From Candidatus Auribacterota bacterium (GTDB taxonomy: Bacteria > Auribacterota > Ancaeobacteria > Ancaeobacterales > Ancaeobacteraceae), in NCBI GenBank assembly GCA_022711655.1, contig JAKLEM010000001.1, positions 1 to 33,726 on the forward strand: 33,726 bases of DNA, in the 5' to 3' direction. The position numbers and the translations under genes are program-made. The notes beneath the pieces are model-generated. The model worked only from the letters and a program-made list of their open reading frames with translations, did not search any database and was not told the origin of the DNA. Position 1 is the stretch's first letter; each line of letters opens with the position of its first letter. Positions 1 to 33,726 of this stretch are shown here, piece by piece.

Positions 1-1
1 C

Positions 2-1216
2 AGGGACTATCCGCCGGTACAGGCGCTGGTGAAGGCGGGCGTCGTCACTTTCGGCGTCTCGAAGTCGGAGGCCTTCGCTCCCGGGAGCGTCGCGCAGATA
101 CTGAACGAATTCGCGCAGGCTCCCGACGCGGCCCCCGACGCGGCAGCGATGAGGGCCTACCGGGAGGCGGTCGGCCGCGACGACATGGGCATCTTCAGCC
201 CCGACGTCATCGAAGCGGCCGTGCGTGACGCCGATCACGCCAGGATCGGCAGGATGATCCGCCAGGCGAAGCACGAGGTCAACAACAAGATGATCGGGGT
301 GGTGTATATCGATTTCGTGAACGAGGACCTGCGGGACAGACCGGTGCCGGGCCTCGAGGCCGAGTCCGCGGAGCTGGCCGGCCTCCATAAGAGCGCGATG
401 GAGCTGAACCGCAGGATCAACGAGTTCAGGCAGGAGACCCCGACGCGGGAGTCGGCGCTGCGCGCCCTCGACGACGCGTGCGCGGACTACCCCCTGCTCG
501 CCGGAGCGATCAGGCGCATCGTCGACCTGAGCGGCGCGATCGCCGCGGCAATCCCGCCGGACGGCGGCGAGCGCGCGTCGCTCAAGGAGAATCTCGCGAA
601 AGTTCGCAAGGCTGATGTCGCGGTCCGGCTGATAGAGGGTTTTCTCCTGGAAGCGCGCCGGGAGCGGGAACGCCTCATCGCCGCCGCGCCGGATGGCGCC
701 GGGAACGCGATTCCGTCCTGGAAGCTGCGGCACGACCTCAACAACAAGCTCGCCCGCCTCGTCGCAGCGGATATACTCCCCCTGAGCTGGAGGCCGCTCA
801 CAAACGCCGCGTACGAGCGGGTTGCGCAGGAGCAGATGGCGCTCATGGGCTCGCTGCTCAATAAGATCGTACGGGAGCAGAAAGAGGCCGCCGCGCTTGC
901 GCTGCCGTCCCGCAGCGCGCCGGACGCCGGGGCCGCGGTCGCGGCGCTGCGGAGCCGTTATTCGTCGATGATCGAGGACGCCCGTGCGATCTCAGCAGCA
1001 GCCGCCGCGCTGATACGGCTGCAACAGGACGACGGCGTCCCGGATCCCCGCCTGGCGGGGATGCTTGACGGCATCGCTGCGGCTGCCGCCGAATCCGAGA
1101 CGCTCGCCGACGCCTTCTTCGCGGCACTGTCCGCCGAGTGCGGCGTCGCCGTGCCTCCCGGCGGCACCCTGCTTCCCGCTGAACCCGTTTCGCCCGCCGT
1201 CGATCCCGCTGCATGA
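2..1216 (+). CDS. Partial receiver-tail / double HDxNN-motif signalling protein
   Basis: The reading frame is open to the left edge of the window, so the true start is probably outside; the first possible start inside is a GTG at 29. I do not recognise a named family. The first ~40 residues (QALVKAGVVTFGVSKSEAF, then a helix) look like the end of a receiver domain: alpha4, beta5 with the conserved Lys, alpha5. Two later segments share one motif: KHEVNNKM (nt ~268-291) and RHDLNNKL (nt ~728-751). Both resemble the H-box of histidine-kinase dimerisation or phosphotransfer helices, so a receiver plus two HPt/DHp-like helical modules is plausible. The rest is helical and Ala/Arg-rich, with no membrane segment and no ATPase domain. 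It ends about 100 bp before the Rrf2 gene and is probably not in the same transcript. The function is inferred only; other signalling genes lie nearby. Confidence 0.6.
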   Translation, partial: RDYPPVQALVKAGVVTFGVSKSEAFAPGSVAQILNEFAQAPDAAPDAAAMRAYREAVGRDDMGIFSPDVIEAAVRDADHARIGRMIRQAKHEVNNKMIGVVYIDFVNEDLRDRPVPGLEAESAELAGLHKSAMELNRRINEFRQETPTRESALRALDDACADYPLLAGAIRRIVDLSGAIAAAIPPDGGERASLKENLAKVRKADVAVRLIEGFLLEARRERERLIAAAPDGAGNAIPSWKLRHDLNNKLARLVAADILPLSWRPLTNAAYERVAQEQMALMGSLLNKIVREQKEAAALALPSRSAPDAGAAVAALRSRYSSMIEDARAISAAAAALIRLQQDDGVPDPRLAGMLDGIAAAAAESETLADAFFAALSAECGVAVPPGGTLLPAEPVSPAVDPAA

Positions 1217-1268
1217 CCGCTTCGGGCCGTCCCGTTCGTTTCCCGGCGACACGCGGCGAAATATTGTG

Positions 1269-1297
1269 TTGACAAATGATACTAATTTAGTATCATT
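1269..1297 (+). promoter_or_regulatory. Promoter and palindromic operator of the rrf2-ferredoxin operon
   Basis: A consensus -35 hexamer TTGACA (1269-1274) and a near-consensus -10 TATCAT (1291-1296) are 16 bp apart. An inverted repeat with perfect 10-bp arms, AATGATACTA (1275-1284) and TAGTATCATT (1288-1297), with a 3-bp centre, fills the spacer and covers the -10. A repressor bound here would block RNA polymerase. Rrf2-family proteins are dimeric and often repress their own operon, so the adjacent Rrf2 protein is the obvious candidate; that pairing is inference. Confidence 0.8.
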
Positions 1298-1313
1298 ACG
1301 TCAGGAGGCTGAG

Positions 1314-1721
1314 ATGAACCTATTGACCAGGCAGACGGATTACGCGGTGCGGGCGCTCGGCTATATGATGCGCCGCCCGGAAAACAACGCCACAGCGGCG
1401 GAGCTGACGGCGGCGCTGAAGATACCGCGGCCGTTCCTGCGGAAGCTGCTCCAGGAGCTTACCAAACACCATGTGCTCCGCTCGCGAAAAGGGGCGGGCG
1501 GCGGGTTCGAGCTGGCGCGCGATCCGGAAAAGATCAGGTTCTCGGAGCTGATAGAGATATTCCAGGGGCCGCTAAGGCTGAACCATTGCACGTTCAGGAA
1601 AAAACCCTGTCCGAACAAAAAAGTATGCGCGATGCGGCGCCGGATAGGGTGTATCGAGGAGATGGTTATCAACCAATTACGGGCGACAAAACTGACCGAT
1701 CTGGTTCAGAAAGGGGAGTGA
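1314..1721 (+). CDS. Rrf2-family Fe-S transcriptional regulator
   Basis: A 135-residue protein that is very probably a winged-helix DNA-binding repressor of the Rrf2 family (IscR/NsrR/RsrR relatives). The N-terminus (LTRQTDYAVRALGYM) and the wing region with KGAGGGFELAR are family hallmarks. Three cysteines, C92, C99 and C105 (C-x6-C-x5-C), sit where IscR and NsrR bind their cluster, so it probably senses Fe-S status, redox or NO. I chose the ATG at 1314 because AGGAGG (1303-1308) lies 5 bp upstream and the protein then begins at the usual family N-terminus; a longer in-frame extension upstream has no support. The stop is 3 bp before the ferredoxin ATG, so the two form an operon. A perfect palindrome in the promoter suggests autoregulation. 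The signal sensed cannot be told from the sequence. Confidence 0.93.
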   Translation: MNLLTRQTDYAVRALGYMMRRPENNATAAELTAALKIPRPFLRKLLQELTKHHVLRSRKGAGGGFELARDPEKIRFSELIEIFQGPLRLNHCTFRKKPCPNKKVCAMRRRIGCIEEMVINQLRATKLTDLVQKGE

Positions 1722-1724
1722 ACG

Positions 1725-2561
1725 ATGGCCAAGCGAAAGATCATCACTATCGACGAGGCGCAATGCAACGGCTGCGGCCTGTGCATACCGAACTGCCCCG
1801 AGGGGGCGATACGGATCATCGACGGGAAGGCGCGGCTGGTGAGCGACCTCTTCTGCGACGGCCTCGGCGCGTGCCTCGGGCATTGCCCGCAGGGCGCGAT
1901 CTCGATCGAGGAGCGCGAGGCGGAGAAATACGATGAGCGCAAGGTGATGGAGAATATCGTCAAACAAGGGAACAATGTCATCAAGGCGCACCTCGATCAT
2001 CTCAGGGAACACAACGAGCATGCGTATGTGAAGACGGCTGTCGAGTATCTGCAGGAAAAGAACATCGATATCAAAACAACGGAAGGGGGGTCTCGTATGG
2101 ATCATCACGGCGGCGGATGTCCGGGTATGCGTATGGTTGATTCGAGGAACGAAGGGCGGAAGGACGGAAGCGGCGGCGAGCCAGCGCAGGCCGGGTCGGA
2201 GCTGCGCCAGTGGCCGGTCCAGCTGCACCTGCTCAACCCGCACGCTCCTTATTTTCAGAACGCCGATCTCCTGATCGCGGCCGACTGCGTCGCTTTCTCT
2301 TTCGGCAACTTCCATCAGCGGTTTCTCAAGGGGAAGACGCTCGTCATCCTCTGCCCGAAGCTCGACCAGGGGATAGAGGACTACATCGAAAAGCTGGCCG
2401 AGATCTTCTCGTCGAACGACATCAAGTCGATCACAATAGCCCACATGGAGGTCCCGTGCTGTTTCGGCACCGTCCAGGTCGTCGAAGAGGCGCTGAAAAA
2501 GTCAGGGAAGAACATCGTCGTGAAGGATTATACGGTGTCGCTGAAGGGGGATATCGTCTAG
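1725..2561 (+). CDS. Ferredoxin-like 4Fe-4S protein, Rrf2-linked
   Basis: A cytoplasmic 278-residue iron-sulfur protein, probably an electron carrier or reductase partner. The N-terminus holds a classic 4Fe-4S motif (CNGCGLCIPNCPEG, residues ~15-28). A second motif, CDGLGACLGHCP (~44-55), keeps only three of the four ligands because the second Cys is Leu; I recall this substitution as usual in this ferredoxin family. After a charged linker and a His/Gly/Cys-rich patch (MDHHGGGCPGM, ~125), the C-terminal ~110 residues form an alpha/beta domain with ADCVAF, ILCPKLD and VPCCFG cysteine patches. Such genes often sit beside Rrf2 regulators and are generally annotated only as 4Fe-4S binding proteins. 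It starts 3 bp after the Rrf2 stop, with GGGGAG as ribosome site, and very likely shares its promoter. The redox partner is unknown. Confidence 0.88.
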   Translation: MAKRKIITIDEAQCNGCGLCIPNCPEGAIRIIDGKARLVSDLFCDGLGACLGHCPQGAISIEEREAEKYDERKVMENIVKQGNNVIKAHLDHLREHNEHAYVKTAVEYLQEKNIDIKTTEGGSRMDHHGGGCPGMRMVDSRNEGRKDGSGGEPAQAGSELRQWPVQLHLLNPHAPYFQNADLLIAADCVAFSFGNFHQRFLKGKTLVILCPKLDQGIEDYIEKLAEIFSSNDIKSITIAHMEVPCCFGTVQVVEEALKKSGKNIVVKDYTVSLKGDIV

Positions 2562-2601
2562 TAGTGCGCCAGGAGAGGAGTCTTTGTGTCAGCCCCGCGA
2601 A

Positions 2602-2622
2602 ATTTTCCCCAGCGAGGAAAAT
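2602..2622. repeat. Small inverted repeat, hairpin
   Basis: ATTTTCC (2602-2608) and GGAAAAT (2616-2622) form a 7-bp stem with a 7-base loop, 40 bp after the ferredoxin stop. No T-tract follows, so it does not look like an intrinsic terminator. It may be part of a larger structured intergenic element together with the repeat at 2633-2688. Confidence 0.4.
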
Positions 2623-2632
2623 CTCGCTCGGC

Positions 2633-2688
2633 GACAATTCTCGCTCGTCCCTCGCTACGCTCGGTACACCATGCCCGCTCGAATTGTC
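2633..2688. repeat. Intergenic inverted repeat enclosing CTCGCT-rich motif
   Basis: GACAATTC (2633-2640) and GAATTGTC (2681-2688) are perfect 8-bp inverted arms flanking a 40-bp core that repeats CTCGCT/CGCTCG (for example TCCCTCGCTACGCTCGG at 2649-2665). The block lies in the 222-bp gap between the ferredoxin and the PIG-L gene. It looks like a dispersed intergenic repeat (REP-like element) rather than a gene or promoter, but only one copy was noticed in this window. Confidence 0.4.
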
Positions 2689-2745
2689 AACGTGCTGCCC
2701 CAAACACTCCTCCCCTGACGCTTTAACGATAGGGATCTATCCCGC

Positions 2746-2774
2746 TTGACCCATGCAGGTTTATCCTCTATAGT
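2746..2774 (+). promoter_or_regulatory. Promoter of the PIG-L/GNAT pair, possibly leaderless
   Basis: TTGACC (2746-2751) and TATAGT (2769-2774) each match the sigma70 consensus at five of six positions, with an ideal 17-bp spacer. The expected transcription start (~2780-2782) is only a few bases before the ATG at 2784, and no Shine-Dalgarno sequence is present, so the transcript may be leaderless. Confidence 0.7.
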
Positions 2775-2783
2775 TACTCCTCT

Positions 2784-4145
2784 ATGAAGCAGACCTCGCT
2801 CATGATGATGCTCCTGGTGATGCTCGGCGTTTCAGTGGCCGCGCATGCGCAGGAGGAGCCGCCGATGCCCCCGTTCTCGAAAGACGACCGTGTCCTGATC
2901 TTCGCGCCGCACCCTGACGACGAGTCGATCGGATGCGCGGGCGTGATCCAGCAGGCGCTCGCCGCCGGCGCGGATGTGAGAGTCTGCTATTTCACCAACG
3001 GCGACCACAACGAGCTTTCATTCGTCGTCTACGAAAAGAAGGTGCCGCTCTTCTCGAAGGGGTTTATCAAAATGGGCGAGCTCCGCCGCAAAGAGGCGAC
3101 GCTCGCCATGGAGTATCTGCAGGTGGGAAAGGACCGGCTGACCTTCCTGTCGTATCCCGATTGGGGGACTATGCGGATCATGATGGAGTACTGGGAGACG
3201 GACGCGCCCTTTATGTCTCTCCTGACGCGGATCAAGGCCGTTCCCTATCCCGAAGCGCTGTCGTACGGCGCGCCGTATGTCGGCGAGAGCGTGCTCGGCG
3301 ACATCACGAGAGTCATCGCCGGTTTCCGGCCCACCAAGGTCTTTGTCTCTCATCCCGTCGATGCCAACCGCGACCACCGCGCGCTCTACCTGTTCGTCAC
3401 GGTCGCGATCTGGGACCTTGAGGGGCGGATCGCCGCGCCGGCGATTTTTCCCTATATCGTCCACGTGCCGCGCTGGCCGCAGCCCCGCGGCTATCATCCG
3501 CGCTCGCCGCTGACGCCCCCGTACGTTATCGGGAAGATCGGGTGGCGCCGGACCAACCTCGGCTGGCTCGAGGTCCGCGCGAAGCGCAAGGCGATCCGGT
3601 ATTACCGGAGCCAGATCGAATACGAGCCGTCGTACCTGATCAGCTTTGCCCGGCGAAACGAGCTGTTCGGCGGGTACCCGGACATCGACCTTCGTGACGG
3701 CGCCGCGTCGGAGAGCTGGCAGGATGTGCGTGCCGCCGAGGAGATCGGCGTCGAGGCGACGAAAGAGGACGCGGCGAAGAAAAACATCTCCGCGCTCGCC
3801 TATCAGCGCCGGGGCGGAGATCTTTACATCCGTTTCACGATCAGGAACCCGGTCGACGAGGCGTTCGGAGTCAACATCCATCTGCTCGGCTACCGGAAAG
3901 GGACACCGTTCGCGCGGATGCCGAAAGTCCGGATCTCGGTCAACGGGCTTCGCATGGAGTTCCGCGACAAGAAAAGACGGATCAGGGCCGCGGGCGCGAA
4001 ATATCACACGCAGGGTAAGGACCATTATCTGCGCGTCCCGCTTGCCGCACTCGGAAACCCCGACCGCATCCTCGCCAGCATGAGCACCTTTCTCGGCGGG
4101 CTCGACCTCGACGAGACGGCGTGGCGGGTGTTGGTCGTCGAATGA
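2784..4145 (+). CDS. Secreted PIG-L/LmbE-family deacetylase with C-terminal beta domain
   Basis: A 453-residue zinc-dependent de-N-acetylase-type hydrolase. Residues 1-22 form a signal peptide ending AHA before QEEPP, so it acts outside the cytoplasm. The catalytic domain has the family motifs PHPDDE (42-47, zinc ligands H43 and D46, base D45) and H190-P-V-D-A-N-R-D-H198, a histidine/aspartate motif that supplies the third zinc ligand in this family. The last ~120 residues (from ~335) are beta-rich and resemble a carbohydrate-binding or DOMON-like sandwich, an extension beyond the usual ~230-residue PIG-L core. Family members remove acetyl groups from GlcNAc-containing lipids, mycothiol precursors or glycans; the substrate here is unknown. 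A strong promoter ends 9 bp upstream. The stop overlaps an in-frame ATG of the downstream acetyltransferase (ATGA), so the two are co-expressed. Confidence 0.9.
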   Translation: MKQTSLMMMLLVMLGVSVAAHAQEEPPMPPFSKDDRVLIFAPHPDDESIGCAGVIQQALAAGADVRVCYFTNGDHNELSFVVYEKKVPLFSKGFIKMGELRRKEATLAMEYLQVGKDRLTFLSYPDWGTMRIMMEYWETDAPFMSLLTRIKAVPYPEALSYGAPYVGESVLGDITRVIAGFRPTKVFVSHPVDANRDHRALYLFVTVAIWDLEGRIAAPAIFPYIVHVPRWPQPRGYHPRSPLTPPYVIGKIGWRRTNLGWLEVRAKRKAIRYYRSQIEYEPSYLISFARRNELFGGYPDIDLRDGAASESWQDVRAAEEIGVEATKEDAAKKNISALAYQRRGGDLYIRFTIRNPVDEAFGVNIHLLGYRKGTPFARMPKVRISVNGLRMEFRDKKRRIRAAGAKYHTQGKDHYLRVPLAALGNPDRILASMSTFLGGLDLDETAWRVLVVE

Positions 4146-4156
4146 CAGGCGGAGCT

Positions 4157-4822
4157 ATGGAAGAACTGACTATCAGGCGATATCGGGCGTCCGACCGCGC
4201 GGCGGTGCGGAAGATCGCGTGGGACACCGCTTTTATCGGGAAGCCGGCCGACGCCTTTTTCCAGGATAAGGAGATCCTCGCCGATTTCCTGACGATCTAT
4301 TTCACCGACTACGAGCCGGAGTCGTCGTTCGTCGCCGACCGGTTCGGCGAGGCGGTCGGCTACATTATGGGGACGATAAACCTCGACCGGATGGAGAAGA
4401 CCTACCGCAGGTTCATCATCCCCCGGCTTGTCGTCAAGGCGCTTCTGCGGGGGACCCTCCTCCACAAGAAGAACCTGCTGTTCCTGTTCCACTGCCTGCA
4501 GAGCTGGCGGCGCAACGAGGTCATGACGTTCGAATACGCATCGCCGCGCCTTGCGACGCTCCACATCAATTTCGCCGAACCGTACCGCGGCAAGGGCGCC
4601 GGAGCCAAGATCTATGCGCGCTACGAGCTCTACCTCCGGCAGGCGCGCGTGCGCGAGATCATCCTCACAACCTCCTCGCCCGATGCGGGGCGCTTCTTTG
4701 TCCAGCAGGGATTTCGTTTGATGCGCACCGGCGAGCGGTCGTATTACTCGCATATTACCGGCGAGAAGCTTCCCGTCTACTATTACGGCAAACGCCTCCG
4801 TCTCCACGGCAATCAGATCTGA
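4157..4822 (+). CDS. GNAT-family N-acetyltransferase
   Basis: A 221-residue cytoplasmic acetyl-CoA-dependent acetyltransferase. It begins with the typical GNAT beta1 (LTIRRYRASD) and contains the acetyl-CoA pyrophosphate loop in the helix after FAEPYRGKGAGAKIY (~145-160), followed by IILTTSSPDAGRFFVQQGF, the beta5/alpha4 signature. About 70 residues between beta2 and the CoA loop form an insertion with basic helices. The start is uncertain: ATG 4142 overlaps the PIG-L stop (ATGA), whereas ATG 4157 gives the natural GNAT N-terminus. Pairing with a deacetylase suggests the two act on the same kind of amino-sugar or amine, but no substrate can be read from the sequence. Confidence 0.85.
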   Translation: MEELTIRRYRASDRAAVRKIAWDTAFIGKPADAFFQDKEILADFLTIYFTDYEPESSFVADRFGEAVGYIMGTINLDRMEKTYRRFIIPRLVVKALLRGTLLHKKNLLFLFHCLQSWRRNEVMTFEYASPRLATLHINFAEPYRGKGAGAKIYARYELYLRQARVREIILTTSSPDAGRFFVQQGFRLMRTGERSYYSHITGEKLPVYYYGKRLRLHGNQI

Positions 4823-4888
4823 ACGGCGGATAACCGCCCGCCTGCGGCGTTTCGCGAAAAAATACTGTCGTTTTTTCCGAAAAGAGTA

Positions 4889-4894
4889 TATAAT
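4889..4894 (+). promoter_or_regulatory. Consensus -10 element before the hybrid kinase gene
   Basis: A perfect TATAAT lies 20 bp upstream of the kinase ATG within an A/T-rich patch (4856-4910) that stands out from the GC-rich surroundings. The expected -35 position (~4866-4871) is only a weak match. A-tracts and T-tracts upstream (4857-4862, 4871-4876) could act as an UP element. This is the likely start of the phosphorelay transcription unit, which may read on into the pel genes. Confidence 0.6.
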
Positions 4895-4914
4895 GATAAG
4901 CCAAATATACCCTT

Positions 4915-7900
4915 ATGAATATTTTACCCGTTTTGAAGCGATACCGGTATGCCGTCATCGCGCTCGTTATCGGTGCGCTCGTTTCCCTTTCTCTCTTTTC
5001 GCTCGTCAGGCGGTACGATGACCTGCGTACGCAGGCCGAGTTCGCCCGTCTTTCCCGGGATCACGCGGAGGTGATCAACAACGCCCTGCAAAGCCACGTG
5101 ATGGCGATCTACTCGCTCAGGTCGTTCTATCTGGCCAGCAAGGAGGTCGACCGCGACGAGTTCCAGAAATTCACCATGGGGTTCCTGTCAGACTACCGGA
5201 CGATATTGACGCTTGCCTGGATCCCCCGCGTGCGGGAAAAAGAGCGCGCCGCTTTCGAAGAGGCCGCCGTCCGCGCCGGTTTTGCCGGCTTCGCCATAAC
5301 CGAGATGGACGCCGCGGGCAAGACGGCGGCCGCGCCGCGCCGCGCCGATTATTTTCCGATCTGGTATATCGAACCGATGCGGGCGAACCGCAGCATCATC
5401 GGGTTCAACTCCGCATCGAAGCGGGAGCGGCTGGAAGCGATGCGCCGGGCTCGCGACGACGGGAAACCGGCGATGACCGGGCGTATCGATATGCTCAAGA
5501 AGAGCGGCGACGCCGGCTACCAGATCTATCTGCCGTTCTACGCGGCCACGACGGGCCCTGTTCGGTTGGAAGACCGCCGCAGCAACTGCGCCGGGTTCTT
5601 CTGCCTCACGTTCAGCATGCGCAACCTGATAGAGCAGGCGACCAGCAAGCTTGCCCGGGTAGGGGTCGACACGTTCGTTTTCGAGATCAGTTCCGGCGGA
5701 AAGAAAGAGCTTGCCTGCGCGATCGGTTCCCGCTTGCGCAGCGACCGCCTCAGTTTTCAGCCGGCCAGGGGCGCGCATCGTTTTGTCACGGAGACGACCG
5801 TCGAGGTCGCCGGCAGGAGGTTCTCGATCCTGTTCAGCCCCGCCGATAGCTATATCCGCAAACATCGTTCGGGCCACCCGTGGATCGTCCTCGTCCTCGG
5901 CCTGATCGTTACCGGTATGGGGACGTTCTCGCTCGTGCGGATGGCGGACAGGTCCGACGAGGTGCGGAAGCTCGTCGATGTCAGGACCGCCGAGCTGAAA
6001 GAGTCGAACGACGACCTGCGCAGCGCCGTCGCCGCGCAGCAGCAGGCTGAGCTCGCCAACCAGCAGCTTGCCGCCGAGAAGCGGCAGCGCGAGGAGACGC
6101 TCCGGCTCCTCGAGCGGGCGGTCACCAACACCAGCTGCGGCATCCTCATCACCGACCTGTCCCTCAAAGAGAATCCTATCGTTTTCGTGAACCGCTCGTT
6201 CGAGATAATCACGGGATATGCGCGCGACGAGGTTATTGGCAAAAACTGCCGCTTTCTCCAGGGGCCGGACACCGATCCCTCGGCGTTGCGCGTCATCCGC
6301 GAAGCGCTCTCCAGGTCGACCGACTGCCGTGTCGTGCTGAAGAACTACCGCAAGGACGGACGGCCGTTCTGGAACCAGCTCTTCATTACGCCGCTCAAGG
6401 ACGAGAAAGGGGCGGTGACGCACTACATCGGCGTTTTGACCGATATGACCGAGCTGAAACTTGCCGAACACGAGCTGCGCAAGCTGAACCGCGCCGTCGA
6501 GCAGAGCCCCGCGTCGATCGTGATCACCGATACTAACGGCGTTGCCGACTATGTCAACCCGAAGTTCACTGAGCTGACGGGGTACCGGCCGGAAGAGGCG
6601 GTCGGGAAAAGCCTGTTGAGGTCGGCAGAGATGACGGACGATGCCTTTAGGCATCTCTGGGATACGGTGGTCGCCGGCGGGATATGGCGCGGCGAGGTCC
6701 GTAACAGGAAAAAAAGCGGAGAGCTCTACTGGGAGCTGGCGCAGATATCCCCCGTCATCGACGCCGACGGCAGGGTCTCCAACTACATCGCTGTCAAGGA
6801 AGATATCACCGAGAGCAAGCGGATGCAGGAGGAACTGCAGCGCGTCTCGACGGTTCAGAAGGCGATCCTCGACAGCGCCAACCTGTCTATTATGTCGACT
6901 GACGCGAACGGCCTCGTGAAGACGTTCAACGCCGGCGCCGCCCGCCTCCTGGGGTATTCCCCTGACGAGGCGGTCGGCAAGAAGAACATCGCGGCGTTCC
7001 ACGACTCCGAAGAGCTGAAGCGGCGCGCCCGCGAGCTCTCCCCGGAGATGAAGCCGGGTTTCCAGGTGTTCGTTGCGAAGGCGGCGATGGGGCTGAGCGA
7101 GGAGCGCGAGTGGACGTTCATCCGCAAGGACGGCGCGCGGTTCCCGGGGCTTCTATCGGTGACGGCGCTGATGGACCGGGCGGGGAACATTAACGGTTTT
7201 CTCTTCACCGGCAGCGACATCACCCTGCGCAAGCAGGCCGAGGCGGCGATGCAAAGCGCGAAAGAGGCCGCCGAGTCGGCGAACCGCGCAAAGAGCGATT
7301 TCCTGGCGACGATGAGCCACGAGATCAGGACGCCGATGAACGCGATCATCGGGATGGCCGACCTCCTCGGCGAGACGAAGCTTGATGCCGACCAGGAGAA
7401 ATATGTCAGGACATTCAAGTCGGCGGGAGAGACGCTCCTGAACCTCATCAACGACATCCTCGACCTATCCAAGATCGAATCGGGCAACCTCATGCTCGAG
7501 AACATCGATTTCGACCTCCATGACCTGCTGGAAAAGACCGCCGAAGTGATGGCGGTGCGCGCGCACCAGAAGGGGATAGAGCTGCTGTATCAGATCGCTT
7601 CCGACGTTCCCGTGCGGCTCAGGGGCGACCCGGCCCGCCTGAGGCAGATCTTCATCAACCTGATAGGGAACGCGATCAAATTCACGGAAAAAGGCGAGGT
7701 GTTCCTCAAGATCGAGAAAGACCCTGCGGGGAAGGCTGCGGAAGCGCTGCGCTTTACCGTTGCCGATACCGGTATCGGTATAGCGAAAGACAAGCTGCTG
7801 CGCGTCTTCGAGAAATTCACGCAGGCGGACTCGTCGACGACGCGCAAGTACGGCGGCACCGGCCTCGGCCTCAGTATCTCGAAAAAGCTTGCGGAGCTGA

Positions 7901-9018
7901 TGGGGGGTACGCTGACGGCGGACAGCGTCGAGGGGAAGGGGACGACCTTTACCCTCGCGCTCAGGCTGGAGCCTGCGGCCCAGCCGGCCCCGAAGCCGCG
8001 GCCGCACGTTGACATAAAGGGTGTGCGGACGCTTATCGTCGACGACAACGCAACCAACCGGATGATCCTTTCGCAGACCCTAAAGGATTGGGGCGCGGCC
8101 GTGAAGGAAGCGGAAGACGGGGAGGCGGGGCTTGCGGAGCTCAGCCGCGCGAAAGAAGCGCAGGAGCCGTACGGGCTGGTGCTCCTCGATAACCGGATGC
8201 CGAAAAAGAGCGGTTTCGACGTCGCCGCATCGATCAAGGCGCATCCCGGGCTGGCTGGCGTCGCTATGCTGATGCTCACCTCTGACGACCGCGGCGGGGA
8301 CACCGCGCGGTGCCGCGAGCTCGGTATCGGCGGCTACCTGGTCAAGCCGGTGAAACGCTCGGAGCTCGAACAGGGGATACGGGAGGCGTTCAGCGGCGCT
8401 GCGGCGACAGTGCAAACGCCTGCTCCCGCGGTGCAGCCTGTCGCGCCTGTCGTGCAGAAGCCGCCGGCGCCGAAGGAAGCGGCTGCGCAGTCCGCTGCCC
8501 CTGCGGTACAGAAACCTCCGGCGCCTCCGGCGGTATCGAAGGAAACCGCCGCGGCGGAGCCTGTTCCCAGGCAGGAACCCGCGCCGAAAGAGAAGGTGTC
8601 GGCTCAGCCCGCCGCGTCCGCGCCGGGAACGATGATAGACACGAAGCCGCTCACGATACTGCTCGTCGAGGATTCCGAGGACAACCGTTTCCTCGTCCTC
8701 TCGTATCTCAAGCGTCACCCCTATAAGATCGACGTCGCCGAGAACGGCGTTATTGCGGTGAAGAAATTTACCCACGGGAAGTACGACCTGGTCTTTATGG
8801 ATATGCAGATGCCGGTGATGGACGGCTTAACCGCCACGCGGACGATCCGCGAGTGGGAGAAGCGCGGCAAGGTCCTGCCGACTAATATCATCGCGCTGAC
8901 CGCGTGCGCGTTCACGGAGGATGCGCAAAAGTGCCTCGACGCCGGCTGCACGAGCTACCTGAACAAACCGATCAAGAAAGAGAAACTGCTCGAGGCGATA
9001 GCGAAAGCGACGGCGTAA
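4915..9018 (+). CDS. CHASE-LOV-PAS-PAS hybrid histidine kinase with two receivers
   Basis: A 1367-residue inner-membrane hybrid sensor kinase. Order: membrane helix (~12-31), periplasmic CHASE domain (~55-320), second membrane helix (~325-343), coiled coil (~350-398), LOV domain (~400-518), PAS (~522-640), PAS (~645-785), HisKA with phospho-accepting H802 in MSHEIRTP, HATPase (~905-1020; DTGIGI, GGTGLGLSI), receiver 1 (acceptor D1092), a ~65-residue Pro/Ala linker, and receiver 2 (acceptor D1296). The LOV domain carries the flavin-binding signature GKNCRFLQ with photoactive C445 and the flavin-contact asparagines N477 and N487, so a blue-light response is likely. The usual signalling Gln on the last strand is L508 (YIGVLTDMTE). 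No clear Shine-Dalgarno site precedes the ATG. The HPt protein follows 35 bp downstream and is the natural next step in a His-Asp-His-Asp relay. The CHASE ligand is unknown. Confidence 0.94.
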   Translation: MNILPVLKRYRYAVIALVIGALVSLSLFSLVRRYDDLRTQAEFARLSRDHAEVINNALQSHVMAIYSLRSFYLASKEVDRDEFQKFTMGFLSDYRTILTLAWIPRVREKERAAFEEAAVRAGFAGFAITEMDAAGKTAAAPRRADYFPIWYIEPMRANRSIIGFNSASKRERLEAMRRARDDGKPAMTGRIDMLKKSGDAGYQIYLPFYAATTGPVRLEDRRSNCAGFFCLTFSMRNLIEQATSKLARVGVDTFVFEISSGGKKELACAIGSRLRSDRLSFQPARGAHRFVTETTVEVAGRRFSILFSPADSYIRKHRSGHPWIVLVLGLIVTGMGTFSLVRMADRSDEVRKLVDVRTAELKESNDDLRSAVAAQQQAELANQQLAAEKRQREETLRLLERAVTNTSCGILITDLSLKENPIVFVNRSFEIITGYARDEVIGKNCRFLQGPDTDPSALRVIREALSRSTDCRVVLKNYRKDGRPFWNQLFITPLKDEKGAVTHYIGVLTDMTELKLAEHELRKLNRAVEQSPASIVITDTNGVADYVNPKFTELTGYRPEEAVGKSLLRSAEMTDDAFRHLWDTVVAGGIWRGEVRNRKKSGELYWELAQISPVIDADGRVSNYIAVKEDITESKRMQEELQRVSTVQKAILDSANLSIMSTDANGLVKTFNAGAARLLGYSPDEAVGKKNIAAFHDSEELKRRARELSPEMKPGFQVFVAKAAMGLSEEREWTFIRKDGARFPGLLSVTALMDRAGNINGFLFTGSDITLRKQAEAAMQSAKEAAESANRAKSDFLATMSHEIRTPMNAIIGMADLLGETKLDADQEKYVRTFKSAGETLLNLINDILDLSKIESGNLMLENIDFDLHDLLEKTAEVMAVRAHQKGIELLYQIASDVPVRLRGDPARLRQIFINLIGNAIKFTEKGEVFLKIEKDPAGKAAEALRFTVADTGIGIAKDKLLRVFEKFTQADSSTTRKYGGTGLGLSISKKLAELMGGTLTADSVEGKGTTFTLALRLEPAAQPAPKPRPHVDIKGVRTLIVDDNATNRMILSQTLKDWGAAVKEAEDGEAGLAELSRAKEAQEPYGLVLLDNRMPKKSGFDVAASIKAHPGLAGVAMLMLTSDDRGGDTARCRELGIGGYLVKPVKRSELEQGIREAFSGAAATVQTPAPAVQPVAPVVQKPPAPKEAAAQSAAPAVQKPPAPPAVSKETAAAEPVPRQEPAPKEKVSAQPAASAPGTMIDTKPLTILLVEDSEDNRFLVLSYLKRHPYKIDVAENGVIAVKKFTHGKYDLVFMDMQMPVMDGLTATRTIREWEKRGKVLPTNIIALTACAFTEDAQKCLDAGCTSYLNKPIKKEKLLEAIAKATA

Positions 9019-9053
9019 GCGGTCGCTGCGCCGCCATGAACAAGGATCGCGAA

Positions 9054-9365
9054 ATGACGGAACAGAACGGGAAGATCGTTATCCGCGTCGATCACGACAT
9101 CGCGGACCTGATACCGGGGTTTCTTGACAACCGGCGCAAGGACGTCGTGAAGATCGCCGACGCGCTCTCCCGCGGCGACTTCGAGGTGCCCCGCATCCTC
9201 GGGCACAGCATGAAGGGGGCCGGCGGCGGGTACGGGTTCGACGCGATCACCGAGATAGGCGCCGCGATAGAGGCTGCGGCAAAGGCGGCCGACCCCGGGT
9301 CCATACGGGAGCAGGTCGGGAAACTCGAAACGTATCTCAATTCGGTCGAGGTGGTCTATGAATGA
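9054..9365 (+). CDS. HPt histidine phosphotransfer protein
   Basis: A 103-residue four-helix phosphotransfer protein. The acceptor motif LGHSMKGAGGGYGF (His about residue 48) is the HPt signature H-x-x-K-G-x-x-x-x-x-G. It should shuttle phosphoryl groups from the receivers of the upstream hybrid kinase to the single-domain receivers encoded downstream. I chose the ATG at 9054 because AAGGA (9042-9046) lies 7 bp upstream; an earlier in-frame ATG at 9036 has no ribosome site. The last 8 bases overlap the start of the next gene, so the genes are translationally coupled. The partners are inferred from gene order. Confidence 0.88.
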   Translation: MTEQNGKIVIRVDHDIADLIPGFLDNRRKDVVKIADALSRGDFEVPRILGHSMKGAGGGYGFDAITEIGAAIEAAAKAADPGSIREQVGKLETYLNSVEVVYE

Positions 9366-11565
9366 AGCGCGCGAAAAACAGGGCGGCTGCAGGCTGTTCC
9401 ACGAGATATTCCCGCCGTCGCTGTATCCGAAGTTCAAGGCGTACATCGCAGACCGGTACCGCCTGTCCGCGGATCAGAAGGCCGCTATCGCCGCGGTGCC
9501 GCCGTCGCGGGCCTGCGATATCGCGCCGGCCGCGGGGATCGATGCGGCTACGCTTGCCCGGGCCATCGCCGAGTTTCTTGAGGCGGGATATGCCGGCGAG
9601 ATCAATCCCGAAGACGTCTTTATCGACCCGGATACGCTTGATTTCTGCAAGAAGCACGGTGTGGTCCTCGTCAGGGAGCCGGACGGCGGCGACGCCTATG
9701 TCATGAGCAACCCGTTCAACTGGGAGCTCCTCGACACGATCGACGACGCAGCGCTCCACTCCGATAACTGCCGCCTGAGAGTCGCACAGCAGGATGCGAT
9801 CACCGACGTCCTAACCTGCGAATATGTCAACGACACCGTCGGCAGCCGCATACAGTTCTCCAATCCGGCGGCCGACAAGATAATTATTTCGCAGGAGGGG
9901 GCTAAGGCGGAAGCGGAGACAAACCCGGTGGTGTCGATGGCGAGCGGCATCATCGCGCGCGCGCTGCTCGAGCGCGCCAGCGATATACACATCGAGCCGA
10001 AGGAGAACAAGACGGTGGTGAGGTTCCGCGTCGACGGCGAGATGCGTGACGTTTTTACGCTGAAGAGACAGACGGGCGCCATGGTCATTTCCCGCTACAA
10101 GGTGATCGGCGGCCTCGACATCGCCGAGAAGCGGCGCCCGCAGGACGGCTCGGTCGAGGCGGTCCTGGACAACAAGATGCTCAAGCTCCGCATGGCGACG
10201 TCTTCGACGCCGCACGGCGAGAGTATGGTCATCCGGATCCTCGATTCGTCGGTGAAGCCGAAGCAGCTCAACGAGCTCGGCATGACCGAGGAGCAGACCC
10301 GTGCGCTTGTCGAGCTTTCCAACCATACGCAGGGGATGATCCTCGTCGTGGGCCCGACCGGCTCGGGCAAGACGACGACGATCTACAGCCTTTTGATCCA
10401 GGTCGACTGCAAATCCCGCAGCCTCATGTCGGTCGAGGACCCGGTCGAGTACGTGATCCCGTACGCCAACCAGCAGCAGGCTAACGAGCGTGCTGGGATC
10501 ACATTCGCCTCACTGCTCAAGTCGGCCGTGCGGCAGGACCCGGACATCCTGTTCCTCGGCGAGATCCGCGACCAGGAGTCGGCGAAGATCGCCGTCGACT
10601 TCGCGAGCACCGGGCACATCACGATCAGCACGCTCCATACGTCCAACGCGACGACGGCGGTGTTCCGTCTCGAGCGCCTCGCCGTTTCCGGGGGCGTCAT
10701 GGCGGACACTATGCTGGCGATCATCGCGCAGCGGCTGGTGAAGAAGCTGTGCCCTGCCTGCAAGAAGGTCGAGGAGCCTACGGCGGAAGACCGCGCCATC
10801 CTCGCGCAGTTCACCGGCGATATCCCCGGCCGCGTCGGGCATCCCGCCGGATGCCCGAAATGCCGGCAGACCGGCTACCTGGGCCGGGTCGGGGTGTATG
10901 AGGTTCTGCGGTTCGACAAGGAGATCTCGCAGATGATCCGCGCCGGCAAGGCGATATCGGACATACGGGCATTCGTGCAGGCGAGGGGCGATTACCTGCT
11001 GTCCAACCACGCCATCGAGAAGGTTCGCCAGCTGGAGCTCTCCCCGAAAGACGCCTATGAGAACGTGCTGGTCGAGGAGGTAGGGAATGTAGCCGTGGCG
11101 GAAGATCGGAAGCCCGCTCCTGCGGCGCCGAGCGCCCCCTCTTCGGTGCCCGCGCCTGCGCCCGCGGCGCCCGTTGAGGCGGCCGAGCGGGGCGCCGCGA
11201 TCCTGGTTGCTGAAGACGACCCCGATACGCGCTCGCTGATCGAACGGCTGCTGGGGGCGGCGGGGTACGAGGTGTCGGTCGCGGGCGACGGTATTGAGGC
11301 GCTGCTGCTCCTCGGAAAACAGCGGTTCGACCTGATCCTTTCAGACATCAACATGCCGCATCTTGACGGCTTCAAGCTCCTCGAGATGGCCGGACAGAAG
11401 GGGATCACCAGCCCGGTCGTCTTCCTGACCGCTTCGGGCCAAGAGAGCGACGAGGCGAAAAGCCTGGAGCTGGGCGTTGCGGACTTTATGACGAAGCCGA
11501 TAAAGAAAGAGGTGCTCCTCGCGCGGATAAAGAAGATCCTCCAGCGCCCGGGGCGCCCGGCATAG
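9358..11565 (+). CDS. GspE/PilB-like secretion ATPase fused to a receiver domain
   Basis: A 735-residue protein. The N-terminal ~165 residues are a divergent GspE-type N-domain that does not obviously match the c-di-GMP-binding MshEN motif. The ATPase core has Walker A GPTGSGKT (332-339), Asp-box acidic residues (SVEDPVEY), Walker B ending at E402 (ILFLGEIRDQESA), His box (GHITISTLHTSNA) and a tetracysteine zinc site (CPACKK ... CPKCRQ). These features place it in the type II secretion/type IV pilus assembly ATPase family. After a Pro/Ala linker the C-terminal ~120 residues are a receiver domain (LVAEDDPD; acceptor D663 in SDINMP; Lys in TKPIKK). No other pilus or secretion genes are present in the window. 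Phosphorylation through the adjacent HPt could control the ATPase; it may power a pilus encoded elsewhere or have a regulatory role. It overlaps the HPt gene by 8 bp. Confidence 0.9.
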   Translation: MNEAREKQGGCRLFHEIFPPSLYPKFKAYIADRYRLSADQKAAIAAVPPSRACDIAPAAGIDAATLARAIAEFLEAGYAGEINPEDVFIDPDTLDFCKKHGVVLVREPDGGDAYVMSNPFNWELLDTIDDAALHSDNCRLRVAQQDAITDVLTCEYVNDTVGSRIQFSNPAADKIIISQEGAKAEAETNPVVSMASGIIARALLERASDIHIEPKENKTVVRFRVDGEMRDVFTLKRQTGAMVISRYKVIGGLDIAEKRRPQDGSVEAVLDNKMLKLRMATSSTPHGESMVIRILDSSVKPKQLNELGMTEEQTRALVELSNHTQGMILVVGPTGSGKTTTIYSLLIQVDCKSRSLMSVEDPVEYVIPYANQQQANERAGITFASLLKSAVRQDPDILFLGEIRDQESAKIAVDFASTGHITISTLHTSNATTAVFRLERLAVSGGVMADTMLAIIAQRLVKKLCPACKKVEEPTAEDRAILAQFTGDIPGRVGHPAGCPKCRQTGYLGRVGVYEVLRFDKEISQMIRAGKAISDIRAFVQARGDYLLSNHAIEKVRQLELSPKDAYENVLVEEVGNVAVAEDRKPAPAAPSAPSSVPAPAPAAPVEAAERGAAILVAEDDPDTRSLIERLLGAAGYEVSVAGDGIEALLLLGKQRFDLILSDINMPHLDGFKLLEMAGQKGITSPVVFLTASGQESDEAKSLELGVADFMTKPIKKEVLLARIKKILQRPGRPA

Positions 11566-11617
11566 GCCGGATGCGTTGCGGCGAAATAGTACCGGCGGGA
11601 GCAACGAGGGGAGAAAC

Positions 11618-11964
11618 ATGGCGAAGGTCCTGATCGTCGATGACGACCCTGATATCGTGAAACTGTACACGACGCGCCTCTCGCAGGAAGGTTTCTCGGT
11701 GGTCTCTGTTACCGACGCCTATCAGGGGGTCAAGTGCGCGCGGAGCGAGAAGCCGGACCTGATCGTGCTTGACCTGATGCTCCCGGCGGGGGGGGCGGTC
11801 TTTCGGCTTTGACGAACCTCAGGAGATTGCAGGAGACCATGAAGATCCCGGTCGTTGTGGTTACTGGAACGGATGATCCCGCCGTCCGCCGGGATGTCGT
11901 CAGCCTGGGAGTGAACGCATTTATTAAGAAATCCGCCGGCTGGAGCGCGGCGCGGCAGAAATAG
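11618..11964 (+). pseudogene. Single-domain response regulator, frameshifted at a G8 run
   Basis: The frame starts MAKVLIVDDDPD with GAGGGGAG (11605-11612) as ribosome site, reaches the acceptor motif VLDLMLPAGG, then hits a run of eight G (11778-11785) and stops at 11810-11812 after a few unrelated residues. Reading on in the frame reached by adding one G gives GLSALTNLRRLQ, then MKIPVVVVTGTDD, then LGVNAFIKKSAGW. This matches the next gene's product position by position, up to a stop at 11962-11964 (~115 residues). It is therefore a complete receiver apart from one base. It is a tandem paralogue of the 11985 gene. It could be an assembly error, a true pseudogene or a phase-variable or slippage-controlled gene. 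Confidence 0.82.
11778..11785 (+). other. G8 homopolymer at frameshift point
   Basis: Eight consecutive G within the receiver gene, exactly where the reading frame breaks. G9 would restore the frame. Runs of this length are known hotspots for polymerase slippage and also for long-read sequencing errors. Confidence 0.8.
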
Positions 11965-11984
11965 AGTCTGAGGATACGGAGCTT

Positions 11985-12359
11985 ATGGCCAAGATACTGG
12001 TCGTCGAAGACGATCCCGATATCAGCAAGTTGTACAAGCTGCGTCTCGAGCTGGCGGGCCACACCGTCATCGAAGCGGTCGACGCTTATCAGGGGGTGAA
12101 GCAGACGCGCAAAGAGAAGCCTGACCTGGTCATCCTCGATCTCATGCTGCCCGCCGGCGGCGGCACCTCGGTGCTGGAGAATATCAGGGCGCTCCCGGAA
12201 GGGAAGCGCGTGCCCGTTGTCGTCGTGACCTGCGTGCAGGACCCGGGGATCAGGCAGCTGGTGTTGGACCTGGGGGTCGAAGCCATCTTCGACAAGTCAG
12301 GCAACTGGGACTCCATCATCGCGACCATCCACGGCATCCTGCAGAACCGCGGCAAGTAG
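11985..12359 (+). CDS. Single-domain response regulator (CheY-like)
   Basis: A 124-residue stand-alone receiver with no output domain. The acidic pocket is EDD in LVVEDDPD, the acceptor Asp is in VILDLMLPAGGG, the switch Thr in VVVVTCVQD, and the conserved Lys in AIFDKSGN. The Gly-rich loop after the acceptor (PAGGG) is shared with the frameshifted neighbour, which marks the pair as tandem duplicates. It begins 20 bp after the neighbour's inferred stop. It is probably a phosphate shuttle or protein-binding switch served by the HPt at 9054. No target can be identified from sequence. Confidence 0.9.
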   Translation: MAKILVVEDDPDISKLYKLRLELAGHTVIEAVDAYQGVKQTRKEKPDLVILDLMLPAGGGTSVLENIRALPEGKRVPVVVVTCVQDPGIRQLVLDLGVEAIFDKSGNWDSIIATIHGILQNRGK

Positions 12360-12382
12360 GAGACAGCGCAAAGAGCATCTGT

Positions 12383-12421
12383 TTGATAAATGAGAAATTT
12401 ACTTTTCTATCTATTTAATAT
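12383..12421 (+). promoter_or_regulatory. A/T-rich promoter-like region before the last receiver and pel genes
   Basis: The 94-bp gap 12360-12453 is strikingly A/T-rich in its centre compared with the surrounding GC-rich DNA. TTGATA (12383-12388) could be a -35, and TTCTAT (12405-12410) or TAATAT (12416-12421) a -10; spacing and fit are imperfect. It is the best candidate for a promoter driving the receiver at 12454 and the translationally coupled pel operon. Confidence 0.45.
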
Positions 12422-12453
12422 AGAGTGCTTTACCTTAAACGGAGCGTAGTCGG

Positions 12454-12825
12454 ATGGCGAAAAAGACGATCCTCATCGTTGACGATGAAGAAGACATACT
12501 CGATACCCTCGAGATCCGCCTGAAGAAAAACGAATATGACGTCATAAAGGCGGGGTCGGGAGAGGAGGCGCTGACCGTTGTGCGCCAGCGGAAGCCCGAT
12601 ATCATCGTCCTGGACGTGATGATGCCGCCGCCGAACGGGTATCAGGTGTGCCGTATACTCAAGGACTCGGTTGAGTTCGGGAGCATTCCGATCGTACTTC
12701 TCACGGCGCGCGGGTCGGAAAGCGACAAGTTCTGGGGTATGGAGTCCGGTGCGGACGCCTACATGTCGAAACCCTTCAACAACGAGGAGCTCCTTGCGCT
12801 CATACGGAGGCTCGTCTATGTGTAA
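12454..12825 (+). CDS. Single-domain response regulator leading the pel operon
   Basis: A 123-residue CheY-like receiver: IVDDEEDI acidic pocket, acceptor Asp in IIVLDVMMPPPNG, switch Thr in IVLLTARG, and Lys in YMSKPFNNEE. All key residues are intact. A GGAG (12441-12444) precedes the ATG by 9 bp. It follows an A/T-rich promoter-like gap, and its stop overlaps the start of the PelA-type hydrolase by 8 bp, so it is the first gene of the coupled pel unit. That position suggests it carries the phosphorelay signal to Pel production, by protein contact rather than DNA binding. It is clearly more distant from the 11618/11985 pair than they are from each other. Confidence 0.92.
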   Translation: MAKKTILIVDDEEDILDTLEIRLKKNEYDVIKAGSGEEALTVVRQRKPDIIVLDVMMPPPNGYQVCRILKDSVEFGSIPIVLLTARGSESDKFWGMESGADAYMSKPFNNEELLALIRRLVYV

Positions 12826-13699
12826 CAAAGGACGTCCGGCCAGGCTCATCGCCCTGGCCATTCTTTTGCTGTTCCTGCCGGCCGCATTTGGCGGCGTGAA
12901 ACAAAGGCCCTCTCCCCTGAATAAGGTCAACAACTGGTGCATCCTTATCGGCTACGATCAGTCGCGGCCATCCGCAAACGCATCCTCATTGGATGGATAT
13001 GACATGGTCATCCTCGACCCGGATTGCCACCCGCCCCTGTCGGGGATCAAGAAGAAGGCGGTCCTGATCGCCTACGTCAGCGTCGGAGAGGCCGAGGGGT
13101 ACAGGAGCTACTGGAACCGGATCAAAGAGAAGCCCTGGATAATCGGCGAGAACGAGAACTGGAAGAAGAACTATTATGTCGACGTCCGCGATCCCGAATG
13201 GCGCGAACTGCTCCTGACGGAAGTTATCCCGATCGTCATCGAGAAGGGGTTCCGGGGGATCATGATGGATACCCTCGACACCGCAGAGTATCTCGAATAT
13301 ATCGACCCGGAACGGTTCAAGGGATCGCAGGACGCGATGATCTCGCTGGTCAAAGAGATCCATGAGCGTTTCCCTGATCTGCTGCTTATCAGCAATAACG
13401 GGTTTCCCCTGCTGACTGAGCTGGCCCCTTGCTTGAGCGGCTTCCTTGTCGAGTCGATACACATGATGCCCGATTTCAAGGCAGGCGGATACATCCCCGT
13501 ACCCGAAGAGGAATATCAGGAGAAGGTCCCGCTGCTCCGGGTTTTGTCTAAACAGCATGGGATCCCCGTGTTCGCGATCGATTATGTCGACGCTTCGGAT
13601 AGGAAAAAAGCCGCTGAATGCGTCAAACGCCTGAAAAAGCTCGGGTTCAAGCCGTGTATCGCGCAGAAGGATCTGGAGGAATTGCCGGCACGTCAATAA
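12818..13699 (+). CDS. pelA: PelA-type glycoside hydrolase, stand-alone (GH114/GH166-like)
   Basis: A 293-residue secreted TIM-barrel hydrolase. Residues ~1-25 form a signal peptide (hydrophobic LIALAILLLFLPAAF). The barrel shows the family's acidic motifs: VILDPD (D67), VSVGEAEGYRSYW (E91), GIMMDTLDT and PVFAIDYVD. Relatives include endo-alpha-1,4-polygalactosaminidase and the N-terminal hydrolase domain of Pseudomonas PelA, which cuts Pel. In classical PelA this domain is fused to a deacetylase; here it is alone, with the deacetylases as the next two genes. The start at ATG 12818 is fixed by GGAGG at 12806-12810 and the signal peptide, and overlaps the receiver gene. A paralogue with roughly half its residues identical closes the operon at 30129. 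It probably trims or releases Pel in the periplasm. The hydrolase role is strong; exact specificity is inferred. Confidence 0.85.
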   Translation: MCNKGRPARLIALAILLLFLPAAFGGVKQRPSPLNKVNNWCILIGYDQSRPSANASSLDGYDMVILDPDCHPPLSGIKKKAVLIAYVSVGEAEGYRSYWNRIKEKPWIIGENENWKKNYYVDVRDPEWRELLLTEVIPIVIEKGFRGIMMDTLDTAEYLEYIDPERFKGSQDAMISLVKEIHERFPDLLLISNNGFPLLTELAPCLSGFLVESIHMMPDFKAGGYIPVPEEEYQEKVPLLRVLSKQHGIPVFAIDYVDASDRKKAAECVKRLKKLGFKPCIAQKDLEELPARQ

Positions 13700-13720
13700 A
13701 GTATCCGGGGATCGGTTGCC

Positions 13721-15934
13721 TTGAATAGTATTCTAAACAAACGGTTGAGACAGCATACATCCCTCCCTCGCATCCTCGCCTTCGCCGCATCCGTTCTCAC
13801 GTTTTCCTGTCTGTGCGCGCCCGCGTGTTGCGCGGCCGTTGATCAGGAGCCGTTCAGAAGGACGATCATCGGGATCTACGACGGCGCGGATGAGGACGAT
13901 TTTCCCGACCAGAATAACCTCGTGCACTCCTGCGCCGAGATGCCGCTCAACTATCTTGGGATGAAAGTGGTGCCCCATGATATCGGGACGGGGCTTCCTT
14001 CCCCGGAAAAGATGCGCGATGTCCGCGGCATACTTGTCTGGTTCAGGGACGAAAAGATCCCCTACGCGAGCGAATTCGTCGCATGGGCGAAAAGCCAGGT
14101 CGCCGAGGGGATATCCCTCGTCTTTCTCGGCCACATAGGAGAGTTGAGAGACAGCAAGACGGGAGAGACGGTCTCGGACGAAGAGGTGAACGGCCTTTTG
14201 ACCGAGATCGGACTCCGGTTGACGCCGAACTGGACCGATAACGTCACGCTGATCCGTGTCGTGGACAAAGACAGCGACATGGTCGAGTTCGAAAGGACGC
14301 TGTCGAAAGAGATCGACCAGTACGAGTGCATAAGCTCGATCGACCCGAGAAACCGCGTCTACCTGACGCTTGAAAGGACGGATATCCCCGAGAGCAGGAG
14401 CGCGGCCGTTGTGATCACTCCCCGCGGCGGATGCGCCGCACTATCGTACCCGCTCTTCTCTTGGAGGGCGATCCAACGCTGGAGGATCAACCCCTTCCGG
14501 TTCTTTGAAAAGGCGTTCCGCCTCGAGGGGGCGCCGCGGTACGATACCACGACCCTGTTCGGGAAGAGGATATTTTACAGCCATATCGACGGCGATGGCG
14601 TCGACAACGTGAGCGAACTGCCCGGCGCGAAGCTGTCCGGAGAGATAATAAAGGACAGGGTCCTCCGGCAGTACCCTGCGCTTCCGGTGACGGTCTCTTT
14701 TATCGTCTCCGATATCGACGGGCAGGGGATGGGCAAGAGGAAACTGTTCGGGCTGGCGCGGGAGATACTCGCGCTGGATAACGTCGAAATGGGATCTCAC
14801 AGCTACACGCATCCGCTTGACTGGGAGCGGAAGATCACCACCGACGCGATTCCGGGCTATTCCGCTGAGTTGGGGGAAGCGGAACGGCTCGATCTGAATT
14901 CCGAATCTGACTGGTATACTGCCGCGAAGGTCACGGTCGACGATGAGACGTACCTGAATAAGGAGATCGACTACGCGGTCGGCTATGCCGACAAGAACCT
15001 TGCCCCGCACGGGAAGAAGACGATGGTGTATCAATGGACCGGCGATTGCCGCCCCACCGCGCGCGCCATCGAGATGGTCGACGACAGGGGGCTCTACAAT
15101 ATCAACGGCGGCGATTCGCGGATGGACCGGCTTAACCCGAGTTACACAGCCGTGTCTCCACTGGCCCGCCAGGTCGACGGCAGGATCCAGCCGCTGACCA
15201 GCAGCGCCAATGAGAACATCTACACGAACCTCTGGAAGGGGCCGTTCTACGGGTATATCGCCGTGATCGAGACCTTCCAGCAGACGGAAACGCCGACGCT
15301 CTTTCCTTCGGCGCCGCGGCGGGTCAGCCCGATCAACGTTTATTACCATTTCTACAGCGGCGAAAAGCGCCAGTCGCTCGGCGCCCTGCAAAAGGTCTAC
15401 GATTACGTCCTGACGCAGGACGTCATTCCGATCTTCACTTCCCGCTATGTCGCCGGTGTCCGGGGTTTTTTCACGGGGAGGATCGTGGAGCTGCCGGGCG
15501 GCGGCTGGGGATTCAGCGGTTACGGCGGATGCCGGACGGCCCGGTTCGACAACTCGCGTAAATACCCGGACCTCAAAAGATCCCGGGGGATCCTCGGGTT
15601 CACGCGATGGAACGACGCGCTCTACGTCCATCTTGCCGAGGGTGGGCCCGGCGTCCTGTTCCTTTCGGATAAACCGCCAACGGAGCCGTACCTGAAAGAA
15701 TCCTCGGTCCTGTTGTCGAGTGTGTCGATCTCTGCGGAAAAGATCCTGTTCGTCGCCGACAGCGTCGGCGGCGGGACCGTCACGTTCGCCAACATGGTCC
15801 CCGGCGGGCGATACGAGGTGCGGTGCGCCGGCGAGGCGAACGCGTTGCAGGCGTCCGCCGACGGGATGCTTTCGGTTAAGGTCCCGCCGAAACACGGCAT
15901 CAGTGTTGAGATCGTCTCAATAAGGCAGCCATAG
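13721..15934 (+). CDS. pelA: PelA-type polysaccharide deacetylase, copy 1
   Basis: A 737-residue secreted protein matching the C-terminal part of PelA (Rossmann-like region plus CE4/CE18-like deacetylase). A hydrophobic signal segment spans ~17-38. The deacetylase core holds YSHIDGDG (H288, D290, D292) and the metal-binding GSHSYTHPLDW (H360, H364), equivalent to the Asp and two His ligands of PelA. MVYQWTGDC and INVYYHFYSGEKRQS follow, then a C-terminal beta domain from ~650. Pel needs partial de-N-acetylation for export, so this is its likely step. The start is a TTG at 13721 with a weak upstream GGGGAT; a TTG at 13745 is an alternative. The following gene is a close tandem copy, beginning on the last base of this one's stop. 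Confidence 0.85.
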   Translation: MNSILNKRLRQHTSLPRILAFAASVLTFSCLCAPACCAAVDQEPFRRTIIGIYDGADEDDFPDQNNLVHSCAEMPLNYLGMKVVPHDIGTGLPSPEKMRDVRGILVWFRDEKIPYASEFVAWAKSQVAEGISLVFLGHIGELRDSKTGETVSDEEVNGLLTEIGLRLTPNWTDNVTLIRVVDKDSDMVEFERTLSKEIDQYECISSIDPRNRVYLTLERTDIPESRSAAVVITPRGGCAALSYPLFSWRAIQRWRINPFRFFEKAFRLEGAPRYDTTTLFGKRIFYSHIDGDGVDNVSELPGAKLSGEIIKDRVLRQYPALPVTVSFIVSDIDGQGMGKRKLFGLAREILALDNVEMGSHSYTHPLDWERKITTDAIPGYSAELGEAERLDLNSESDWYTAAKVTVDDETYLNKEIDYAVGYADKNLAPHGKKTMVYQWTGDCRPTARAIEMVDDRGLYNINGGDSRMDRLNPSYTAVSPLARQVDGRIQPLTSSANENIYTNLWKGPFYGYIAVIETFQQTETPTLFPSAPRRVSPINVYYHFYSGEKRQSLGALQKVYDYVLTQDVIPIFTSRYVAGVRGFFTGRIVELPGGGWGFSGYGGCRTARFDNSRKYPDLKRSRGILGFTRWNDALYVHLAEGGPGVLFLSDKPPTEPYLKESSVLLSSVSISAEKILFVADSVGGGTVTFANMVPGGRYEVRCAGEANALQASADGMLSVKVPPKHGISVEIVSIRQP

Positions 15935-18117
15935 TGGAAATACGCATCCGGAAACCGTCCTTGTTGTTGGTATCCTGCCTGTGTGCCGCGCTCGTCATCT
16001 TCCCGCGCATCTGCCGGCCGGAAACGGCCGCCCCTGCCGAACAGAAGCGGGTGATCCTCGGGATCTACAATTCCAAGGACGAGCCCTTTCTCTCCGACCA
16101 GAACAATCCGATCCATGCCTGCGCCGAGATGGTCCTGAACAATCTCGGCATGAAAGTGGTCCTGCACGATATCGCGTCGGGGATTCCCCCTCAGGAAAAA
16201 CTGGAGGACGTCCACGGTATTTTTGTCTGGCTCGAAGGAGACGAGGTCCCGCACGCGTACGAGTTCATCGAGTGGTGTAAGCGACAGGTGGAGCAGAAGA
16301 AGCTCCTTGTCATGCTCGGGTATGTGGGAGAGCTCAAGGACACGGTCAACGGCCAGGTGATCGACGGCAGCGAGATCAACCTCCTTCTCTCGAAGATCGG
16401 CCTCGCGTTCCGCTCGAGCTGGACCAACAACCCGCTGATCGTGCAGATCGGGCTGACCGACAGCGGCATGGTGGAGTTCGAGAGGACGCTCTCGTGCGAG
16501 GCCGACGAGTACGCCTGGATAAAACCGGTCGACCCGCTGGCCCGCGTCTACCTGACCCTCCGGAGGAAAGACCTGCCGAACAGCAAGAGCGCGGCTGTGG
16601 TCACCACGCCCCGGGGCGGGTGCGCCGTCGCGCCGTACGATATCTTCAAGCGCGGCCCGATGAAGCGCTGGAGGATCAATCCCTTCCGCTTTTTCGAGAA
16701 GGCGTTCGGCCTCGACGGCAAGCCGCGGTACGATACGACGACGCTGTTCGGGAAAAGGATATTCTATTCCCATGTCGACGGTGACGGCGTTGCCAACGCC
16801 AGCGAGTTCTCCTGGGCGAAAATAGCGGGAGAGGTCGTACGGGACAAGATACTCAAGAAGTACGCTTCCGTGCCGGTGACGGTCTCTTTCATTATTTCCG
16901 ACGTCGAAGGCCAGGGGATCGGCAAGGAAAGGATATTCCGGCTTGCGAGGGAGATTTTCGCGCTGGACAACGTGGAGATGGGGTCGCACAGCTATACGCA
17001 TCCCCTCGACTGGGGACAGAAGATCACCGTCGGCGTCATCCCCGGCTACTCCCGTCCCATACTGAGTTCCGATAAGCTCGATATCGCTTCCGAATCGGTG
17101 TACGGCCGCGCCGCGCTGGCTACCGTTGGGACCGAGACGTTCCTGAAAAAAGAGGTCGATTACGCGGTCGACTACGCCGACAAGGAGTTGGCGCCGCCGG
17201 GGAAGAAGACGATGGTGTATCAATGGACCGGCGATTGCCGCCCCCCCGTGCGAGCCATAGTGCTGGCCGATGAGAAGGGGCTGTACAACATCAACGGCGG
17301 CGATTCGCGGTTCGACAAGATGACGCCGACCTACACGACCGTGGCACCCCTGACGCGGCAGATCGAGGGCCTGATACAGCCGCTGACCAGCAACTCAAAC
17401 GAGAATATCTACACGCGTCTCTGGACGGGGCCCTACTCGGGATACCGGGCGGTGATCGAGACGTTCAAAGAGACCGAGCGTCCCACCTTCTTTCAGGCAC
17501 CGCCGCGGCGGGTCAGCCCGATCAACGTCTATTATCATTTTTACAGCGGCGAAAAGCGCCAGTCGCTGGACGCGCTGCAAAAGGTCTACGATTACGTCCT
17601 GACGCAAGACGTCATCCCTGTTTTCACATCGCGCTACCTGGCCGGCGTGCGCGGGTTTCACACGGGGAGGATCGCGGAGCTTCCCGACGGCGGCTGGGAA
17701 TTCAGCGGCTATGGCGGGTGCCAGACGGCGCGGCTCGACAATTGCACGAAGCACCCCGACCTGAAAAGGTCGCAAAAGATCCTCGGGTTCACGCGCTGGA
17801 ACGACGCGCTCTATGTCCATCTCGCGGAGGGAGGCCCGGCAACGCTGTACCTCTCGGACGTGCCGCCGCCGGAACCGTATTTGCGGGAATCGTCGGTCCT
17901 GGTGTCGGAGGTCTCGATCTCGGCGGAGAAGGTCCGGTTCGTCGCCGACAGCGTCGGCGGCGGGACGGTGACGTTCGCCAATATGGCGCCGAATAAAGAT
18001 TACGAGATGCGGTGCGCCGGCGAAGCGGCCGCGTGCCGGTCCTCTGCCGAGGGGGTCCTGTCGGTGAAGGTCCCTGCGAAAAGAGGTATCAAAGTGGAGA
18101 TCGGGTTAAAAGGGTAA
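15934..18117 (+). CDS. pelA: PelA-type polysaccharide deacetylase, copy 2
   Basis: A 727-residue tandem paralogue of the preceding protein, with the same order: signal peptide (~1-30), Rossmann-like region, deacetylase with YSHVDGDG (H280, D282, D284) and GSHSYTHPLDW (H352, H356), then a C-terminal beta domain. All catalytic and metal positions seen in copy 1 are kept, so both should be active. DNA identity is patchy: 45 bases at 17200-17244 equal 15011-15055 exactly, and 32 bases at 17575-17606 equal 15386-15417, while flanks differ, which looks like recent duplication or gene conversion. The start is GTG 15934, overlapping the previous TAG, with AAGG at 15922-15925. It may form a heterodimer with copy 1 or act on a different chain length; neither can be shown here. 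Confidence 0.85.
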   Translation: MEIRIRKPSLLLVSCLCAALVIFPRICRPETAAPAEQKRVILGIYNSKDEPFLSDQNNPIHACAEMVLNNLGMKVVLHDIASGIPPQEKLEDVHGIFVWLEGDEVPHAYEFIEWCKRQVEQKKLLVMLGYVGELKDTVNGQVIDGSEINLLLSKIGLAFRSSWTNNPLIVQIGLTDSGMVEFERTLSCEADEYAWIKPVDPLARVYLTLRRKDLPNSKSAAVVTTPRGGCAVAPYDIFKRGPMKRWRINPFRFFEKAFGLDGKPRYDTTTLFGKRIFYSHVDGDGVANASEFSWAKIAGEVVRDKILKKYASVPVTVSFIISDVEGQGIGKERIFRLAREIFALDNVEMGSHSYTHPLDWGQKITVGVIPGYSRPILSSDKLDIASESVYGRAALATVGTETFLKKEVDYAVDYADKELAPPGKKTMVYQWTGDCRPPVRAIVLADEKGLYNINGGDSRFDKMTPTYTTVAPLTRQIEGLIQPLTSNSNENIYTRLWTGPYSGYRAVIETFKETERPTFFQAPPRRVSPINVYYHFYSGEKRQSLDALQKVYDYVLTQDVIPVFTSRYLAGVRGFHTGRIAELPDGGWEFSGYGGCQTARLDNCTKHPDLKRSQKILGFTRWNDALYVHLAEGGPATLYLSDVPPPEPYLRESSVLVSEVSISAEKVRFVADSVGGGTVTFANMAPNKDYEMRCAGEAAACRSSAEGVLSVKVPAKRGIKVEIGLKG

Positions 18118-18121
18118 CGGT

Positions 18122-20035
18122 ATGGGAATACGCGTCTGGAAATCGATATTGTTTTTCGCCTGCATCCTGTTCGTCGCGTACGAGCTGTTCCCGTCGGGAA
18201 GGATGATGGGACGCTTGTACCTTCAGGGACAGGAATTCGACAAGGCGGTCTTTTACCTCGAAAAACAGTACCATCAGGATCCCTCCGATACGGCGAATTG
18301 CCGGCGGTACCTGGAGGCGCTGCTCGAGAAAGGGGACATGAAGAACTTCGAGAAGGTGGCGCGCGAGATCACGGCGCGGCACTTTGACACCGCGGACATA
18401 CAGGAGATCCTGGCGCGCTATTACGAGAGCATCCTCGATATCGACTCGGCTGCGGCGTGCTGGAAGCGGATCCTTCAGCACGACATAAAGCAGGAGGATG
18501 TGCGCGACCAGCTGATCGCCTATCTCCTGGACCGGAAACAGTACAGAGACCTTGCGGAGGTGTACGAGCGATGGATCGCCGCGGGCGATGCGCCTGTCGA
18601 TATCTATTACGAGCTGGGCAGGATATACCTGCACGAGAAAGACATGGTGCGGGCCCGCAGGGTTTACCGGGACCTCATTCTTAAAGTCCCGGACGAATTC
18701 GACGCGAATTTCTTCCTTGCGCTGACATACGAATCGACGGGCGATACCGCGCAGGCAGTGGAGGTCTACTGCAAGCTGTTCGAAATGAGCGGCATCACCG
18801 AAGAGAGGGAGTGCATGCTCGCCGACAAGCTGATCGAGCTGAAGCAGTATGAGATCGCGAAGGCGCGCCTGCTGGCGCTCCGCAAAAAATATCCCAACAG
18901 CATCCGGGAGCTCGAGCTGCTGGGCTCGCTCTACATGCGCACGGGAGAAAAGGACGCGGCCTACGATATCTACAAGAAGATCTACGAATCCTTCCCCGGC
19001 CAGACATCAGCGCTGAAGGAGATGGCGTCGTTCGAATTCGACCGCGGGCACTACGACGCCGCCGCCGAGCTCCTGAGGATGTATCTCAAGAACAACGGCG
19101 ACGACAGCGACGCCGCGGCCTTTCTCGCCTCGATCCTCTACTGGAACCTTGACAGGAAAGACGAGGCGATCTGGATGCTGGAGAAGCTCAGGGCCGAGCA
19201 GCCGAACAACGTTGCGTTCCTGAAAAGCCTCGGCGAGTTCTATAACGGGACCGGCAACTACGGCAGGGCCCTGGAGATGTTCAACGCCTATAACGCGAAG
19301 ACGGGAGGCAGCTACGAGGTGTCGATGCTCATGGCGTCGCTGCTATGGAACCTCAACAGGGTCGAGGAGGCGAAGCTTGTCGCCGCCAAGCTCTTTGCCG
19401 ACCGGAAGGCGCATGCCGACTCCTATAAGGAGCTGGGCAGGATACTGACCGATCTCGGCGACTACGAGCGGGCCGTCCTGGTGCTGAAAGAGGCCTGCCG
19501 GAACGAGACCGACGACGAGGCGCTCTATCTTCTCGCCAACAGTTATAAGGCGACGGGGAGAAAGCGCGAGGCCGCCGCCATCGCCCAGCGGCTTTGGTAC
19601 AAACGGCCCGAATACCCCGAGCTGGTGGCGCTGTTGTGCGAGCTGTATGCCGACGACCGCCAGTATGACCGGGCCTTCTACCTGATAAAGAAATACCGCG
19701 CCCGGAAAGGCGACGACCTGCAGATCGCGCTTGTCGAGGTGGAGGTTCTCCGGAAGAAGGGCGACATCCAGGAAGCGGCCAAGGCGTGCGCCATCCTTGT
19801 CGACCGGTATCCCGAGAAGATAGAGCTGGCAAAAGAGTTGGCGATAATCTATAATGACATGGGTCTGTACCAACAAGCGAAGGACATGCTGGAGGTATAT
19901 CATGCGAAGGCGAGCGGGGATTATCTGTCTCATCATCTGCTCGGCGATATCCTTGCCGAGCTGGGTGACACCATCGGAAGCGAGAGAGAATACTCCCGTG
20001 CGTTGGAGCTCATCAGAAAAAAAGATCGGCGATGA
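18122..20035 (+). CDS. pelB: PelB-like TPR protein, N-terminal half of split pelB
   Basis: A 637-residue protein with an N-terminal membrane anchor (ILFFACILFVAYELF, ~8-22) followed by tandem TPR repeats throughout (for example YYELGRIYLHEKDMVRARRVYRDLILKVPD and HLLGDILAELGDTIGSEREY). This matches the TPR scaffold of PelB, which binds PelA and guides Pel to the outer membrane. It ends RKKDRR just after a seven-A run (20017-20023). Removing one A joins it without a break to the TPR-plus-barrel frame downstream, giving ~1413 residues; Pseudomonas PelB is ~1190. Codon use stays typical of the region up to the A-run, and the final TPR is intact. So this is probably the front half of one pelB gene, truncated by an error, a mutation or a slippage site. 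It begins 4 bp after the deacetylase stop. Confidence 0.85.
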   Translation: MGIRVWKSILFFACILFVAYELFPSGRMMGRLYLQGQEFDKAVFYLEKQYHQDPSDTANCRRYLEALLEKGDMKNFEKVAREITARHFDTADIQEILARYYESILDIDSAAACWKRILQHDIKQEDVRDQLIAYLLDRKQYRDLAEVYERWIAAGDAPVDIYYELGRIYLHEKDMVRARRVYRDLILKVPDEFDANFFLALTYESTGDTAQAVEVYCKLFEMSGITEERECMLADKLIELKQYEIAKARLLALRKKYPNSIRELELLGSLYMRTGEKDAAYDIYKKIYESFPGQTSALKEMASFEFDRGHYDAAAELLRMYLKNNGDDSDAAAFLASILYWNLDRKDEAIWMLEKLRAEQPNNVAFLKSLGEFYNGTGNYGRALEMFNAYNAKTGGSYEVSMLMASLLWNLNRVEEAKLVAAKLFADRKAHADSYKELGRILTDLGDYERAVLVLKEACRNETDDEALYLLANSYKATGRKREAAAIAQRLWYKRPEYPELVALLCELYADDRQYDRAFYLIKKYRARKGDDLQIALVEVEVLRKKGDIQEAAKACAILVDRYPEKIELAKELAIIYNDMGLYQQAKDMLEVYHAKASGDYLSHHLLGDILAELGDTIGSEREYSRALELIRKKDRR

Positions 20036-22364
20036 GCTCGAGAGCAAGATGGAAGAGGTAGAGTACCTGTGGCGGCAGGGCAAGAAGGCCGAGGCGGATA
20101 CCCTCGTCACGGCCCTCCTCGACGCTTTTCCGGATAACACCGACCTGATCCAGATGGCCGTCTCGATCAAGCTCGAACGGAAGAACTTCAAGCGGGCGCA
20201 CGAGCTGATGCAGCAGCTGGAGGTTGCCAGCGGCAAGCCGGTCCCGGTCCCGGTCTTTTCCGAGGAAGGCGCGCAGCAGGACTTCACTCAGGAAATGACG
20301 CAGCCGACCTCTCCTTCTCCTTTTGAAAGTGCTCCGCTTGCCTCCCCTCCGGAAAGGCGCGAGTCGGAGTATGTGCCCGATTATCCCGTGCCGTATCCCG
20401 CGTCTGTCCCCGCCAGGCGCGAGGCGAGGGCGGTCGACGGCGCCGCCCGCAAAGTGGAAGAGGCCCGGCTGCTGTGGAAGCTGGGGAAAAACGTCGATGC
20501 CGACGCACTCATCACGTCGCTGCTCAAGACATACCCGGATAACGTCGAACTTCTGAAGCTTGCCGTAACGGTCAAGCTCGCCATGGGTGATCTCAAGCAG
20601 GCCCAGGAATTGACCGAGACCCTGAGATCGGTCAGCGAATCCGACAATCTCCGCCGGCGGTTCGACGGGTCGAAGCCCGCGCAGATGCGTCAGACCGACA
20701 AAGTCGCCCGCAGAGTCCAGCGGGGATGGCTGCTCTGGAACGCGGGTAAAAAGGGCAAAGCGGAGGCCCTTGTCAGGTCGCTGCTCCGGCAATACCCGAA
20801 CAATATCGGCCTGCTGAAGCTGGCGGTCGCCATCAGGCTTGACCGAGGCGATATCAAGGGGGCGCAGGAGCTGCTCAAAAAGATAGAGCGCGTCGCGTCG
20901 ATGCCCGGCGCCGGCACGGTGATGGTCCCCGGCTCGCTGGCCGCTGCCGACCTCGATATCGGCCGAAGCATCGAAGAGGCGTGGCTGCTGTGGAAACTGG
21001 GCAGGAAGGACGAGGCCGACGCACTCGTGACGATGCTCCTCAGGTCATACCCGCGCGATCCCGAGCTTCTCCTGCTTGCCATTACGGTCAAGCTCAACCG
21101 GGGCGACATCAAATGGGCGCAGCAGCTGCTCGACACGCTGGGTTCCGTCATCGGCCGGGAGAACCCCCTGTACCGCGACATAGCGAGCGAGGTCTACCTG
21201 AAGCTCGGGAAATCCGACAAGGCGTGCGAGCTGGTATTGGGGCTCTGCGAGCAGTTCCCCACCCGCGAGAGCTACCGCAGAAGATACGCGGAGCTCCTCA
21301 GCGACCTCAAGAAATGGCCGCAGGCGAAAGAGGCGTACGCCAAGCTCGACCGGCTGACGTTATCGAACAGCGACGTGGCGTGGGATTATCACGAGGCGGT
21401 GAGCCAGGGCGCGACGGCGGTCAGAAGCGATTACATGTATTACCACGGACCCCAGTCGCTCCGCGAGTACGAGTTCGTGCAGCGCGCCTCTTTCTGGCCG
21501 TTCAATAATCTGCAGATGGAAGGCCGGTTCTTCGAGGAAGGGCACAAGATGGTGACGGATGGCATCAACGAGAAGGTGACCGGCCACGGCCTCGCCGGAC
21601 GGCTGGTCTACAACCCGCAGATAGAGATCCTCGGCGGCTGGGAAGCGGCCTATAACAGGGACCAGATCTACAACGAGCTTTTTCTCGGCGGAGATTTCAG
21701 GCACAACGACATATTCCATACCACGGTCGGGTTCACCTATAACCGCCTGGTTCGCGACCCGATAGAGGGCCTGTTGACCCAGAGCACATACAACAGCCTG
21801 GTCCTCGCGGAGGAAGTGCTGCTTTCCGACGAGCTGACCGTGGGGAATATATTCACCACCAACTGGTACAACATCAACCCGGCGTTCAATCCGTTCACCG
21901 GCGACAGCGATTTCGGGTACAAGGTCTTCAACGACACCTATTTCTCCTACCTCTTCTATAAGAAGCCGGATATCTCGTTCAATATGCATTTCTACCCCTC
22001 GCACTGGCACAAACCGTTCGCTGACGCCCAAGATATCGTCGATTACATCGAGGACGAACGGGTCATCTACGGCGGGTTCCATTTCTCGCACCGGTTCCAA
22101 AATTCCGTCGAAGCGCGCTCGGATATCCGCGACTGGCGAGACTTCAACCTCCTCCGCAACCAGTGCGAGCTCTACTCGGACCTCGCCGAGTGGCGCGACG
22201 TCAAGAGGGCGTACTGGTCGACCATCTTCACCATCGGGACAAACTACTGGCTCACCGATTATTTCGCGTTCAACCTGCAGTATATGTACGGATATAACAT
22301 CAACGGCATAACCGGGCAGGGCAACGCGTCCGAGTTCAGGGGACAGGCGAATGTCTATTTCTAA
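19902..22364 (+). CDS. pelB: PelB-like outer-membrane porin with TPR modules, C-terminal half
   Basis: This frame holds TPR-like modules followed by an outer-membrane beta-barrel. Four ~58-residue copies of a module (EEAxLLWKLGKxxDADAL ... YPDN ... LKLAVTVKL ... GD.K.AQEL) begin near nt 20049, 20449, 20705 and 20967. From ~nt 21430 the sequence alternates aromatic and polar residues in strand pattern and ends in QANVYF with a terminal Phe, as barrel proteins do. This matches the export pore of PelB. The start is ambiguous. ATG 19902 has GGAGG 6 bp upstream (19891-19895) and encodes a credible signal peptide (MRRRAGIICLIICSAISLPS, then a TPSEA cleavage region), but that needs a 134-bp overlap with the upstream gene. 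The alternative is fusion to the upstream frame at the A7 run (20017-20023). I think fusion is more likely. Confidence 0.8.
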   Translation: MRRRAGIICLIICSAISLPSWVTPSEARENTPVRWSSSEKKIGDELESKMEEVEYLWRQGKKAEADTLVTALLDAFPDNTDLIQMAVSIKLERKNFKRAHELMQQLEVASGKPVPVPVFSEEGAQQDFTQEMTQPTSPSPFESAPLASPPERRESEYVPDYPVPYPASVPARREARAVDGAARKVEEARLLWKLGKNVDADALITSLLKTYPDNVELLKLAVTVKLAMGDLKQAQELTETLRSVSESDNLRRRFDGSKPAQMRQTDKVARRVQRGWLLWNAGKKGKAEALVRSLLRQYPNNIGLLKLAVAIRLDRGDIKGAQELLKKIERVASMPGAGTVMVPGSLAAADLDIGRSIEEAWLLWKLGRKDEADALVTMLLRSYPRDPELLLLAITVKLNRGDIKWAQQLLDTLGSVIGRENPLYRDIASEVYLKLGKSDKACELVLGLCEQFPTRESYRRRYAELLSDLKKWPQAKEAYAKLDRLTLSNSDVAWDYHEAVSQGATAVRSDYMYYHGPQSLREYEFVQRASFWPFNNLQMEGRFFEEGHKMVTDGINEKVTGHGLAGRLVYNPQIEILGGWEAAYNRDQIYNELFLGGDFRHNDIFHTTVGFTYNRLVRDPIEGLLTQSTYNSLVLAEEVLLSDELTVGNIFTTNWYNINPAFNPFTGDSDFGYKVFNDTYFSYLFYKKPDISFNMHFYPSHWHKPFADAQDIVDYIEDERVIYGGFHFSHRFQNSVEARSDIRDWRDFNLLRNQCELYSDLAEWRDVKRAYWSTIFTIGTNYWLTDYFAFNLQYMYGYNINGITGQGNASEFRGQANVYF
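20017..20023 (+). other. A7 homopolymer joining the two pelB frames
   Basis: Seven A within codons AGA AAA AAA, four codons before the stop of the upstream pelB frame. With six A the frame continues into RKKIGDELESKMEEVEYLW, the TPR-barrel frame. The site could be an assembly indel, a real mutation or a transcriptional-slippage or +1 frameshift site. Confidence 0.75.
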
Positions 22365-22785
22365 CGACGGCTCACGGATGCCTGCGGTGCTGATCGTCGA
22401 CGACGACAGGGAGTACGCGCGGCACCTCGGGCTCTACCTGTCGTGGCACGGCTACCGCGTGACCGATCTTGCCGATCCGACGGCCGTCATGGAACGTCTC
22501 GAATCGGGCGAATACGACCTGCTGATCGCCTCGCTGTTCATGAAGGGGGAGAGCGGCCTCTCGCTGTGCGGCAAGATCAGCCGATCGTCTTCTCCGGGGG
22601 TCCGCAGGACCGGGATCGTCATGACGTGGTTCGAGGAACCGACGGTCGATATCCTCATCTTTTTCAACAAGAACAATATTCACTTTGTCCTCAAGTTCGA
22701 GAATACCGGGCAATGGCTGGAAAAGCTCGACATAATCCTTCGGGAGCGGAAGGCGCCTCATGAAAAAGAGACCTTACTTACTTGA
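22351..22785 (+). CDS. Degenerate receiver (pseudo-receiver) between pelB and pelD
   Basis: A 144-residue receiver-fold protein. The acidic pocket is present (LIVDDDRE, D17-D19), but the phospho-acceptor Asp is replaced by Ser (S61 in LLIASLFMKGESGL). The switch and Lys regions are also altered (VMTW; LKFEN). It therefore should not take a phosphoryl group in the usual way and probably acts as a protein-binding module. It starts 14 bp before the pelB stop and its end overlaps pelD by 26 bp. It lies roughly where the lipoprotein gene pelC is found in Pseudomonas, but it has no signal peptide and is not PelC. It may couple the upstream phosphorelay to the Pel synthase through PelD; that is inference. 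Confidence 0.85.
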   Translation: MSISNDGSRMPAVLIVDDDREYARHLGLYLSWHGYRVTDLADPTAVMERLESGEYDLLIASLFMKGESGLSLCGKISRSSSPGVRRTGIVMTWFEEPTVDILIFFNKNNIHFVLKFENTGQWLEKLDIILRERKAPHEKETLLT

Positions 22786-24178
22786 AACGCTCATAGGCTT
22801 CGCGGTCCTCGATATCGTCAACCTGCTGTTCTTTCGCTACGACCTCGGGTTCGTCCATTCGGCCATCCATCCGTACTGGTTCATGATCGTCCTGATAGCG
22901 GTCAGGTACGGGCTGTTTCCCGGGATATTCGTCAGCGCGGTGGCGAGCGCCCAGTTCATCCTATTGTACTTCGGCAGGATACCCGGTTCGCTGGAGATCG
23001 AAAAGATGATCGAGGCGGGGCACCTTGTCATGCCGTTCCTTTTCATGCTGGGCGGGATCTTTATGGGAGCCGTCCGCCAGCAGCTGATCGACAACGAGTC
23101 CGAGGGGGCGAGCCGGCGGAACGAGCTGGAGGCGGAGCTCAAGGCCTTGCGGAGCAAATATGACGCCGAAGTCAAGGCGAGGAAGATCCTCGAGGCGAGG
23201 ATCGTCGGGGAATCGACGACGATCACCACTCTCGCCGACGTCTCGTTGAAGCTGTTCACTTCTTCCCACGCGGACATCTTCAAGACCTGCCTGCAGATCC
23301 TGTGCGACCATTTCGACATCCATAAGATCTCCCTGTACCTGGTCGAGAACGACTATCTGGTACTCAAGGAGACCGTCGGCTGGACCAAGCAGGAGCTTGT
23401 CGAGGGGAGGGTCCACATCAAAAAGAGTATCATGAAGATCCCTCTGGCGCGCAAAAAAGCGATGAACATTAAGGAGATGCTCGCCGATCCCGAATCGCAC
23501 GCCTTCATGTCCCAGTACGGCCTGCTGCTCGCCTCTTTCCCGATCCTGGACGTGGAGGGGAAGGCCATCGGCCTTGTCAATATCGAGAACATGGACTTCC
23601 TTTCGTACCAGAGCCAGAACCTCCGTCTTATCGGCATGGTCGTCAATATGATGAGCAAGGCGCTGATACAAAGACGGATGCAGGACAGCCTCATCTATCA
23701 CTCGATATGGGACAAAGAGCTCGGGGTGCATTCGTGCACCTTTTTCGCTTTTATCATGGCGCGCGAGTTCCTGCGGGCCCGGGCGTACCGGCTGAAGCTC
23801 TGCGTGACCTGCTTCAAGATAGAGAGCTTTCAGTTCCTGCCGCACGACGCGCAGGTTATCGCGCTGAAAGCGCTGGTCGCTATGCTGAAAAAATTCTGCG
23901 CCCCCGATGACGCGGTTTTCCGGGCCGAATATGACGGCATCGTCATGGTGGTCAGCCCGTTCAAGAATGCCGAAGACATCGCCGGATTCATCAAAGCGGT
24001 CCGCGATGAGTTCTCGGCGACGCTGACGGACGGTACGAAAAAAAGCCCCCTGACGCTCGCCGTCGGCAGCGCGAACATAGAAGACGAAGATGGCGGATAT
24101 CAAGCCATGGCCCAGCGCGCCCTGCGTACCTGCGGCGCCTCGGGGATGGCCGCCGGCACCTACGAGCACCCGATATGA
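22760..24178 (+). CDS. pelD: PelD: membrane GAF / degenerate GGDEF regulator
   Basis: A 472-residue inner-membrane protein with the PelD architecture: about four membrane helices in residues 5-105, a coiled coil (~110-145), a GAF domain (~150-305) and a degenerate GGDEF domain (~325-465). The GGDEF signature is AEYDGI (389-394), so it has no cyclase activity, as in all PelD. In Pseudomonas PelD, c-di-GMP binds the I-site RxxD upstream of this point. Here the aligned residues are A381-P-D-D384, so the arginine is missing while the Asp is kept. Either the ligand is bound differently or control comes from other proteins, such as the pseudo-receiver encoded just upstream. PelD is part of the PelDEFG synthase complex. 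The stop overlaps pelE (ATGA). Confidence 0.9.
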   Translation: MKKRPYLLETLIGFAVLDIVNLLFFRYDLGFVHSAIHPYWFMIVLIAVRYGLFPGIFVSAVASAQFILLYFGRIPGSLEIEKMIEAGHLVMPFLFMLGGIFMGAVRQQLIDNESEGASRRNELEAELKALRSKYDAEVKARKILEARIVGESTTITTLADVSLKLFTSSHADIFKTCLQILCDHFDIHKISLYLVENDYLVLKETVGWTKQELVEGRVHIKKSIMKIPLARKKAMNIKEMLADPESHAFMSQYGLLLASFPILDVEGKAIGLVNIENMDFLSYQSQNLRLIGMVVNMMSKALIQRRMQDSLIYHSIWDKELGVHSCTFFAFIMAREFLRARAYRLKLCVTCFKIESFQFLPHDAQVIALKALVAMLKKFCAPDDAVFRAEYDGIVMVVSPFKNAEDIAGFIKAVRDEFSATLTDGTKKSPLTLAVGSANIEDEDGGYQAMAQRALRTCGASGMAAGTYEHPI

Positions 24179-25215
24179 GAAAGGCCATCGTCTCAGTATC
24201 GTTTGTCGCCCTCATGATCGCGGGACTGATCGGCGACTGCCTGGTGGCGCCCCTGTGGTGGGCGGGCGCCCAATACCATATTCTTCTGACGATCCACGGC
24301 ATATCCTGCGCGGTCCTGGGGGCCGCCCTCTATTATTACCTGAAAAGCGTGACCCCGGTCGAGACGGCCGTCTTCAGGCCGATCTTTTTCTTCTGCTTTA
24401 TCATCGTCTGCGGTTTCTCCTTTATCGGCGTCGTCCTCGCCGCGCTTTTCTACGCCGGCGTCCGGGCCGGCTCCGGGCCGCTCAAGACCGGCTTTTACCG
24501 GGAGGAGATCGAACGGTATTTGCAGGAATATAAAGAACGGGCGAAGCACGTCGCGGAAGATATCGAGATCATGCGTTCCACCCGGGGTGAAATTGATTTC
24601 GATTCGTTCGTGGACATCATCAGGACCGGGTCGGTGAGGATGAAGGCGAAGGTCATCGACCGGCTGGCCCACAACCTCTCCCGCGATAACATCTTTCTGC
24701 TCAGGGAAGCGCTGGCCGACAGCTCGCACGAGGTGCGCCTCTTCGCGGCATCGGCATTCTTCAAGTCGGAGGCGACGATGAGCCGGAAGATAGAAGCCGC
24801 GACGGAAGCGGCGTACGACCACGGAGGAGCGCGCGAGTTCTCGTTCCTGGGCGACCTCGACAGAGATTACGCCGATTCGGGGCTCCTCGAACCGAAGCTC
24901 GCCGCGCACTTTTTGCGCAGGGCCGCCGAGGCATACGCCATATCGCTCGACATGGACACAAATCAGCCTACGGTCATGGGGCATTACATTCGCTGTCTCA
25001 TGGCGCTCGGGGAGAACGCGCGCGGCCTGGCCCTCCTTAACAGCGCCTTGAAGATGTGGCCGGACGACAGGCGCCTGCATTTCCTGCAGGCCGAGGGGTA
25101 TTTCAGGAACAGGGAATGGGCAAACGTGTCGAGCCTTTTCGACTCGGCGCTGGACGGAGAGGATTACGGGCCGAAGGCGCAGGAGGTAGCTAACTTTTGG
25201 AAGAAACTCGCGTAA
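24175..25215 (+). CDS. pelE: PelE: membrane protein with helical-repeat domain
   Basis: A 346-residue protein with three to four hydrophobic segments in the first ~105 residues (for example FIIVCGFSFIGVVLAALFYAG), then a cytoplasmic helical-repeat region: a HEAT-like unit (NIFLLREALADSSHEVRLFAASAFF, ~180-205) and TPR-like units near the C-terminus (HYIRCLMALGENARGLALLNSALKMWPDD). This fits PelE, a membrane TPR scaffold of the Pel synthase. Identification rests mainly on position between pelD and pelF and on topology, since PelE is poorly conserved. It overlaps pelD by 4 bp and the following HEAT gene by 19 bp. Confidence 0.8.
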   Translation: MRKAIVSVSFVALMIAGLIGDCLVAPLWWAGAQYHILLTIHGISCAVLGAALYYYLKSVTPVETAVFRPIFFFCFIIVCGFSFIGVVLAALFYAGVRAGSGPLKTGFYREEIERYLQEYKERAKHVAEDIEIMRSTRGEIDFDSFVDIIRTGSVRMKAKVIDRLAHNLSRDNIFLLREALADSSHEVRLFAASAFFKSEATMSRKIEAATEAAYDHGGAREFSFLGDLDRDYADSGLLEPKLAAHFLRRAAEAYAISLDMDTNQPTVMGHYIRCLMALGENARGLALLNSALKMWPDDRRLHFLQAEGYFRNREWANVSSLFDSALDGEDYGPKAQEVANFWKKLA

Positions 25216-27230
25216 TAAGAGACGATATAGGGTCGCTGATCGCGGAGCTGCGCAATTCCTACCTGGTCAAGCGGGAGGAGGCGTTCAAGCGCCTCGTTTT
25301 TCACCAGTCGGACCGGAGCATCGAAACGGTCTGCGCGCTGCTCTTCGACAGGCCCAGCCAGCAGAACATGTATTGGCTGTGCCGGTACCTTGTGTCGGTG
25401 GAACGCCCGGCGGCCTACGAGAAACTGTTCGGTTTCGTGCGGCATGAAGAGCCGTGGGTCCGGAGAGAGGTCATGGCCGCCGTCCCGAAACTCCCGCCCG
25501 ACATACGGTGCGATTTCCTGATCAGGATGCTCGACGTCAAATGGGAAGAAGAGCTCTGCTTCGCGATCAGGGAGCTCGGCGCTCTCCGGCGGAATAAGGC
25601 GACGCTCCCGATCCTCGATGTCTACAAGAAATACCCCGACAGCGCTGCAATCTGCGCGAGCGTCTGCGTCGCGTGCGCGCTGATCAAGGACGAACGGTCG
25701 ATCTCGGCCATCGAGAAGCTTGCGGGGGTCCAGGATGCCGTTATCCAGGATCTGGCGCTGCACGCGCTTGCCAAGTTCGAAGGCGTCCTTACCATCGATT
25801 ACCTCATGCACCTCCTGCGCTCGCACAGCGAGAAGATCAGGGAGTTCGCATATTTTCTGCTGCTCCGCTCGAAGGAGGCCCGCGCGGAGCGGGCGGTCAG
25901 CCGCGCCCTCGCAAAAGAAGCCGTCCTCTCGCTCAAAGTGAATGTCATCATCGCCATATCGACGTTCAAGACCCCCGCCCTCCTCTACGTCGTCTACCGG
26001 ACGGCCCGCGAAGGGAAGACGGTCGAAGAGCGGATGATGGCCCACTCGGCCCTGAGGAGAGGAAAGACCAGCTTCACGCTGCGCTGGCTGTTGTGGCGGG
26101 AGAAGTGGGCAGACGCTCGAGGGCGCGTTTTTCTCCTGCAGGTCCTCGCCGAATACGGAGAACCGGTCGAGGATCTCCTGATCCGGAGGTTTTCCGATAC
26201 GGGGCAGCTTCCGGCGGTCAGGCTTACCGCTATCGAAGGGCTCGGTAAGGTACGGACGCCGTCCGCCGTGCAGGCACTTATCAAGGTGATGAACGAAAAG
26301 TCTGATTTCTCGTATGCCGCGGCGCTGTCCCTGTGCGACGTGCTGGAGAAGGCAGAGTGGCCCCGGATCGTCGAGGCGGCGCTTGCCGGGTATAAGGAAA
26401 GGGGTCTGATCGCCGAGGTCTTCCTGCGGTTTGTCATGCGGCTCTCGGAGGGGACGTTCCTCCCCCTTGGGATCAGCGACCTGGTAACGAACCTCGCCAC
26501 GCAGGCGGCCTCCTGGCATCAGCGTTTTCTTGCCGCCGCGTGCCTGCCGATAGTACCCCGGGATATCTCCATCCCTGTCCTGCTCGGTATATTACAAAAC
26601 GACCCCGACGGCGACGTGCGCTGCGTCGCCTCTGAGAAGATCGGCAACGTCCTGCACCGGTCGCCCAGCCAGTTCTCTTTTGTCATGGAACGCTGTGTGA
26701 GGAACCGCAGCTTCTTCGTTCACGCGAAACAGCTGATGGCCTACCTCCCGGTCACACAGCCGGAGTGCGATATTTTCTTCCGGGAGATCATCTCGGAAGC
26801 GGTGCGGTACCTCGAGAAAGACATGCCGGTCATGTCGCTCCGTTTTACCGCCCTGCTCAAGGCGTATGCCGGCGGGGGGGGCGTCGAATTGTTCCGCTAT
26901 GCGAGCGGCGGCGATCTCACCGACAGCGAGTGGACGGTCATATTGAGCGTCATGGGCAGGTTCGACATCTCCGAATTCATGCTGTTGGATGTCGGGTATA
27001 TGGCCCGGCCTTTTAAGGCCGCATCGGAACGCGTGAAGGTGCTTTTCCTCGGGGTGTTCTGCAAGGTGCCCGTGAGGAACGCCGACGTGCGCAACGCGAT
27101 CTTCAGCGCGGCGTCCGGCGTATACGGCCCCGCCGTGGAAGCGGCGGCTCTCAAAACCGTTTCGGTGCTGATGAGTAAAGCGACGTCTGCGTCGACGGCC
27201 GGGATCGCGGCGGGAAAGGCGGCGGTATGA
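25197..27230 (+). CDS. HEAT-repeat protein inserted in the pel operon
   Basis: A 677-residue soluble, alpha-helical solenoid with no signal peptide or clear membrane segment. Repeated helix pairs of HEAT type are visible throughout (VQDLALHALAKFEGVLTIDY-like units such as residues ~180-200; VRLTAIEGLGKVRTPSAVQAL ~340-360; ISIPVLLGILQNDPDGDVRC ~457-476). I do not recognise it as a standard Pel protein: classical pel operons go directly from pelE to pelF. It starts at a TTG (25197) with AGGAGG at 25181-25186, inside the end of pelE, and its stop overlaps pelF by 4 bp, so it is firmly embedded in the operon. It probably scaffolds the cytoplasmic face of the synthase, together with the HEAT-like part of PelE. 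The function is inferred only. Confidence 0.82.
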   Translation: MEETRVIRDDIGSLIAELRNSYLVKREEAFKRLVFHQSDRSIETVCALLFDRPSQQNMYWLCRYLVSVERPAAYEKLFGFVRHEEPWVRREVMAAVPKLPPDIRCDFLIRMLDVKWEEELCFAIRELGALRRNKATLPILDVYKKYPDSAAICASVCVACALIKDERSISAIEKLAGVQDAVIQDLALHALAKFEGVLTIDYLMHLLRSHSEKIREFAYFLLLRSKEARAERAVSRALAKEAVLSLKVNVIIAISTFKTPALLYVVYRTAREGKTVEERMMAHSALRRGKTSFTLRWLLWREKWADARGRVFLLQVLAEYGEPVEDLLIRRFSDTGQLPAVRLTAIEGLGKVRTPSAVQALIKVMNEKSDFSYAAALSLCDVLEKAEWPRIVEAALAGYKERGLIAEVFLRFVMRLSEGTFLPLGISDLVTNLATQAASWHQRFLAAACLPIVPRDISIPVLLGILQNDPDGDVRCVASEKIGNVLHRSPSQFSFVMERCVRNRSFFVHAKQLMAYLPVTQPECDIFFREIISEAVRYLEKDMPVMSLRFTALLKAYAGGGGVELFRYASGGDLTDSEWTVILSVMGRFDISEFMLLDVGYMARPFKAASERVKVLFLGVFCKVPVRNADVRNAIFSAASGVYGPAVEAAALKTVSVLMSKATSASTAGIAAGKAAV

Positions 27231-28711
27231 TCTGCGACGTCTGCATCATACTCGAAGGGTCGTACCCGTATGTCTCCGGCGGCGTGTCGGCGTGGGTGCA
27301 CGACAACATCACGCGCATGCAGGACACGAGTTTCGCCGTCATTTACATCGGTGCCCATCCGTCTCTCAAGAAAAAGATGCACTACAAGATACCCCCGAAC
27401 GTCGTCGATTTCCGCGAGATATACCTTTTCGATTTCATGGTCGGGAAGCAGAGGTTTCGCCGCAGGCTCTCTCCGAAGGCTATCGAGGCCTTGAACACGC
27501 TGATGAGCGAGATGCGGACGGGCAACCTGGAGCATTTCGACGGCTTCGTCGAGCGGATCGACAAGCGCGAATTCACCATAGACGATTTCATGTCCTCCCG
27601 CGAAGGGTGGGATATCCTGTGTAATTTCTACCAGAGCCAGTGCCGGAAACTGTCGTTCATCGACTATTTCTGGACGTGGCGGTCGATCTATATGCCTTTC
27701 ATCGCCATCATGACGGCCGACGTGCCGCGGGCGCGTGTCTACCATTCGATATCGACGGGATACGCGGGTGTTATCGGCGCGCTCGCCAAGCGCCGGTTCA
27801 ACCGGCCGTTCATACTCACGGAGCACGGCATATACACCAAAGAGCGAAAGATCGATATCCTTCAGTCGGACTGGATCTCGCCGGAAACGGCCGGAGAATC
27901 AAAGGTCACCGAAGAGCACGACTTCCTCAAAGAGTGGTGGATCAGCGAATTCTCCTATTTCAGCCGGCTCGCGTACCAGCGTGCCGACGTTATCACCAGC
28001 CTTTTCGAGACCTATCGGAATGTCCAGATAGAGGAAGGGGCGCCGCCGGAAAAGACCAGGGTGATCCCGAACGGTATCGACGTGGAAGGGCTTTCCGCGC
28101 TCGTCCGGCAACCCCCCGACGGCACCGCCCGGATCGGTTTCATGGGGCGCGTCGTACCGATCAAGGACGTCAAGACCTTCATACGCGCCTGCAAGATCGT
28201 CCACGAGCGGATGAAGAATACCGAATTTTACATCATGGGGCCTACCGACGAGGATGAGGAGTATTTCCGCGACTGCCAGACGCTGGTGGACGTGGAAGGG
28301 CTCAAACAGGCGTTCCATTTCACCGGCAAGGTCGACATCAGGCAATACTATCCGAAGATGGACGTCATCGTCCTGACCAGCATCAGCGAAGCGCAGCCTC
28401 TCGTCATCCTGGAGGCGGGCGCCTGCCGTATCCCCGTCGTGGCTACCGACGTAGGCGGGTGCCGCGACCTCCTGTACGGCAGCGGGGCCGAGGACGAGCT
28501 GCTCGGCCAGGGAGGGATGGTGACGCCGGTCTGCAACCCCGTCGCGACCGCCGAAGGCGTGCTCAAGATCCTCAAGGACGAGAACCTCGCGAAGAACATG
28601 GGCCGCTCGGCCTATTCCAGGGTCCACCGCTATTACGCGATCGAGCGGCAGATCGCCAACTACCAGCACCTGTATTCCTTTATGCAGGAGGAGATCCGAT
28701 GGCGGGCATAG
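27227..28711 (+). CDS. pelF: PelF: GT4 glycosyltransferase of Pel synthesis
   Basis: A 494-residue cytosolic glycosyltransferase that polymerises Pel from UDP-amino-sugars. The N-terminus (VCIILEGSYPYVSGGVSAWV) is the diagnostic PelF opening, followed by the DUF3492 region to ~275. The C-terminal GT-B half has IGFMGRVVPIKDVKTFI, FTGKVDIRQYYPKMDV and the retaining-enzyme E-x7-E pair (E388 and E396 in SISEAQPLVILEAGAC). Length and motifs agree with PelF. ATG 27227 overlaps the HEAT gene stop (ATGA), and its own last 13 bp overlap pelG. This is one of the two surest Pel identifications in the window. Confidence 0.95.
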   Translation: MICDVCIILEGSYPYVSGGVSAWVHDNITRMQDTSFAVIYIGAHPSLKKKMHYKIPPNVVDFREIYLFDFMVGKQRFRRRLSPKAIEALNTLMSEMRTGNLEHFDGFVERIDKREFTIDDFMSSREGWDILCNFYQSQCRKLSFIDYFWTWRSIYMPFIAIMTADVPRARVYHSISTGYAGVIGALAKRRFNRPFILTEHGIYTKERKIDILQSDWISPETAGESKVTEEHDFLKEWWISEFSYFSRLAYQRADVITSLFETYRNVQIEEGAPPEKTRVIPNGIDVEGLSALVRQPPDGTARIGFMGRVVPIKDVKTFIRACKIVHERMKNTEFYIMGPTDEDEEYFRDCQTLVDVEGLKQAFHFTGKVDIRQYYPKMDVIVLTSISEAQPLVILEAGACRIPVVATDVGGCRDLLYGSGAEDELLGQGGMVTPVCNPVATAEGVLKILKDENLAKNMGRSAYSRVHRYYAIERQIANYQHLYSFMQEEIRWRA

Positions 28712-30081
28712 GCTTCAGTCTGGAAAAGTATCTCAAGAAGAACTCCTACCTCGGGTTGGTGCAGGCGCATCTCTACTCCGCGTTCATCGGCGCCGGGCCG
28801 TGGCTTATCTGCACGATCACCCTTTTCGCCCTCAGCAACTGGTCGCCGGGGACGCTTGACCGGTACGAGATCGTGTTTTTCCGGACGACGATAAACTATG
28901 TGTTCATATTCTCGCTGGTCACCACCGGTTTTCTCTACCTCTCGGTGTCGAGGCATCTCGCCGACCGGCTGTTCCTCAAGGAGGACACGGCCGTGATACC
29001 GATCCTCAATTCGTGTCTCGCGATCGTGATACCGGTTCAGGCGGTTACCGCGGGGATCTTCTTTTCGTTCGTGACCCATAATGTGCCGATCCGCCTCTGG
29101 GTGACGATGATCTATGTGGTGGTCAGCTGCATGTGGGTGCTCATGATGTTCCTGACAGCGCTGCGGGATTTCAAGACCATCTCCTGCGTCTTCGTCGCCG
29201 GGGCGTTCATCACGTTCGGAGCAGCGTACTTTTTTGGGTACTGGTTCGGACTTCCCGGGTACTTCTTCGGATACCTGCTGGGGCATCTCCTTATCGTCCT
29301 CGCCCTGTCTGCGCGGGTCTTCATAGAATTCGCGTCAAAACGTGTCTTTGACGAGTCGGTATTCACGTTCCTCGCGAACAACAAGGCGCTGGTCTTAACC
29401 GGCTTTATCTATAACGTGGCGCTCTGGGTCGACAAATTCGTGATGTGGGGGTCGCCGCGGTCGATCACGGTCGCCTACGGCTACTACTCGTATCCGCAGT
29501 ACGAGGCGTCGACTTTCTTCGCGTTCCTGACGATCATCCCATCGATATCCATCTTTCTGATAAGCGTCGAGACGGATTTCTACCGCGCCTACCGCAACTA
29601 CTTCTCGCAGATCCTGGAGCAGGGGACGCTGGGGGGGGTATTGAAGGCGAAGAGCGAGATGGGGAAGAGCCTGCGGGACAGCTGCCGCACCATGATCATC
29701 TATCAGGGGGTGATCTCTTTTCTCGCGATCATTTTTGCCGTGGAGATCATCAACTTCTTCCATCTTCCGACCGTATCGGTGCCCGTATTCAGGATAACGG
29801 CTCTCGGGGCCTTCATCTTCAGTCTTCTGCTGATAACGCTGACGATCATCCTGTATTTCGACCTGAAGAAGCTTGCGCTGTACGTATCGATCGTTTTTCT
29901 GGCGACAAACTGGTTTTTCACCTGGGTCACGGTGTATCTGCCGATCGGGTACGAAGGATTCGGCTATTTCGCCGCGACGATCGTGACGCTTGCGTTCGCG
30001 TATTACGCCCTTGATTTTAATTTTAAGAATTTCGAGTTTATCACGTTCTCACGGCAGCCGGTCAGCCCGCATCCCGAATAG
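28699..30081 (+). CDS. pelG: PelG: polytopic Pel transporter
   Basis: A 460-residue integral membrane protein with about twelve hydrophobic segments, related to MOP/Wzx-type flippases. It opens AGIGFSLEKYLKKNSYLGL, typical of PelG. Together with PelD, PelE and PelF it forms the inner-membrane synthase that passes Pel to the periplasm. I chose ATG 28699 because AGGAGGAG (28686-28693) is correctly spaced and the protein then matches the family's start; upstream extension in the frame is only the shadow of pelF. It overlaps pelF by 13 bp. A 47-bp gap separates it from the second hydrolase. Confidence 0.94.
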   Translation: MAGIGFSLEKYLKKNSYLGLVQAHLYSAFIGAGPWLICTITLFALSNWSPGTLDRYEIVFFRTTINYVFIFSLVTTGFLYLSVSRHLADRLFLKEDTAVIPILNSCLAIVIPVQAVTAGIFFSFVTHNVPIRLWVTMIYVVVSCMWVLMMFLTALRDFKTISCVFVAGAFITFGAAYFFGYWFGLPGYFFGYLLGHLLIVLALSARVFIEFASKRVFDESVFTFLANNKALVLTGFIYNVALWVDKFVMWGSPRSITVAYGYYSYPQYEASTFFAFLTIIPSISIFLISVETDFYRAYRNYFSQILEQGTLGGVLKAKSEMGKSLRDSCRTMIIYQGVISFLAIIFAVEIINFFHLPTVSVPVFRITALGAFIFSLLLITLTIILYFDLKKLALYVSIVFLATNWFFTWVTVYLPIGYEGFGYFAATIVTLAFAYYALDFNFKNFEFITFSRQPVSPHPE

Positions 30082-30128
30082 GGGCGGCAGGACGAATACG
30101 CCGGGGCGAACTCTTTAAGGAGCGAATT

Positions 30129-30989
30129 GTGTGCCGACGTCTCGCGTCGTATGTGACGCCTTTCCTGTTCGCGATGGCATCGGCGTGCGGCTGCGCGCGC
30201 AACCCGCTCGGCGCCGTGCGCGAGTGGGCGATCGTACTCTCGTACGAGCCGCAGGCCCATCCGGTCGCGGCGTCAGACCTGCAGCGCTGCCAGATGGTCA
30301 TCGTCGACCCCGACAGTCATCCGCCGCTGGACGGCCTTGGCGGTAAGACGATCGTTGTCGCCTATGTAAGTCTCGGAGAGGCGGAGGAGTACCGCTCTTA
30401 CTGGCCGCAGATCGCGCAGAAAGAGTGGGTGGTCGGCGCCAATGAGAATTGGGGGAGGAGCCATTTCGTCGACGTGCGCAGCGCCGAGTGGCGCTCTCTC
30501 GTCCTGGAGACGGTGGTCCCCGGGGTCATAGCGAAAGGGTTCAGAGGCATCATGATGGACACGCTTGACACGGCGGATTTCCTTGAGAGCAAGGACCCGG
30601 CGCGGTTTGGGGGGTCTCGCGCCGCGATGGCCGGGCTTGTCCATGCTATCCGCGAGAGGTATCCCGACCTGCTTCTGATCAGCAACAACGGCTTTGCGCT
30701 TTTCGATAAGATCGGGCCGTGCCTTAGCGGCGCGCTCACCGAATCGGTGTTCCGCCGGCACGGGCCGAAGCCCGGCGAGTACAGCGCGGTTTCAGCCGAA
30801 GACGCCGACTGGAAGATCTCCCGGCTCACGTCGCTTGCGGCGAAGACCGGTATCCCGGTCTTCGCGATCGATTATGTCTCTTTGGGAGACGTCGCGGGCG
30901 CCCGGGATTCGGCGGCGCGCCTCAAGGCGCTCGGGTTCCGCCCGTATATCGCCGAACGGGAGCTTAACCGGATCTACCGGTACGAGTGA
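30129..30989 (+). CDS. Second PelA-type hydrolase, possible lipoprotein
   Basis: A 286-residue paralogue of the 12818 product (about half the residues identical by eye), with the same barrel motifs: VIVDPDSHPPL, YVSLGEAEEYRSYW, GFRGIMMDTLDTADF, LLLISNNGF and IPVFAIDYVSLGD. The N-terminus is hydrophobic and ends MASACGCARN, a weak lipobox, so it may be membrane-tethered whereas the first copy looks soluble. The start is GTG 30129 with AAGGAG at 30117-30122, 6 bp away. It follows pelG by 47 bp and is likely the last gene of the operon. Two hydrolases bracketing the pel genes suggest separate roles, for example chain trimming during export and biofilm release; this is inference. Confidence 0.83.
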   Translation: MCRRLASYVTPFLFAMASACGCARNPLGAVREWAIVLSYEPQAHPVAASDLQRCQMVIVDPDSHPPLDGLGGKTIVVAYVSLGEAEEYRSYWPQIAQKEWVVGANENWGRSHFVDVRSAEWRSLVLETVVPGVIAKGFRGIMMDTLDTADFLESKDPARFGGSRAAMAGLVHAIRERYPDLLLISNNGFALFDKIGPCLSGALTESVFRRHGPKPGEYSAVSAEDADWKISRLTSLAAKTGIPVFAIDYVSLGDVAGARDSAARLKALGFRPYIAERELNRIYRYE

Positions 30990-31073
30990 CGCACAGCGCG
31001 CTGCCGCGGCGTGACACACCGGTCTTATTCCGGGGCATCTTTTCGCTCCGGCGGCGCAGTGAGGACGAACATT

Positions 31074-33074
31074 ATGAACATGAAGATAGAGATCAACCTC
31101 AAAGAAAAGAAGAAGGTCGCGCTCGTCGGCACGCCGAACGTCGGCAAGAGCGTCATCTTCGGCGTCCTCACCGGGACGTACGTCACCGTGTCGAATTATC
31201 CCGGCACGACCGTGGAGGTCGAGCAGGGGGTCTCGCGGTTCGACCGGCATCAGGACGTGGTGATCGACTGCCCCGGCGTCAACTCGCTGGTGCCGCAGTC
31301 GGAAGACGAGCGGGTGACGCGCGACATCCTCTTCACCGAGCGCCCGGACGTCGTCGTCCACGTGATCGACGCAAAGAATATCAGGCGGAATCTCGTCATC
31401 ACCCTCCAACTGATCGAGATGGGGTTCCCGCTGACGCTGGCCCTCAACATGCACGACGAGGCGGTCCAGGCGGGCGTCCATATCGACGGAAGGAAGCTGC
31501 AGGGGGCGCTCGGCGTTGCCGCAACGGCCACGGTCGCCGTCGAGCGCGAGGGGATGCCGCTCCTCATGCAGAACATACGAGCGCCGCTGACATCGCGGCT
31601 GCGGATCGACTACGGCGAACGAATTGAGGCCGCGATCGCGAAGATCGATGCGCTGCTTCCGGAGCTTCCGGTCAGCAAGCGGTTCGCGGCGGTCGCGCTG
31701 CTCATGGACGACCGGACGGTCAGGCCGCTTCTTCTGAAGGCCGGCGCCGGCGAGGCGGCGCTGCACCGGATCGACGGGATCGTCTCGGCGGCCCAGTCGC
31801 ATTTCGGCAAGCCGCTGAGCTATGTCATCAGCCAGAGGAAACAGAGCGTCTCCGACGGCATCGTCGCCGCCGCGGTCACGGACCGGTGCGTGCAGCGGTC
31901 GCCGGCCCGCGAGCGTATCGGCAGGATGACGACGTCGCGCGTGTGGGGGTTACCGATCCTCTTCGCCGTCCTCGCCGTGATGTACCTGTTCGTCGGCGTG
32001 ATCGGCGCGGGGTGGTGCGTCGACTTTCTGCAAAATACGGTGTTCGGCGGCTGGGTGATGCCGTGGTGCACCCGCTTTGTCCTGGCGTGCGTCCCGTGGC
32101 CGTTCGCGCAGGACATGCTGGTCGGGACCTATGCGGGGGCTCCCGCGGACCATGTCGGCTACGGCTTGATCAGCATGGGGGTCGTCTATGCGGTCGCCAT
32201 TGTCCTGCCTATCGTGACCTTTTTCTTCCTGTTCTTCGGCCTGCTCGAGGACAGCGGGTATCTCCCGCGGCTCGCGGTGATGTCGAACAAGGTTTTTAAA
32301 AAGGTCGGGCTCCACGGCAAGGCGGTGCTCCCGATGGTTTTGGGCCTCGGCTGCGGGACGATGGCGGTGATGACGACCAGGATCCTCGACACCCGCCGCG
32401 AGCGGATACTGGCGACGCTCCTCTTGGCGCTCGGCGTCCCCTGTTCGGCGCAGCTCGGCGTGATCCTCGCCATGCTCGGCGCCATTTCGGGATGGGCGCT
32501 CCTGTTCGTCCTCGGCGTCGTTTTCCTGCAGATCGTCATCGTCGGCTATGTCGGCGCGCGCATTCTCCCGGGAAAGACGTCCGATTTCGTGCTCGAGATA
32601 CCCCCGATGCGCGTTCCCGCGATGTACAACATCGCCATAAAGACGCTGAGCAGGGTGAAGTGGTTCCTGACCGAGGCCGTGCCGCTTTTCCTCATCGCGA
32701 CGTTCGTGCTGTTCGTCATCGACCGGATCGGGGTGCTTGCGCGGATACAGGGTTTGCTGAGGCCGGCGGTCGTCCATGTCCTCGGGCTTCCCGAACGCGC
32801 GACGGAAGCGTTCCTCATCGGCTTTTTTAGGCGCGACTACGGCGCCGCGGGGCTGTACGCGCTGCAGCGCGCCGGTGAGCTGTCGCATCAGCAGGTCGTC
32901 GTGAGCATGACCGTTATGACGCTCTTCGTGCCGTGCCTGGCGATGCTCCTGGTGATGATCAAGGAGCACGGCTGGAAACGGGCCCTAACGATCGTCGGCT
33001 TCGTTTTCCCGTTCGCGATTTTTGTGGGCGGGGTCATGAATTTTATGCTACGGTATCTCGGACTGCATTTCTAG
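31074..33074 (+). CDS. feoB: FeoB ferrous iron transporter
   Basis: A 666-residue inner-membrane Fe(II) transporter. The N-terminal G domain shows G1 GTPNVGKS (19-26), G2 in the NYPGTT region, G3 DCPG (65-68) and G4 NMHD (125-128). A helical spacer follows, then the membrane domain from ~290 with Gate-like motifs (GLGCGTMAVMT and GVPCSAQLG, both with cysteine) and about eight helices. It is slightly short for FeoB (usually 700-770). ATG 31074 is preceded by GAGGA (31061-31065); an alternative ATG at 31080 is two codons in. The 84-bp gap upstream shows no clear promoter. The next gene, 16 bp downstream, is a DtxR-type metal regulator carrying its own FeoA domain, which explains the lack of a separate feoA. 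Confidence 0.94.
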   Translation: MNMKIEINLKEKKKVALVGTPNVGKSVIFGVLTGTYVTVSNYPGTTVEVEQGVSRFDRHQDVVIDCPGVNSLVPQSEDERVTRDILFTERPDVVVHVIDAKNIRRNLVITLQLIEMGFPLTLALNMHDEAVQAGVHIDGRKLQGALGVAATATVAVEREGMPLLMQNIRAPLTSRLRIDYGERIEAAIAKIDALLPELPVSKRFAAVALLMDDRTVRPLLLKAGAGEAALHRIDGIVSAAQSHFGKPLSYVISQRKQSVSDGIVAAAVTDRCVQRSPARERIGRMTTSRVWGLPILFAVLAVMYLFVGVIGAGWCVDFLQNTVFGGWVMPWCTRFVLACVPWPFAQDMLVGTYAGAPADHVGYGLISMGVVYAVAIVLPIVTFFFLFFGLLEDSGYLPRLAVMSNKVFKKVGLHGKAVLPMVLGLGCGTMAVMTTRILDTRRERILATLLLALGVPCSAQLGVILAMLGAISGWALLFVLGVVFLQIVIVGYVGARILPGKTSDFVLEIPPMRVPAMYNIAIKTLSRVKWFLTEAVPLFLIATFVLFVIDRIGVLARIQGLLRPAVVHVLGLPERATEAFLIGFFRRDYGAAGLYALQRAGELSHQQVVVSMTVMTLFVPCLAMLLVMIKEHGWKRALTIVGFVFPFAIFVGGVMNFMLRYLGLHF

Positions 33075-33090
33075 GGGAATGAGAAGCGGT

Positions 33091-33726
33091 ATGGACGCGA
33101 AAAAGACCGAAGAGATCCTCGAGTTTATCCTTCGCAAGACAGATCAGGGAGATGTCCGCATCGACGGGCTGCTGGAGCGGAAAGAACCGCCGATAACGCT
33201 CGAGGCGCTGCGCGAGATGGAGCACGACGGCCTGATCGAGATGAAGGGCGGCATGGTGTCGCTGCTCAAGCCGGGGCGCGATATCGCGACGCGTATCCTG
33301 CGGTGCCACCGGCTCGCCGAGAGGCTTTTCGACGTGCTTGACATGAGCCACGATCACCGGGAGGAGGCGGCCTGCCATTTCGAGCATCTCATCCCGCTGG
33401 AGGCGTCCGAGGCGATATGCACGCTCCTCGGGCATCCGACGGAATGCCAGCACGGCAAACCGATACCGCCCGGCGAGTGCTGCAAGCGGGCGCAGCGCGA
33501 GGTGCAGAGTATCGTCTTGGGACTTGCCGACCTGCGCGCGGGAGAGCGCGGCAAGATCGTTTACATGACCACCAAGCAGCACCAGCGGATGGACAAGCTG
33601 ACGTCGTTCGGCTTCTTCCCCGGAGTCGAAGTGAAGGTCCACCAGACGTCGCCGGCGTACGTGGTGCAGATAGGGAACACCGATATCGCGATGGACCGCG
33701 AAGTGCTCCTGAACATATTCGTGAGG
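33091..33726 (+). CDS. DtxR-family regulator with C-terminal FeoA/SH3 domain (partial)
   Basis: The frame runs off the right edge with no stop, giving at least 212 residues. A winged-helix N-terminus (~1-65: ILEFILRKTDQGDV ... LREMEHDGLIEMKGGMVSL) precedes the DtxR metal-binding and dimerisation domain (CHRLAERLFDVLDM; EEAACHFEHLIPLEASEAI; a CQHGKPIPPGECC cysteine/histidine patch). A FeoA-like SH3 fold comes last (LRAGERGKIVYM ... LTSFGFFPGVEVKVHQTSP). It should repress iron uptake genes when Fe(II) or Mn(II) is bound, and the FeoA-like part may also contact FeoB. I chose ATG 33091; an in-frame ATG at 33079 has no room for a ribosome site. It is co-transcribed with feoB. Confidence 0.88.
   Translation, partial: MDAKKTEEILEFILRKTDQGDVRIDGLLERKEPPITLEALREMEHDGLIEMKGGMVSLLKPGRDIATRILRCHRLAERLFDVLDMSHDHREEAACHFEHLIPLEASEAICTLLGHPTECQHGKPIPPGECCKRAQREVQSIVLGLADLRAGERGKIVYMTTKQHQRMDKLTSFGFFPGVEVKVHQTSPAYVVQIGNTDIAMDREVLLNIFVR

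Follow-up and report, generated by a model that had tools for sequence, protein, structure and literature searches.

The window, meaning the whole 33,726-nucleotide stretch of DNA analysed here from a Candidatus Auribacterota bacterium (contig JAKLEM010000001.1), contains a gene for a hybrid histidine kinase followed by genes for an Hpt protein, a receiver-bearing ATPase, stand-alone receivers and a Pel-type exopolysaccharide cluster (Table 1). The kinase has the architecture CHASE-LOV-PAS-PAS-HisKA-HATPase-REC-REC, and Pfam recognised three PAS-type domains, the first of which is the LOV domain; codon 402 begins at position 6118 and codon 520 finishes at 6474.

Table 1 Features of the window (positions in nucleotides unless given as residues).
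Feature	Position	Strand	Basis
Hybrid histidine kinase, 1367 aa	4915..9018	+	Open reading frame, Pfam scan
Kinase domains: CHASE 77-258, LOV 408-513, PAS 524-631, further PAS, HisKA 792-857, HATPase_c 904-1019, two receivers (residues)			Pfam scan
Second receiver of kinase, residues 1248-1362			Pfam scan
LOV domain, residues 402-520	6118..6474	+	Residues read, PDB sequence matches, AlphaFold2 model, Foldseek
Codon of C445, adduct-forming cysteine	6247..6249	+
Codon 508, TTG (Leu) at conserved Gln position	6436..6438	+
Hpt protein, H in GHSMKGAGGGYGF	9036..9365	+	Pfam Hpt, alignment with relatives
GspE/PilB-family ATPase (T2SSE), C-terminal receiver with Asp	9358..11565	+	Pfam, NCBIfam, orthologues
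Single receiver gene, frameshift at eight-G run, tandem copy of next gene	11618..11984	+	Three-frame translation
Stand-alone receiver, Asp present	11985..12359	+	Pfam, alignment
Stand-alone receiver, Asp present, overlaps start of first GH114 gene	12454..12825	+	Pfam, sequence
Pel-type exopolysaccharide cluster	12818..30989	+	Pfam, NCBIfam PelF, gene order in relatives

The initial annotation had read a LOV signature in this part of the kinase, and every residue proved correct as read: the adduct-forming Cys is present as C445 in GKNCRFLQG (GxNCRFLQ motif), and the pair of Asn residues that contact the flavin ring is present as N477 (NYRKDG) and N487 (PFWN). In a comparison with PDB sequences, the domain matched the LOV domains of aureochrome, a multi-sensor hybrid kinase, phototropin and YtvA with E values of 6e-35 to 1e-29, the best matches being those of aureochrome (about 6e-35). 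An AlphaFold2 model of the domain, built on 21 LOV sequences, had a mean pLDDT of 93.8, and its top PDB matches in Foldseek were LOV structures (query TM of 0.72–0.89), the highest-ranked being Meiothermus MrLOV, Brucella LOV-HK and YF1. The region 6118–6474 encodes a genuine LOV domain, an identification that is far beyond chance, and as judged from its residues the domain has everything required for flavin binding and formation of a cysteine adduct.

The last-strand Gln of LOV domains is replaced by L508, in YIGVLTD. Alignment to LOV domains of known structure, which had been proposed as a check, placed L508 on the conserved Gln column (aureochrome LOV, E about 6e-35), and the crystallised AsLOV2 Q513L protein (7pgz/7ph0) was also among the PDB matches (1e-31). 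This column is occupied by Gln in 61 of the 74 LOV domains of our first sample with the Cys and both Asn residues intact, as well as in all of the nearest named LOV domains (Halomonas, Planctomyces, Chloroflexaceae and SAR324 records, about 50–54% identical). The possibility that the Gln equivalent lies elsewhere in the strand was rejected: residues 497–513 contain no other Gln, and Q488, which follows N487, is common to ordinary LOV domains, being found also in the Gln-keeping relatives L005 and L021. A sequencing error is an unlikely source of the Leu, given that TTG is two substitutions from CAG and a single-base error is therefore insufficient to explain it. With its LOV residues conserved and the Gln replaced, the domain is, on its sequence, a member of the known class of natural Gln-less LOV proteins (LOV-deltaQ), here located within a multi-sensor hybrid kinase.

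About 350 such natural proteins have been described, which likewise carry the Cys signature with the Gln replaced by a hydrophobic residue, most commonly Leu or Ile (Dietler et al. 2022, PMC9098866). The LOV Gln was found to be generally dispensable in that work: versions of several receptors with Leu in place of Gln still signal, often more weakly; dark recovery of AsLOV2 Q513L is about 22 times slower; and a Mesorhizobium loti LOV-GGDEF-EAL protein with Met at the Gln position responds to blue light (PMC9098866). The earlier statement that some Gln-less LOV receptors still signal is thus in agreement with published results, and, given this dispensability, the Gln is a usual rather than a defining LOV feature.

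The description of Gln-less LOV domains as rare, on the other hand, was overstated, in view both of the published number and of our own survey of 399 genomes from the phylum of the Halomonas record (Pseudomonadota) and 392 from that of the Planctomyces record (Planctomycetota). Among nonredundant LOV domains with the Cys and both Asn residues intact, the Gln was absent in 15 of 106 for Pseudomonadota and in 4 of 18 for Planctomycetota, fractions that may be somewhat inflated because the search used a Leu-bearing query and an E-value limit. Open frames were longer for Gln-less LOV domains (median of 974 versus 564 amino acids; Mann-Whitney p of 1e-4, not corrected for kinship), and 19 of 20 Gln-less domains were in frames of more than 450 amino acids. 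These figures suggest that Gln-less domains are a common fraction of bacterial LOV domains and occur mainly in long multi-domain proteins. In a tree of 153 LOV domains, constructed from a short alignment and with many forks open, the Gln label needed 15 changes, compared with 20.9 for shuffled labels, and at least four of the 15 were forced by well-supported branches. A single Gln-less clade is not supported by these counts; one group of six rows was entirely Gln-less, and the window LOV, with a long end branch of 0.77, fell in no supported group. Within the limits of the short alignment, the tree suggests that the Gln state changed repeatedly rather than having a single origin. A per-column comparison for compensating residues in Gln-less domains (22 versus 131 sequences, uncorrected for kinship and multiple testing) revealed only modest differences. 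A separate plasmid search yielded 293 records with LOV-like matches. In LOV-like domains from Onishia (L009 and L014, 6019–6369), Cys is replaced by Gly and Gln by Met, with the rest of the domain retained.

No signature-intact LOV domain was present among the PAS matches read from the 43 other genomes of the phylum that were searched, all of these matches lacking the Cys; no close homologue carrying the window LOV was found in the phylum genomes searched, and no second LOV was found in the bacterium's own genome, which is about 75% complete. This isolation within the phylum fits acquisition from elsewhere. Given that the GC3 of the LOV part of the gene (about 0.83) is the same as that of its surroundings, any transfer would not be recent or would have come from a similar donor genome.

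The kinase is closely followed by its putative partners, the Hpt gene beginning 17 bp past the kinase stop codon and overlapping the ATPase gene by 8 bp. The Pfam Hpt match (E of 4.5e-5, 24.0 bits) is just below the cut-off of 24.6 bits, and the protein aligns with the COOH-terminal Hpt domains of two relative kinases, which pass the cut-off. HisKA, HATPase, receiver and Hpt are all present with their phosphorelay His and Asp residues intact, as in a hybrid kinase/Hpt phosphorelay. The ATPase gave a T2SSE match of 1.9e-108 and contains the Walker A motif GPTGSGKTT, and its NCBIfam GspE and PilB matches are below the equivalog cut-offs; it is assigned by these matches to the GspE/PilB family, and with its receiver it is most likely the output of the phosphorelay.

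Two matches stood out in a phylum-wide search with the ATPase, one in genome G039 at 43% identity (571 bits) and one in G017 at 46% (497 bits), whereas the next reached 332 bits. In both genomes (L078/L079), the ATPase gene lies directly 3' of a gene for a hybrid kinase ending in Hpt, and the Hpt motif HxxKGxGGxYGF is common to the window and the two relatives. The Hpt was found at an E value below 1e-19 only in these two of the 42 other phylum genomes searched, with one weak partial match in G013. In two other families of the phylum, a HisKA-REC-Hpt kinase adjoins a receiver-ATPase. CHASE, LOV and PAS domains are absent from the G039 and G017 kinases in the reading frames examined, so that the sensory front end of the window kinase is best read as an add-on. 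As judged from these gene arrangements, what is conserved is a module of kinase, Hpt and ATPase/receiver; the lineage of the window differs in the extensive sensory front end of its kinase and in encoding the Hpt as a gene of its own.

The phosphoacceptor arrangement appears to vary among these proteins, given that the intact receiver is NH2-terminal in the G017 and G039 ATPases but COOH-terminal in the window ATPase and that a second receiver of the G039 ATPase is degenerate. The kinase core is 50% identical to that of G017 over 390 positions, but the highest-scoring core in the phylum belongs to G021 (49%), which leaves strict orthology of the core unproven. On G021 contig L279, a 1311-residue kinase with several receivers is encoded 0.5 kb upstream of a T2SSE ATPase, a possible kinase-ATPase pair. 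The bacterium's own genome encodes two other T2SSE ATPases, one of them beside PilC- and pilin-like genes, from which a pilus system for the receiver-ATPase probably exists. A second T2SSE ATPase of this genome (L088:6936–9155, minus strand) has an MshEN domain and a COOH-terminal receiver, and receiver-fused ATPases are also present in G001 and G013. We found nothing directly relevant to CHASE-LOV kinases or receiver-fused GspE proteins in the open-access literature, which does not itself prove their absence.

The kinase had been described as lying upstream of a Pel operon, and PelF, PelG and two GH114 proteins are indeed encoded about 3.8–21 kb downstream on the same strand. The cluster comprises genes for GH114, a PelB-like TPR/porin, a PelD-like GAF protein, a PelE-like protein, a HEAT protein, PelF, PelG and GH114, in an order like that of relatives G020 and G012 (L075/L076). 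PelF was recognised as an NCBIfam equivalog (512 bits, cut-off of 100) and PelG by Pfam (394 bits); the PelD-like protein matched PelD structures only weakly (E of 0.11), and an RxxD site was not evident by eye. The PelC-like gene of L075/L076 is missing from the window, and region 13721–18117 encodes two similar neighbouring proteins of about 730 amino acids, neither with a Pfam match, which occupy the PelA position and probably arose by tandem duplication. The frameshift in 11618–11984 may reflect faulty assembly, a pseudogene or a site of phase variation. A receiver-like protein encoded inside the cluster (22351–22785), between the PelB-like and PelD-like genes, has Ser in place of the phosphoacceptor Asp, and phosphotransfer to it was therefore rejected; the L076 gene at the same site keeps the Asp. 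No conserved linkage of kinase to Pel genes was found in relatives, and the one informative relative locus, the Pel locus of G020 (L075), has no kinase upstream. The link between the kinase and the Pel genes is positional only, and Pel control through the two stand-alone receivers ahead of the cluster is possible. From the placement, the initial annotation had suggested control of the biofilm matrix: a phosphorelay does lie beside Pel genes, but the case for matrix control is weak, the conserved linkage being that of kinase, Hpt and ATPase/receiver.

We somewhat favour the view that a Gln-less LOV domain, together with CHASE and two PAS domains, has been placed before the kinase of a conserved phosphorelay, allowing light to tune a pilus or secretion motor. 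From the conserved residues we infer light sensing, Gln-free signalling and phosphotransfer. Blue light would induce an adduct between C445 and flavin, and the signal would exit the LOV domain through the beta-sheet without the Gln, as reported for variants with Leu in its place. It would then travel along coiled coils to the kinase, where the CHASE and PAS inputs would also be integrated, and phosphate would follow the route His-Asp-His(Hpt)-Asp, with the receiver domain of the GspE/PilB-type ATPase as its end point and the stand-alone receivers that precede the Pel genes as perhaps further ones. The outcome would be a light-tuned pilus or secretion motor and possibly tuned matrix export. Consistent with this proposal are the LOV signature and fold, a Leu codon two substitutions from CAG, the 17-bp gap and 8-bp overlap that flank the Hpt gene, the orthologous ATPases beside Hpt-kinases in G039 and G017, the finding of this Hpt in the same two genomes, the retention of Cys and both Asn residues in Gln-less LOV domains elsewhere, and the signalling retained by LOV proteins with Leu, or naturally with Met, at the Gln position (PMC9098866). 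Response regulators also act on the PilB motor in light responses of cyanobacteria (PixE-PilB1; PMC7690835). Against it, no close homologue with this LOV domain was found in the phylum genomes searched, the kinase could function without light through its other input domains, the position of the intact receiver varies among the related ATPases, and the COOH-terminal receiver of the ATPase need not be the sole target. A narrower version, in which the phosphorelay ends directly on the motor-fused receiver and blue light gates the pilus or secretion motor, in a phylum otherwise without a signature-intact LOV in the genomes searched, is tentative and in our judgement rather doubtful.

That the kinase instead chiefly governs the Pel matrix under blue light, through the stand-alone receivers beside the Pel genes, we consider unlikely. 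The kinase and first GH114 genes are 3.8 kb apart on the same strand and receiver gene 12454–12825 overlaps the latter; in Xanthomonas, exopolysaccharide, motility and biofilm are all influenced by a LOV hybrid kinase (PMC3366940), and a Myxococcus single-domain receiver can directly activate exopolysaccharide synthesis (PMC12802240). However, intergenic gaps and the frameshifted receiver separate the kinase set from the Pel set, we found no DNA-binding regulator in the intervening region, the receiver within the Pel cluster carries Ser for Asp, and the G020 Pel locus lacks an upstream kinase. Also improbable is a reading in which flavin is bound and an adduct may form, but loss of the Gln has uncoupled the LOV domain and left it a decaying remnant, with the kinase answering only CHASE and PAS ligands. 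The lost Gln, the isolation of the domain in the phylum and its long tree branch would fit such a history, but decay would be expected to strike the Cys or Asn residues too, all other signature residues are retained, and the Gln-less LOV proteins tested so far mostly still signal (PMC9098866). We regard it as very improbable that the flavin senses redox state instead of light, a role suggested for ancestors of LOV receptors; signalling by LOV proteins through flavin reduction without an adduct has been described (PMC4682037), but the adduct Cys and its motif are intact here, and C445 would be superfluous for redox sensing.

Among known systems, AsLOV2 Q513L (7pgz, 7ph0) shares with the window LOV the same core and a Leu at the same position, but is an engineered plant domain, whereas the window LOV is natural, bacterial and part of a multi-sensor kinase. 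The M. loti protein has a GGDEF-EAL (diguanylate cyclase) output and a measured light response, whereas the output encoded in the window, known from sequence, is a hybrid kinase that carries CHASE and PAS domains and is accompanied by an Hpt. LOV input to a histidine kinase is found in Brucella LOV-HK and the Xanthomonas LOV kinase, the latter also a hybrid, with canonical LOV photochemistry and effects on motility, exopolysaccharide and biofilm (PMC3366940); the CHASE domain and the Hpt-ATPase/receiver gene set are features of the window that are not claimed for these two kinases. In cyanobacterial PixD-PixE-PilB1, a receiver-type protein acts on the PilB motor in a blue-light response, as proposed for the window, but that system relies on BLUF and PATAN-CheY proteins, whereas in the window the ATPase carries its own receiver domain, which a phosphorelay would feed.

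The LOV domain is ordinary in kind, and the interest of the locus beyond the earlier reading lies in the conserved kinase-Hpt-ATPase/receiver module. Given that only one natural Gln-less LOV protein was tested for a light response in PMC9098866, the kinase would test the generality of Gln-free signalling, and the module is a case in which control of a pilus or secretion motor by a phosphorelay could be tested.
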